A stretch of 48,926 bases of DNA. Source: Stenomitos rutilans HA7619-LM2. GTDB taxonomy: Bacteria; Cyanobacteriota; Cyanobacteriia; Leptolyngbyales; Leptolyngbyaceae. A program made the translations under genes and the position numbers. The stretch spans positions 1 to 48,926 of the forward strand of contig JAHHIE010000050.1 of the NCBI GenBank assembly GCA_019358945.1, read 5' to 3'. The notes under the pieces are model-generated. The model was not told the DNA's origin. It ran no database searches and saw nothing but the letters and a program-made list of their open reading frames with translations. Within the stretch, counting starts at the first letter, position 1. Each line of letters opens with the position of its first letter. This document shows positions 1-48,926 of the stretch, piece by piece.

Positions 1-60
1 AAGCAACAGAGGTTCAAAAATTTCCCATTCTGCGTCAGTCAGACTGCTCGAATAGCTCAT
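1..60 (-). CDS. IS5-family transposase, N-terminal fragment (runs off the edge)
   Basis: An ATG at 60 on the minus strand opens MSYSSSLTDAEWEIFEPLLL, the usual start of IS5-family DDE transposases of cyanobacteria. Only 20 residues remain before base 1. The matching C-terminus, on the same strand, is at 48821-48926. About 200 central residues, including the DDE catalytic positions, are absent, so activity cannot be judged. If bases 48926 and 1 were joined directly the frame would close at once, so either the assembly broke inside a multicopy IS or this is an internally deleted copy. Confidence 0.72.
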   Translation of the reverse strand, partial: MSYSSSLTDAEWEIFEPLLL

Positions 61-122
61 CGTCATTGGATTAAAGGGTTACGGCTCCCTTAATTTTAAT
101 TATGAAGATGTCAAATTAACTC
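1..122 (-). mobile_element. IS5-type element, transposase-start end (contig edge)
   Basis: This is one end of an insertion sequence cut by the contig edge. Its outer boundary is base 122, next to TATA at 123-126, which also abuts the other end of the element at 48801-48804 and is the likely 4-bp target duplication. Read inward, the terminal repeat is GAGTTAATTTGACATCT, matching GAACCCATTTGAGATCT at 48805-48821 at 12 of 17 positions. The family is inferred from the transposase ends. The inner part of the element is missing from the window. Confidence 0.75.
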
Positions 123-126
123 TATA

Positions 127-218
127 CTGAGCAAATGGCGCTCCAACCGGGTGATACGTTTGAGTTGGTGCTGGGTCGCAAACACATCCAGCTCAAACAA
201 CTGGACTCTGGCGATTGA
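127..218 (+). pseudogene. cyAbrB-type regulator, 3' part split off by the IS
   Basis: The frame ending at TGA 216-218 reads MALQPGDTFELVLGRKHIQL and then KQLDSGD, the C-terminal AbrB-like strand region of cyanobacterial AbrB (cyAbrB) transcription factors (a GDxFEixLGRKHIxLxxL pattern). It has no start of its own. Joined after the TATA duplication to the 5' part at 48516-48804 it gives one uninterrupted frame of 127 codons, a normal cyAbrB size. cyAbrB proteins bind DNA and regulate carbon/nitrogen and other genes in cyanobacteria. This copy is inactivated by the insertion. Confidence 0.72.
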
Positions 219-374
219 AGCAAGACCGCTGGTTCGTTGCCAGGCGACGCCGTGGTCCAACGTGTTGACCCTTTTGCAACTTAGACATTGCTGCTAGGCA
301 AAGCCGAACAATCTGAGGCGGCGTGAAAAGGAGGCAGACTGCTCTCAAGCACCATAATTTACCTATATTCATTC

Positions 375-1760
375 TTAACTCATTGAAGCTTCGGGATGCG
401 GTTCTGGTTTCTGCTGGACAACCCATTCTTCAAACAAACGTGCCCCAATTGCCCATGACTCATCAGCCACCTTCTGAATTACTCCAGTGCCGATGAGCAC
501 TTCCAGCGCATCAGCGACTTCACCGTAACTAAACCCAGTTTGTTGTGCTAGGGACTCGGTAGATTCTTGGCGGCATTCAACCAGTGCTCGATAAACCGCT
601 CGCTCTGTATCTCCTAGACTGTAAGGACGCTGTGGGTCATGCCACCAGGCAGAAAAATCGCGATCGTGCTGCCTCAGGAGTTCATGCTTCAGACTCTCTA
701 CTGAGTGGTGATCTTTTTGGTAAGCATCGAAAAGACAATTGAGCAGTTGTTGCGTCAGGTAGGGGTGCCCGCCTGCCCACTCGGTGACTGTCCTAATATC
801 GGCCTCAGCCAACTCCAAGCTTTCTTCCTGACAGCGTTGCTCAATGAGCGCCTGAGTCTCTGCCGGAGTCAAGGCAGTCAGCCAGTCTACCTCAGCGATA
901 TTGAGTAAGGGGGAGCCAACTGCTTGCTGATAATCTTTCAAGTTGCGGTAGCCAGAAAACAGAAAGCCGATAAAGGGTTTGAGGGCAGTGTCCGTATCCT
1001 TTAAGCCACGCAAATAGCTCCAGGCATCATTGGCCCAACTCTGACTGACCACAAATTCTGACCCATCTAAAAGAAAGCACACGCCATCAAACTGCCATGT
1101 CCGCAGTTCGTTAATCGTTTCTAGTAAGGCCTTGCGAAAGTCATCATGAGGTAGGCGTTTTTCATAGCTCGGATTTTTAACATTGACTTTCAGATTGATC
1201 GTGCTCAGAAAGCCCACGGTCACTTCCCCACCTGCAACCTGGCTTAGGAATTGGCGGTACTGCTCGCGTAGTGCAGCAACGGGTACCGATCGCCATCGGT
1301 TCATGGCCTCTCGCAAACGGGCAATCAATAGATAACGAAAACTGTCCAGGTCTTTGGGTTGCTCAACTTGCAAGCTCATAAAGACTGGAAAGGCTCGGGT
1401 TTCGTCTGGCCTTGCCTGCTTTTGAGGAGAACTGGTTTGCTCCGATGTGGACTGGGGAGCCAACTTGGCGAAGGTTGGAAAGAGCTTTTGTACCCAGCCA
1501 GTGCGGGCTTTGGCTGCTGCTAGCTGATTAGCTGGCTCAGCGGAGTGCGCCGCTTTATTAGTGTCCAGCTTCAGCAGATTCCACTCTACTGCTCTTAAAA
1601 GACTGGTTTTGCCAACCCGTCGTCCCCCCAACAGGATTCTGACCTGGAATGGCGAGCGCTGCACAGCTGCCAGCAGGTGATTGCGTCCAAAAAAATAAGG
1701 TGGGTCGGTAATGGTGACTCGAAAGTTGTCAAACGGACGTTGTTCTAGTGAATCTGCCAT
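375..1760 (-). CDS. AAA/STAND-like P-loop ATPase with C-terminal winged helix
   Basis: A soluble protein of 461 residues from the chosen start. It opens with a FGRNHLL motif, typical of the entry to ORC/STAND-type ATPase domains, followed by Walker A GGRRVGKTSLL (about residues 45-55) and a Walker-B-like VCFLLDGSEF stretch. The last 90 residues look like a winged helix (TERAVYRALVE, then SYGEVADALEVLIGTGVI). I chose ATG 1760 because it has a strong GAGGAGG ribosome site 9 bases upstream; a more upstream in-frame start at 1799 would overlap the preceding gene by 55 bases. It overlaps gene 1745-4807 by 16 bases, so the two are probably co-translated and act together. The substrate is unknown. 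Confidence 0.75.
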   Translation of the reverse strand: MADSLEQRPFDNFRVTITDPPYFFGRNHLLAAVQRSPFQVRILLGGRRVGKTSLLRAVEWNLLKLDTNKAAHSAEPANQLAAAKARTGWVQKLFPTFAKLAPQSTSEQTSSPQKQARPDETRAFPVFMSLQVEQPKDLDSFRYLLIARLREAMNRWRSVPVAALREQYRQFLSQVAGGEVTVGFLSTINLKVNVKNPSYEKRLPHDDFRKALLETINELRTWQFDGVCFLLDGSEFVVSQSWANDAWSYLRGLKDTDTALKPFIGFLFSGYRNLKDYQQAVGSPLLNIAEVDWLTALTPAETQALIEQRCQEESLELAEADIRTVTEWAGGHPYLTQQLLNCLFDAYQKDHHSVESLKHELLRQHDRDFSAWWHDPQRPYSLGDTERAVYRALVECRQESTESLAQQTGFSYGEVADALEVLIGTGVIQKVADESWAIGARLFEEWVVQQKPEPHPEASMS

Positions 1761-4700
1761 TTGCGGATTTCCTCCTCTCCCATTTCCATTTGCAACCAAC
1801 GAGATAGTAAGGGCACATGGCTGCGGTAATAGTCATTGTCTTTTGTTTCCACACGCAGCACCAAACCTACTTTTTCTAGCCAAAGTAACGCATCCAGAGA
1901 TTGGCTCTCAGTCAACAGGTTGTTGAGACGAGCTTGCAGGTCTTGTTCTGTAACACCATTATCCAGATCTAAGTTACAGGCAAGTAGCTTTAGCACTGCC
2001 ATTGCAGCTTCAAAGTTGCGTTTTTTCAGATCTGCCCAGATATTTTGACTAAAGTAATCTTTGAGGATGCTGGAATAAGCAAAGGGCCGTTTGATATAGC
2101 GTTGAGCGTTCACCTCAGAAATTTGTCCGCCGTCTTGCTCTACCACTTTGGCGCAGAGAAGGCTGGCGAGTTGCCGGGAAATGAATGGATGTCCACCACT
2201 ATCTTGATGGATTAGGGTAAGGGTCTCTGGATCAAACGATCGCCCCATTAAGCGGCTAATATCCATCAGCATTGTCTGGGTCTCTTCGGTTGAAAAGGGA
2301 GAGAGAAAGACTTCCTTAAAGAAACTAAAGACTGGATTGGTGGGAACGCCCTCCTGTTGCCACTGGTTGATACGATTGCAGTCTGGGTGAACATCTGCCA
2401 CTAGCAATCCGAGTTGGCGTTGGTCCTGACTCAGTGCCCGTAAACTCCCAAAGAACGCATTAAATTCTTCAACTTTTGCTGTAGGGTCGGTTGGCGTTGG
2501 CAGAATGCGCTCAATTTCATCCAGGAACAGCAGGAGCGGTGGTTCGTAGCCTACTTGGGTGAGTGCTTGGATCATCTTGCCAATGCGCTGGATAAATTCA
2601 GTCGTTAAGGCAGTCGCCGGCATTTCCAGTGAGAATGGTTCAAGGTTGAGCGTGGTTGTTTTGTCACGCTCTCGTAGTAGCAATGAAAGCTGCCGCAGAA
2701 TTTCATTGAATAACTCGGCCCCATAGCGAGGCTTGCCGCCATAGGGTTGCAGATCCAGGTGCACCACTGGATGCTGCCGCAGAGAAAAGCCGAGTTGCAG
2801 CAGGATGGAGGTTTTACCGGATTTTCGGAGTCCAAACAAACCCACTCCCTGCTTGCGGAGTAACTCTTCTTCGAGACGGTGCAGGAGGTCTGTGCGCCCA
2901 AAAAAGGAAAGGGTATCGCCAATGGCGTTGCGATCGTCAAACAAGTCAGCACCGGGCAAGTAGCGATCAGCGTACTGCGCTAGCAAGCCTGCACAGGCAG
3001 CAGGGTCGGTAACGGCTTTTTCCACCGCAGCCAGAGGGATTGGAATTAACACAAATTGATCGCGTAAGCGTACTTCCGCCATCCGCACTCGAAACAGCGT
3101 GTCTGGAGCTTCCTGGTAGAGTAAAACTCCGGCTTGTTTTTGGAGTCCGCCACCCATTTTCTCTCCAGCTTGCATTAGCTCTGTGACATCTTGAGCAGTG
3201 GGTGTGTCGATCGCCAGTAAAACGGGAAAAGGAGCTAGAGCTTTCAGCCGACCCACTGCACTGATAACCCGCAGACTGCGCTTACCGTCTTGCTTAGCCG
3301 TTGCACCTGCTTGTTCCAGAAATTGCTTGGCAATCAGAAGCCACTGGTTGAACACGTCCCGCTCTTGTCGGGCAGTGACGATCGCCCGACTAAACCGCAG
3401 CAATACCACTGGACGTAGCCAGAATAAGACAAAGGCTCCCACCACCAGCAAAGCTAGACCAATCAAAAGAATCTGGACGGCAATCCCCAAGAAAAGTGCG
3501 CTTTTCTGTGCCTGGATGGTATCGATCGTGCGCCGGATTGGTGTCATCATTTCTGCGGGAAACCGCGATCTTCCCCCAGCCAGTGGATTCAAGGGGTCAG
3601 AGGCTTCCATGATGCTTCTAGCCTGGGTTAAGGCATCTAATGCCTGATTCATCTCCGACAAAGAGAGCCGACTATCAAAATTAATTCCATTCCCAATGGG
3701 ATCAGGATTAACTTGATCCTGGATCTCTCCAGAGATTTTTCCAAGCGTAGCAGCGGCACTATTGCGAACTCGTTCATCATTGCTTTTGAGCGATGCAGTT
3801 AAGGCTGGGGCACTTGATAATCCCATCTGTGACAGGGCAAAAATTGCGCCTTCACGGACAGGCTTATTGTCATCCTGAAAGGACTCGATCAAGTTTGGAA
3901 TGGAAATTTTTGCTATAGCACCCATCTCACCCAGGGCATAGGCACTCTCACTGCGTACTTTTACATCCTGGCTCTTGTCATTCAATGTCTTGAGCAAGTT
4001 AGGGATCGCCGCTGAACCGACTTTGCTCAAGGCGAAGGTGGTTCTTTGACGTACCACGGCATCACGATCGTTGAGAGCCATAATCAAAGCAGGAATGGCG
4101 GAATTCGCTGATTTCCCAATCTCACCGAGAGCATGAGCTGAGCTTGCCCGAATTTGCCAGTTGGGATGCTGAAGCGCCTGCACCATTATTGGAACGGCGG
4201 TTTGTGCATCTACCCCGATTTGCCCTAAGGCTTCGATCACTTGTTGCTGGACTGCTAAATTACTCTCTTGCGATACCTGAATCAATGCTGGAACGGCTGC
4301 TTTTGCAGTCGAGCCGATGAGCCCAAGCGCCAAGGCCGCATTCAGCCGAACCTCTGCATTGCGATCTTTTAGTGCCTCCGTCAGTGCAGGGACAGCAGGA
4401 GAACCGATTTGACTCAGGGCGATTGCAGCCTCACGCCGAAGCCCATCGTCCTTTCCTCTCAGAACCCCGACCAGAGCCGGAACCGTAATTTCTGGCTTTG
4501 CCTGCACCTTGCCTAACGCGCTGACAGCACTGAAACGCACCAGTGCATCTTCATCTTTCAACGCCTCCACCAACTCAGGGACGCTATCCCTAGCTGACGG
4601 TTCAGTTTTGCCCAGATTGGCTGCAGCAATGCGGCGAGTTGCTGCATTCTTGTCTCGAAGTTGTTGTGTGTAAAGAGAAGCTTCGGAGCTTTGTGGAGCA

Positions 4701-4807
4701 GACCCACAACCACTGGGAGCTAGCAGCACAGCTAGCAAGAACCCTACACAGACGAACCTGAATATTTGGATCAATCGTCGCCTCATCTGCTTCACCGTAG
4801 CCCCCAT
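1745..4807 (-). CDS. HEAT-repeat lipoprotein with membrane span and cytoplasmic P-loop ATPase domain
   Basis: The 1020-residue product begins with a basic hydrophobic signal ending in a lipobox-like APSGC (Cys 34). Residues about 45-370 form HEAT/PBS-lyase-like repeats of about 35 residues (vPaLieaLkd.ds.VR..Aa.ALG.iG). A long hydrophobic span lies near residues 434-462 and is followed by basic residues. The C-terminal half holds Walker A GLRKSGKTSILLQL (about 652-665), a LLFLDEIERILP Walker B and a GGHPFISRQL sensor-like motif, as in STAND/ORC-type ATPases. The predicted topology puts the HEAT part outside the cytoplasm and the ATPase inside. The start could also be ATG 4786. It is first of a coupled pair with 375-1760. 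A sensory or defence role is inference. Confidence 0.75.
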   Translation of the reverse strand: MGATVKQMRRRLIQIFRFVCVGFLLAVLLAPSGCGSAPQSSEASLYTQQLRDKNAATRRIAAANLGKTEPSARDSVPELVEALKDEDALVRFSAVSALGKVQAKPEITVPALVGVLRGKDDGLRREAAIALSQIGSPAVPALTEALKDRNAEVRLNAALALGLIGSTAKAAVPALIQVSQESNLAVQQQVIEALGQIGVDAQTAVPIMVQALQHPNWQIRASSAHALGEIGKSANSAIPALIMALNDRDAVVRQRTTFALSKVGSAAIPNLLKTLNDKSQDVKVRSESAYALGEMGAIAKISIPNLIESFQDDNKPVREGAIFALSQMGLSSAPALTASLKSNDERVRNSAAATLGKISGEIQDQVNPDPIGNGINFDSRLSLSEMNQALDALTQARSIMEASDPLNPLAGGRSRFPAEMMTPIRRTIDTIQAQKSALFLGIAVQILLIGLALLVVGAFVLFWLRPVVLLRFSRAIVTARQERDVFNQWLLIAKQFLEQAGATAKQDGKRSLRVISAVGRLKALAPFPVLLAIDTPTAQDVTELMQAGEKMGGGLQKQAGVLLYQEAPDTLFRVRMAEVRLRDQFVLIPIPLAAVEKAVTDPAACAGLLAQYADRYLPGADLFDDRNAIGDTLSFFGRTDLLHRLEEELLRKQGVGLFGLRKSGKTSILLQLGFSLRQHPVVHLDLQPYGGKPRYGAELFNEILRQLSLLLRERDKTTTLNLEPFSLEMPATALTTEFIQRIGKMIQALTQVGYEPPLLLFLDEIERILPTPTDPTAKVEEFNAFFGSLRALSQDQRQLGLLVADVHPDCNRINQWQQEGVPTNPVFSFFKEVFLSPFSTEETQTMLMDISRLMGRSFDPETLTLIHQDSGGHPFISRQLASLLCAKVVEQDGGQISEVNAQRYIKRPFAYSSILKDYFSQNIWADLKKRNFEAAMAVLKLLACNLDLDNGVTEQDLQARLNNLLTESQSLDALLWLEKVGLVLRVETKDNDYYRSHVPLLSRWLQMEMGEEEIRKWQIH

Positions 4808-4867
4808 TAGTAGTCAATCAAATTTAGAATTTTGTGGAACGAGCATGGCATGGAATCATGCTTCGAC

Positions 4868-6361
4868 TTAAGGCACGGGAGTTGGGTTTGACTGCTTCGG
4901 CTTGAAGCTGTACTGCAGGCGATCGCCAGGAGCATATTGAAGAGGGCTATGGGGATCATTCCTAAATTTCATCCAATCTAATTCTTTGCCAAATGAAATC
5001 GAGGCTGTACCATCAGGAGCAAGCTGATAAAGCCACTGAGCATCTCGGCAAATAGAGGACTCAATGCCGGGAATCTGTTTGGGTAAGCTGCTCTGTCTGC
5101 GGGCAGCTTCCTTCACTTGTAAAACTTTTTGAGTGAGTTCAAAGCGCAGCGCGGCTTTGCCCACCTTATGCCACTGATTCACCCAAGCTGGACCCAGATA
5201 TGGATTCCACCAAGCAGAAGCAATTCCAGGTTGTTTGGAAAATGTATCCGGATCAAAAGCACAGAAATCTTGTTCCGGCAGTTTCAGCACGAGTTGTCTC
5301 ATGCGATCGAAGTAATCAACGGCTGCAAGGCGTAAATAGGGTTTAAAGACCAGATCGGAGAGTGAAATGAACCATTGGGGGTAAGGATTAGAAGAACTAT
5401 CAGACAACTCGAACACTGGGAGAGATTTGAAGAAGGAAAGTGCAGGATACTTTCTCGCCGATACAAATAAAAAAGCCTCACTGTAAAGCCCTTTGAGAAA
5501 AGACTGAGGTAAATCGTATTTGTTAAAGCGGTTCAGTCGCTCTTGCCATGCAGTCGGAAGTTCCTGCATCTTCCGCATCACTGAAGCCTGCCAGCTGGAG
5601 TTGATAATAACAACGAGTTGAGCAATTAAAGTCGGTTGTTCCTGTAAAGCCTGATTCAACTTCCAGGACACTTCCAGGGTCTCAAGCGCTGCTTGCAGTT
5701 GCCCCTGACGAGTCTTGTCCAAAATATCAACCACAAGAATCTTTTGGAGATTAGCAACACTAAGAAAGCTAGGCAGTGCAATACCAATATCTCCGACTGC
5801 TCTTATATATGACATTTCCCATCGTGGCAACTCGCTACTTAAGATATGAGTGCGAACTGCCTCCAGTTCTATTGCATGTTCAACCAGGTATTGGTGAATA
5901 TTTTCTGGTGGAGCATCAATCTTGTCATTGGGCTGCTTAAATTGGCTATCCAGATAGCGACTCAAGTCTTTTCCGAGCGTCTCCACAAACGATTTTTGAT
6001 CAGCTTTGGGCGTTGGAAGATGCAAATAGCGAGTTGGAGTCACTTTGGTTCCCAAAATTTTGCCAAAGCCCAAACCAGTACTTAACTCTTCTAGCTTGAG
6101 GGCTGAGTTATTCGTTTCAGTGGTAGGAAACTGTTGAATATACTGTTCGACCGCCTGATCAACCCTCTTCTCTTGTTGAGCCGCAAGCAAATTTCCACCA
6201 ATGACCCAGATTGCCAGCAGACCAATAACCACAGGAGTTACCCAGCGGAGTATCTTAAAGAGATGGATTAACAGTCTCTGAAGTAGTTTGAGCAGCTTTC
6301 GCCCTAAATGTCCTGATTCAGTCAGAGGACGCTTTGGAGAGGCAGGTAATTGTTGCCGCAT
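4868..6361 (-). CDS. Uncharacterised protein with one N-terminal membrane span
   Basis: I do not recognise this family. The protein has a basic, Leu-rich N-terminus, one strong membrane helix near residues 37-60 (VTPVVIGLLAIWVIGGNLLAA) and about 430 mostly helical residues without an evident catalytic motif; the C-terminal tail is Pro-rich. The sequence suggests a membrane anchor with an extracytoplasmic domain. ATG 6361 has a GGGGTGA ribosome site 5 bases upstream; a GTG at 6367 is an alternative. It is encoded upstream of and co-oriented with the HEAT lipoprotein gene (gap about 60 bases), which suggests one membrane-associated unit of three genes. Confidence 0.6.
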   Translation of the reverse strand: MRQQLPASPKRPLTESGHLGRKLLKLLQRLLIHLFKILRWVTPVVIGLLAIWVIGGNLLAAQQEKRVDQAVEQYIQQFPTTETNNSALKLEELSTGLGFGKILGTKVTPTRYLHLPTPKADQKSFVETLGKDLSRYLDSQFKQPNDKIDAPPENIHQYLVEHAIELEAVRTHILSSELPRWEMSYIRAVGDIGIALPSFLSVANLQKILVVDILDKTRQGQLQAALETLEVSWKLNQALQEQPTLIAQLVVIINSSWQASVMRKMQELPTAWQERLNRFNKYDLPQSFLKGLYSEAFLFVSARKYPALSFFKSLPVFELSDSSSNPYPQWFISLSDLVFKPYLRLAAVDYFDRMRQLVLKLPEQDFCAFDPDTFSKQPGIASAWWNPYLGPAWVNQWHKVGKAALRFELTQKVLQVKEAARRQSSLPKQIPGIESSICRDAQWLYQLAPDGTASISFGKELDWMKFRNDPHSPLQYAPGDRLQYSFKPKQSNPTPVP

Positions 6362-6866
6362 ATTCACTCACCCCAGAGGACTGTTTCACCCTTCTAGTTC
6401 TACCTGTTTTCTCTATGGCGAAACCAAAACTTCAGGCTTTGCAATCTCGGCCTGTTCTGCTAGTTCTGCAATCGCAACTGCAGCTATTGCCTAAGCACTT
6501 TCTGCCCATTAGTATGCCGAAGCGCTGTTTGGATGCCTGCTGCTAAAGCTACCTGGGCAGCGGGTCAAAATCAATTGCTTAGCGAGTATCGGCAAAGCTG
6601 AAGCACTCCAAAGCTTATGCGCTCGGAATGCAAGAGGAGGACTACGTCGTTTGACTGGAGGGGCAGAAGTCACTCCCCTTTTTACCTTCCGCTCTACTGC
6701 CGGGCCCGCAGTAGGGCGCGTAACAATTTAGAGTTGTGCAAAGCTAAGCAAACAGCGGTTGCTCGATGCTCCCAGCGGTCGGTTCGCTGGCGACATGCGG
6801 TTGCAGGGTGCAGCCTGACCTAATGGCACAAAGGCGATCGCTCTGCGGCTACCCAGTTGGTTCGGG
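6362..6866. other. Intergenic region, no convincing gene
   Basis: About 500 bases between the membrane-protein gene and the 3' end of the NACHT gene. Short open frames on the plus strand (for example from 6415) have no recognisable sequence or good ribosome site. GC-rich patches near 6700-6720 and 6770-6850 could be remnants of degraded coding sequence. No RNA gene or strong terminator was seen. Confidence 0.4.
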
Positions 6867-9314
6867 TCACTGGCGCTCGGCAAGCGGTAGCAGTAGGGTT
6901 GCTGCAATTTCCTGTCTCAACTGAGCGCTGCTATTCGTACTTTCCAGGCAATCTGCTAGCAGTTTGTTGGCCTCGTAGTATTGCTGCAATTGCTCTTTTT
7001 GAGCCTCACTAAATTGCCAATCATGCCCAAGATTGCGGTACTGGCACATCACGGTCCGGAGCTGCTCGATCCAGGCTTGCCCATTCACTGTCCACCACTG
7101 TCGAAAAGACTCCCCATGCTCGTGGGACATCGCCGGTAACTGGTCTTTGACCTGTTGCAACTGGCGCTGCAAGGCGGGCAAGCGGGCACAGGCGCAGGCA
7201 AGGTTGAGGGTGTCGTCAAGCTCATAGGTACGTCCAAAAAAGAGGGCGCTCTCAAGCTCGAACGCGAAATCGAGGGCAAGGTCGAGGGCGAGGTCGAGGG
7301 CGAGGTCAAGAGCGAGGTCGAGGGTAACCTTGAGGGTAAGATCGTTGGTAGGGGCGAGGGTGAGGTTGAGCTCGCAAGCACGTCCAAGGACGTAGTAGAG
7401 AGCAGGAGTGAGGGAGAGCTTGAGATCGCGCGTGCAGGTTTCGAGGTTGTGAATGACAGGATCGGTGTCAAGAGCGAGGGTGAGCTGGAGGTTGAGGTGG
7501 AAAGCCAGCCCAAAGTAGAGGGCGCGTAGGGCGACAGGCTGGTCGCTGGACTCGATCGAAGTTGCTTTAGCGTCTACCCAGGTGAGAAACTGTTGCAGTT
7601 TTGCATCGCCTGCCAAGAGTCCATCGATGCGCCGCTTCATCAGGCCTAGCAACTCATCAGCGGTTGGGAGCATTTCCAGCGTCAAGCACAGTACTTCACG
7701 CCAGCGGGGATTGGTGAGCTGGTGGGCGAGTGTGACCAGCGATTGTTGATCAGCAGTTTCGACAAGCTGCCGGGCCGTGAAATACTCGTGGAAGGTGAGG
7801 TGAGCAAAGGAGTAAATCTCGTGGGCACGTTCGATCAAAATGCCATGCTGACGTTCGATCGTGGCCAAGAACGCCTCGATGTCTAAAGCCTCTGGGGTCA
7901 GAGCGTCGTTTGTGGAGTGGAGGCAGTGGGGCAAGACCTGTTTGATTAACCGTGCGGCTGTATCCAGATCAAAGAAGTAGCTGCCTTCGGTAAACGTCGG
8001 GAGCGCCATCTGGCGAAAGAAGGCTTCTCTGCCGCTAGGGGAAAGGGCCTGATAAAACGGTTCCCAACCAGTGTCTGCAAGTTGAGCGCGAGCTTGCAAC
8101 AGTGCCTTAAAGCTATCCCGGTAGAGCTTCCAACGTTGGGTGGGAAAAGCACCCGTGCCTTCAAAGACGAGGCATAGCAAGGTGAGGAGCAGCGGACGGG
8201 TCGCTAAGTCGTGGAGCGGCGGTTGCTCCCTCAGTGCTTGCAGGAATGCTGCTGCTTGACCTGCTTGCTGCTGACGACAAAACCATTGCTCCACAAAGTG
8301 GGCAATTTGCTCCTTATTGAAAGCGGCAACTTCGACTTCGGTGAACGCCTCAAGGGTATACTCACGGACAGCGAGGCGGCAGGTGATGACAAAAGCATTG
8401 CGGCCATAGCGTTCAGCAAACGCTTGGAGATGCCGCACCACTCGGCTGGCGTCGGTTTCGCGGACTTCATCTAAGCCGTCCAGTAAAAGCAGGGCACGTC
8501 CGTGAGACAAGATTGTTTGAATGTTCGTCTGACTGGGCGCAGCAGCCTGACCGTTCACCCCGATCACTGGCGGGATCAAGGTCTGCAGGTATGCCAACAA
8601 ATCGAGTGGACCCTCGGTTTCGGCAAAAGCTTTCAGGGTGATAAACCAAGGCACACAATGTGGGTAAAACGTCCCTTCTACACATTGGAGCGCTAAATGC
8701 TTGAGAAAGGTGGTTTTTCCTGACCCCGGTTGCCCCAGAAGCATCAGCTTGCCATATTGCTGCACCGCTTCCAAGCCAGGCACCGTTTCTTTGACCGTCC
8801 CCAAGCTCAAGCGTTCCATGGTTGGTGCTGCTGCGTCTCGCAGCAAGGCAGCGACTCCTACCCGTCTGCGTCCAGGAATCTTTGCCAAGATCTTGACGTG
8901 GGTGTAAAGGATGCCCAGCGCCATTGGCTGGTTCATGCCCAGCACCCGTATGACGCTACACCGTGACTGAATCAGCGGTTGGATGGCTTGGCGCACCTGC
9001 CCTACCAAGGCATCAAGGTTGTTTTCCTGCTTCCCAGACACTGGCGGTGCAGAAGCCTCCAAGGCTTGATAGCGCTCCAACAACCAATCATGTAGCTTTC
9101 GGTACTTATTAGGTCCTTTACCGGTAAAAGAGAACTTTCTATACACCTCGCTCATGCGGGACGCCAAAGCAGATTCAGAGATCCCGAGGGCTTGGGCAAT
9201 TTCAAGCTTATTGCCGCTGCTATTGACAGTAGCTGTAAAGGCTTCTGCTTGTTCGGGTGAAAGGTCGCGCTGGTGGGCTAATTGAGCTAGGAACTCGCGT
9301 GGGAACGCCTGCAT
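6867..9314 (-). CDS. HTH-NACHT NTPase (NLR-like) with Leu/Asp/Ala repeat C-terminus
   Basis: An 815-residue NLR-like protein. Residues about 1-83 form an N-terminal helix-turn-helix domain (LEIAQALGISESALASRMSE) of the type found at the N-terminus of cyanobacterial conflict-system NTPases. The NACHT domain follows: Walker A LLGQPGSGKTTFLKHLALQC near residue 196 and Walker B ALLLLDGLDEV near 279, with the acidic pair typical of NACHT. After a helical region (FHEYFTARQL near 510) the C-terminus contains a run of LALD units near residues 655-690. NACHT proteins of this kind are known bacterial anti-phage sensors that oligomerise on activation; that role here is inferred from architecture. It is a single gene with a long upstream region. 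Confidence 0.82.
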   Translation of the reverse strand: MQAFPREFLAQLAHQRDLSPEQAEAFTATVNSSGNKLEIAQALGISESALASRMSEVYRKFSFTGKGPNKYRKLHDWLLERYQALEASAPPVSGKQENNLDALVGQVRQAIQPLIQSRCSVIRVLGMNQPMALGILYTHVKILAKIPGRRRVGVAALLRDAAAPTMERLSLGTVKETVPGLEAVQQYGKLMLLGQPGSGKTTFLKHLALQCVEGTFYPHCVPWFITLKAFAETEGPLDLLAYLQTLIPPVIGVNGQAAAPSQTNIQTILSHGRALLLLDGLDEVRETDASRVVRHLQAFAERYGRNAFVITCRLAVREYTLEAFTEVEVAAFNKEQIAHFVEQWFCRQQQAGQAAAFLQALREQPPLHDLATRPLLLTLLCLVFEGTGAFPTQRWKLYRDSFKALLQARAQLADTGWEPFYQALSPSGREAFFRQMALPTFTEGSYFFDLDTAARLIKQVLPHCLHSTNDALTPEALDIEAFLATIERQHGILIERAHEIYSFAHLTFHEYFTARQLVETADQQSLVTLAHQLTNPRWREVLCLTLEMLPTADELLGLMKRRIDGLLAGDAKLQQFLTWVDAKATSIESSDQPVALRALYFGLAFHLNLQLTLALDTDPVIHNLETCTRDLKLSLTPALYYVLGRACELNLTLAPTNDLTLKVTLDLALDLALDLALDLALDFAFELESALFFGRTYELDDTLNLACACARLPALQRQLQQVKDQLPAMSHEHGESFRQWWTVNGQAWIEQLRTVMCQYRNLGHDWQFSEAQKEQLQQYYEANKLLADCLESTNSSAQLRQEIAATLLLPLAERQ
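7253..7345 (-). repeat. Low-complexity 12-bp repeat run coding (LALD)n
   Basis: On the plus strand the units GGTCGAGGGCGA recur with small changes, coding on the minus strand for about five LALD units in the NACHT protein. Such runs change copy number by slippage. The wider block 7230-7510 keeps the same GAGGxTGAG-like composition, so it probably grew from one ancestral unit. Confidence 0.7.
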
Positions 9315-10177
9315 TGTCCGGGACTAGTAACTAGCGTTAGTTAACCATAAATTTCTCCAAGTCAGGCGAAGTCAGGCAAAGTCAGCCTCAACTTTGGCAG
9401 AAAACTCTTAAAACGACTTGCGATACTGAATGTGACCGCTTTACAAGCGTGTTTAACGAGGATCAAAGCCAGCCAGAAAGGGAAGTTGCATGGGGTATGG
9501 GGTTAAGTGAGTCGCCGTAGAGGCACTCACGCTCAGGCTGGAAGGCTGACTTAGCAGGTGTGGCAAAAACAGCACGCAGGCTGATGAACACAGGAGGTTC
9601 AGGCTCCTCCGTTCTAGTCGGTTTAACCGGTACACCCCTTAACGCAACTTTCTACTCACCGACAGCAAGCGATTGACGATGTTGCCTGGACGTGTCTTCT
9701 AGACCGTGTGTTGGCATGAAGGATGCCTTTGCTCTGCTTGAGTAAGGCCCTTTCAACCGCCACAGTTTTAGGACGACGACAGTAGTGAGTTGTCGCTTCA
9801 TCAACCTGTAAAAAGGTTTTTAGCAAAGTAGCATCATTACGCCTAGAAAGTTCTTGAAAAGGAGCTTATTTTGCCATGTCTTAACAGCAAGTTTCGTTGT
9901 AACCGCTTGTTTTGAACAGGTCGAATTATCAAATATGTGCATTAGCATGACTGCTTGCTTGAATTTCTTAAAACTACTCGCTAGCAATGTGTTCAAAAAG
10001 CGAAAAACTCAATCTCAAGCAATAAGAAACCACTCAAATAGCAGTTATGAAAGCGGTAGAAAGTGTTAGGTAGTTAGGAATTTTACAAGGCTAAAACCCG
10101 CATTCTCTCGTTAGTCACGGTGAACCATGTGGATCTTTGTCTCACAGTAAAACTAGTATTTTCATAACTAACTCACT
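9315..10177. other. Long intergenic region with a decayed coding fragment
   Basis: About 860 bases between the divergent NACHT and recombinase genes. It holds the triple repeat at 9359-9387. A minus-strand open frame without ATG (9656-9865) has protein-like composition (TFLQVDEATTHYCRRPKTVA, then ALLKQSKGILHANTRSRRH) and may be a remnant of a mobile-element gene that I cannot name. Plus-strand ORF 9854-10069 looks like chance. Promoters for both flanking genes should lie here but none is clear. Confidence 0.4.
9359..9387. promoter_or_regulatory. Three direct 10-bp repeats upstream of the NACHT gene
   Basis: The sequence AAGTCAGGCG-AAGTCAGGCA-AAGTCAGCC is three head-to-tail copies of AAGTCAGgC at exact 10-base spacing, about 45 bases before the NACHT start. 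Helical-phase repeats upstream of a gene encoding an HTH protein fit an operator, possibly autoregulatory. No function is shown. Confidence 0.35.
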
Positions 10178-11959
10178 ATGGCTAAAATGTTGTCTGATCT
10201 CCTTTTGGAATATCAACTATTCTCTAATAACCGAGAGTTTAGTAACCTCCGCTCCATTCTGAAGAGGCGCATATTTCCTGATCTGCTCAAGCTTGATGGC
10301 TTGCAACAGCTTCAAGGCAAAAAATTAGATTACATGCTTGAGCACATGCCACTCGCTGGTTTTGTCGCTCTAGCAAATCCGATCTTTCAAAGTCAGATAC
10401 TACAACTGGCTCGCTCTAACACTTTGAAAGTTGAGAAAAGCCAATGGAAACGGTTCTGTACTTGGTTACAAGCACACGAGCAGTATGTTCCTGATCCGGC
10501 TCCGCTTGTGTCTGTTTCAGAGGCGGTACAACCTGCCTACAGCCATATCCCCAAAGGTACGCTCAAAGCAGTCATGGCGCTGAAAAAAAAGCGGGAGAAA
10601 ACCAAAGGGCCGATCGCCTTGCTGGAACGAGATTGGACAGCAGACCTCATAACCGATAGGCAAAGCTTTGATTTCTTCCTGCAAACAGTCACGCGATGGC
10701 GCAGAAAGGCTGTCACTATCGCAACACTAAAGCAGTGCCATCGAAGTATCGCACGAGTGTTGGGGTACAAAACCAGGGAACAAGGGATTGCCCTTGAAGC
10801 GTTAGCGATCACTGATCTCTTAGACCAAACTTTACTGCAAGCTTATGTGGAGTCCAGTCAAAAGCGGGGCCTGTCCTCAAACACGATTAAGAGTGATATG
10901 GCAGTTGTCATTCCCATTGCTCAATGGCAATTTCACTTGTCTACGCCGAATGAAAATTACAGCAATCCTGAACCAGTCAAAGCAATTCGCAGCTATCTGA
11001 AAACGATTCTCATTGACCACCGTGATCGCCCGCGCGTTTCAGATGAGGCTTGTGCCGAGAGGGAACTAACCAGGCAGCAATGCTGGGAAATCCTGGACTA
11101 TCTGAGCTGGCGCTGTAAAGACTTAGAAAAACAGCACGGTATGACGCGCCAAGTGATTGACGCGTGGATGGATTACTTGATGATTGCGTTCTTGGTCACA
11201 ACGGGTGCGCGACAGCGCGAGCTTCGAGAACTGCAGCGGCAATACTTAGCGCTTGAAGGCAATGTCATCTTTGTCAAGTTGCCACCGGAAGGGCACAAAA
11301 ATGGCAATAAGACCGGGAGGGGCAGAGAGTATCCGCTTTTTGTGGGACCGATGCAGCTCTCCTTAACCACTGACTTACAGTACTATCTTGAGCACATTCG
11401 CCCACAAAACCTGGACCATGATTTTCTCTTCTTCCTACGCCTAAATCAGGCTAGGCCGTATGGACGGATTCGTCGAGGCGATCCCATTCGAGCAGACTCG
11501 TATCTCTCTAATCTAGTTTCTAAGCTCATCGCCTGCGTCACCGCTCATCTGTATGGAATTGAGCAGGCTAAATGGACGACCCCGCATGATTTTCGGCGAA
11601 TTATCGCGACTTGGGTCTGTACCTATGGCGAGCCGAAGCATCTGCCCATTTTCGCTGAACTTTTGGGCCACTCCATGGACATGTTGGTCAAGATTTACAA
11701 CAAAAGGCACCCTGGAGACCTAGCACGTCAGTCCCCGTTTGCTTATGACGAGATTGCCGCAAGAGAGGAGCGGATGCAGGATTCTAAGGACTTGGGCAGG
11801 GCCAAGGCCGCCACTTCTATGTCCGAAATGAGCCTGTCGGCACTCGTAGCCATGCTCCAAAAGCTCGTACGCAAGCTCTGGTATGCTTTGACCCAGCGTA
11901 AACAAAATGAGGTGCTTGCATCGCTATCACCCGTGGAGCGTGAGGCGATCGATGCCTAA
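10178..11959 (+). CDS. Tyrosine-type site-specific recombinase
   Basis: A 593-residue integrase-like protein. The C-terminal catalytic domain carries the family's active-site set: Arg 345 (TGARQREL), His 470 and Arg 473 (HDFRR), His 498 (LLGHSMD) and the nucleophile Tyr 507 (KIYNKRH). The N-terminal 330 residues are helical and probably include a core-binding (SAM-like) domain around residues 170-290. It is larger than phage integrases (350-400 residues) and resembles stand-alone recombinases of large plasmids and genomic islands, where they resolve multimers or mobilise DNA. It stands alone on the plus strand; no attachment site was recognised nearby. Confidence 0.85.
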   Translation: MAKMLSDLLLEYQLFSNNREFSNLRSILKRRIFPDLLKLDGLQQLQGKKLDYMLEHMPLAGFVALANPIFQSQILQLARSNTLKVEKSQWKRFCTWLQAHEQYVPDPAPLVSVSEAVQPAYSHIPKGTLKAVMALKKKREKTKGPIALLERDWTADLITDRQSFDFFLQTVTRWRRKAVTIATLKQCHRSIARVLGYKTREQGIALEALAITDLLDQTLLQAYVESSQKRGLSSNTIKSDMAVVIPIAQWQFHLSTPNENYSNPEPVKAIRSYLKTILIDHRDRPRVSDEACAERELTRQQCWEILDYLSWRCKDLEKQHGMTRQVIDAWMDYLMIAFLVTTGARQRELRELQRQYLALEGNVIFVKLPPEGHKNGNKTGRGREYPLFVGPMQLSLTTDLQYYLEHIRPQNLDHDFLFFLRLNQARPYGRIRRGDPIRADSYLSNLVSKLIACVTAHLYGIEQAKWTTPHDFRRIIATWVCTYGEPKHLPIFAELLGHSMDMLVKIYNKRHPGDLARQSPFAYDEIAAREERMQDSKDLGRAKAATSMSEMSLSALVAMLQKLVRKLWYALTQRKQNEVLASLSPVEREAIDA

Positions 11960-11994
11960 AAAAGGCCAAGACGCGGTTCACCTTGACGCTTTGG

Positions 11995-12975
11995 CTAGAT
12001 CTCAGTGGCAGTCACGACACCAAAGGCATGACCGGTGGGGCTATTGAGGGGGTAAAACCGTTTCGTTTGCCTGGCATACCAGTAGCAGTACCGTCCTTCA
12101 GTGCGACAACGCATCCGTTCGGCACAATCGGGTAGCTGCTTCCACTGTTGCAATGTCGTGATGGGGATACCCGTTAGCCTGGACAGTGCCGATTGGGACA
12201 GCCCACCGGTCCCAACCTCTGTTTGCTGCTCCACCAAGTCGCTAGCATGCGGCTGTTCGAGGGGACGGGATCGTAGGGGCTCGCACAGTGCCTCAATGTC
12301 TGCCGCTACAGTCAGCACTGACTTGAGCGGCGGGTGTGCGTCTGACTCTAGGCGGAGCGGGTAGTAACACTGTAAGGGTGGATTGTATACCCACCCGAAG
12401 CCTTCTGGATCCCGTTCGACCGCCCATTGAGGCTGCTTCAGCTCCCTCAGATACTTTTTGAGCGTGGTGGGATTGGTCTGCAAGCGCTCTACCAATTGCC
12501 TGGTGACAAGTCCTCTTGTCCAGTCTTTTGGGGCAAGCGTGACCAACGGTTGGTTGGGAGACGAGGCGCTGGCTACGGCGACACTCTGAGCCTTGTTGCT
12601 CTCTGCTGGCGATCGCGCCAGTGGGCGCGTATCAGCCTGATGCACGCCTTGAGAAGGCTCTGGACATGGCTGGTGGGGGTTGGTTGGGTACGGCTGGAGG
12701 GGTGGCGCACGGGGAGGCAGCGACCCTTGCTCTAAGACGGCTAAGCGCTGCGCCAATTTAGTGGTGATGGCTTCGAGCCTCTCCATACGTTGGAGCAACA
12801 GAGTCTTCTCTGTTACCATCGCGTGGCTCTTGCAGTTAGCCCCACCAACGCCTACTTGGGCAGTCGCTGGTAAGAGAAGAGGGGCTTGAATCGCGCTGGC
12901 TAGTTCAGATGCCATTAAAGGGTCTAGAACAACGTGCGGTCTACCGTCTTGCTTTTCAAGCGTTTCAATCATCAT
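11995..12975 (-). CDS. Uncharacterised HTH-like protein of the plasmid operon
   Basis: A 326-residue protein from ATG 12975, chosen because AAGGAAGG lies 8 bases upstream; the in-frame TTG 12993 is less likely. A helical N-terminus with a predicted coiled coil (about residues 60-85) leads through a Pro-rich linker to two similar segments. Each combines a helix-turn-helix-like stretch (RQLVERLQTNPTTLKKYLRE, and QSALSRLTGIPITTLQQWKQ) with an aromatic patch (WVYNPPLQCYYPL, and YCYWYARQTKRFYPL). The internal duplication suggests paired DNA-binding modules. No named family was recognised. It may regulate or recognise DNA for the transfer-like operon upstream. Confidence 0.55.
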   Translation of the reverse strand: MMIETLEKQDGRPHVVLDPLMASELASAIQAPLLLPATAQVGVGGANCKSHAMVTEKTLLLQRMERLEAITTKLAQRLAVLEQGSLPPRAPPLQPYPTNPHQPCPEPSQGVHQADTRPLARSPAESNKAQSVAVASASSPNQPLVTLAPKDWTRGLVTRQLVERLQTNPTTLKKYLRELKQPQWAVERDPEGFGWVYNPPLQCYYPLRLESDAHPPLKSVLTVAADIEALCEPLRSRPLEQPHASDLVEQQTEVGTGGLSQSALSRLTGIPITTLQQWKQLPDCAERMRCRTEGRYCYWYARQTKRFYPLNSPTGHAFGVVTATEI

Positions 12976-13241
12976 TGGTTTCCTTCCTTTCAACGGTCTG
13001 GCGTTAGGGTGTGACAGGCGCTAGCGGTACTAACCATCAAGGACTGTGAGCCCTACGTCGGCACCAGTGCGTGTGTCAAAAACGGGTCATGGGAAGCGGG
13101 CAGGTGATGGCGGCATCGCGGTCTTGAGTGCACCATGCAGCGATCTGCTGAAGCTGAAAGGCGGCTTGGTGATGCCAGCGGACTTGGCGAGTCTGCAACA
13201 GCGTCGTTAAGCTGACCGTGGTCAGCTTGCGCTCAGACGGG

Positions 13242-13520
13242 TCATTGCCAGGGGAGCCACAAGGTTTGAGGTGGTGCTAACGTCACATCAACACCTGGTA
13301 CTCCAGGTGCGATCGCCTGCGACAGCACCTGCCTCAGCGCCGGACTCAAGCTTGCTCCCAATCTGAGCTTTAGCAGGTCATTCGTGCTCAATTCGTCAAG
13401 CGTTTGGTAGGTCAACTGGTACTCCAAAATGGAGACCACTTCTTCGAGCCACTCGTCTGGCAGCTTGCCTCTCAGCTCACGACGAATTTGGACGATCACA
13501 GGATTAGTTTGGCTAAACAT
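13242..13520 (-). CDS. Small uncharacterised protein
   Basis: A 92-residue, mostly helical acidic protein (PDEWLEEVVSILEYQLTYQT) starting at ATG 13520. No family was recognised. After its stop another minus-strand frame stays open to 13082 with protein-like sequence (KLTTVSLTTLLQTRQVRWHQ) but lacks a clear start, so the gene may once have been longer or a small coupled ORF may follow. It lies downstream of the VirD4-like ATPase gene in the same orientation. Confidence 0.5.
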   Translation of the reverse strand: MFSQTNPVIVQIRRELRGKLPDEWLEEVVSILEYQLTYQTLDELSTNDLLKLRLGASLSPALRQVLSQAIAPGVPGVDVTLAPPQTLWLPWQ

Positions 13521-13545
13521 ACTATGAGCGAGTGCCTCTACAAAA

Positions 13546-13610
13546 GTGACGGGTACGGTGACGGGTGAGTGACGAGTAAACCGTTGTCTCCGTGACGGGT
13601 ACGGTGACGG
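13546..13610. repeat. Two perfect 19-bp direct repeats
   Basis: GTGACGGGTACGGTGACGG occurs at 13546-13564 and 13592-13610, 46 bases start to start. Each unit contains GTGACGG twice around a GTAC core, so there are four GTGACGG half-sites, with further ACGGGTGAG variants at 13561 and near 13686. This iteron-like cluster lies between the 92-residue gene and the ATPase gene and could be a binding site for a plasmid protein. Confidence 0.55.
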
Positions 13611-13645
13611 CTTTCACTTGATAAGTGTTGGGAAGTCCACTCCGT

Positions 13646-15190
13646 CTAGATTTCCAACCACCGTACCCACTCCGCACGGGAACTGACGGGTGAGAAAGTT
13701 TCAATCAGGTTGAGTTTGATTAGCTCCAACAAAAGTTCGTCCACTTGCTCAGAGTTTAAGGACTTGCTTTGACCCCAGTTTTGTTTGACTGTGCGCACAG
13801 CAAGCTCCTTCTTTTTACGCAGGTAGACGCCTAAGTCTTTGAGGTCACTAGCGGGTAAAGCCTCAAGGCGATGACGGGTAGCCTGTGGTTCGTCCTGGGG
13901 TGGTTCAGCTTGCCAGCAGTCCTGCAACCAGTCCACCACTTGAGTCCGAAAATCAGGTGGTGGTGCTTGGGTCTGTGGTGTTTTGGGTGGTTTTGGTTGA
14001 GTTTGTACTTGCGGTTGCGTCCACGGCGTGAAGTCAGTCAGTTTGCGCTCAATCTGGGGTAGCTCCACCAGCAACCACTCAACGTGACCTGGCAGTTTTA
14101 ACTTGCCCTTCCCACTGGAGACTGGCTTGCGCGTGATGGGGTGAATCGTGGGAATCAGTTCCAATTCCAGCAGGGCCGCATCCCGTAAGCGGGCAACGCC
14201 TTTCGCATCCCCCAGCGCCGACAACGTTCGATCGTGCGCGACAAACAACGGTGGCATCAGCACTTTGCGACTATCACTCATTGCGGACTTAAAGAACTTA
14301 CTACCGATGTCACCCGGCAGGCGGTCCGCCCAGTTTGTCATCTCTTCCGACACCACGCTGGTAATGCGCTGCTGCTGCCGTAACGACTGCTGCCAGTCTT
14401 CTTCAGTTAAACCCGAGCGGTTGAACTCCTGGTAGCGGCGCTCGATTTCGTCGAGATACCACTGGAGGAACGCCGCGATCGCACCGTAGTCCATCCCGGC
14501 ACCGATATGCCGGATGCCCTTCCACTCATGATTGGCCGCGTGTGGATCGAGCAAAATCACCTGATGCCCGGCGCGCACTTTCTGCATCACCAGGTACCGT
14601 GCCGTCCAGCTTTTTCCGGCACCCATGCCGCCAAACAGCAGCCCAGGGTACTCTAAGAAGTTTTGCAGGTAAGCCGTCGGGTCACCGATTGGATCAGCCG
14701 TGGGTGTTACAGGCATGGTTGCTTGCCCAGGTGCAGCGGTTTCTGTCTGTGGCTGCGAGTTAGTCTGCGGTTTTGGTGCCGACACGTCCTGATAGTCGGC
14801 ATCTTGGACCTCTGACAGATAGGGTGCCATCTGTGGGTAAAGTCGTTCGGCTGCCTGCAACTGAGCCACCTGCTGATAGCCTTCCAGTTCAGCGTGATGG
14901 GCGATCGCTTGCAGTTGTCCTTGCTGCAACCGCGCTTGGCGCTCCCACTCCTGGTACTGGCGACGGTAATCGCGGCGGGTCTGGGTGAGTAGCCAAGCGG
15001 AAACGCATAACCCCGTGCCCACCAAAGACAAGGGAATTTTGCGATAGGCCGCTTGATAGGTGAGCTGCGTGCCCAGGAACCGCACTGTTTCGGGCTGGTG
15101 CAGGTAGCCACTGACTGCGAGCGCTGTACTAGTCATGCCAGCCGACAGTAGCCCCAGAATCTTTGGCAGATAGGGGTCTTTCACTTCCAA
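13646..15190 (-). CDS. VirD4/TraD-like membrane-anchored P-loop ATPase
   Basis: A 514-residue protein with two N-terminal hydrophobic segments (about residues 12-28 and 52-68), a Gln/Pro-rich linker, then Walker A FGGMGAGKSWTARYLV (about 188-203), an ILLDPHAANHEWKG strand typical of FtsK/HerA/VirD4-type ATPases, and a Walker-B-like ITSVVSEEMTNW (about 283-294). The C-terminus has a Pro/Gln linker and a small, possibly winged-helix domain. Such ATPases couple DNA to a secretion channel or pump DNA. Membrane anchoring and small membrane-protein neighbours fit a plasmid transfer or segregation apparatus. No relaxase was seen in the window. Confidence 0.68.
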   Translation of the reverse strand: MEVKDPYLPKILGLLSAGMTSTALAVSGYLHQPETVRFLGTQLTYQAAYRKIPLSLVGTGLCVSAWLLTQTRRDYRRQYQEWERQARLQQGQLQAIAHHAELEGYQQVAQLQAAERLYPQMAPYLSEVQDADYQDVSAPKPQTNSQPQTETAAPGQATMPVTPTADPIGDPTAYLQNFLEYPGLLFGGMGAGKSWTARYLVMQKVRAGHQVILLDPHAANHEWKGIRHIGAGMDYGAIAAFLQWYLDEIERRYQEFNRSGLTEEDWQQSLRQQQRITSVVSEEMTNWADRLPGDIGSKFFKSAMSDSRKVLMPPLFVAHDRTLSALGDAKGVARLRDAALLELELIPTIHPITRKPVSSGKGKLKLPGHVEWLLVELPQIERKLTDFTPWTQPQVQTQPKPPKTPQTQAPPPDFRTQVVDWLQDCWQAEPPQDEPQATRHRLEALPASDLKDLGVYLRKKKELAVRTVKQNWGQSKSLNSEQVDELLLELIKLNLIETFSPVSSRAEWVRWLEI

Positions 15191-15558
15191 ACCTCCTGCA
15201 CCTGTTGCTGGACGTGCTGCTGCACCTGTTGACTGGTATGGGCAAGTTGGTCAAACCAGCCCGTGAAGATGGCCACGACCAGAGCGATCGCAATCGCTAA
15301 CAACCGGGCGCTGCGAGACAGGTAAGCCGGGAGCACCAGAGCCAGCAGGCAGGCGATCGCACCCATCCAGTAGACCGGCAGGAGCGCTGTCACCCACCGG
15401 GCGAGCAAGGTGACGGTAATACCCAGTGCAAACAGCCCGGTAAAGCGACTGATGCCCTCTAGCACGTAATCGATGCGATCCGGTTCGGGCGTTGCCTCTG
15501 GTTCGTAGTAGCCATCGGACGGTGGCAACATCAGGGGTGAATCGTAGGGGTCAAACAT
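15181..15558 (-). CDS. Small membrane protein of the ATPase operon
   Basis: A 125-residue protein with three or four predicted membrane helices (GLFALGITVTLLARWVTALL, VYWMGAIACLLALVLPAYL, LLAIAIALVVAIFTGWF) and a C-terminal amphipathic Gln-rich helix. It overlaps the start of the VirD4-like ATPase gene by 10 bases, so the two are probably translated together. It may be a membrane partner for the ATPase. I do not recognise the family. Confidence 0.65.
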   Translation of the reverse strand: MFDPYDSPLMLPPSDGYYEPEATPEPDRIDYVLEGISRFTGLFALGITVTLLARWVTALLPVYWMGAIACLLALVLPAYLSRSARLLAIAIALVVAIFTGWFDQLAHTSQQVQQHVQQQVQEVWK

Positions 15559-15566
15559 GGCTCACC

Positions 15567-16220
15567 TCACACCCGAAAGAAGTCTTTGACACCATGCCAG
15601 AAGCCTTTCCCAGGCTTGCCAGCAGTGCCATAAGTCAGCAGTTCTTTACGGGTCTCCGCTTGCCGCCGCAACGCTTCCTGCACTTGCAGCTGCCGTTGCG
15701 CCTGGGGGACTTTCTCGCCGATCGCTTTGGCGCGATTCTGGTGTCGCAGGTGAATGAGTTTAATCGCGCTCTGGAAGTCTAAGCGATTCAGGTCATACTC
15801 CGAGCGGTATTCGGCTTCCAGCTTCTGGATACCGTGTCCGGCTTTCTGGTTCAGCAGTTGCAGATGCTTGTCGTAGCCTTTACTCAAGAGCCAGGCATCT
15901 AAGAAGCTTTTGTCGATTTGCTTGGAGCCTTTCTCGACTTGCTTTAAGACGCGCTGGACAAACTGCTCATATTCCACTTGCCCTTCAATCAGCGTGGTGA
16001 AGTGTTTTTCCAGGATCGGCAGAATCTCTTTCAGTCGGGTCATCGCAGTAGCGCGATCGGCAAACAAAGCGAGTTCCCGATCGTCCATTTGGGGTAAACG
16101 TGCCAGGTCGATGCCGAAGTAGCGAGTGGCGCGTTCAGTCAGTGCGCCGGCATGGGGCAGGATGTGGGATTGGATGCCCTTGGGTCTGCTGCTATAGCCT
16201 TTGGCTCTTGGGGCTGACAT
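15567..16220 (-). CDS. Helical/coiled-coil protein of the ATPase operon
   Basis: A 217-residue, mostly helical, basic protein without membrane spans. Long charged helices cover residues 50-190 (QFVQRVLKQVEKGSKQIDKS, QAQRQLQVQEALRRQAETRK). ATG 16220 is preceded by AAGGAG at good spacing and overlaps the upstream stop as TAATG, so the upstream in-frame GTG 16229 is not needed. It sits between two membrane-protein genes, which suggests a cytoplasmic component of the same complex. The family is not recognised. Confidence 0.62.
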   Translation of the reverse strand: MSAPRAKGYSSRPKGIQSHILPHAGALTERATRYFGIDLARLPQMDDRELALFADRATAMTRLKEILPILEKHFTTLIEGQVEYEQFVQRVLKQVEKGSKQIDKSFLDAWLLSKGYDKHLQLLNQKAGHGIQKLEAEYRSEYDLNRLDFQSAIKLIHLRHQNRAKAIGEKVPQAQRQLQVQEALRRQAETRKELLTYGTAGKPGKGFWHGVKDFFRV

Positions 16221-16588
16221 TAGTTGCACTCCTTGGTTTCAGAAGACCAGAACAGGAAACTGCTGCGATGGGTGTCGCAGAGGGGCGAGCGGGGGACAAT
16301 CACGACTCGCTGACCGGCGGCACCGGCGAGAAAACCCAGCACATAACCACCCAGGACAAACCCCAGCACGACGGCAATGCCGAGCAGCAGGGTGTTGAGT
16401 GGTTCACGATACGTGGTCACGCGCTCAGAAGTTGTGGGCGTTTGTGCTCGCGCCAGTGCTGTTTCCAAGGGGGTAAAGGTGGTGCGGCCATCCGGTTGCT
16501 GTTGCACCAGATAAGGCGTGCCGGTCTGGTCAGCCCAGACGGCCAGTTTGGCGGGCGCGGCAGGCGGTAGCGCTTTAGGGTCGGGCAT
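16220..16588 (-). CDS. Small membrane protein of the ATPase operon
   Basis: A 122-residue protein starting at ATG 16588 (GGAG 9 bases upstream; TTG 16603 is an alternative). After a soluble N-terminus with a WADQTGTPYLVQQQ stretch it has one Gly-rich membrane segment (LLLGIAVVLGFVLGGYVLGF, about residues 65-85) and a short tail. Its stop overlaps the next start by one base (TAATG), indicating coupled translation. Role unknown. Confidence 0.6.
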   Translation of the reverse strand: MPDPKALPPAAPAKLAVWADQTGTPYLVQQQPDGRTTFTPLETALARAQTPTTSERVTTYREPLNTLLLGIAVVLGFVLGGYVLGFLAGAAGQRVVIVPRSPLCDTHRSSFLFWSSETKECN

Positions 16589-17129
16589 GGGTGGAGTCTC
16601 CAAGAAAGTTGCTCGCTAGCCAGCCGGTCTGACCCCGCCACCGCACGGGCACCCACACGACACCGTCCTGCTGCACGCGGCGATCGGGGGTCAATTCCAC
16701 TAAATCGCCATGCATCAGCACGCCTAAAACCTGACTGTGCAAACTGGGTGCCGCGCGGAAGTTAGCGGCCATGTTGGGGCTCTGGATGTGAGCGATCGGG
16801 AACGTGGCTGGATCACTAGACGGTGCTGCGACCAATGAAGGCTCTACGAGCGCTGTAGCAGTGGTTTCTGGCGGTTGTGTGGTAGCATCCTGCTGGGATG
16901 CTAGTGACGGGGTCGGCAGCGGCGAGACAGAAGGTATAGCAGTGGGACTGGCGGCGGTTAGAGCTGGTTGCTGCTGTTGTGAGAAGCCGAAACCGAACAT
17001 GAGCAGTGGAATGGCCAGCAAGCCCAGAGCCAAGGGTAAGCCCCAGTGAGTCGTGGCTTTGGGTTCGGGTGGTGGCACTGGCTGCAGGGTGAAGAATTGT
17101 CCCTCGGTCGGATTTGGAGGCTGTGGCAT
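16575..17129 (-). CDS. Membrane-anchored SH3-like domain protein
   Basis: A 184-residue protein with a short cytoplasmic N-terminus, one membrane span (LPLALGLLAIPLLMFGFGFS, about residues 32-52), a Ser/Thr/Pro-rich linker, and a C-terminal bacterial SH3 (SH3b) domain of about 65 residues (NFRAAPSLHSQVLGVLMHGD, then VWVPVRWRGQTGWLASNFLG). SH3b domains often bind cell wall, so this part probably lies outside the membrane. ATG 17129 is chosen by composition; an in-frame GTG at 17192 is possible. It probably anchors the complex at the envelope. Confidence 0.62.
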   Translation of the reverse strand: MPQPPNPTEGQFFTLQPVPPPEPKATTHWGLPLALGLLAIPLLMFGFGFSQQQQPALTAASPTAIPSVSPLPTPSLASQQDATTQPPETTATALVEPSLVAAPSSDPATFPIAHIQSPNMAANFRAAPSLHSQVLGVLMHGDLVELTPDRRVQQDGVVWVPVRWRGQTGWLASNFLGDSTHARP

Positions 17130-17175
17130 GGCTTTAGCACCGTGAAGGGGGTCTAGGCTGACTGGGCACAGGGGC

Positions 17176-17589
17176 TTACAACGGCAACGCACCGGCTGCC
17201 GTATAGGGGGCGATCGCCAGAAAGCTGCTGGTCAGGTCAGGGACATCAAGCGCGTCGTCTAGCAGGACCGCAAAGTCAGCGCACTGGTGGGGGTGCTCGC
17301 TCAGTTCGGCGACCAGATATTGCTGAATGCGGAGTTGAGATTGCCGCAGACGCTCGGCCATCACTTTGGCAGTGCTGCGCTCAAACTGGGTCAGCTTGGC
17401 ATCGAAGGCAAACACTTGCGCGTTGATAGTGTTCACACCCGTTTGGGCTAGTGCGGAAATGGCATGGGCGCTCTGGTGATCCAGTTCAGACAGCCGCTGC
17501 TGTTGCTGCTCAGCATTGGGGTTGGGGCGTTTGGCTTTGGGCTTGTGCCCGTTGACGGAATCTTTCAGAGCATCAGTATTAATGGGCAT
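17176..17589 (-). CDS. Small uncharacterised helical protein
   Basis: A 137-residue protein with a basic, Asn/Pro-rich N-terminus and long helices (residues 25-95) suggesting a coiled coil (FERSTAKVMAERLRQSQLRI). It starts at ATG 17589, 11 bases inside the upstream gene, with AGGAG upstream. It is the second gene of the operon that runs to the VirD4-like ATPase. No family was recognised. Confidence 0.55.
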   Translation of the reverse strand: MPINTDALKDSVNGHKPKAKRPNPNAEQQQQRLSELDHQSAHAISALAQTGVNTINAQVFAFDAKLTQFERSTAKVMAERLRQSQLRIQQYLVAELSEHPHQCADFAVLLDDALDVPDLTSSFLAIAPYTAAGALPL

Positions 17590-17845
17590 GAGTTTCCATC
17601 TCCTGTATCAGTAGGATTTTGAATTGTTGAATTGTGCGTTTCCTTTTGAGCCAGAGCACCAGACGAGTTAGCACTTTGAGGTCATCTACGGCATACAGCC
17701 CAAATGCATCTGGTTGGATGCATAGCTCCCTTAACCAGTGCCGCAGGGTACTGGGTGGTACCCGTTTACCGCGAACTCTTGACAGATGCCAGCGCAATTC
17801 TGGTTGGGTGAACCCTTGTGCCTCAATGACTTGTACAGCAGGCAT
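17579..17845 (-). CDS. Small MerR-like DNA-binding protein
   Basis: An 88-residue protein whose first 65 residues look like a MerR-type winged helix-turn-helix (PPSTLRHWLRELCIQ, then YAVDDLKVLTRLVLWLKRKR). It lacks the long dimerisation helix and effector domain of full MerR regulators, so it resembles excisionase-like or plasmid regulators. As the first gene of the minus-strand operon, divergent from the ribbon-helix-helix gene at 17990, it may control one or both promoters in the 144-base gap. Function is inferred from fold only. Confidence 0.6.
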   Translation of the reverse strand: MPAVQVIEAQGFTQPELRWHLSRVRGKRVPPSTLRHWLRELCIQPDAFGLYAVDDLKVLTRLVLWLKRKRTIQQFKILLIQEMETHAH

Positions 17846-17901
17846 TTAGGAAACCTCTGTTGGCGCTCCGTTAACACGCTATTGATGTGCCAATGGAACG
17901 A

Positions 17902-17974
17902 ATAGTAGCACAAGCGTGAATATATGCAATTATGAGATGCAAACGTCTTGATTTTTGTGAGTTAGAGCTACTAT
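17902..17974. promoter_or_regulatory. Symmetric elements between divergent regulator genes
   Basis: ATAGTAGC (17902-17909) and GCTACTAT (17967-17974) are exact inverted copies, each close upstream of one of the two divergent small regulator genes. On each strand TACTAT could serve as a -10 box; on the plus strand TTGATT at 17948 would be its -35 box with a short spacer. They may also be paired operator half-sites for the ribbon-helix-helix or MerR-like protein. Confidence 0.38.
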
Positions 17975-17989
17975 CATTGGAGCGAGTAA

Positions 17990-18154
17990 ATGACAGAAGT
18001 GGCCAAGCGTGTTTTTGCAAGTGTGAGTGACCAGCTAGCGGACAAGCTGGAAAAAAGAGCGCAGATTGAAGGGCGCTCTCTATCCAATCTCATTAGTTAT
18101 TTGCTGGAACGTGAAATGGAGGCTTGGCAACCTCCAACACAAGAAAGTAAGTGA
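17990..18154 (+). CDS. Small ribbon-helix-helix (CopG/Arc-like) protein
   Basis: A 54-residue ORF begins at ATG 17990, 16 bases after the GCTACTAT element. The sequence KRVFASVSDQLADKLEKRAQ followed by IEGRSLSNLISYLLEREMEA matches the ribbon-helix-helix pattern: a short strand, helix A, the turn EGRSLSN and helix B. Such proteins are dimeric repressors typical of plasmid copy-number control and antitoxins. Lying divergent from a MerR-like gene and upstream of the replication gene, it is a candidate for copy control or operon autoregulation. No toxin gene follows. Confidence 0.7.
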   Translation: MTEVAKRVFASVSDQLADKLEKRAQIEGRSLSNLISYLLEREMEAWQPPTQESK

Positions 18155-18236
18155 GGGCGATCGCGATGGCACGCTTTCAAGACCTCAGGCAACGCTTTGC
18201 GGTCAGACAACTTTTAATAAGGGTGGATCAAGCGCG

Positions 18237-18524
18237 GTGACAGTCTCAGCTCAAAGTTTAGAGAGCTTAGCAGTACGCTTGCACTTATGGACAAGTGGCG
18301 GTAGATTATTGATCGACTCAAAGAATATCCGTACCTGGCAGGGGGAGCGGCAGAACGATCTAGCACCAAAGCTAAGACTGTTCTGTCGTTTGTTGTTTTT
18401 GCTCCGCATCAACTTTCAATCTGAGGGATGGTTAAGCGCCCCTGAGACACCCCCGGACAAGGGCAGCGCTTTGATACAAAAGATCATGCGATCTTGGCAG
18501 GACATTCGGTCTACCATGCTCTAG
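18237..18524 (+). CDS. Possible small ORF, uncertain
   Basis: A GTG at 18237 opens a 95-codon frame with moderately protein-like content (SLESLAVRLHLWTSGGRLLI, RLFCRLLFLLRINFQ). It overlaps by GTGA the stop of a 24-codon frame starting at ATG 18166 (MARFQDLRQRFAVRQLLIRV), which begins 11 bases after the ribbon-helix-helix gene. This could be a coupled small operon or a frame-shifted remnant. An ATG at 18066 in the same frame lies inside the ribbon-helix-helix gene and is unlikely. I cannot assign a function. Confidence 0.3.
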   Translation: MTVSAQSLESLAVRLHLWTSGGRLLIDSKNIRTWQGERQNDLAPKLRLFCRLLFLLRINFQSEGWLSAPETPPDKGSALIQKIMRSWQDIRSTML

Positions 18525-18663
18525 TCGAAAAGGATGACGTTATGAAGCTGATGGCACACTCCCAACTCATCACCAGGGCGGCTTTACGCTCGGGAGCGGT
18601 CTCAGCGGTCCAGGTTTGTCCTTTTGCACTCAAAAGGAGCGTGGTTATGTTCTAGGACCCCTA

Positions 18664-18710
18664 GAAGCCAAAAACCCCCACTGCGGAAACAGCGAGGGTC
18701 AAAAGGCTTC
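18664..18710. other. Strong hairpin, possible RNA structure
   Basis: GAAGCC (18664-18669) pairs with GGCTTC (18705-18710). Inside, ACCC pairs with GGGT and CTG with CAG around a CGGAAA loop, giving a layered stem of about 47 bases. A following T run is lacking, so it is not a classical terminator. It could be part of a leader or control RNA or of the origin. Confidence 0.4.
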
Positions 18711-18842
18711 AATATTCACTTTCATAAAGGTCTGGGGCTGCTAACCAGAAGCTTGGCGGCAGAAAGTTAGCTCACCCGATCAGGGACAGAACCTTCACGG
18801 ACGTTTACGACGTACGACAGGTTTTGCTGTGTCAATTTTAGA

Positions 18843-18882
18843 GGTAAATGACCGAGTTGTGCAACTTTTTCGGTCATTTACC
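18843..18882. promoter_or_regulatory. Nested perfect palindrome 55 bases before the replication start
   Basis: GGTAAATGACCGA (18843-18855) is repeated exactly in inverted orientation at 18870-18882, and the 14-base spacer itself contains GTTG-TG-CAAC. The structure can form a cruciform or a long mRNA hairpin, or bind a dimeric protein twice. An in-frame ATG at 18848 is buried in the arm, which argues against it as the start of the replication protein. Confidence 0.6.
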
Positions 18883-18937
18883 CCTGGCTGCGGCATGGCG
18901 TGTTGTCCCATTCGATACACTCATCAGGGACCACACC

Positions 18938-21900
18938 ATGGCAAAAACCTTTACCCCCACCCGGCAGAGCAACCCCTGCCAGTTGTGCGACGACACCACC
19001 GGTAAGTGCCGTCAAACGACGAGCACCCTCCTGTGCATGACCTTAACCGATGCACTAGACACACCCCCCGGCTTCACCTTTATCGGTCGGACAAAAGACC
19101 ATCTCTGGGGCAAATGGGTCGTTGGCCAGCGGCAAGACTGGAGCGACGACCAACGCGTCTTGTGGCAACGGGAGCGCCAACAACGCCAGGTCGAGCGGGA
19201 ACGCGCGGAAGCGCAGCGGCAGGCAACGGCACTGTCAGCCCTCGAACGCGACCGGTACTACCAGCAATTGCTCGACCAGCTCAGCCTGCATCCGGCTGAC
19301 CAGAACGCCTTAAGCGCCCGTGGCCTGAGTGCGGCGCAGCTGCAGACCTGGGGCGTCAAGTCTGTAGAGCAATGGCAGCGGTTAGAGCCGTCCCTACCAC
19401 ACACGCTGCCAGGGGTGAGTCTGAGCGGTGAACGTTTGAATGTTGCGGGTGCTGGGTTCCTCTGCCCCATCCGCGATGTCAACGGCTTGCTGGTCGGGTT
19501 TCAGCTCCGCTTACGGGTGGCTGAGACCGGCGGTCGCTACCGCTGGCTCACCTCAGCCACAAAGAAGCGGCCGCACGGACCGACCCCGCACCTACCGCAC
19601 GGTGAGTTACCACTGGCGGTGCATCGTCCACCTCAGGTGCAACATACGGCGATCGCGCTGGTGGAAGGCACGGGACCGAAACCCTTTATTCTCTCTCAGC
19701 GCCGGAGTCAGGTGGTGGTCGGAGCCGCCGGTGGTCAGTTTGCGAGCAGTCCCCAAACCCTGCAGCACACGCTGGCGGTGCTGGCGGCGGAACTGGACAC
19801 GCAAACCGTTGAGTTCTTTCCTGATGCGGGCGCGATCAGCAATCGGCAGGTGATGCGACAGTATCGTCGGACCTGGACGTTACTGCGTCAGTGGGGGTAT
19901 CAGGTGCGCGTTGCCTGGTGGGGTCAAGACACTAAAGCGGCACCCGACATTGATGAACTGGAGGCGCTGGATGAACGGACGCCACTGACATGGTTAACCA
20001 CCGCGCAACTGGAGGTCATGGCGCATCCTCGTCTCGATTGGCTGGCACGCATCCAGGCACGGCTGCAACGGTCACTGTCACCCCAAGTCGCCGCTGCCGC
20101 GCTGCGACGGACGTTGGAGGGACCAGACCCAAACCTGGTGGCGTACGCAGCGGGCGATCGCCTGGCCACCTGGCAGCAGGCGGTGGCGCAGGGCTATCAG
20201 TTTGTGCTGGATCAATCGCCCACCGGCACCGGCAAGAGTTTTGATGCGGGTCTGGTGGAGTCAGCCCCACTGCAGGCGCAACAAGTGTTCTATGTCTCAG
20301 ACCAGCACCGCAATCCGACTGTAGAGACCCTGACCGCCGCCCAGGGCTGGGTGGATCTCGAAGCACGGCATGCGGGCCTCATCCAGGAGACCACACCGGG
20401 TGGCGGACGGCGCGTGAAACGGGCCGCTAGTGGTGAGACACCCCAGACGCCCGCGAGCTGTGCCCGCACACGCTTGCTGGGAGCGCTGCGCGCCAAGCAC
20501 GTGGCGGGGGCCGATACCGCCGCTCTGATCTGTGGCACCTGTCCACTTAAAGAGGCGTGTACGCATGCCACAGGACCAGGCTATGGCTTCTTAAACCAAC
20601 GCCAGGCAGCACTGGCCTCACCCAAGCTGCGCGCCCATCCGGCTAGTCTGCCGATCCCCGAAGACTATGTTTATGATGCCGTGGCCCTCGTCTGGGATGA
20701 ACCCGGTCAAAGCTTCGTCACGAAACACGACATTCCCATCACACTGACGGACTTAGAGCAGACGCTGACGGCGCTGCTGTCCTACCCCGCTTTGTTTGCA
20801 GCCATCCAGCCGCTGGCCACGACGCTACTGCCGTACCTCAAGGGGCAGCAGCGCTTAGGACGCTTTGGGCTGTCGCACACCGACGTGGTCGCCACGTTAG
20901 CGGTGCCAACAGTGAACGTGTCCGAGCTGGAGCAGGTGTTACAGCCCGATCTCGCTTTTCTCAATCCCACAGCGGTGCATGGGGTCGATTTAGCCGACTT
21001 ACCAGCGACCTTGCGGAAGCGTTTTTCCGAGCGCGACGCGGAAGTGGCGACCCAGGCCCAGCAGCGGGTACTGAAACAGTGGTTACCGGACCTGGTGCGC
21101 GTGCTGACAGGGCAAGTGCGCGGGTCGGTACGGTTGGAGCCAGGGGTATTGACGCTGTCGCTGGCGGACACACGCCATCAAGCGATCGCTCAGGCCGCTG
21201 GGGTGGTGATCTTTCTGGATGCCACGCTGAGTCGGCAGGACCTGGCGCTGAAGCTGGGTTGTGACCCCAAGGCAATTTATGTCTGTCGCCAGCAGGTGCC
21301 GACGCCCGACAATTTGACGCTGGTGCAGGTGACGGATTTGGGTCGTCTCGGACTACAGCGGGGGGCAGACCAGCAACGGCGGGTGGCGGCGCTTGTGGCG
21401 CACTATCAGGCGCTGGACCCAGACACCAAAGTGATTGATTTTAAGCGTTTTACCCCGGAGGGGATGGGGGCCTGGTGGCGGGACAGTCGAGGGGTGAATG
21501 ACTTCACTGCGACACGGACGTTGCTGCTGGTGGGCACGCCCTGCCGCAATCTGGCGGACTTACAGGCGGAGTATGCCCTGCTCACCGGCTGTCAGGAGGA
21601 GACGGATGCGGGTTTCACGGCGTTTGTGGACCGGGCGATTCGCGCCGACATCCACCAGGCGCTTGGCAGGCTCAGAGCACATCGGCGACCGGAGGAACCC
21701 CTGCAGGTGGTTTTGTTGAGTGACTTTGCCTTGGATATCCCGACGCAGCCAGTAAAGGCTTCAACCATCACGCTGGCAGCGGCGGGTAAGTTTGAAGGCT
21801 TTCTGCTGGCGGTTCAGCAAGCCGGGGCCGATCTCAAGGTCACAGGGGTCATGGTGACGCAAACCGCACTGGCTAAGCTGTCTGGGTACAGCCAAAGCTA

Positions 21901-22249
21901 TATCAGCCGGTACTGGCACTTATTACAAACGCTATTAGCACTCTCTGATAGCAATAGTCATAAGCAGGCAGCGGCACCCCCTGACCCTGAAACAGCGGCG
22001 GTGCTGGCATCTGTAAGTCACGTGTTGACGCTGGTAGCCGCATCGTCGACCGGAGTGGCTTTGCTTGAGTCGGTGGGGGAAGCCTTCTTGACCTGGCTCC
22101 AGCCAGAGCAATGGTCTACCGTTTGGCATCGACTGCCGCTGGAGACACAGATCCGTGTCCTTGCCGCGCTGCTACTCACCTTACCAGCCGACGCGTTAAC
22201 GTCCCTGACGCGGACGGTAGAGCCGAGTTTGCTGCCTTCACAGGGGTGA
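18938..22249 (+). CDS. Plasmid replication protein: primase-like and helicase-like (DUF3854-type)
   Basis: A 1103-residue protein from ATG 18938, which has AGGGA 8 bases upstream. A Cys cluster near the N-terminus (CQLCDDTTGKC) suggests a zinc-binding primase finger. Residues about 230-350 resemble a Toprim-like primase core (IALVEGTGPKPFIL, later FFPDAGAISN). Then come Walker A SPTGTGKSFDAG (about 428-436), a Cys triad CGTCPLKEAC (about 531-540), a Walker-B-like ALVWDEPGQSF and a C-terminal helix-turn-helix (TALAKLSGYSQSYISRYWH). This combination is typical of large replication proteins on cyanobacterial plasmids and phage-like elements. The gene is GC-richer than the NLR region. It probably initiates plasmid replication. 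Confidence 0.72.
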   Translation: MAKTFTPTRQSNPCQLCDDTTGKCRQTTSTLLCMTLTDALDTPPGFTFIGRTKDHLWGKWVVGQRQDWSDDQRVLWQRERQQRQVERERAEAQRQATALSALERDRYYQQLLDQLSLHPADQNALSARGLSAAQLQTWGVKSVEQWQRLEPSLPHTLPGVSLSGERLNVAGAGFLCPIRDVNGLLVGFQLRLRVAETGGRYRWLTSATKKRPHGPTPHLPHGELPLAVHRPPQVQHTAIALVEGTGPKPFILSQRRSQVVVGAAGGQFASSPQTLQHTLAVLAAELDTQTVEFFPDAGAISNRQVMRQYRRTWTLLRQWGYQVRVAWWGQDTKAAPDIDELEALDERTPLTWLTTAQLEVMAHPRLDWLARIQARLQRSLSPQVAAAALRRTLEGPDPNLVAYAAGDRLATWQQAVAQGYQFVLDQSPTGTGKSFDAGLVESAPLQAQQVFYVSDQHRNPTVETLTAAQGWVDLEARHAGLIQETTPGGGRRVKRAASGETPQTPASCARTRLLGALRAKHVAGADTAALICGTCPLKEACTHATGPGYGFLNQRQAALASPKLRAHPASLPIPEDYVYDAVALVWDEPGQSFVTKHDIPITLTDLEQTLTALLSYPALFAAIQPLATTLLPYLKGQQRLGRFGLSHTDVVATLAVPTVNVSELEQVLQPDLAFLNPTAVHGVDLADLPATLRKRFSERDAEVATQAQQRVLKQWLPDLVRVLTGQVRGSVRLEPGVLTLSLADTRHQAIAQAAGVVIFLDATLSRQDLALKLGCDPKAIYVCRQQVPTPDNLTLVQVTDLGRLGLQRGADQQRRVAALVAHYQALDPDTKVIDFKRFTPEGMGAWWRDSRGVNDFTATRTLLLVGTPCRNLADLQAEYALLTGCQEETDAGFTAFVDRAIRADIHQALGRLRAHRRPEEPLQVVLLSDFALDIPTQPVKASTITLAAAGKFEGFLLAVQQAGADLKVTGVMVTQTALAKLSGYSQSYISRYWHLLQTLLALSDSNSHKQAAAPPDPETAAVLASVSHVLTLVAASSTGVALLESVGEAFLTWLQPEQWSTVWHRLPLETQIRVLAALLLTLPADALTSLTRTVEPSLLPSQG

Positions 22250-22574
22250 TAGTGGACTAGTTTATCCATTTCACAATCTCCTCTGTGATCGAGTTATACA
22301 CAATCAATTGGAGTTGGTGGCGCTCGATTACGAGTTAAGCGAAGCGGCTTTGAGAGAAGGTGTTGTAGAAATTCAGTTAAATTCAACGGAGTGACTAACT
22401 GCTCCGTCGAATTTAACGCAATCCCAAGTTCGTGAAATTTTGCTGGTTATTTGGAAATAAGGCAGAAAATTCTTGAAAGTATTGTCCAAAGAGTAATCCA
22501 GCAATTTTACGAAAATTGCTGTAACGCTGATCCAGTGGACTTTCAGCCACTGCTCTTGTTATTACCCGACAAGT
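22250..22574. other. Intergenic region after the replication gene
   Basis: About 325 bases with the hairpin at 22377-22416. A plus-strand frame ending at 22393 (LELVALDYELSEAALREGVV, then EIQLNSTE) is protein-like but has no ATG, and could be a small gene from a TTG/GTG or a remnant. Nothing else was recognised. Confidence 0.35.
22377..22416. terminator. Long hairpin, possible terminator of the replication gene
   Basis: TTAAATTCAACGGAG (22377-22391) and CTCCGTCGAATTTAA (22402-22416) pair over 15 bases with one G-T mismatch and a 10-base loop. It lies 128 bases after the replication stop. There is no clear T run, but the AT-rich outer arms would make a bidirectional terminator plausible. Confidence 0.4.
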
Positions 22575-22877
22575 CTATTTGTACCCACCTAAACGACCAC
22601 CTGCCCGAACACTAGCTGCTCTATCTCCACAACTTCGTCCAGCGGAGTCTGTTTGCTCCGGATAATCACAATTTCCGTGTTTATGGCTCGTAGAGCTACT
22701 GGGACTTTTACTGCTAGAGTGGCTTGTGGAACTTTTGTGGGAGGTAGAACTAGAGCTGTGAGGCTTACTGGCACTATGTGCACTACTATGGTGAGTGGAT
22801 TTTGCTAGTGCAGGTTGCGTATAAAAAAGGGTCAAGGAGAGCAGCAAAGCAACTACCAATTTCACAAGCTTCATCAT
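22575..22877 (-). CDS. Small secreted Ser/His-rich protein
   Basis: A 100-residue protein with a clear Sec signal peptide (MMKLVKLVVALLLSLTLFYT, cleavage expected after QPALA). About 45 residues very rich in Ser and His follow. The C-terminal module CDYPEQTDSAGRSCGDRAAS plus VRAGGRLGG resembles a small two-Cys motif seen at the end of many short secreted bacterial proteins (CxYPxQTDSxGxxCGxRAAS). The His/Ser tract could bind metal. No operon partner. Confidence 0.65.
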   Translation of the reverse strand: MMKLVKLVVALLLSLTLFYTQPALAKSTHHSSAHSASKPHSSSSTSHKSSTSHSSSKSPSSSTSHKHGNCDYPEQTDSAGRSCGDRAASVRAGGRLGGYK

Positions 22878-23204
22878 ACTGGTTTTACGTAAGTTATCTT
22901 GGTTCCAGCACCTCAGTATCTAACCGACTACCGAGATGTTTTTCTGCCCTAGAATGCCCAATGAGGCTGAAACCATAACAGACGATTTACAGTTGGCGCG
23001 GCACAGTCTTGAGCTGGGTGGGGGAGAGAAGAAGTGGCACAGTACGTAGTGAGAAGCCGGCAACGATCGCTGGTCAGGCTTCTCATCACAGGTCTTCAGA
23101 CTCTGGTGCTTTTTGGTCTATTGCCAAGTGCTGCAGAAGGGCTGATTCTGAGACTCGCTTCGATAGTTTCTCTGAAACTCCATATAAATAAGGTTTTCTA
23201 ACCT
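22878..23204. other. Intergenic region
   Basis: About 330 bases without a gene. GAGAAGCC (23051-23058) and GGCTTCTC (23077-23084) form an 8-bp stem with an 18-base GC-rich loop that may fold further. No RNA family was recognised. Confidence 0.35.
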
Positions 23205-23396
23205 ATGTTGCACTTTTTGGGTCGTATGTCGGCTCACCTCCCTGTTAATGAGAACTCAGAAAGTGATGATGCGGAAGTTGGTGATCTTATTCGCGAGTGG
23301 GCGATCGCACTAAACATCCCTAAGCAAAATTTCCCCCTCTGTCTTTCTCAAAGCCTTTTTAGGGTTAAGAGGCGTAAGGTGTACCCCATTGTCTAG
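23205..23396 (+). pseudogene. Truncated ORF running into the IS3 end
   Basis: An open frame from ATG 23205, or more likely ATG 23229, encodes MSAHLPVNENSESDDAEVGD and then LIREWAIALNIPKQNFPL. It crosses the left end of the IS at 23380 and stops inside the element (23394-23396). The native gene was probably longer and lost its 3' part on insertion. No continuation was found beyond the right IS end at 24660, so the insertion was accompanied or followed by deletion. Family unknown. Confidence 0.35.
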
Positions 23397-23478
23397 ACAG
23401 GAAAACAACAAATTGAAGAGAGTCTACTGCAAAGCTTGATTCTGATTGGGTTGTACTAATTCATACCTTTCTCCTGTT

Positions 23479-24306
23479 TCAACCAAAATGGACGATCGCG
23501 GGGGTGCGGTCATTCAACGACTGATGTAAACGCTTGTGATTGTAGAAGCTGAAATAGGCATTCAGATTGGTGACGGCATCAAGGACTGAAGTATAGGACT
23601 TGAGATACACCTCCTCATATTTCACTGAACGCCACAAGCGTTCGACAAAGATATTGTCCAAGGCTCTGCCCCGCCCATCCTGACTGATTTGAATGCCTTG
23701 ACGCTCCAATCGCCCCGTAAAGACGGCACTGGTAAATTGAGACCCCTGGTCGGTGTTGAAGATCAAGGGTTGTCCTTGGTGCAACGCCTGCTCCAACGCC
23801 TCTAAACAAAACCCCACATCCATCGTGTTGGACACCTGCCAGGAGAGCACATAGCGGCTGAACCAATCAATCACCGCCACCAGATAGATAAACCCTTGAG
23901 ACAATCGGATGTAGGTGATGTCGGTACTCCAAACTTCGTTTGTCGCCGTAATCGCCATGTCCTTCAGCAGGTAAGGGTAGCGTCTGTTCTCGTCGCCTGG
24001 CAGACTGAGATTTGGCTTTGGGTAAATTGCCTCTCATCCCATTTTCCGCATCAAGCGTGCCACCCGTTTGTGGTTGACCGTTTCCCCTTGCGTCTTCAAC
24101 CAAGCGGTCATGCGGCGAATCCCATAAAATGGGGTTTCGGTGAATTGCTGGTCAATCAATTGCATCAGATGTTCGTTGTCGGGAGTCTCTTGGGCTGCTT
24201 CGTAATACCAACTTGAACGCGCCAGTCCGATTAACTCACACTGCCGTTGCACACTGATTTGACCATGCTCTGGCTCAATCCAAGTGCGTTTATCGCCCAC
24301 CGACAA
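23479..24306 (-). pseudogene. IS3-family transposase orfB, one in-frame stop
   Basis: The frame encodes the usual orfB: an N-terminal HTH_21-type part (RQCELIGLARSSWYYEAAQE), then the DDE integrase core (WSTDITYIRLSQGFIYLVAV with the first Asp; FNTDQGSQFTSAVF with the second; ERLWRSVKYEEVYLKSY with the Glu). A single TGA at 24034-24036 interrupts it after RLMRKMG. The reading frame is the same on both sides, so a one-base change of a Leu codon (TTA to TGA) would explain it. Translation would normally enter from orfA by -1 frameshifting; ATG 24306 is only nominal. Confidence 0.85.
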
Positions 24307-24580
24307 GTCCAGATTTTTTTTTCAGCCAGTCCAACTCTACTTTCAGTTGTCCAATCTGCTGATACAGTTGTGCCGTTAAAGCCTCCTGAGCTTTCTGATT
24401 TTGTCCTCGTTGGCTCGAAAACGCTTCTGGTATCGCCTCAATGGCTTGTTTCTTCCACAGAGCAATTTGGCTCGGATGCACTCCTAAATCACTCGCAATT
24501 TCATTCACTGTCCTCAGTCCTTTGATCGCTTCGAGCGCTGCCTTGGTTTTGAATTCAGCACTGTATTGTTTTCGCTGCAT
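24290..24580 (-). CDS. IS3-family transposase orfA
   Basis: A 96-residue HTH protein (QYSAEFKTKAALEAIKGLRT, then ASDLGVHPSQIALWKKQAIE) with a C-terminal leucine-zipper-like helix, the normal orfA of IS3 elements. It ends through CTG followed by nine A (24313-24321), a slippery run where a -1 shift would join it to orfB as a fusion transposase. It appears intact, so truncated OrfA could still bind related IS ends. Confidence 0.85.
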   Translation of the reverse strand: MQRKQYSAEFKTKAALEAIKGLRTVNEIASDLGVHPSQIALWKKQAIEAIPEAFSSQRGQNQKAQEALTAQLYQQIGQLKVELDWLKKKSGLVGGR

Positions 24581-24727
24581 AGTTCTTTGTCTCTCGGTAT
24601 TTGCCCTGACCTACTGTGCAGCGGGTCTCTCTTATTGCTTTGTCCAGTTTATGGGGTACATCATAGCGTTTAGATGTATCGTGCTTCATGCAGCATGGGT
24701 AAGCCTCTCATCACCAACTATATAAGT

Positions 24728-24754
24728 CTCCCTATAAAGCAAGCTATAACAGAA
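24728..24754 (+). promoter_or_regulatory. 27-bp shared element upstream of the NB-ARC gene (copy 1)
   Basis: CTCCCTATAAAGCA plus AGCTATAACAGAA matches 28495-28521 at 24 of 27 positions, including 14 identical bases at the start. It lies 64 bases upstream of the NB-ARC start. TATAAAG and TATAAC could be -10-like. The second copy precedes the small effector-like gene, so both may answer to one regulator. Confidence 0.5.
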
Positions 24755-24818
24755 AAAATTAGAATTGTTCAATTCAAGGCAAACCTGAAATTATAGCCAG
24801 CTTCTTAAATCGGGCACC

Positions 24819-27800
24819 ATGACTCAGACCAACCACGGTGGCACTAATTATCAAACCCAAACTGGGCAAGATAATACTAACTTTCTGGGGGGAGAGCACC
24901 ACCATTATTACAGCAGACCCTATGCTCATTCAGGTGCTCCGTTCCAAGCTCCCCCCCTCCCCCGCCCCTACATTGATCGCCCCGAACCCCATGCCGCCGT
25001 TAAAGCCAAACTCCTGGCAGAGGAATCCGCCACGCCGGGAACGCTTGTAGTCAGCGCGATTTTTGGCTTGGGAGGCATTGGTAAATCCGTGTTGACGGCT
25101 GTCCTTGCCCACGATCCGGAGGTGCAAGCCCATTTCCCCGATGGCATTCTCTGGGCAACCCTGGGTCAACAGCCCGATGTCCTTCCTTTTCTGAGCAATT
25201 GGATTCAAGCCCTCAGAGATTACGACTACAAACCCACCACGATCGACTCCGCCTCGCTGCACCTTCGCACCCTGCTTTACAACAAAAAAGTCTTGCTAGT
25301 GGTCGACGATGTCTGGAACCCAGACCATATGGAACCTTTTCGCGTCGGTGGTTCCCAGTGTCAAGTTCTAGTCACTACCCGCGAAGCCAAAATTCCCGAC
25401 AGCGATCGCTACGACATGGATACCATGACTGCGGAGCAATCGTTGGAGTTGTTGCTGCAAAAAGCCCAGTGTCCAAACCCCAGATCAACCGAATGGCAAC
25501 AGGCGGAAACCCTTGCTAGAGAAGTGGGCTACCTTCCCTTGGCGCTAGAGCTAGCAGGTGCCCAAATTGCCGACGGGGTGTTATGGTCAGAGTTGCTGGA
25601 AGACCTTCAGGCAGAGATTACCTGTTTGGAAGTCTTGGACGACTCAAATGCGCCGAGCGTCAGTTCTGAGAAGAACCGCAAACGTCTGAGTCTGGTGGCT
25701 TCGTTGAACCTCAGTTTGCGCCAGCTTTCCCCAAAGCAGTTGCGCCAGTTTGCCTGGTTGGGGGTGTTGCCGGAGGATACAAGTCTGACCCAAGATATGG
25801 CAGCCACGTTATGGGATGTCACCCCTCGACAGGCAGGAGCCATTTTGCGGACATTGTGGTCAAAGGCTCTGCTATTGCCGGGAGTTAAGCAATCAAATCT
25901 AAGGCTCACCTATCGACTGCATGACTTGATGCATGACCTGGCAAAAGGGTTGATCATCGCTCCTTGTGTGCCCAACGGCGAAGCTCCGGCTCTTGCGGGT
26001 TTAGGACTAACTCTGATAGAAGCGCATCAAGCCATATTGTCCAAGTATTATGCCAAGACTCAGCAAGGACAGTGGTACACCCTTCCTGATGATGGGTACA
26101 TCCATGCTTATCTCACCTGGCATTTTCAGCAGGCACAGCAACCCAATGCGCTGCACCAACTTTTGCAGGAAACTACCTCAGAGGGGCGGAATGGTTGGTA
26201 CGAAGCCTGTGAAAAATTGGGGCAAACCGCCAATTTTGTCACGGATGTAGCACGATCATGGGAACACGCTGAAACCCAATATGCCAACAGTTCTGCCCAG
26301 TCGATTGCCTTACAACTTCGCTATGCTCTGATTACTACTACCCTTAATAGCCTTGCCAGCAACATTCCTTCTAAACTCATAGCAGTATTGGTTGAAAAGG
26401 GCTTTTGGACTCCTGCCCAGGGGCTTGTCTATGCTCAACAAGCCCAGACATCAGATCAGTGTGCTGCCATTCTTCGGGAATTAGCGGGTCACTTACCAAA
26501 CACCTTGTTGCCAATAGCGTTGCAGATGGTGCGCCAAATTCAGGGTGACAACAACCGAGCTGATGCGCTGAGTGGATTAGCTCAATATTTGCCGGAAGTG
26601 ATTCCTGAAGCATTGGCAGTGGCGCATCAAATTCAGGATAATTACGAGCGAGCCAAGGTGCTAAGTAAATTAGCCCCACATTTGCCGAAAGCGTTATTGT
26701 CCAGAGCGTTGGCAGTGGCGCATCAAATTCAGGATGACAACAACCGAGCCAAGGCACTGAGTGAATTAGCTCCATACTTACCAGAAGTGATTCCTGAAGC
26801 ATTGGCGGCGGCACGTCAAATTCAGGATGACAACAACCGAGCCAAGGCACTGAGTGAATTAGCTCCATACTTACCAGAAGTGATTCCTGAAGCATTGGCG
26901 GCGGCGCATCAAATTCAGGATGACAACAACCGAGCCAAGGCACTGAGTGAATTAGCTCCATACTTACCAGAAGTGATTCCTGAAGCATTGGCGGCGGCAC
27001 GTCAAATTCAGGATGACAACAACCGAGCCAAGGCACTGAGTGAATTAGCTCCATACTTACCAGAAGTGATTCCTGAAGCATTGGCGGCGGCGCATCAAAT
27101 TCAGGATGAGGAAAGCCAAGCTGAGGCGCTGACCAGACTAGTCCCATATTTGCCAGAAGTGATTCCTGAAGCATTGGCGGCGGCACGTCAACTTCAGGGT
27201 GAGGTCTCTCAAGCTTTTGCGCTGACCAGACTAGTCCCATATTTGCCGGAAGTGATTCCCGAAGTGTTGGCAGTGGCGCGCCAAATTCAGGATGATTATT
27301 ACAATGACCGAGCTTATGTGCTAACCGAACTAGCCCCCTATTTGCCAAAAGCATTATTGCCCGAAGCGGTAGCGGTGGCTCACCAAATTCAGGATAATTA
27401 CGAACGAGCTTCTGCCTTAAGTAAATTAGCCTCATATTTACCCGAAGTCATTCCTGAGGCTGTGGCAGTGGCGCACCAGATTCAGATCAAAAAAGACCGA
27501 GCTTCTGCCTTAAGTAAATTAGCCTCATATTTACCCGAAGTCATTCCTGAGGCTGTGGCAGTGGCGCACCAGATTCAGGATGAGAGTCTCCAAGCTTTTG
27601 TGCTGAGCAATTTAGCTCAATATTTACCGGAAGTGATTCCTGAAGCAACAGCGGCGTTGCACCAAATTGAGTATGAGCAATATCGAGCCGAGGCACTCAG
27701 TGTCCTAGTCCCATATTTACCGAAAGCGTTACTGTCCGAAGCAGTGATAGTGGCACGCCAAATTGAGTTTGAAGACTACCGAGCTGAAGCATTGAGTGCC

Positions 27801-28460
27801 TTAGTCTCATATTTACCGGAAGTGATTCCCGAAGCATTGACCGTGGCGCACCAAATTCAGGATAAGGAAAGCCGAGCTGAGGCGCTGACCAGACTAGTCC
27901 CATATTTGCCAGAAGTGATTCCGGAGACCTTAGCAACGGTTCGCCAAATTCAGGATGAGGAAAGCCGAGCTGAGGCGCTGACCAGACTAGTCCCATATTT
28001 GCCAGAAGTAGCTCCCGAAGCAGTAGAGGTGACATGCCAAATTTATTTTGAAGATTACCGAGCGGAGGCATTAAGTAGATTAGCTCCGCATTTACCGAAA
28101 GCGTTATTGCCCAAAGCGTTGGAAGTGGCACGCCAAACTCAGGATGATTACTGCCGAGCTTTAGCACTGAGCGGATTGGTTCCATATTTGCCGGAAGCGA
28201 TTTCCGAAGCATTAGAGGTGACGCATCAAATCGAGAATGATTACTACCGAGCCAAGGCGCTGAGTGACTTACTCGATTACCTAGATCTCACCAGTTTTGA
28301 ATTGTGGCGTAATATTCTTCATTCCCTGGCCTGTCTAAGTCGTAAGGAGTTTGTTAATGATTTACCAAAACTCAGTTCAGCAATTCTGGGGTTGGGGGGA
28401 AAGGCAGCGTTAGAGGGTGTTGTCGTAGGAGTGCGTGAAGTGTGTCAGCAATGGCGTTAA
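24819..28460 (+). CDS. NB-ARC NLR-like protein with N-terminal amyloid-type motif and 19 helical repeats
   Basis: A 1213-residue NLR-like protein. Residues 1-31 are the motif MTQTNHGGTNYQTQTGQDNT followed by NFLGGEHHHYY, shared with the next two genes. The NB-ARC domain follows: Walker A GLGGIGKS (83-90), Walker B VLLVVDDVWN (158-167), sensor VLVTTRE, GLPL-like YLPLALELAG, a winged helix and an MHD-like YRLHDLMHDL. Residues about 559-1156 hold 19 tandem repeats of about 31 residues (LPEvIPEALavAhQIQdd..RAeALs.LaPY), a helical ligand-binding surface. NLRs of this form oligomerise on sensing a trigger; the N-terminal motif would then template its counterpart in a partner (known for BASS motifs). 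An anti-phage role is inferred. Confidence 0.85.
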   Translation: MTQTNHGGTNYQTQTGQDNTNFLGGEHHHYYSRPYAHSGAPFQAPPLPRPYIDRPEPHAAVKAKLLAEESATPGTLVVSAIFGLGGIGKSVLTAVLAHDPEVQAHFPDGILWATLGQQPDVLPFLSNWIQALRDYDYKPTTIDSASLHLRTLLYNKKVLLVVDDVWNPDHMEPFRVGGSQCQVLVTTREAKIPDSDRYDMDTMTAEQSLELLLQKAQCPNPRSTEWQQAETLAREVGYLPLALELAGAQIADGVLWSELLEDLQAEITCLEVLDDSNAPSVSSEKNRKRLSLVASLNLSLRQLSPKQLRQFAWLGVLPEDTSLTQDMAATLWDVTPRQAGAILRTLWSKALLLPGVKQSNLRLTYRLHDLMHDLAKGLIIAPCVPNGEAPALAGLGLTLIEAHQAILSKYYAKTQQGQWYTLPDDGYIHAYLTWHFQQAQQPNALHQLLQETTSEGRNGWYEACEKLGQTANFVTDVARSWEHAETQYANSSAQSIALQLRYALITTTLNSLASNIPSKLIAVLVEKGFWTPAQGLVYAQQAQTSDQCAAILRELAGHLPNTLLPIALQMVRQIQGDNNRADALSGLAQYLPEVIPEALAVAHQIQDNYERAKVLSKLAPHLPKALLSRALAVAHQIQDDNNRAKALSELAPYLPEVIPEALAAARQIQDDNNRAKALSELAPYLPEVIPEALAAAHQIQDDNNRAKALSELAPYLPEVIPEALAAARQIQDDNNRAKALSELAPYLPEVIPEALAAAHQIQDEESQAEALTRLVPYLPEVIPEALAAARQLQGEVSQAFALTRLVPYLPEVIPEVLAVARQIQDDYYNDRAYVLTELAPYLPKALLPEAVAVAHQIQDNYERASALSKLASYLPEVIPEAVAVAHQIQIKKDRASALSKLASYLPEVIPEAVAVAHQIQDESLQAFVLSNLAQYLPEVIPEATAALHQIEYEQYRAEALSVLVPYLPKALLSEAVIVARQIEFEDYRAEALSALVSYLPEVIPEALTVAHQIQDKESRAEALTRLVPYLPEVIPETLATVRQIQDEESRAEALTRLVPYLPEVAPEAVEVTCQIYFEDYRAEALSRLAPHLPKALLPKALEVARQTQDDYCRALALSGLVPYLPEAISEALEVTHQIENDYYRAKALSDLLDYLDLTSFELWRNILHSLACLSRKEFVNDLPKLSSAILGLGGKAALEGVVVGVREVCQQWR
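26493..28285 (+). repeat. 19 tandem coding repeats (about 93 bp) in the NB-ARC gene
   Basis: Units of 31 codons (occasionally 32 or 33) repeat in register. Units 4-6, about 26780-27060, are almost base-identical and alternate only CGT (Arg) and CAT (His) before CAAATTCAGGATGAC, so a 186-bp pair of units was duplicated recently. Older units have diverged to 50-70 percent identity. Copy number is likely to vary between strains. Long open frames on the opposite strand here are by-products of the repetition. Confidence 0.85.
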
Positions 28461-28494
28461 CCGCAACCCCAACTCTCTTACCCAGGCTATAGTC

Positions 28495-28521
28495 CTCCCT
28501 ATAAAGCACGTTACAACAGAA
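28495..28521 (+). promoter_or_regulatory. 27-bp shared element upstream of the effector-like gene (copy 2)
   Basis: CTCCCTATAAAGCA plus CGTTACAACAGAA, the second copy of the element at 24728-24754 (24 of 27 identical). It sits in the 86-base gap after the NB-ARC gene and 25 bases before ATG 28547, so the effector-like gene may have its own promoter or a processing site. No third copy was seen before the second NTPase gene, which follows closely. Confidence 0.5.
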
Positions 28522-28546
28522 TCAACACCCTCTACAAAACCGAATT

Positions 28547-28987
28547 ATGGTTGACCCTGCCACTGCTGCCACCGCCCTCACCGCCGCCAAAATTACCGAA
28601 CTCGCCTTCCAAAAATTCATCGAATCGAGTGCAGGTGAGGCGGCTAAGAAATTCACCGAAACCGCGATCGCTAAAATGGATGATCTCCGCAAAAGCATCT
28701 GGACAAAACTGCGGGGTAAGTCTCCTGCTATTGACGAAGCGCTGACCAAAGCAGAACAGGGCGATCACGCCGCCATTGATACCGTTGCCAAATACCTAGA
28801 TGTGGCAATGGTAGATCACCCCGACTTCGCCGCTGAAATTCGGGCGTTCGCTCACGAAATTACCCTGGAGCAAAAGCAGGATAACAGTAGCATGACCCAA
28901 ACCAACTACGGCGGCACCAACTATCAAACCAAAACCGGAGACAACAACACCAACTTCTTTGGCGGTTCCCATAATCATGGCAAGTAG
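28547..28987 (+). CDS. Small helical protein ending in the shared amyloid-type motif (Bell-BASS-like effector)
   Basis: A 146-residue protein. Residues 1-110 are predicted all-helical (AATALTAAKITELAFQKFIE, AAKKFTETAIAKMDDLRKSI, AAIDTVAKYLDVAMVDHPDF) with a hydrophobic, Ala-rich N-terminus. Residues 116-146 repeat the motif of both neighbouring NLR-like proteins (MTQTNYGGTNYQTKTGDNNT, NFFGGSHNHGK). This matches the known pattern in which a small protein with an N-terminal helical (Bell) domain and a C-terminal bacterial amyloid signalling sequence (BASS) is the membrane-damaging effector of a linked NLR. Assignment to that family is by architecture, not by search. A second ATG (28892) begins the motif itself. 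Confidence 0.72.
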   Translation: MVDPATAATALTAAKITELAFQKFIESSAGEAAKKFTETAIAKMDDLRKSIWTKLRGKSPAIDEALTKAEQGDHAAIDTVAKYLDVAMVDHPDFAAEIRAFAHEITLEQKQDNSSMTQTNYGGTNYQTKTGDNNTNFFGGSHNHGK

Positions 28988-29009
28988 TCATTCCTAAGCG
29001 AGTTTTTCC

Positions 29010-32000
29010 GTGACCCAGATGAGCCACAGTGGCGATCGCTTTAACGTTCAAACTGGAACCGACAACACCAACTTCTTTGGTGGCATCCACTTTCATGGTG
29101 AACGCCTCACCTCAATCATGCCAATTGAAGACAAAGAGGTTGCCGCTCAGGAGCGCGAAACCCTCTCCCATGAGTTCTATCGGGGGATCTCAGCTCGATA
29201 TGAACACATTCTTGCCGCAGTTGATCAACCTCGACCAGATAAACTCAACGAAATTGCCCAAAAATTCCGAGAACATCGGGTGGTGATTGTGTATGGTGCT
29301 TCTGGGCAGGGAAAAACGACTCTCGCCTACCGTTATCTGCATGATTGCGTTCCCCACCATCGCCGATTCCAGGTACAGGTCATTGAAGGACGGCAACATG
29401 CTACAAATCTGGCGAAGGCCCTGATCGCACAAGCGAATGAGAGCGCCAGTTTAATTTCGGTCTATGTCGATGTTGCCCCTAACGATGTGGGGTGGGAAGA
29501 CCTGGTGAAACAGCTATCTCACCATCTCACCATCCAGACCTTGGTCACGATTCGCGAAGAAGATTTTCGTCGTGCCAGCATCTCTGGAACAGAGCTACAG
29601 TTTGCTCCTGTGGAACTTGCTTTCAATCGCTCAGAAGCAGAAGAGATCTATCACTTTCTGACCCAGACGGAACGGCCGCCACATATCCTGGATTTTGAGG
29701 ATGCCTGGAAACGGTTTGGCGACGGAGGTCCTCTGCTGGAATTTGTCTACCTCGTGACGCAAGGCGACTCCCTGAAAGAAAAATTGCGCCAACAGATTCA
29801 ACGCATTGAAGATGAAATCAGAGCTGGAAACCGTTCTGAAGCCGAACTTCAACTTCTACGACTGGTTTCTGTAGCCGCCGCGTTTGAAGCTCGTTTGCAG
29901 GTGAAAGAATTGGTGCGGTTCCTCCAATTGCCTGCTGCCAAACGCACTCTGGAGGTGATGGAGAAAGAATATTATCTACTGCGTACCCTGGAGAACGGAA
30001 CACTGGTCGGAGGGCTACATCCTGTCCGGTCAGCCATTCTAGTCAGTCTTCTCACCGATTCAACCTTTCACCCTTGGGTAGATAGCGCCATTGACTGCTT
30101 GCCATTCATCATCGAGCAAGACATTGGCGGTTTCTTGCTGTATGCCTTTCTCCGTACCCAAACGGAGCTACAACCCTTATTCACAGCTCTCAACACTTAT
30201 CAGCCCACTCAATGGAGTGCGATCGCAGGTGTAGTGCGTGCCCTCCTCTGGCTGGGCATCAAGGATTACGTCGCAACCAATCAGCAACTTATTTCGGATG
30301 TATACGCGGATTGCCAACAGGGATGGGGAATGATTCTCGATGGTGACGTGGCAAATGCGAGTCCGGGAGTATTAGAAGGATTACTCTCGACCCTGACACC
30401 ATTGTTTGATGAGGAGCGACAACAACAGATCGAAGCTCTGCGAAGTCGCCAAACCGATAAATGGGAGGTATTTGTTCCCGCTTTCAGTTGGCTCTCTCGC
30501 TTAACTCAAGCACCCTCACCACCGCACTCTGAATCCGAATGGACAGGGATGGCAGAAGTTTTATTCTGGATGGGATGGCTACAAGTTCCCCTGCCAATTT
30601 CAGATTGGCTCTCCCTCACTGATTTAGAGAATGTAGTCGAAACCTTACCTCTTGCAACTTTGACAGATCTAGCACTTGGGCTGTTTTACGCTGACGAAGC
30701 AGGCTATCGTGCTTGGCTTACTCAACATCAAGTAAGGTTGATTAGTCGGTTTCGACAAGAAACTCAAACCGTGGCATGGGAAGATGATGGGCAAACCGTG
30801 CGATCGCACTTTGTAATTGAATTGTTTCGCCCTGAACAGCCCTCAGAAGCAGCGCAGGCTATTCAAAACCAGGCTCAAAGAGGTTTCATTGATTTGGCAA
30901 TGGAGCGGTTGGAACTATGCAGAAAGTTGTTTCCTGACCGTGAAGTGTTTAGCAGCCGAGGGTACGGTCATCGGAACCCACTGATTGAATTCCATGACGA
31001 AACCGAAAAGAATATTCCCCGCGCTAATTTTCCCCTTCAGCAGCTAGTCTCTCTCAATGCCACATTCAGAGGTCTGGCAGAACAGGCGTTTAGACCCAGT
31101 AATTGGGAAGAATACACTCGCAATGTTTCAGATCTACGGCGGTCTATTATTCAATCCCTACAACAATTGAAGCGGGGTCTAGAGGTTTACTTTAGAAGCA
31201 GACAAACAACCCAAATCTTGGGTCAACATATAGACTCCGACGGGTGGACTCGCAGCCGTCAACTGCTAGCCTCGTCCCCCCTACTGCCACGGTGTGCCTT
31301 TGATGCTTGGGGCTTTGTTTCCGATAGTCGCGATCGTGTTGATGAATCGGATGGGAGCGTTCCCTATCAGCGTCAAAATTTGGCCCTGGAAGTGTACAGC
31401 TCCTATCTCAAAGCTCTCAATTCATACGTTCGTGGATGTAGTAACTTCTTTGAGCAAGCTGAATGGGTCTTAAACTTCCAGCCCTATTTTAGAAACGGAG
31501 AAAATGCTCAAGTTCAAGAACTTGCCCAACAACTGAATATTGATGTGAGTCAAAAAGCTCATCTATCTGTCATAAACCTGGGAGATGCTTGGAGAGCCCT
31601 ATCTAAACTACAAAAAGAATTCAAAGAGCTTCTGTCCTCATTTGTTGGTGCAGACACGCTAAACGATTTAGAACGCCAAGAACAAGCAGCGTTCGATCAA
31701 CTCTGGTGTTCCTGGTACTTCTTTGTCTTTCATCCCACGCAGCAATTCCAAAACGCTACTTGGGGGGCAAAGCAGGAATTCAGCAAACAAGTCAGAGCTA
31801 TCAGAATTAGCATTCAAAGAGAGCTCCGTCGGATTTCTCAAAATGGTCTAAGGGCCCGTATTCTCTCAGAAGACACACCGTGGGAATCCGAATCAGCCCT
31901 CTGGTTGCAGGTAGATGGAGAAAATGCAATCGAGGTGCACACCGCTATCGAAGCGATCGTTGGAGCCATTCGTCAAGCGATTATAGCTGTACCTCAGAGT

Positions 32001-32669
32001 GAGTTACGGCGATACGCTATTGATTTCACCTGGTCAACCATTCTAGTTGTGCCTTTGGTACAGGGGAAATCTATAGCATCACAAACTTGGCGGTTTTCCT
32101 CGATCATGTTTTCAGTCGATCCCAGTAGCGATTTGGGGCGTTGGCACTTTGTACCCGTTCCCATTCCAGCAGATGCTCTTTCCCAACTAGGACTCTCAAC
32201 CTGGATGCACCCACGCCTTGACATAGCTCAGCAACTCATGGGATCAGTTTCAGGATTGTCGCTCCTAGCTTCACACCTACAAGATTTTGAACGTCTCCCC
32301 GAACTGGATGACCAAGGGCATGGTATCTTGCAACCCTATATTCACGAGTGCGCCACTCAACTAAGCGCCTGTTTTCAAGCTGTGTTAGATACAGTTGCAG
32401 AACTGCTTAGCTATTACAATCAGCTTTCGCCTCAAGATTTGGCAAGTCACCCGTATTTGATGCTAGCCATTCAAAGCGTTACAGAATTGCACGAGCACAT
32501 TAAGCCAATTACTGATCGCCAGACCGACAGTAAGCTTGAGCTGTCCATGAGTCTCGCAGAATTCACTGAGTGGGCTAATCGCTTAGAGTCCATTCAGCAA
32601 TTAACGTTTTTAATTTATCTATGCTGGGTGGCTGACATCTTACAAGAGGCTAAAAATGAGAATACCTAA
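29010..32669 (+). CDS. Second STAND-type NTPase with N-terminal amyloid-type motif
   Basis: A 1219-residue protein starting at GTG 29010. The GTG start is supported because the resulting MTQMSHSGDRFNVQTGTDNT plus NFFGGIHFHG aligns from its first residue with the motif in the two preceding genes. A linker leads to Walker A VIVYGASGQGKTTLAYRYL (GASGQGKT at 96-103) and a region with DVGWEDLVKQL and FEDAWKRFGDGGPLLEFVYL, as in STAND-type NTPases. I saw no TPR, WD40 or HEAT repeats in the long C-terminal part (about residues 300-1219), so the sensor domain is unrecognised. It starts 22 bases after the effector-like gene and is probably co-transcribed with it. Likely a second sensor for the same effector. 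Confidence 0.78.
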   Translation: MTQMSHSGDRFNVQTGTDNTNFFGGIHFHGERLTSIMPIEDKEVAAQERETLSHEFYRGISARYEHILAAVDQPRPDKLNEIAQKFREHRVVIVYGASGQGKTTLAYRYLHDCVPHHRRFQVQVIEGRQHATNLAKALIAQANESASLISVYVDVAPNDVGWEDLVKQLSHHLTIQTLVTIREEDFRRASISGTELQFAPVELAFNRSEAEEIYHFLTQTERPPHILDFEDAWKRFGDGGPLLEFVYLVTQGDSLKEKLRQQIQRIEDEIRAGNRSEAELQLLRLVSVAAAFEARLQVKELVRFLQLPAAKRTLEVMEKEYYLLRTLENGTLVGGLHPVRSAILVSLLTDSTFHPWVDSAIDCLPFIIEQDIGGFLLYAFLRTQTELQPLFTALNTYQPTQWSAIAGVVRALLWLGIKDYVATNQQLISDVYADCQQGWGMILDGDVANASPGVLEGLLSTLTPLFDEERQQQIEALRSRQTDKWEVFVPAFSWLSRLTQAPSPPHSESEWTGMAEVLFWMGWLQVPLPISDWLSLTDLENVVETLPLATLTDLALGLFYADEAGYRAWLTQHQVRLISRFRQETQTVAWEDDGQTVRSHFVIELFRPEQPSEAAQAIQNQAQRGFIDLAMERLELCRKLFPDREVFSSRGYGHRNPLIEFHDETEKNIPRANFPLQQLVSLNATFRGLAEQAFRPSNWEEYTRNVSDLRRSIIQSLQQLKRGLEVYFRSRQTTQILGQHIDSDGWTRSRQLLASSPLLPRCAFDAWGFVSDSRDRVDESDGSVPYQRQNLALEVYSSYLKALNSYVRGCSNFFEQAEWVLNFQPYFRNGENAQVQELAQQLNIDVSQKAHLSVINLGDAWRALSKLQKEFKELLSSFVGADTLNDLERQEQAAFDQLWCSWYFFVFHPTQQFQNATWGAKQEFSKQVRAIRISIQRELRRISQNGLRARILSEDTPWESESALWLQVDGENAIEVHTAIEAIVGAIRQAIIAVPQSELRRYAIDFTWSTILVVPLVQGKSIASQTWRFSSIMFSVDPSSDLGRWHFVPVPIPADALSQLGLSTWMHPRLDIAQQLMGSVSGLSLLASHLQDFERLPELDDQGHGILQPYIHECATQLSACFQAVLDTVAELLSYYNQLSPQDLASHPYLMLAIQSVTELHEHIKPITDRQTDSKLELSMSLAEFTEWANRLESIQQLTFLIYLCWVADILQEAKNENT

Positions 32670-32676
32670 ACTGTGC

Positions 32677-33726
32677 TCACAATGGCTCATCTTTTGAAGC
32701 TTGCAACCGATGGCGAGCGGAGACGATCGCATCATGCAGCTTGTTTTGAAGCACTTCTTTGGAAGGCAGCACAGTGAGGTACTCGGCAACATGGATACCG
32801 CTCTTATCAAGTTCTAGTAGCTCGATCTGCTCTTGCTTTTTGCCTGCACATAAGATGATGCCTAGCGGCGGTTGTTCATCACTCTCCTGGTCGTATTTGG
32901 CGAGCCAGCGCAGATAAAGCTCCATTTGACTTTTGTACTCGGGACGGAAGTTGCCCAGCTTCAGCTCGATCGCGACGAGGCGTTTGAGTTTACGGTTATA
33001 GAACAACAGATCAATGTAAAAATCGTCGTTGTCGATTTGCAGGCGTTTTTGACGAGCAACAAAAGTGAAGCCTGCACCCAGTTCTAGCAAGAATTGCTCA
33101 ATCTCTCGCAGGATGGCATCTTCGAGGTCGGTTTCGAGATAGCGATCGCTTAAATCCAGAAAGTCCAGGATATAGGGGTCTTTGAGAAGTAAGTCTGGGG
33201 AAAGTTGCTGGTCTTGACGCAGTTGGTCGAGGTCGTGACGAATGGTGTCTTCGGGTTTGCGGGAGAGAGCGGTGCGCTCGAAAAGCATGGAGTTAAGCCG
33301 TTCTTGTAGTTGACGTACGCTCCACTGTTCAAGTTGTGCCAGTTCGATGTAGAAGTCGCGTTTCAAAGTATCTTCGATGCCAATAAGTAGTTTGAGATGC
33401 GACCAACTCAATTTTGCACACACTGTCTGCAAAATCTCTCGATCAGGGAACGCATCTGCAAGCACGACACAGTAGTGCAATTGTCGCTCACCCCAGCCTT
33501 TACCGTAAGCCTGAGTAAGGTATTGAGAGAGGTTCAGAAGCACCTGTTTGCCGTATTCAGCACGTTGGCCTTGCAAGATTTCAGTCTGAATACGTTTGCC
33601 GACTTGCCAATAGAGCAGGGTGATTTCGGCATTGATAGCAACAGCAGCACGTTGTTTGGCGGCATCAATTAGTTGCCTGATTTCCTGAAAAAGGAGATCG
33701 CTCGGTTGAGACAGGTCATTGCTCAT
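32677..33726 (-). CDS. DUF1016 / YhcG-type PD-(D/E)XK nuclease
   Basis: A 349-residue protein with the two expected parts. The N-terminal DUF1016 domain (LYWQVGKRIQTEIL, then GWGERQLHYCVVLADAFPDR and LSWSHLKLLIGIEDTLKRDF) covers residues 10-170. The C-terminal PDDEXK_YhcG nuclease domain has FYIDLLFYNRKLKRLVAIEL followed by KLGNF, giving the D...ExK active site near residues 239-256, then YLRWLAKYDQ and GIILCAGK. Full length for the family. Members are often found inside type I restriction loci. Here it overlaps by ATGA the stub of hsdM upstream, and converges on the second NTPase gene with only 7 bases between. Confidence 0.88.
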   Translation of the reverse strand: MSNDLSQPSDLLFQEIRQLIDAAKQRAAVAINAEITLLYWQVGKRIQTEILQGQRAEYGKQVLLNLSQYLTQAYGKGWGERQLHYCVVLADAFPDREILQTVCAKLSWSHLKLLIGIEDTLKRDFYIELAQLEQWSVRQLQERLNSMLFERTALSRKPEDTIRHDLDQLRQDQQLSPDLLLKDPYILDFLDLSDRYLETDLEDAILREIEQFLLELGAGFTFVARQKRLQIDNDDFYIDLLFYNRKLKRLVAIELKLGNFRPEYKSQMELYLRWLAKYDQESDEQPPLGIILCAGKKQEQIELLELDKSGIHVAEYLTVLPSKEVLQNKLHDAIVSARHRLQASKDEPL

Positions 33727-33854
33727 TGCTCTAGAACATCCCGATACTTCAGAAACAGCAGCCAGGACGTTTGTTTCGTATAGTCCAACTCAGTGGTGTG
33801 ACCCGCTTCCTTCCAGAGAACGTTATCAGTGCTGTTGAAAGTTTGCTCGAACAT
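33723..33854 (-). pseudogene. hsdM remnant (type I restriction methyltransferase, N-terminal stub)
   Basis: The 43-residue frame from ATG 33854 reads MFEQTFNSTDNVLWKEAGHT then TELDYTKQTSWLLFLKYRDV. This is the conserved start of the type I N6-adenine methyltransferase HsdM, normally about 480-700 residues. It ends at TGA 33723-33725, which overlaps the ATG of the nuclease gene as ATGA. The methylase core is gone. The nuclease gene may now use this stub as its translated leader. Confidence 0.75.
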
Positions 33855-34057
33855 CTAGCTTTTCTAAAGGAGTTTCAGAGAAGGGGGTATAAGGCATAGA
33901 GCTGACTTGTAATGCCATCAAACAGATAGCAAGACCAACCCTATCTTGCCATCAGGCGGCATAACTGAGAAGGGTGAATGACAAACTTTGACATTCTTTG
34001 CCATTCACAGCATCATTGAGATCGTTCCTCTCGGTGTCCTCTTTGAAGGCTTTGCTC

Positions 34058-34303
34058 ATGAACGTTTCCCTCACCCCAGAGCTTGAGCAATACGTCCACA
34101 GCAAGGTCAAAAGTGGGCGCTATCTCTCTGCTAGTGAGGTGGTACGGGAAGCCTTGCGCTTGCTGGAAGAGCGCGATCGCTTACGGGAGATACGACTGGC
34201 AACGCTTCAAAAGGAGGTTGAGATTGGCATTGAGGATAGCGAACGAGGAGAAGTCTTCGACGACGAAGCAGTAATTCAAGAACTACTGGAAGAGCTTGAA
34301 TAG
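34058..34303 (+). CDS. ParD-like antitoxin, no toxin partner
   Basis: An 81-residue protein from ATG 34058 (GAAGG 8 bases upstream; an in-frame ATG 33998 is less likely). The N-terminus MNVSLTPELEQYVHSKVKSG and YLSASEVVREALRLLEERDR are the ribbon-helix-helix of type II ParD/CopG antitoxins, and the acidic C-terminus is the usual toxin-binding tail. Normally a parE gene overlaps the 3' end; here only 42 bases separate it from the convergent parB and no toxin frame is present. It may be a solitary regulator or a remnant. Confidence 0.78.
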   Translation: MNVSLTPELEQYVHSKVKSGRYLSASEVVREALRLLEERDRLREIRLATLQKEVEIGIEDSERGEVFDDEAVIQELLEELE

Positions 34304-34345
34304 CCTCGGCAGACTCACTGACGCAAAACGCTATACGCTCGGCGC

Positions 34346-35149
34346 TTAACCCTTTTCTTTTTTCAGAGCCGTGTCAACGCGCTTCAGTAACCGAGCCACA
34401 TCCTTGGTGATGCTTTCAAGTTCAGGCGTCCCCGGTTCAGCATAGGCTTTCTGCCAGCGGGTTAGCTCCGTCTGTAAGCGACGAAGCGATGTTGCAACAG
34501 TATTGCTGTCATCCTTTCCAGAAAGCCGGACATCTGTCACACTTTCCTCGATCGCTGTATTTAAGTAGCGTCGAACCGTCCGAATACTCTTGCCGATGAT
34601 CACTTCCAGCGCGGGCCGCAGAGCTTTTTCACTCTTTGCTGGTCTTCCCTTCACCTCTGCGTAGCCTGCATTGCGTAAGCGTTCAGCCAACGCTCGGACT
34701 TCCACGGGGGTGTAATCCCGCCGCTTCTCGTTCTCTGTAACCTCCACTTGTAGCGCCAGGTCTGGGTTTTCCTCAGCATCAAAATCAACCACTCTGACTG
34801 GAACGAGGTCATTGGAAAAGTGTTTTGCATAGGCAGTAGGATTCGCCTCTTTGAGCCCAAACACGGCCGCCTTACGGTGCCCACCCGCTAACAACCTTCC
34901 CCGCCTATCAACCACTAACGGTTCCAGAAGACCCAGCACCGCGATCGACTCTGCCAGATCGGTTACATGCTGACTGCTCAACCCTCGGGTGTCACTGGTA
35001 CGATCGAGAATCTTTCCCAACGGCAAAACCGACGAGCGGGACTGTTCTAACTCAGCTCTAGCTTCCGCCTCCCGATCCTTCACCTGGATAGCCGTTCCTG
35101 CGGAATCGGCTGCATCCAACAATTCTGCTGCACTGCGTCGTCTTGCCAT
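34346..35149 (-). CDS. parB: ParB-family partition protein
   Basis: A 267-residue protein. The N-terminal ParB/Srx domain has LSSQHVTDLAESIAVLGLLE and the nucleotide-binding motif LLAGGHRKAAVFGL (box II-like), followed by a helix-turn-helix region (YTPVEVRALAERLRNAGYAE, then SIRTVRRYLNTAIEES) and a helical dimerisation tail. ParB proteins bind parS sites and load as CTP-dependent clamps. It starts 9 bases after parA, so the two form one operon. No parS-like repeat was identified around 35891-36116. Role: plasmid segregation. Confidence 0.85.
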   Translation of the reverse strand: MARRRSAAELLDAADSAGTAIQVKDREAEARAELEQSRSSVLPLGKILDRTSDTRGLSSQHVTDLAESIAVLGLLEPLVVDRRGRLLAGGHRKAAVFGLKEANPTAYAKHFSNDLVPVRVVDFDAEENPDLALQVEVTENEKRRDYTPVEVRALAERLRNAGYAEVKGRPAKSEKALRPALEVIIGKSIRTVRRYLNTAIEESVTDVRLSGKDDSNTVATSLRRLQTELTRWQKAYAEPGTPELESITKDVARLLKRVDTALKKEKG

Positions 35150-35158
35150 TTCTGTTGC

Positions 35159-35890
35159 CTAATCCTTAGCTATTGCCATCACCCACTGTGCGATCGCGGT
35201 TAACTCATCCGCAGAGCGCGATCGTGGTGCAAAGTCCATCAACGGTATCTGCTGTGCTCCAGACTGTGAAAGGTTCGTGTCTTGGTGAACCGTGAAGTGC
35301 TTAATATCAGAGTAGCGTTGAACCAACTGAGCCGGAAGCTCTTTATCCAATGCTCGTCGCTCATCAACCTGGGATAAAACCAACGCCCATTGCTTTGGTC
35401 CTCTGCGCTCTCTAGTTCGATAGCTCTCCAAAATACCCATCACTCGGTTTGCCCCCATGATGGCGAAGGGATGAGCATTGGTTACAACAAGCGTTATCAG
35501 CGCCGCCACCAATCCTAAACGCTCTAAGCTTTCATTCCCTGGAGGGCAGTCCAAAATAACGGCATCATAGGGCATGACCTTCACCAAATCTGCCAAGTCT
35601 TCAGGATGGAGCGACTGAATCGTCTGGTTCGTTAAATTGGGTCCGCCCGGAAGAACATATAACCCTGAAGCTGCTTCCAGAGGGCTTGGTTGATTGCACG
35701 TTAAAAGTTCAGCCGTGCCAGGTGCCGTCGGGTCTACTCCCAATGCGTAAGCCGCATTCGACTGAGGATCTAGATCAACAACTAAAACTTGTTTGCCCTG
35801 CTTAGCCAGAACTGAGGCAACTCCACAGGCGATCGTGGTCTTGCCAACTCCTCCTTTTCTTGCCGCCACTGCAACCCGATGTTGCGTCAT
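35159..35890 (-). CDS. parA: ParA-family partition ATPase
   Basis: A 243-residue ParA/MinD-type ATPase. The deviant Walker A motif KGGVGKTT lies at residues 12-19 with the signature Lys, followed by VLVVDLDPQSNAAYALGV (Walker A') and DAVILDCPPGNESL (Walker B). It lacks an N-terminal DNA-binding domain, as in small (type Ib-like) ParA proteins. With ParB it drives plasmid partition on nucleoid-bound ParA gradients. It is the first gene of the parAB operon; the 226 bases upstream are AT-rich and may hold the promoter and centromere. Confidence 0.88.
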   Translation of the reverse strand: MTQHRVAVAARKGGVGKTTIACGVASVLAKQGKQVLVVDLDPQSNAAYALGVDPTAPGTAELLTCNQPSPLEAASGLYVLPGGPNLTNQTIQSLHPEDLADLVKVMPYDAVILDCPPGNESLERLGLVAALITLVVTNAHPFAIMGANRVMGILESYRTRERRGPKQWALVLSQVDERRALDKELPAQLVQRYSDIKHFTVHQDTNLSQSGAQQIPLMDFAPRSRSADELTAIAQWVMAIAKD

Positions 35891-36116
35891 GTATAACCCA
35901 CATCAATGTCTTTAAGTAAACGATACAGGCTTCGCTACCAATGAGAACCGCTATTTTCTAAACGCTTGAGAAACCCTTCTTAAAAACTAATGGGTGAGTT
36001 TGCCTTCACTCCATTGAATATTTCGCTTAGTAAACTACATGCCGAATGGCTGAATTCTAGCCCTCTCAAGCAGAACTCTCAATTAACGCTCGCCCTAGTT
36101 TGGCTCAAGGAATATG

Positions 36117-36551
36117 TTAGACCTCGTTCTCTGTCGTCTCTATCTGCTGTGTAATTCTGCGTGCCCAAGGAGTCTCAGCAAAGCCCAAGAGGCTGCCACT
36201 GGGAGACACCATGCGAAAGGTTTGCTGTCCCCAAGGTTCTTCACGCGGGACTTGCGTGATTGTTTGACCAGCGCCTTCGATGTGAAGAGCAGCGTGCTTC
36301 ACGTCGTCAACCTCGAATTCCAGCGTGAAGCCAAGCGGAATACGCTCAGCGTATTCACGACTGCCAAAGACACTCTCTGCAGCATGGCCACGATTCCAAA
36401 GCCCAAAGTGCAAAACACCGGGTACGGAGAGCATAGCGTAATCGTCACTGTCATGCTTCTCAACGGTTAAGCCCAACACATCCCGGTAGAATACGAGAGC
36501 CTCATTGACATCTTCAACGATTTCAGCCAAGCCAGCGATGTGTCTTAGCAT
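36117..36551 (-). CDS. VOC (glyoxalase/bleomycin-resistance) superfamily protein
   Basis: A 144-residue single-module VOC protein. The two beta-alpha-beta units are visible: RHIAGLAEIVEDVNEALVFY with RDVLGL, and GFTLEFEVDDVKHAALHIEG ending FRMVSPSGSLLGFAETP. Candidate metal ligands are His 4, His 48 and Glu near 128. The family covers glyoxalases, ring-cleaving dioxygenases and antibiotic-binding proteins; the substrate cannot be told from sequence. The start has AGGAGG 5 bases upstream. It is a lone accessory gene next to the partition operon. Confidence 0.82.
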   Translation of the reverse strand: MLRHIAGLAEIVEDVNEALVFYRDVLGLTVEKHDSDDYAMLSVPGVLHFGLWNRGHAAESVFGSREYAERIPLGFTLEFEVDDVKHAALHIEGAGQTITQVPREEPWGQQTFRMVSPSGSLLGFAETPWARRITQQIETTENEV

Positions 36552-36976
36552 GTGTCCTCCTGTAATGCCTCGCTATAGTATTGAGCGTCACAACGGCTGG
36601 CTACGTCCCAACCTTCCTCAGCATTATCGATCACATCTGTGGTCCAACACCCTATTTTGGGGAATTAAACAGAGCCCTTGCCTGCCAAGTTCAGTTCTTG
36701 AGACGTTATTGACTACCTCTAATTGTGATAAAAGCCATCTTGTGCCAGTTGGGGCCGTCTCACAAACGGTCCTTTAATTAACACTTTGTACGAACAGAAA
36801 CAGTTGCATTTAGTCGCACTTTGTCGAATCCCTTGGCAGCAATGCTTTTGCACCGTTTCGCGTTGATCCACCGGAGTATTCAGACTGTAAATAAATCAGG
36901 TCAATAAATCTATGTCTCAAAAATGACTAGCGTTAACGAGTTCTGATACAGTTGCAATACATTCGAACGCTTTATT
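36552..36976. other. Intergenic region between the VOC and recombinase genes
   Basis: About 425 bases with no gene that I can support. The last 80 bases are AT-rich and include GAACGCT and AACGAGTTC-type inverted half-sites (36933-36975) that could be resolution sites of the serine recombinase. No RNA gene was seen. Confidence 0.35.
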
Positions 36977-37353
36977 ATGCTGATCGGGTACAAACGGGTT
37001 TCAACGGATGACCAGAATCTGAACTTGCAACATGATGCACTCACCGAAGCAAGGTGCGATCGCATCTTCTCTGACAAGATGAGTGGTGCCAAAGCTGATC
37101 GCCCCGGATTGAAGCAAGCGTTTGAGTTTTGCCGGGAAGGAGATACGCTAGTGGTCTGGAGATTAGACCGCTTGGGTCGATCACTCAAAGACTTGATCGC
37201 CTTAGTGGAAGAGTTGGAGAGTCGCCAGATTGGGTTGCGATCGCTACAAGAAAGTATTGACACCACCAGCAGCGGCGGCAAGTTAATCTTCCACATGTTT
37301 GGTGCGTTGGCTGAGTTTGAACGGAATCTGATTCGGGAGCGTACTCAAGCTGG

Positions 37354-37611
37354 CTTAGTTTTAGCAGCGGAAAATTTTTGGTCGTTAGTGAGCCGTTGGA
37401 GTAAACTGTCCCATTTACGATGTCTGGTCGATTATTGCTGAGAAGCCTGTAATGGCGCAAAATCGTTGCTTGTGATTCGGACTGTCCCATTTATAGGCGA
37501 AAATGGGACAGTGTGAACTAATAGGCATCCAATCAAAGTGTCCTCTAAAAACTAGACAGGGAAGGCTTTTCAGCCTTAACGACCATTTTTTGTCCGTTGC
37601 TAAAACTAAGC
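37354..37611. mobile_element. MITE-like insertion in the serine recombinase gene
   Basis: A 258-bp element without coding capacity, flanked by the direct repeat CAAGCTGG (37346-37353 and 37612-37619), or 7 bp if the outer G belongs to the element. Its ends are long inverted repeats: GCTTAGTTTTAGCA is exact, continuing imperfectly to GGTCGTTA about 33 bases in, on both sides. The insert carries the hairpin at 37481-37512. It must have been moved by a transposase encoded elsewhere. Confidence 0.82.
37481..37512. repeat. Perfect hairpin and third copy inside the MITE
   Basis: ACTGTCCCATTT (37481-37492) and its exact complement (37501-37512) are separated by 8 bases; a third direct copy is at 37405-37416. 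Three copies of one 12-mer in 110 bases look like the ends of a second, nested element or transposase-binding sites. Confidence 0.7.
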
Positions 37612-37905
37612 CAAGCTGGTTTACAAGCTGCGAGAGTAAGGGGACGAAAAGGGGGGCGAAGGCCGAAACTAACGCCACATCAAATTGAAATTGGGAGGTC
37701 GCTAGCAGCGGATCCAAAACGGAGTGTGCCCTCAATCTGTAAACATTTAGGCATCAGTCGTCCGACTTACTACCGCTACATCAATTTACAACAGGAAAGC
37801 GAACTTGCTGGAATAAAACGAACTGGGTGATGGCTGACCTTAGCATGAAGAAATTTTCGAGGCGTGAAGCGACAAAGAGGGCAAGAGGGCAAAAGCGGAA
37901 AAGGG

Positions 37906-38040
37906 CTACAGAGTCCTCGGGGCAGCACAAATAACTCGAAAACCGATATTGTCGTCGCGGTTGACGGGCGGACGGTGGTGGCGAGAGGCAGAACGGCAAG
38001 TCCACGGAAGGTCGAGCCAGGAACCGCCGCGTAGTACACG
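37906..38040 (-). other. DGR-like variable region of the TIR-FGE gene
   Basis: The last 45 codons (from RVLRGGSW to the stop) align without gaps with 39930-40064. The two differ at 22 of 135 bases, and at 15 of these one copy has A on the coding strand. Invariant codons between the changes are base-identical, including third positions. Identity extends past the stop through a GCCCTCTTGCCCTCTTTG tail (down to 37873). This is the signature of two variable repeats written from one adenine-rich template. Confidence 0.7.
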
Positions 38041-39327
38041 TTGATTAGCATCACCAGGAGATTCCCACATATAAGAACGACGAGAACCTCCTCGAATTAC
38101 ATCTTGACCTGACCTTACAAGCCATATATTTCCATCTATTGGAGCGGCTGTATAGTTCTCGTGCCAGTGATCCTGACACCACTCCCAAACATTCCCGTGC
38201 ATGTCGCATAATCCGAAGGCATTCGCGATTTCAAACTGGTCTACACGGGTGGTCTCTTCTCGATACTCGCCTTGAGGACCGTCATTGTAGGTGGATTTGC
38301 CGTCATAGTTGGCGATCTCTGTGGTCAGGGTTTTGCCAAAGTAGAAGGGAGTGGTCATTCCTGCCCGACACGCATATTCCCACTCGGCTTCGGACGGTAA
38401 GCAATACGGTCTACCGGTGTACTTCGCCAGCCGATCGCAGAACTCTACCGCGTCATACCAGGACACCTGCTCAACGGGACGGTTGTCTCCCTTAAAGTTC
38501 GATGGGTCTGGTTCCAGTGCATGCCGCACTTGGGGCAACGCCGCCACAAACCGCCACTGTGCTTGAGTGACAGGATAGCGCCCCATAAAAAAGCTGGAGA
38601 TACTCACGTCATGCTGCGGTCCTTCACCTTCGTAGCGCTCTGGCTCATCGACTGGCGAACCCATCAAGAGTGTGCCCGATGGAACCAGAATCATGTCCAG
38701 CCCGATTGCCTCTCCCAACTTTTCGGTAAAGTAGCGGGCTTGTTTGCGTTCCTTACGCAGAATGAGACCTGCCATGCCAGACGGCCTCACATTGCCATAG
38801 GCAGAGCGGAAGGGGGTTGTTTGAGCAGCTTGGGAAGGGTGCACCACTTCTGGAAACCCCGCCGGTTCTGGCGCCACCCGCTCTACCTTGGGGGGCACCG
38901 CACTCGGAAACCTTGGTGCCTGTGCGGGTTTAGTCCTCTCCTGCAACACACTCAACAACAATGCTTTTGCGGCGGGTTCAGTTATACCCACTAAATCGAC
39001 ATAAACAATTTGTGCCAGCAGCCCTGTAGGTTTACACTCTTCCACCCTGACGGGAATCAGCTTGCGTACTATGCTTTGTGGGTCACGGGCAAAGGCAGCT
39101 CTCCACTCTGGTTCTGTGTAGGTTGATTGCAGAAACCTCTCAGACAGTACCACGATCGTGATCTGCGCTTCAGTAACAGCTCTGTCCATGAACAGGGCAA
39201 AGTTCCCACCCGGTTGGAAATCCCATACCTCAATCACAACTGTATAGCCTGCTTCCTCCAAAGTCCAGGCAATCCACTCGGCCCACTGTTTGTCGTGGCG
39301 ATTATAGCTGATGAAGAAGTCTTTCAT
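37906..39327 (-). CDS. TIR-FGE fusion protein
   Basis: A 473-residue protein. Residues 1-125 are a TIR domain (MKDFFISYNRHDKQWAEWIA, EVWDFQPGGNFALFMDRAV, TIVVLSERFLQSTYTEPEW); Glu 74 sits where NAD-cleaving TIR enzymes have their catalytic Glu. A Pro-rich linker leads to a formylglycine-generating-enzyme (FGE)/C-type-lectin-fold domain from about residue 205 (MILVPSGTLLMGSPVDEPER, PVTQAQW, SEAEWEYACRAG, NAFGLCDMHGNVWEWCQD). The last 44 residues are the variable region described separately. TIR domains in bacterial immunity often degrade NAD; FGE-like tails in such fusions are thought to bind ligands rather than make formylglycine. Confidence 0.88.
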   Translation of the reverse strand: MKDFFISYNRHDKQWAEWIAWTLEEAGYTVVIEVWDFQPGGNFALFMDRAVTEAQITIVVLSERFLQSTYTEPEWRAAFARDPQSIVRKLIPVRVEECKPTGLLAQIVYVDLVGITEPAAKALLLSVLQERTKPAQAPRFPSAVPPKVERVAPEPAGFPEVVHPSQAAQTTPFRSAYGNVRPSGMAGLILRKERKQARYFTEKLGEAIGLDMILVPSGTLLMGSPVDEPERYEGEGPQHDVSISSFFMGRYPVTQAQWRFVAALPQVRHALEPDPSNFKGDNRPVEQVSWYDAVEFCDRLAKYTGRPYCLPSEAEWEYACRAGMTTPFYFGKTLTTEIANYDGKSTYNDGPQGEYREETTRVDQFEIANAFGLCDMHGNVWEWCQDHWHENYTAAPIDGNIWLVRSGQDVIRGGSRRSYMWESPGDANQRVLRGGSWLDLPWTCRSASRHHRPPVNRDDNIGFRVICAAPRTL

Positions 39328-39929
39328 GCTGACCCAAGACGTGGCTCTATCCCATTTCCCTCCAGTTCAGCTTAAACGTTGTGGTAAGAGGCGACAAGGT
39401 GGGGGAGCGGCTACTCGTGGTCCACCACGTAACGATCAAAGCTCGACGTTACCACCTTATAACCAAGTACTTCCGTCAGTTAAGTGCTCCCTCGTAGTTC
39501 TTGTGCCAGTAGGCTAAACATCCCTCCCAAACGTTGCTATGCATTTGTCCAGGACCAAAAGCATTACGGGGGAAACTGGCTACATCATTGGTTTGTCTTT
39601 TAAAAGCGCCTATCCCTCCTGCATTGGCGAAGCCTCTCCCGTAAAGAATCGCCCAGCATAAATTTGTGGTCCCTCAGCAGCCGATTCAGGCTCGGCACGT
39701 ACCTTTGATCAGATCGTGGGTCTTTTGGATGATGGGCAGCTCGTTCACGGTCTTTTGGATGGGTTGAAGCCGCTACTTGTAACAGCCGTCCAGGATGACT
39801 TGCTGAACTTTCAAAAAAGATTAAGGCTCTGCGATCGCTGCGCAGCTTGATGTCTGTAAAAGGTTGCAAAAATCGCTCAGCGCTACGCGCAAAGAGGGCA
39901 AGAGGGCAAAAGGGCAGAAGGAAAGAGTG
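39328..39929. other. Region between the two FGE genes, with decayed FGE sequence
   Basis: About 600 bases without an intact gene. It contains the FGE remnant at 39476-39598, possibly extending to about 39660, and the conserved tail of the downstream variable region (39890-39929). The ORF at 39600-39869 on the minus strand has no recognisable family and probably arises by chance. Confidence 0.5.
39476..39598 (-). pseudogene. Degenerate FGE-domain fragment
   Basis: A minus-strand frame without a start reads NDVASFPRNAFGPGQMHSNV then WEGCLAYWHKNYEGALN and stops at 39476-39478. This is clearly the FGE core motif (NAFGLYDMHGNVWEWC.D.WHENYEGAP in intact genes). Upstream, to about 39660, another frame gives FFTGEA, matching the preceding FGE block, so a frameshift is also present. 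It is the trace of a third FGE gene or of an earlier C-terminus. Confidence 0.72.
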
Positions 39930-40064
39930 CTACAGAGTTCTCGGGGCAGCACAAACAACTCGAAAACCGACAAGGTCGTCGCGGAGGGCGGGCGGAGCGT
40001 CGACGCGATAGGCAGAACGGCAATTCGAGGGTTGGCCGTGCCAGGAACCGCCGCGTATTACACG
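39930..40064 (-). other. DGR-like variable region of the trypsin-FGE gene
   Basis: The last 45 codons, from RVIRGGSW to the stop, are the partner of 37906-38040. The codons that differ cluster in the segment after GGSW and around YRVDAPPALRDDLV, the usual place of exposed variable residues in C-lectin-fold DGR targets. The flanks CGCGGCGGTTCCTGG and GGTTTTCGAGTT are identical in both genes. The copy of the tail starts at 39890. Confidence 0.7.
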
Positions 40065-43000
40065 AGAAGCGTTCTCATCCTCACTTAACCAGGCACTGCC
40101 ATCGGTCGTTGCACCTTCGTAGCTTTCATGCCATTGATCCTGACACCATTCCCAAACATTCCCGTGCATGTCGCACAGTCCAAAAGCGTTTGCAATCCCA
40201 AAGTGGTCTACAGGAGTGGTTTCCTTTCTAAACTCACCTTTCGGTCCTCGCCCATAAGAGCCTGACCAACTGAGCTCTTCATCATCAGTGCCTCGATAAT
40301 TTGCTAAGTCAGTGGTGATGGTTTCACCAAAGTGGAAGGGAGTTGCGGTTCCTGCTCGGCAAGCATATTCCCACTCCGCTTCAGTCGAGAGGCGATAGGC
40401 GCGCCCAGTGTAGACAGAGAGTCGATCGCAGAACTCTACCGCGTCATGCCAGGACACTTGCTCAACAGGACGCTGATCGCCTTTGAAACTGGAAGGATCT
40501 GGTTCTAGTTCTCGGTTGACTTGTGGCAGTGCCGCCACCGCTCTCCACTGCGCCTGGGTCACGGGGTATTTCCCCATAAAAAATGTGGCGATATTGACCT
40601 CATGCTGCGGTCCTTCGGAGTTGCTTCGCTCCAGTTCATCCTCAGGCGACCCCATTAAGAATGTGCCTACAGGGATCTGCATCATCTCGAGGCCAAGGTC
40701 TTGATTCAAGGACTCGACGAAAAACCCTACAGTTTGCCGCTTTCGTAGGAGCCTTAATCTAACTTGTACTTTAGGTATTTGTAAGTTAAATGGTGATTTG
40801 CTAAGAATAGCTAAGTCTGTCGCAAATACACGACCCCGGACTGTGCCAGATGTTGCCGTAATTACCCCAATTACGCGATTGCGTTCAAGCTCTAACACTG
40901 CCGCCCCACTTATACCAGGGGCAATTTGATCTGATTCGAGCTGTAGCAAATCATTTTGTAATTGTTGATTATGTGGTGATTCTACAAAACCTAAGATTCT
41001 TCCCTCCACCCACATTCCCGAAAAATTGCTTTCCCCACGCCTATAGCCAAAACTTCGAAAACGACGAGCTTCTAGGTAACCTGTTGGGTCTTGAGCTGTA
41101 TCCAAGGTGGCTACTCCAACACCTTCTGGTAAGACTTCAGCGTTGATTTTTAGTACCGCAATATCGTCGTCAAAATCATTGAGATACTGAAAAGCAATCG
41201 CTCTCTGAATTCTTGCTTGTGGGTTGCTTGCTTGGGGAAAATAAACAATGACTTCTGCTAATTCATCTTCAACTTGAGGATTTACGCCTGCATTCATAAC
41301 AACATGCTTACAAGTAACAATTCGTCCGGCTTCTGAAACGACAAATCCAGTTCCCAGAATTGTTTGAGTCTCGATGTGACGGATTTGAACTGTGAAACTT
41401 CTTAGATCTTGAAGTTCTTTTTGGGGTAGAACGTTCTCTGCTTCCTGATCCAAGACAATTCCAACAACTTCTACTTCCTGGGTCTGTGGTTGAGATTGTA
41501 TATAGGGATCGTAATCTAATTGAGCTGTAATAAATTCGAGAACTTCTAAGTCCGGAAAAGGAGTATCAGATTCTAAGGGCTGAATCCAATTAGGATATCG
41601 CTGCGCATCATGTTCAACCAACTGAGCCAGTTCAGCATAGTCTCCCCCTAGGCGATGAAGTACCTCCGTCGCAATTTGAGCAAACGGCAGAATGGCATCC
41701 TTGGTTTCCTGGCTCCAATCAGACTTGGGAGACAACAACGCCGTAAAGCTCTTAATCTCAAAGCCCAATGTTCTGGCAATGCGCCTAGACAGGGCTTCAA
41801 GTACTCCAAGGGTTTCGTCGAGGGGCGTGATTTCGTTCAACAACCCTCGCACCTCTTTGACAAAGTCGTATCGCGCTGGAGCGTCTGGCTTTGCCAGGTT
41901 TGGTTTCACGTCTTTTAACAGACTACTGGTATAGACTTCAGCAATATGAACCGACTGTACCTCTGGCAAAAGTTCTTGTTGAATCAGATGCACCACGGGT
42001 AACTCTACAGGCACGGCTGCCATCATGCGGGCTAAACGCTGAGCCACCGGAGAGGCAGTCGCCATAAAAAGCTCCACCCGCTCTTTAGCAGATTGTGGTT
42101 GAATGACAGCCACTGATTGATCGCGTTCTGGATCTTTTACCCAGGACAGATCAAACAGCCGCGCTGGAGATCGCTGTCGCCCTGCCGCCGCAACCACTAA
42201 CGCCCACTGCTTCAAAGCTTTTGCCGTCAGAGTGACGATCGGTACCAGCAATGTATCTGCCGGTGCAATTTCGGTACGAGCAGGCAGTTCTCTGACTTGC
42301 AGCTTTGGGTTTGGTGCACCTGGAAGCAAGGAGCCTACTTGTACCGCAAACCCAACATCTAACTCGCTTTCGCTCCACAGTCGTTCGGGCAATAATTGAA
42401 CGATCGCGGCTGGTCCATGCTGGCTCCAAAGGGTTAACCAATTATGGATTTGCCCCTGCCGCCAGAGGCGAGAACGGCAATCACTAATGAACAACACTAA
42501 TCGCCGCCCAGAGACATCGACCAGTTCTTTATGACTTCGTAAAGGCAAGTCTTGATCAGTGTCTGAATCCTGCGGTTGCTTGGCTACCAACTGCGGCTGC
42601 CCCGTAGCCGCCTCTTTGACAAACCAGGTACGTACATTACGGAAGGCTCCCTGTCCTCTCAACAACTGTTGAAATTCATCCAGAGTCTCTTGCCAAATAA
42701 AGCTAAACTGAGAGGCTTCAATTACCAGTTCCAGGTCAAACCAGCGTTCTGGCGAGGGCTTGAGAATGGGCAACCAAATATCCCGTTCAGCAATGCGATT
42801 TACGGTAGCGCTTTCGTCTAGCTCCGATCGTGTCAAGGATGGCACCTTTCGCATCAAAGGACGCAGCGATCGACTAATCTCACGAGGATGAGCCAACGCC
42901 GGAGCAGCTTGCACCTGGATTGGTAAGCCCGCTTCTGGAGTTTCTACCGATCCGGTGTCAGGCTTCGCCGCTGGGGGCATATAGACCGAAACCGTGGGTG

Positions 43001-43247
43001 GGGAGACGGTTAAAACAGTGCTGTCATCAATCACCTCAATCGTGATCGCATCGTCTGACTCGCTGGACTCGTCGATCGCGGCTGGCTCGCTGACCTCGTA
43101 GGCACCGCCAATTTTAGACGCTAACCAGAGCGCATCTGCAATATCTTCGTCGTTTAGTAAAGGTTGCGCCTCACTAAAAGACTCAATCTCCTGATTGCTC
43201 AGCAGCAAATCTGATTCCTGCAAAATGGTGATCAGGCGGCTAATCAT
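39930..43247 (-). CDS. SAV_2336-like domain, trypsin-like protease and FGE fusion
   Basis: A 1105-residue multidomain protein. Residues about 150-420 match the SAV_2336-type module found with MoxR ATPases in conflict systems (ERWFDLELVIEASQFSFIWQ, RRLVLFISDCRSRLWRQGQI, GPAAIVQLLPERLW). Residues about 620-810 form a trypsin-like serine protease with His (VTCKHVV, near 645), Asp (DDDIAVLKI, near 692) and Ser (APGISGAAVL, near 778). The C-terminus from about 840 is an FGE/C-lectin domain ending in a variable region. It overlaps the MoxR gene by ATGA, so synthesis is coupled. The protease is the likely effector and the FGE tail the likely recognition or adaptor part; this is inferred. Confidence 0.82.
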   Translation of the reverse strand: MISRLITILQESDLLLSNQEIESFSEAQPLLNDEDIADALWLASKIGGAYEVSEPAAIDESSESDDAITIEVIDDSTVLTVSPPTVSVYMPPAAKPDTGSVETPEAGLPIQVQAAPALAHPREISRSLRPLMRKVPSLTRSELDESATVNRIAERDIWLPILKPSPERWFDLELVIEASQFSFIWQETLDEFQQLLRGQGAFRNVRTWFVKEAATGQPQLVAKQPQDSDTDQDLPLRSHKELVDVSGRRLVLFISDCRSRLWRQGQIHNWLTLWSQHGPAAIVQLLPERLWSESELDVGFAVQVGSLLPGAPNPKLQVRELPARTEIAPADTLLVPIVTLTAKALKQWALVVAAAGRQRSPARLFDLSWVKDPERDQSVAVIQPQSAKERVELFMATASPVAQRLARMMAAVPVELPVVHLIQQELLPEVQSVHIAEVYTSSLLKDVKPNLAKPDAPARYDFVKEVRGLLNEITPLDETLGVLEALSRRIARTLGFEIKSFTALLSPKSDWSQETKDAILPFAQIATEVLHRLGGDYAELAQLVEHDAQRYPNWIQPLESDTPFPDLEVLEFITAQLDYDPYIQSQPQTQEVEVVGIVLDQEAENVLPQKELQDLRSFTVQIRHIETQTILGTGFVVSEAGRIVTCKHVVMNAGVNPQVEDELAEVIVYFPQASNPQARIQRAIAFQYLNDFDDDIAVLKINAEVLPEGVGVATLDTAQDPTGYLEARRFRSFGYRRGESNFSGMWVEGRILGFVESPHNQQLQNDLLQLESDQIAPGISGAAVLELERNRVIGVITATSGTVRGRVFATDLAILSKSPFNLQIPKVQVRLRLLRKRQTVGFFVESLNQDLGLEMMQIPVGTFLMGSPEDELERSNSEGPQHEVNIATFFMGKYPVTQAQWRAVAALPQVNRELEPDPSSFKGDQRPVEQVSWHDAVEFCDRLSVYTGRAYRLSTEAEWEYACRAGTATPFHFGETITTDLANYRGTDDEELSWSGSYGRGPKGEFRKETTPVDHFGIANAFGLCDMHGNVWEWCQDQWHESYEGATTDGSAWLSEDENASRVIRGGSWHGQPSNCRSAYRVDAPPALRDDLVGFRVVCAAPRTL

Positions 43248-44341
43248 TGGGTCTGAGGCTTAGATGAACGGTCTTTGGATTTAACCTCCAGGGGCCGATC
43301 CAACGGCGCTAACAGATGATCCAGTAGGCTCTCTTTTTCGTCACCCACCCAGTCGCGCTGGCGGATAATCATAAATAGGGCATTCAGCAGTTGATCGGTC
43401 GAAAGCTGCTCCCGACTTTTATCACGACTCTTCAGAAAACGGTCAATTAAATCGCTCACTTGGCTTTCTGAGAGATTGCAATGTTCGAGATGGGCTTGGA
43501 TAATGCGTTCTAACTGGACGCGATCAGGATCGCGCATATTCAGGCGCAAACACCGACGCAGAAAAGCAGGTGGGAAATCTCGTTCCCCATTGCTAGTCAG
43601 AATCACAAGGGGAAACTCTTGACAGGTAATCCGGCCTCCCTTAATTGTGACCTTCTTCTCAGCGTAGGTGTGCTCAGCTTCATCGGTATACGCTGTACGC
43701 ACCCTGACTGTGATAGGGGCTACTTTCTGATCGGGGTCGTCACTCTCTTTTTCCAACCGTGCCAGCTCCGGAATTTCAAACCGCCCTTCCTCAAAAATCG
43801 TCAGCAGATCGTTGGGCAGGTCGATGTCACTCTTATCAATCTCATCAATAATCAACGCACGGGGGCGCGAGGACTCCAATAGGGCCGTCCCCAAGGGGCC
43901 CAGAGTAATGTAATTCGCGATTTTTTGCGGGTCTTCGGTATAGTCCCCTCTCACTTCCGATTGCTTGACCTCTTGTAAACGACCAATGGCATCGTAGGTA
44001 TAAAGACCATCTTTCAGCGTCGTACGTGTCGTAATCGGCCAGTAGAGTACTTCCCCCAGCTTTAACTCATGAGCCACTGCATAGGCCAGGGAAGATTTTC
44101 CCGTCCCTGGTTTGCCCGTAATCAACAGCGGTCGCCGGAGATACAGTGCCGCGTTGACCATTTCAACCTCTTCGGGCTGAGACTGGAAAGTTTCCCCCCG
44201 ACGCTTCCGACGACTGACACCAGGATTGGGGTCTTTGCCAAAGGGCCGCCAGGGCGGAGCCTCGGGGAGAGCATCGATCGCGTCATGGGGTGCTCGGTTA
44301 TCCCCCTGAAACAGCTTCCAGTCTTCGGGTGGTTTACTCAT
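43244..44341 (-). CDS. MoxR-type AAA+ ATPase of the conflict-system operon
   Basis: A 365-residue AAA+ ATPase: Walker A LLITGKPGTGKSSLAYAVAH (GKPGTGKS 76-83), a MoxR-like TTRTTLKDGLYTYDAIGRLQ segment, Walker B PRALIIDEIDKSDIDLPNDL (about 164-183), sensor 1 LVILTSNGERDFPPAFLRRC with arginine-finger-like Arg residues, and a helical lid. MoxR ATPases act as chaperone-like remodellers; in these operons they are thought to control the linked effector proteins. It starts 12 bases after the VMAP-like gene and overlaps the SAV_2336 fusion gene by 4. Confidence 0.87.
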   Translation of the reverse strand: MSKPPEDWKLFQGDNRAPHDAIDALPEAPPWRPFGKDPNPGVSRRKRRGETFQSQPEEVEMVNAALYLRRPLLITGKPGTGKSSLAYAVAHELKLGEVLYWPITTRTTLKDGLYTYDAIGRLQEVKQSEVRGDYTEDPQKIANYITLGPLGTALLESSRPRALIIDEIDKSDIDLPNDLLTIFEEGRFEIPELARLEKESDDPDQKVAPITVRVRTAYTDEAEHTYAEKKVTIKGGRITCQEFPLVILTSNGERDFPPAFLRRCLRLNMRDPDRVQLERIIQAHLEHCNLSESQVSDLIDRFLKSRDKSREQLSTDQLLNALFMIIRQRDWVGDEKESLLDHLLAPLDRPLEVKSKDRSSKPQTQ

Positions 44342-44353
44342 GGAGTGCTTAAC

Positions 44354-45727
44354 TCAGGCGGACTTGGGGGGGACTAAATAGGGGTCATCCCATAAAAGAG
44401 ATAGATGATGACCTATGTGAGCCTCGGGTGAGACTTTACGAGCGCGTTGACGCTCCTCTTGAACCGTGTGAAGTAAATTTTTTAAGCAACACGCGTTCAG
44501 TATCCGAGTCAACTCAGTATCGTTAGTTGTGCTCTTGAGGTTTGTACGACCCCAGATAGCGATCGGTGTACCTGTTTGTAAAAGTACCCCAAAGAGGCTA
44601 TTTGTTCCAACACAGGTCGGAGCTTGTTTAACCTTCAAACCAACCACTGTCTCCTCGAGTAGATCGTAGTAAAGATCTTCCAAATTATTATCATCTCCTG
44701 CAATGAAAGCATCACAAGCGAAATTCTCTAAGAAAGACTTTTGCCGATCCCACTTTTGCTTCCATATCTTTTCTTGCCTATAGCTCCGACTCCAGCGCTC
44801 AGTACATCGCAAAACTACCTTGTACCGACGACCTAGCATTGGTTTCACAGGCCCGTCATCGTCTAGTTTCCAGAGATCAATAGCATGATTCATAAGTTCC
44901 ACTGGCAAACAGATATGTAGCTCAGGATCACTATCAAATAGATGGCTACTTTCTACCAAAAACTGAGAAATGAGCTTCGGCAGTTCATCTGGTAAAGCTT
45001 CCTGTGCATAGGTTTCATCACCAGTCATCCCAGCAACAATGATAGGGCTAATACCTTGCCGATGAGTCTGATAGTCTTGAGTGTCATGAATCAACCAAGC
45101 TTTAATTTGATAGTAAGTTTCAGCCTGAGATTGAGTTGAGGCCTCATCACCACGGCTGATTGCAATGAGTAAAGCAGATTGAGCTTGTTGCCCATGCTGG
45201 CTCTGTTGCTGTTCTACTTGTTCTAACAAGTCAGTCCACCCCTGACCTAACTGTTCCTCGCCCCAATGTTGGAGCTCTGCGATCAAGCCCACATCTTGAA
45301 GATTAATGATTAGATGAGCTATGAACTCTTCTAGTGGGGCGTAGTCAAATTGACCTTTGGGAATTTTGAATAACTGAGTGATAATTTCATCTAGCATTGC
45401 TGGATTATGCTGATTCTTCCAGCCCCGATGCCTCAACACGTTCAGATAAGCAGCCCGCATACCGTCTATCGGCAATGGACTACCACTAGGTTGTAAAATC
45501 TTAATCAGATGATCAATCGACCTACCTTGGAGTTTTGCTTGCAAGTCCTTGATCTCCTGCTCTTTCTGCTCAATTTGCTCGAACAGAAGATTCAACCGAT
45601 TCTCATACGTCCTTCTGATCGTCACATCAGGAGTCGCTGCAATTTCTGATTCAGTGTTCTTACGATCTTCGTTAAACTTAGCGAGTTGTGATTCCAAGAA
45701 TTCTAGTTGAGGGGAACTAATTATCAT
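44354..45727 (-). CDS. VMAP-like conflict-system protein with N-terminal coiled coil
   Basis: A 457-residue protein. Residues 1-65 form a coiled coil whose core (TPDVTIRRTYENRLNLLFEQ) is nearly identical to the C-terminus of the caspase encoded just upstream. The middle part is helical. The C-terminal 200 residues have the pattern of the vWA-MoxR-associated protein C-terminal domain (VMAP-C): LHICLPVELMNHAIDLWKLD, then YKVVLRCTERWSRSY and the ending APTCVGTNSLFGVLLQTGTP with IAIWGRT. VMAP proteins are the central scaffold in ternary MoxR conflict systems. Its start overlaps the caspase stop as ATGA after a GGAGGG ribosome site. Confidence 0.75.
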   Translation of the reverse strand: MIISSPQLEFLESQLAKFNEDRKNTESEIAATPDVTIRRTYENRLNLLFEQIEQKEQEIKDLQAKLQGRSIDHLIKILQPSGSPLPIDGMRAAYLNVLRHRGWKNQHNPAMLDEIITQLFKIPKGQFDYAPLEEFIAHLIINLQDVGLIAELQHWGEEQLGQGWTDLLEQVEQQQSQHGQQAQSALLIAISRGDEASTQSQAETYYQIKAWLIHDTQDYQTHRQGISPIIVAGMTGDETYAQEALPDELPKLISQFLVESSHLFDSDPELHICLPVELMNHAIDLWKLDDDGPVKPMLGRRYKVVLRCTERWSRSYRQEKIWKQKWDRQKSFLENFACDAFIAGDDNNLEDLYYDLLEETVVGLKVKQAPTCVGTNSLFGVLLQTGTPIAIWGRTNLKSTTNDTELTRILNACCLKNLLHTVQEERQRARKVSPEAHIGHHLSLLWDDPYLVPPKSA

Positions 45728-45852
45728 TTCCCTCCTTGAATCACTTGAATGTCGTGGTCAACCTGCTCAATCTGCTTGAACAGAAGATTCAAACGGTTTT
45801 CATACGTCCCTCTGATCGTCACGTCAGGAGTCGCTTCAATTTCTGATTGAAC
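45566..45852 (-). repeat. Duplicated 90-bp coding segment linking the caspase and VMAP genes
   Basis: Bases 45566-45655 (start of the VMAP-like gene) and 45763-45852 (end of the caspase gene) are about 90 percent identical, both in frame and coding for a coiled coil with TPDVTIRxTYENRLNLLFxQ and IEQ. The two copies are 197 bases apart across the gene boundary. Such matched effector-associated segments are known to mediate homotypic pairing between an effector and its partner. Confidence 0.75.
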
Positions 45853-46761
45853 GTCGTCAAGCTGTTGCTCAAGGTTTGTCCGTTTTCTTTGCAACCATTG
45901 CAGCTTGCGTATCTGGGATGAATTAACGGCAAGATTCTTTGGAGACATACGGGCACTCACGTCTATCTGATCATCTCCAAGCTTTAACCAGTAGACAGGC
46001 CGTATCTTTTGATTCTTCAAGAAATCTGCTTGAATTCGCTCGGCGATCGCTTTCATGTCAGGCAAAAGAGACTGTCCTTTCAACTCCTCCAGCACTGCTT
46101 GAGAAAATTGACCTGTGCCTGCATTCGCATCGTTGGTCGCGACTCCATAATCAGGCGACGCAAAGAAGACAAATTGCTCACTCGGCCCAAACTCGCCACT
46201 AGCGGCAAATTTAACCTCAGCCACTTCCCCTTGAATTGTCTGAGCCAAGCTCTGGTAAAACCCATTGGCACAGGCATCAATCAGAAAAATCTGCTGGGGA
46301 AACCCAGCCCCATGGGCAGCTGTACTGAGGGCTTCTACCAAGGAATTAACGTTCAAATTCCATTTTGTGTCGTCATCGGTATCCGCAAAGAACAACCGTC
46401 GGACGGTCGCGTCCGTTTTTGTGATGATGCCATGCCCCCCCCAGAAAACATAGAGCAGTTCCCCTCGACTACTTTCATTGGTTAACCGAGATCGAATGGT
46501 ACTGGTAATGCGGTCATGGGTTGCAGGTGCTGGGGTCAACCCCCTTGCCTCTGCTGCCGTTCGCACCCCCTGATTCTGCTCCAGGGGAGACAGAAACAAA
46601 TAAATATGCTCTGGCTCAACTCCTTGATCCAACAGCCAGCTAGAGAAATTAAGGGCATCGTTAGCGGGACCGTTTAAGTCATACGCAGAACCTGCTTGGT
46701 ACTTTTCAATGCCTACGACCAAAGCATAGACCTTAGCAGGTTGAATAGCGGTGGCGGTCAT
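45724..46761 (-). CDS. Caspase-like (peptidase C14) protease
   Basis: A 345-residue protein with an N-terminal caspase-like domain: VYALVVGIEKYQ start, catalytic His 110 in YVFWGGHGII, catalytic Cys 164 in IFLIDACANGF, and FVFFASPDYGVATNDANAG in the region of the substrate loop. The C-terminal 70 residues (from LAVNSSQIRKLQWLQRKRTN) are a coiled coil matching the start of the VMAP-like protein. It looks like a cell-suicide protease held in check by its partners. It overlaps the neighbouring genes on both sides by ATGA (4 bases each), so stoichiometric synthesis is expected. Confidence 0.87.
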   Translation of the reverse strand: MTATAIQPAKVYALVVGIEKYQAGSAYDLNGPANDALNFSSWLLDQGVEPEHIYLFLSPLEQNQGVRTAAEARGLTPAPATHDRITSTIRSRLTNESSRGELLYVFWGGHGIITKTDATVRRLFFADTDDDTKWNLNVNSLVEALSTAAHGAGFPQQIFLIDACANGFYQSLAQTIQGEVAEVKFAASGEFGPSEQFVFFASPDYGVATNDANAGTGQFSQAVLEELKGQSLLPDMKAIAERIQADFLKNQKIRPVYWLKLGDDQIDVSARMSPKNLAVNSSQIRKLQWLQRKRTNLEQQLDDVQSEIEATPDVTIRGTYENRLNLLFKQIEQVDHDIQVIQGGK

Positions 46762-47972
46762 GGCAATACTTTCTCGATCGCATTCCAGGTTTGCTCATTC
46801 GCCCAGTAAGCGCCATGCGCCTCTGGGAAGGGCTGTCTATTATCTACCTGAACATCAGTAAGTTTTCCGGGGAAGATCCCCTCGCAATTGCCAACATAGC
46901 TCAAGAAATCCCTCAAATCATAGAGGTTAAGCCATTGCGGAAAGTGCTCCGGTAACGGTTCGCCATAGGCTAACGTCTGCAAGGCATCAATCTCGTAGAA
47001 AAAGGGTGCTTGTGAGCCAACGGTGATGAGACACGCTACATTAGCTCGTAGATCGTGCTCAATCAACAGATCCACGCAAGCAATACCGCCCAAACTGTGA
47101 GCAAGGAGGATTACCGGTGGCTCGATTTGCTCGTGCTCGATCTGGCTACGGATAAACTCGCGAATCTTTTTACCTTTGGCTTGATAGACCATAATGTCAC
47201 CCGCAAAGGGATGGGCTCCATCCATCACAGCCCCCCGTTTACGTTTGATTTTGTTCGTACCAAAGCTGAAGGCCAAGCCCGTTAACTGGCTTTTAGTCCA
47301 GTTTAGAAGTATGCCTCTCGCCGTTTCGTCACGAGTCAACGTCTTTTGAATGGCATCAACGGCTTCATCTCTTAGTTGGTCATTCTCCAATAGCCAGGGG
47401 TAGAGTCCCTGTTCTTCGCAAAGAAGGCGAGACGCAGAGACAATTGCTCTGGCGATTGCAGCATAATCACCATCCAGTGGTCTAGAGGTTGTTTCAAGCA
47501 GCCTCCCGAATGGTTTAGAGTCCGCACCAGTGACCACTTCACAAGCCTGCTTGAAAACGCTGCCAATTCCTAGAGCATCCAGCCTTGACTGCAATGCAAT
47601 CGCCGTGAAGAGTGTTTCAACTCTGCCCTTAAGTTCTTGGGCTGGTGTCGGTTGACCAGGGACAGCCCTTTGAGCTTGCAGTGGCCTCAAACCCAATAGC
47701 CGTAACTCGTAGAATGGATCCTGATACAGGGAGGACCAGAGGCGAACGCTTTCCTCTTCAGGCGTTAGCTCATGTCCACCTTGTGCTTCCTTGTAAGTAG
47801 GGATAGAAGCACCGCCAGCATTAAGCTTTGCCCCCAAAAGGTCGCCCCAGAGGCAGGGCACTAACTTGGCATCTGGTCTAAGCTTTTGAAGCGCTTGCTC
47901 CATTTGCTGCAATGTTTCAGCATACGCTTCTTTCCTGCCACCAGTCCCATGTACGAAGATTACAGTCGTCAT
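46758..47972 (-). CDS. Alpha/beta hydrolase (lipase/esterase-like), first gene of the conflict operon
   Basis: A 404-residue alpha/beta-hydrolase. The N-terminus TTVIFVHGTGGRKEAYAETL has the HG oxyanion motif, and the nucleophile elbow GxSxG is PPVILLAHSLGGIACVDLL (Ser near residue 292). A C-terminal His is likely in FPEAHGAYWANEQTW. The length and the large insert between strand 1 and the elbow resemble lipases or PGAP1-like acyl hydrolases. In conflict operons such enzymes can attack membranes or lipid-linked substrates; this is inference. It overlaps the caspase gene by 4 bases. Confidence 0.8.
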   Translation of the reverse strand: MTTVIFVHGTGGRKEAYAETLQQMEQALQKLRPDAKLVPCLWGDLLGAKLNAGGASIPTYKEAQGGHELTPEEESVRLWSSLYQDPFYELRLLGLRPLQAQRAVPGQPTPAQELKGRVETLFTAIALQSRLDALGIGSVFKQACEVVTGADSKPFGRLLETTSRPLDGDYAAIARAIVSASRLLCEEQGLYPWLLENDQLRDEAVDAIQKTLTRDETARGILLNWTKSQLTGLAFSFGTNKIKRKRGAVMDGAHPFAGDIMVYQAKGKKIREFIRSQIEHEQIEPPVILLAHSLGGIACVDLLIEHDLRANVACLITVGSQAPFFYEIDALQTLAYGEPLPEHFPQWLNLYDLRDFLSYVGNCEGIFPGKLTDVQVDNRQPFPEAHGAYWANEQTWNAIEKVLP

Positions 47973-48515
47973 ACTCTCATGTCCTTACCTTGCTAGGTTT
48001 TAGTTGCCAGCCGCAATCACCATTGCTGGAAGTAGGATTTCAGGGTGTCTCTACTACTCAAGCAACCTACTTTTAGGAGTAATGCATCCGGGCGTGATTA
48101 ATCTAAAGAGGTTCAACTGAGCTTAATATTCCGTGTCTAGACTATTTTATTTGAGATCCTGAGAAAACCCAAGATGCTTCAGCGATGTCGAAAGGAGGCA
48201 GGATAGCAAAAAGGTTTGCAAAGACAACCAAAATAGACGGGGTGATCGCCTGGGTTAACTGCCCCCTGGAGCAGAAGTGCCACGCAGAATGGGGCTTTCA
48301 GCCTCTGAAAACGGACAAAAAGGCCTCTGTACTACCGCTTTCGGCGTCCAAAAAGGCCAATTCTAGTCCAACGCCACTAGTACACCCTGCAAAACCGCTG
48401 GTGTCGCGACCATTTATTGCACCGCTTTGACTCGGCGATCGCGCTCAGATCTCCATCATTGTGACCGGCGATCCAGCATGATAAAAGTGTAGATTCTTGG
48501 CAATACAGCAGCAGC
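47973..48515. other. Intergenic region upstream of the conflict operon and cyAbrB
   Basis: About 540 bases between two divergently oriented genes; promoters of both must lie here. An 81-codon frame at 48185-48430 has an atypical, Lys/Pro-rich sequence without recognisable family; I do not call it. No RNA gene or strong hairpin was recognised. Confidence 0.4.
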
Positions 48516-48804
48516 ATGGCGAAACAGAAGACGAGCGAACCGCTGACAGGCACAGCGCTATTACAGAAGGTCAAGACGCTAGCCACCCTGAGCAAGACCC
48601 AGAAAGCGAAAGCCTGCGGTTATTACACGGTTACCAAGAGTGGTGGGGAACGCGTCAACCTGTTGCAGTTCCTGCATGCGCTGGTGGAAGCGGAAGGTAT
48701 TGCGCTGGACCAACCAGCGGCTGAGGGAGGTCGGGCTGGACGCCGTGCGAGTTATCGGATCGCGGTGCAAGCGAATGGTCAGCTGTTGATCGGTGCCGCC
48801 TATA
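48516..48804 (+). pseudogene. cyAbrB-type regulator, 5' part (interrupted by the IS)
   Basis: From ATG 48516 the frame encodes the conserved N-terminus of cyAbrB (TGTALLQKVKTLATLSKTQK, AKACGYYTVTKSGGERVNLL, QFLHALVEAEGIALDQ) and the start of the AbrB domain (GGRAGRRASYRIAVQANGQL then LIGAAY). At 48804 it meets the IS end and continues into foreign sequence to the window edge. The missing 3' part is at 127-218. cyAbrB proteins are essential or pleiotropic regulators on cyanobacterial chromosomes; a plasmid copy would be an accessory regulator. Confidence 0.8.
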
Positions 48805-48926
48805 GAACCCATTTGAGATCTCAAGGGGAGGCAGCAAGCCGCTTCAGCATCAGCCTGACAAAGCAGAGGTTGATTTTGGTCGTGGCGTTGTCCAAAGTTC
48901 GTTCAAAGTTCTTGACCAGGATTTTA
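48805..48926 (-). mobile_element. IS5-type element, transposase-end side (contig edge)
   Basis: The second end of the element seen at 1-122. The outer boundary is GAACCCATTTGAGATCT at 48805-48821, directly after TATA 48801-48804. Terminal repeat and target duplication match the left edge of the window, which is strong evidence that the contig is circular or was broken in a repeated IS. Confidence 0.75.
48821..48926 (-). CDS. IS5-family transposase, C-terminal fragment (runs off the edge)
   Basis: The minus-strand frame entering from the window end reads KILVKNFERTLDNATTKINL then CFVRLMLKRLAASP and stops at TGA 48821-48823. This is the characteristic C-terminus of IS5-family transposases (IxNFERTLxNATxKINLCFIRLMLKRLA). 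Together with the 20-residue N-terminus at 1-60 it brackets the missing middle of the gene. Confidence 0.78.
   Translation of the reverse strand, partial: KILVKNFERTLDNATTKINLCFVRLMLKRLAASP

Follow-up and report, generated by a model that had tools for sequence, protein, structure and literature searches.

STAND and NLR switches have mainly been described as sensors located in the cytoplasm, and the sensors of Avs, bNACHT and NLR proteins are cytoplasmic. Two-gene STAND systems are known already, and the locus analysed here is a variant of them. In the section of PMC8195603 on nSTAND2 operons, these consist of two adjacent STAND-core genes, one of which, with degraded NTP motifs, bears the effector; they are placed there near CR-ATPases and DAP3, with effectors that are most often GT4 or HEPN, and an MNS clade of STAND ATPases is also named. 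As described in part of PMC10907252, Avs, bNACHT and NLR proteins carry the sensor at the C-terminus and the effector at the N-terminus, and passages of PMC4986451 report internally conserved, length-variable repeats in fungal NLRs. The relevant parts of PMC7159879 and PMC10907252 describe iSTAND ternary, EACC1 and DGR-diversified STAND systems, multi-gene NTPase systems of multicellular bacteria, some with transmembrane segments, and one DGR target whose NACHT and lectin domains are predicted to be periplasmic.

The window, that is, the whole stretch of 48,926 nucleotides that was analysed, contains at 375..6361 a cyanobacterial cluster of three open reading frames, here called P1, P2 and P3. 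We put at slightly better than even the reading of P1-P2 as a membrane-spanning, NLR-like conflict receptor with a STAND switch, in which P2 would be the output and the HEAT part of P1 together with P3 the sensor.

Gene order and predicted topology

All three frames lie on the minus strand of the window, as do all features given below, and the calls match the earlier description. P3 (4868..6361) has an ATG start with an alternative GTG at 6367. P1 (1745..4807) encodes 1020 residues with an export signal, HEAT repeats, a span, a membrane-proximal alpha/beta domain and a STAND ATPase with a winged helix. P2 (375..1760), by comparison the output arm, encodes a second STAND ATPase with a C-terminal winged helix; its ATG at 1760 follows ggaggaaat, and there is an in-frame TTG at 1799. 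The overlap of 16 bases between the two ATPase genes, which a sequence-only reading had claimed, was confirmed exactly by the coordinates (1745..1760), and the membrane protein gene placed before P1 by that reading is P3, which has one span and is directly upstream. Among 32 loci surveyed the overlap was 16 bases in 13, 88 in six, 19 in two, 46 in two and 1 in one, the script having recognised no start in the other eight.

P1 begins with a hydrophobic export segment at residues 12-30 (4718..4774), preceded by KQMRRR and followed by a poor lipobox, APSGC34. HEAT repeats, predicted to be extracytoplasmic, occupy about residues 47-370 (3698..4669; Pfam HEAT_2, 2.3e-53), and their best PDB sequence matches were mostly alphaRep HEAT-like binders. 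The membrane span is at residues 446-464 (3416..3472; mean Kyte-Doolittle 2.93), with a net charge of +4 in the 30 residues after it. The layout claimed earlier for this protein, HEAT repeats, one span followed by basic residues and a P-loop ATPase, was therefore recovered in full.

Considering the parity given by one span between the HEAT part and the ATPase, together with the charge bias around the span, the scarcity of cysteines in the outer part and the recurrence of the arrangement in the tree, it is well supported that the HEAT half would lie outside the membrane and the ATPase half inside. A Sec-type start (n-region charge and hydrophobic core) was present in each of the 16 HEAT-type proteins whose N-terminus is complete, the window included, and the charge bias in all 16 full-length HEAT-type proteins tabulated. 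Cysteines in the same 16 proteins numbered 10 in 7682 residues outside vs 176 in 15106 inside, a depletion of about ninefold; these totals omit L149 and L178, which are not HEAT types and both fit the charge pattern, and L176, whose span fell below the script's filter, is absent from the charge and cysteine scoring. L178, the copy from another phylum, showed no depletion (4/348 outside vs 6/538 inside). HEAT repeats are cysteine-poor anyway, as seen in 19 unrelated HEAT ORFs (4 in 3296 residues for the nine with a hydrophobic start, 14 in 4075 for the other ten), so the depletion is supportive, not decisive. The combination of signal, HEAT and span was found in two places of the P1 tree and in the Nostocales branch; copies of the latter carry a further hydrophobic stretch, a weak one, behind the span, which makes their parity less certain. 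The earlier suggestion that the repeats lie outside and signal to a STAND ATPase inside is thus supported as regards topology, and the repeats may act as the sensing part.

Many HEAT proteins are cytoplasmic, and the HEAT part of P1 could be so as well if the N-terminal hydrophobic segment were unused and the internal span a mere membrane anchor, a reading favoured by the poor lipobox and by the additional Nostocales stretch. We regard it as very improbable, given that with one span the ATPase would then be outside, that signal and charge bias are found in all 16 proteins tabulated and that cysteines are so much rarer in the outer part.

The lipobox pattern does not accept Pro at position -3. 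Scored by eye against this pattern, APSGC has Pro at -3, outside the permitted residues, and a Cys at the lipobox position was present in only two of 15 tabulated relatives (SSGC in L146, PTGC in L104); the starts of the Symploca and Nostocales copies are of the Sec type and lack this Cys. The lipobox-type signal read earlier in P1 therefore stands as an export signal, and the lipoprotein label is doubtful. That reading had also stated that homologues without the membrane span would speak against its proposal. The only such relatives (Tildeniella nuda, Leptolyngbya Heron Island J and Symploca SIO2C1) lack the HEAT repeats too and have another N-terminal module instead, and the joint absence of span and HEAT fits module swapping.

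The two ATPases and effector fusions in relatives

The membrane-proximal cytoplasmic domain of P1, at about residues 466-615 (2963..3412), was delimited from an alignment of 17 rows and the predicted model, and it is kept across architectures in that alignment; by eye, its order of helices and strands resembles a restriction-endonuclease core without catalytic residues. It is followed by the STAND ATPase and winged helix, at about residues 618-1020 (1748..2956), recognised by fold match and motifs. The P-loop reads GLRKSGKTS. Over 51 rows of the alignment G194, K197-S202 (KSGKTS) and D298 were invariant, as were G407 and H408, with P409 nearly so (GGHP, which we take to be the GxP-type STAND motif).

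SSO1545, which we assume belongs to the MNS clade (structures 2fna and 2qen), is a lone, apparently cytoplasmic ATPase. The fold comparison covered the P1 module only. Foldseek matched its model to 2fna (E 6.3e-10), and VIA, whose list covers mainly residues 151-555 of that model, gave 2qen (Z 22.9 over 337 residues, rmsd 4.4) and 2fna (Z 21.4 over 321, rmsd 4.7). The closest fold to the module is that of SSO1545/PABY2304, followed at short distance by CED-4 and the resistosomes of plant NLRs. With the P-loop, Walker B, GGHP and a fold that includes the winged helix all found in sequence and model, it can be assigned to the STAND NTPases of the SSO1545/MNS type. Pfam nSTAND1 (PF20703; gathering score 27.1) scored 25.2 bits in the window, below the cut-off, which was exceeded by L147 (30.7) and L150 (31.5) and missed by L149, L153, L144, L175, L156, L168, L169 and others scanned. 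The Pfam tables listed no nSTAND2 model, DAP3 came up for a single relative only (E 0.0078), and no PADLOC model fell below E 0.01 for either ATPase.

P2 is the second ATPase with winged helix that had been claimed. Its P-loop is GGRRVGKTS, and it is homologous to the P1 module (hhalign 99.6%, E 2.9e-24). G50 and K51 of the P-loop and G330, H332 and P333 were invariant in 22 rows, and the Walker B is altered, reading DG[SA]E in 18 of them. Pairing with P1 is conserved: identities of P1 module and P2 co-vary over 26 loci (Mantel r 0.974, 0/2000 permutations). Relatives of P2 carry effector domains, namely a CHAT protease in four loci (L169, 9.1e-32; L171, 3.7e-31; L122, 3.6e-36; L166, cut by the contig end), EAD1 in L178 (E 9.6e-21) and, on one distant copy, a HEPN match below cut-off. 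By comparison with these, P2 would be the output arm. In the window no effector domain was found on P1, P2 or P3, with 375 bases available past P2, beyond which a local effector may lie; downstream of P2 in 26 loci no gene family recurred except between near relatives, so nothing points to a third gene as dedicated effector.

The two proteins could alternatively form a MalT-like surface sensor in one piece, reporting nutrients or envelope stress instead of attack, whose winged helices would bind DNA. Both ATPases end in such helices, that of P2 is weakly nearest to the regulators TrmB, Lrs14 and Sta1 (all under curated cut-offs, TrmB at E 1.9e-4 and 21.6 bits against the Pfam cut-off of 25.6; PDB E 0.017-0.05), and most P2 copies have no effector domain. 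Winged helices are, however, a standard part of the switch in STAND proteins, and the fold matches include CED-4 and resistosomes; moreover, P1 is tied to the membrane, the CHAT and EAD1 fusions point to a proteolytic or adaptor output, and the occurrence is unlike that of a housekeeping regulator. We consider transcriptional output unlikely and retain the conflict receptor.

Occurrence is patchy and partly plasmid-borne. The P1 module of the window gave no loci as a query of genome contigs and the alignment query gave 77; P1-module matches at E < 1e-60 were found in 10 of 388 genomes of the class, P2 matches in 25 of 192 genomes of one family, and copies also on two Nostoc plasmids. In Nostocales, P1 has the order signal, HEAT, TM, NACHT-like insert and STAND, with fast turnover of HEAT copies. 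The insert is named NACHT-like since 19 of 21 copies contain G[DE]SGLGKS and IDGLNE (the remaining two are truncated) and the Pfam gathering score of 26.7 is missed (L153 19.4, L156 20.7, L168 19.5 and L169 18.7 bits). The base of the P1 tree is not resolved, and we therefore make no claim on the ancestral architecture; L154 and L173 are labelled HEAT-TM-NACHT there though their ORFs lack N-terminal parts, in the same group L155, L159, L160, L161, L166 and L170 are cut off by a contig edge that leaves the span but not the signal, and L176 is in no tree.

P3 and diversification of the outer parts

P3 has one span at residues 39-57 and is predicted to be N-in, with about 440 extracytoplasmic residues. 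No Pfam, NCBIfam or PADLOC family matched it at E up to 1; its predicted model is helical (pLDDT 68.6), and the fold search gave nothing below E 0.067. A conserved three-gene neighbourhood, suggested earlier as a check, was found: P3 is the gene immediately before P1 in six loci, namely the window, L146, L104, L147, L148 and L176, the last of which is truncated within P1 by the end of its contig. The two genes overlap in L176 and are 5-62 bases apart in the other five. The full trio is present in Cylindrospermum, one more relative and two Symploca, and a Spirulina contig stops within P1.

P3 might nevertheless be a passenger or an unrelated neighbour, P1-P2 alone being the functional unit. It was absent (blastp of ORFs, E 1e-4) from all nine loci of the HEAT-TM-NACHT-like type in which 4.8 kb or more of sequence before P1 was available, and its relatives occur elsewhere without P1: none of 17 inspected loci with P3 relatives has P1 or P2. 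On the other side, P3 precedes P1 in all six HEAT-TM loci found without the NACHT-like insert, five of which sit in two places of the P1 tree, and two Okeania have a fusion of the P3 N-terminus to the span of P1. One of the 17 P3 relatives away from P1 (L134) sits 33 bases after a TIR-NACHT gene, in favour of the conflict reading. A passenger role appears rather improbable to us, and we keep P3 in the proposed sensor.

The outer parts change fastest. In two pairs of relatives dN/dS was 0.49 and 0.37 in P1 outside, 0.19 and 0.17 in P1 inside, and 0.51 and 0.63 in P3. A hypervariable segment of P3, at about residues 289-335 (5363..5503), appears as a dip in both close pairs: 30-column windows were 52, 33, 19 and 37% identical for L146/L104 (starts at residues 289-323) and 43, 27 and 28% for L147/L148 (starts at 289-314), and 23 of 35 windows in each pair were at least 75% identical. 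Synonymous divergence was also raised in P3 (0.23 vs 0.07 in P1 in one pair, 0.17 vs 0.08-0.11 in the other), so allele exchange may explain part of the variability. The DNA upstream of P3 has diverged in the Symploca pair (76-92%, then 46-52%) and is 94-98% identical in L146/L104. Among stand-alone P3 pairs the closest (L124/L125, 86.6%) has no core dip, and of the more distant pairs two dip and two do not; from this mixture, P3 proteins may have a variable loop in general, with nothing but its rate being unusual here.

HEAT arrays turn over as well: copies with 90-92% identity in the inside part have outside parts of 301, 450 and 613 residues (L177 inside aligned only partly). At positions equivalent to those varied in alphaRep, pN/pS was 1.93 vs 0.68 elsewhere (pooled over seven loci, pairwise counts within one array not being independent), and in L169 the remaining HEAT positions exceeded 1 too. 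Of 18 unrelated cyanobacterial HEAT loci three arrays qualified, two of them also above 1 at these positions; in the same control ten loci of the family were given and eight qualified, seven exceeding 1 (L177, 0.81), and the other positions were above 1 as well in L165 and L153. As unrelated arrays also exceed 1, diversification of HEAT positions is not special to this system.

The trio could also be a linked polymorphic surface recognition locus, in which the hypervariable P3 segment (self tag, co-receptor or bait) would be read by the P1 HEAT part, a mismatch or attack would lead through P1-P2 to a protease or other lethal output, and lines without P3 would diversify HEAT itself. We hold this to be quite doubtful; if true, bacteria would have a transmembrane equivalent of the non-self recognition that NLRs perform.

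The proposed receptor and known systems

In the conflict receptor that we favour, the HEAT solenoid of P1 would stand on the outer side of the inner membrane, in the periplasm or possibly the thylakoid lumen, next to the one-span P3, as a diversifying sensor for components of a phage or competitor, a protein from a neighbour or damage to the envelope. The signal would pass by way of the single P1 span into the membrane-proximal domain and on to the P1 ATPase; P1 would exchange nucleotide and assemble with the homologous P2 ATPase. P2 would act through CHAT or the effector-adaptor EAD1 in relatives and here perhaps through an effector in trans, and the outcome would be an immune-type or death-type response. 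We infer the oligomerisation, the ligand, the direction of the signal and the role in defence or self/non-self recognition. Filamentous cyanobacteria would then monitor their envelope with NLR-type machinery, and the scheme gives a testable signal order (HEAT/P3 outside, P1, P2, effector) and a natural module-swap series. No title among those listed by the literature searches concerned a HEAT-TM-STAND receptor; preprints and most subscription journals were outside the search, so absence is unproven.

As in nSTAND2, both genes encode STAND modules, and the altered Walker B is that of P2, the partner to which CHAT or EAD1 is attached in relatives. Unlike nSTAND2, the best solved folds for the P1 module are SSO1545/PABY2304. 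The effectors seen here are CHAT and EAD1, with HEPN only below cut-off, where nSTAND2 most often has GT4 or HEPN, and the section of PMC8195603 on those operons mentions neither a secreted repeat domain nor a membrane span or P3. P1 shares with the SSO1545 type the P-loop, GGHP, C-terminal winged helix and fold; the ATPases here are paired and P1 spans the membrane, unlike the lone SSO1545. The coupling of a repeat sensor to a STAND switch and an effector resembles Avs, bNACHT and eukaryotic NLRs, and the repeats, conserved within an array and variable in length, resemble those of fungal NLRs, but unlike Avs and bNACHT the HEAT sensor is N-terminal, predicted outside and split from the ATPase by a span, and any effector observed is attached to the partner. 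The cores of the iSTAND, EACC1 and DGR systems are vWA-MoxR, caspase-EACC1 and C-lectin, with no HEAT-TM-STAND receptor in the parts of those accounts cited above. The designed variable positions of alphaRep binders (18, 19, 22, 23, 26 and 30; PMC3754942) overlap the most-varying positions in five of seven Nostocales HEAT arrays; those binders, unlike P1, are artificial, soluble and without an attached switch. The locus would stand apart from all of these as a diversifying outside repeat receptor hard-wired to an inside STAND pair, with CHAT on the partner in some strains.

Gene order and membrane topology

The window is a whole contig of 48,926 bases in a genome of 7.28 Mb; the three genes occupy its left end, on the minus strand. 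The first, P3 (4868-6361), encodes a one-span membrane protein that matched no family in profile searches. P1 (1745-4807), the HEAT-repeat STAND ATPase of 1020 residues, follows after a gap of 60 bases, and P2 (375-1760), the second STAND ATPase, overlaps it by 16 bases, with its ribosome-binding sequence ggaggaaat inside the P1 3′ end. The window's P2 combines a P-loop with a weak TrmB-type winged helix and is bare, without an extra output domain. The contig boundary is 375 bases downstream of P2; just past this gene (1-130, minus strand), the apparent start of an IS transposase gene cut by the contig edge was seen by eye.

The N-terminus of P1 is basic (MRRR); then come a hydrophobic stretch (residues 12-30), APSGC34, HEAT repeats (HEAT_2, E = 2.3e-53), a span (446-464) and, as the C-terminal part, the P-loop module. 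The module scored 25.2 bits against Pfam nSTAND1, slightly under the cut-off of 27.1 that is exceeded by some relatives (30.7 in locus L147 and 31.5 in L150).

Considering that a single span separates the HEAT repeats from the ATPase, and provided that the ATPase is cytoplasmic, the repeats would lie outside. The N-terminal signal, the charge after the span and the cysteine content agree with this placement. Sixteen HEAT-type proteins, that of the window among them, are complete at the N-terminus. In all 16, a basic region precedes an N-terminal hydrophobic core and the net charge after the span is positive; cysteines make up 10 of 7682 residues from signal to span versus 176 of 15,106 after it (0/411 versus 4/556 in the window). 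This depletion is supportive only, because HEAT repeats are cysteine-poor in general (18/7371 residues in control HEAT ORFs); the non-HEAT relative L178 was without it. On topology alone, it is very probable that the HEAT part is outside the membrane and the ATPase inside, as the sequence-only reading had proposed. That reading had also suggested a lipoprotein: export is accepted from the N-terminal signals, and the lipoprotein assignment is withheld because the lipobox of the window is poor (Pro at -3) and its Cys is retained in two close relatives only, the signals of the Symploca and Nostocales copies being without it. A strongly hydrophobic start was seen in 9 of 19 cyanobacterial HEAT-repeat ORFs matching the P1 repeats (L003-L020), and HEAT proteins located outside the cytoplasm may be frequent in cyanobacteria.

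The P1 module and its partners

The P1 module had matches in 51 of 388 class genomes at E ≤ 1e-3 (10 of the 51 at E < 1e-60), P2 in 42 of 192 genomes of one family (25 at E < 1e-60) and P3 in 23 of the 388. A contig scan with 17 aligned P1 modules as query gave 77 loci, the last 44 (L179-L222) being distant matches. The order signal-HEAT-TM-module was present in the window, Cylindrospermum FACHB-282 (L146), L104, Symploca SIO2E9 and SIO3C6 (L147, L148) and Spirulina SIO3F2 (L176, whose contig stops inside P1). P3 stood directly before P1 in 6/6 and P2 after it in the 5/5 able to show it; the neighbourhood noticed from the sequence was thereby recovered as P3-P1-P2 in five loci, window included, and as P3-P1 in L176.

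Nostoc, Scytonema, Calothrix and Mastigocoleus, among others, have the order signal-HEAT-TM-NACHT-like-module, the NACHT-like insert standing between span and module, and P2 accompanies it. These P1 proteins measure 1391-1957 residues (copies with the N-terminus covered). The insert scored 18.7-20.7 bits against Pfam NACHT, under the cut-off of 26.7, in 4/4 copies scanned, and 19 of 21 copies contain G[DE]SGLGKS and IDGLNE, both exceptions being truncated. P3 was absent from all nine loci of this type with at least 4.8 kb of upstream sequence. Two Okeania have P3 N-terminus-TM-module. NACHT-module was found on a Nostoc C057 plasmid with P2 (NACHT 47.3 bits) and in Leptolyngbya Heron Island J (49.4 bits), at which locus P2 was not found. 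Tildeniella nuda has a P2-like ATPase-module with a second P2, Symploca SIO2C1 another ATPase domain-module, and a Fimbriimonadales genome (L182:7879-11681) a cold-shock domain-TPR-module with a distant P2. In an Actinomycetota MAG (L178:7645-12071), the module is preceded by two hydrophobic spans with weak WD40/beta-propeller matches in between; the possible beta-propeller ectodomain and EAD1-bearing P2 would follow the logic of the cyanobacterial pairs, in a different phylum and with a different ectodomain. Because these architectures keep the module and vary what precedes it, the module is the constant core, with P2 usually next, and the P1 N-terminus is exchangeable, as would be expected of a sensor.

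A supported branch (99) sets the NACHT-like type apart in the P1-module tree, on which the HEAT-TM type requires two changes. The P1 and P2 identity matrices were correlated (r = 0.974 over 26 loci; 0/2000 permutations as high), and related P1-P2 pairs are present on two Nostoc plasmids.

The structure model of the P1 module (51 alignment rows, pLDDT 88.7) had SSO1545 (Foldseek E = 6.3e-10) and PABY2304 as best structural matches. 2qen aligned with a Z score of 22.9 (337 residues), 2fna with 21.4 (321 residues) and a wheat resistosome with 21.2; CED-4, plant resistosomes and ORC/Cdc6 proteins were near-best. P2 is homologous to the module (hhalign 99.6%, E = 2.9e-24) and retains the P-loop. 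Its Walker B is DG[SA]E in 18/22 rows, with DE in L178, L182 and L152 and the Asp missing in L143. We infer nucleotide binding with poor hydrolysis for most cyanobacterial P2.

Sequence change outside the membrane

In the close pairs L146/L104 and L147/L148, respectively, P1 dN/dS was 0.49 and 0.37 in the outer part versus 0.19 and 0.17 in the inner part. P2 gave 0.22 and 0.17, and P3 0.51 and 0.63, with P3 identity of only 76 and 78%. DNA identity, 92-99% for both pairs along P1 and the larger part of P2, fell within P3 to 69-70% and 81%, with indels. Immediately upstream of this gene it was 94-98% in the first pair and low in the second. Since P3 synonymous divergence was raised (0.23 and 0.17 versus 0.07-0.11 in P1), its variability leaves room for allele exchange alongside selection. 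In both pairs the P3 protein identity dip was centred on residues about 300-325 of the window protein (lowest windows 33, 19 and 37% in one pair; the other fell to 27 and 28%), and shallower dips lay around 185 and 380. Stand-alone P3 control pairs were mixed, with no dip in the closest (86.6%) and dips in 2/4 others. A bolder and rather improbable reading would have P3 carry a polymorphic tag that the receptor reads.

The HEAT arrays of the NACHT-like type often have internally nearly identical repeats and a fast turnover: outer lengths were 301, 450 and 613 residues among copies 90-92% identical inside (the inside of L177 partly aligned), 404 versus 666 at 90% and 597 versus 685 at 96%. The HEAT units in the outer parts of L158/L163, L165/L168/L177 and L169/L171 are near-identical, and their number changes rapidly from one close relative to the next. 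According to PMC3754942, alphaRep designers randomised repeat positions 18, 19, 22, 23, 26 and 30. At these positions, pN/pS in 31-residue arrays was 1.93 versus 0.68 elsewhere (pooled, 7 loci), and, of the six most variable positions, five loci had 4 or 5 in the alphaRep set (hypergeometric p 0.0063 to 0.00021) and the other two loci had 2. This variability shows a recognition-type surface that is not peculiar to the P1-P2 system, because 2/3 unrelated cyanobacterial HEAT arrays vary alike.

Likely output arm, neighbourhood and related systems

A CHAT protease domain extends P2 in Mastigocoleus testarum (E = 9.1e-32), Mastigocoleus MO_188 (3.7e-31) and genome G506 (3.6e-36), with a catalytic pair assigned by eye to the His of GHG and the Cys of NSC. 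P2 of Calothrix rhizosoleniae has the beginning of the same extension, cut by the contig edge, and these four form one group (99). The N-terminus of the L178 P2 is EAD1, an effector-associated adaptor domain, and the C-terminus of the L182 P2 gave a sub-threshold HEPN match. Because of these domains on P2 of relatives, P2 is likely the output arm.

The neighbourhood in the window is rich in conflict genes. A NACHT-NCH2 protein (6870-9314, minus strand; NCH2 1.6e-34, NACHT 1.6e-15) and an integrase (10178-11956) were found; the former has a low-complexity DLALDLALD stretch and overlapping open ORFs at 7085-7529. Two further STAND-type proteins are on the contig: an NB-ARC protein (24819-28457, plus strand; 1.8e-20) and, after it, a large nSTAND5-like protein (29010-32666, plus strand; below cut-off), adjoined by a YhcG nuclease (32680-33726). 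The surroundings of P3 relatives that do not accompany P1 were inspected at 17 loci. At one of these, in another cyanobacterium (L134:4084-8256, minus strand), the P3 relative (28.8% identity) is preceded at a distance of 33 bases by a TIR-NACHT gene (TIR_2 5.3e-30, NACHT 39.6 bits). P3-type proteins may team with other STAND conflict genes.

The sequence-only reading of an outer sensor and an inner ATPase is upheld and can be extended to a paired STAND switch, P3 and an output arm. The HEAT part of P1 and P3 would be the sensor, the ATPases P1 and P2 the switch and P2 the output, in a unit spread across the membrane; this whole mechanism we consider just on the probable side. We do not file the P1-P2 system as nSTAND2. 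In logic, it is closest to the two-gene nSTAND2 STAND systems, as described in PMC8195603, and by the modelled fold, the P1 module is closest to SSO1545-type STANDs.
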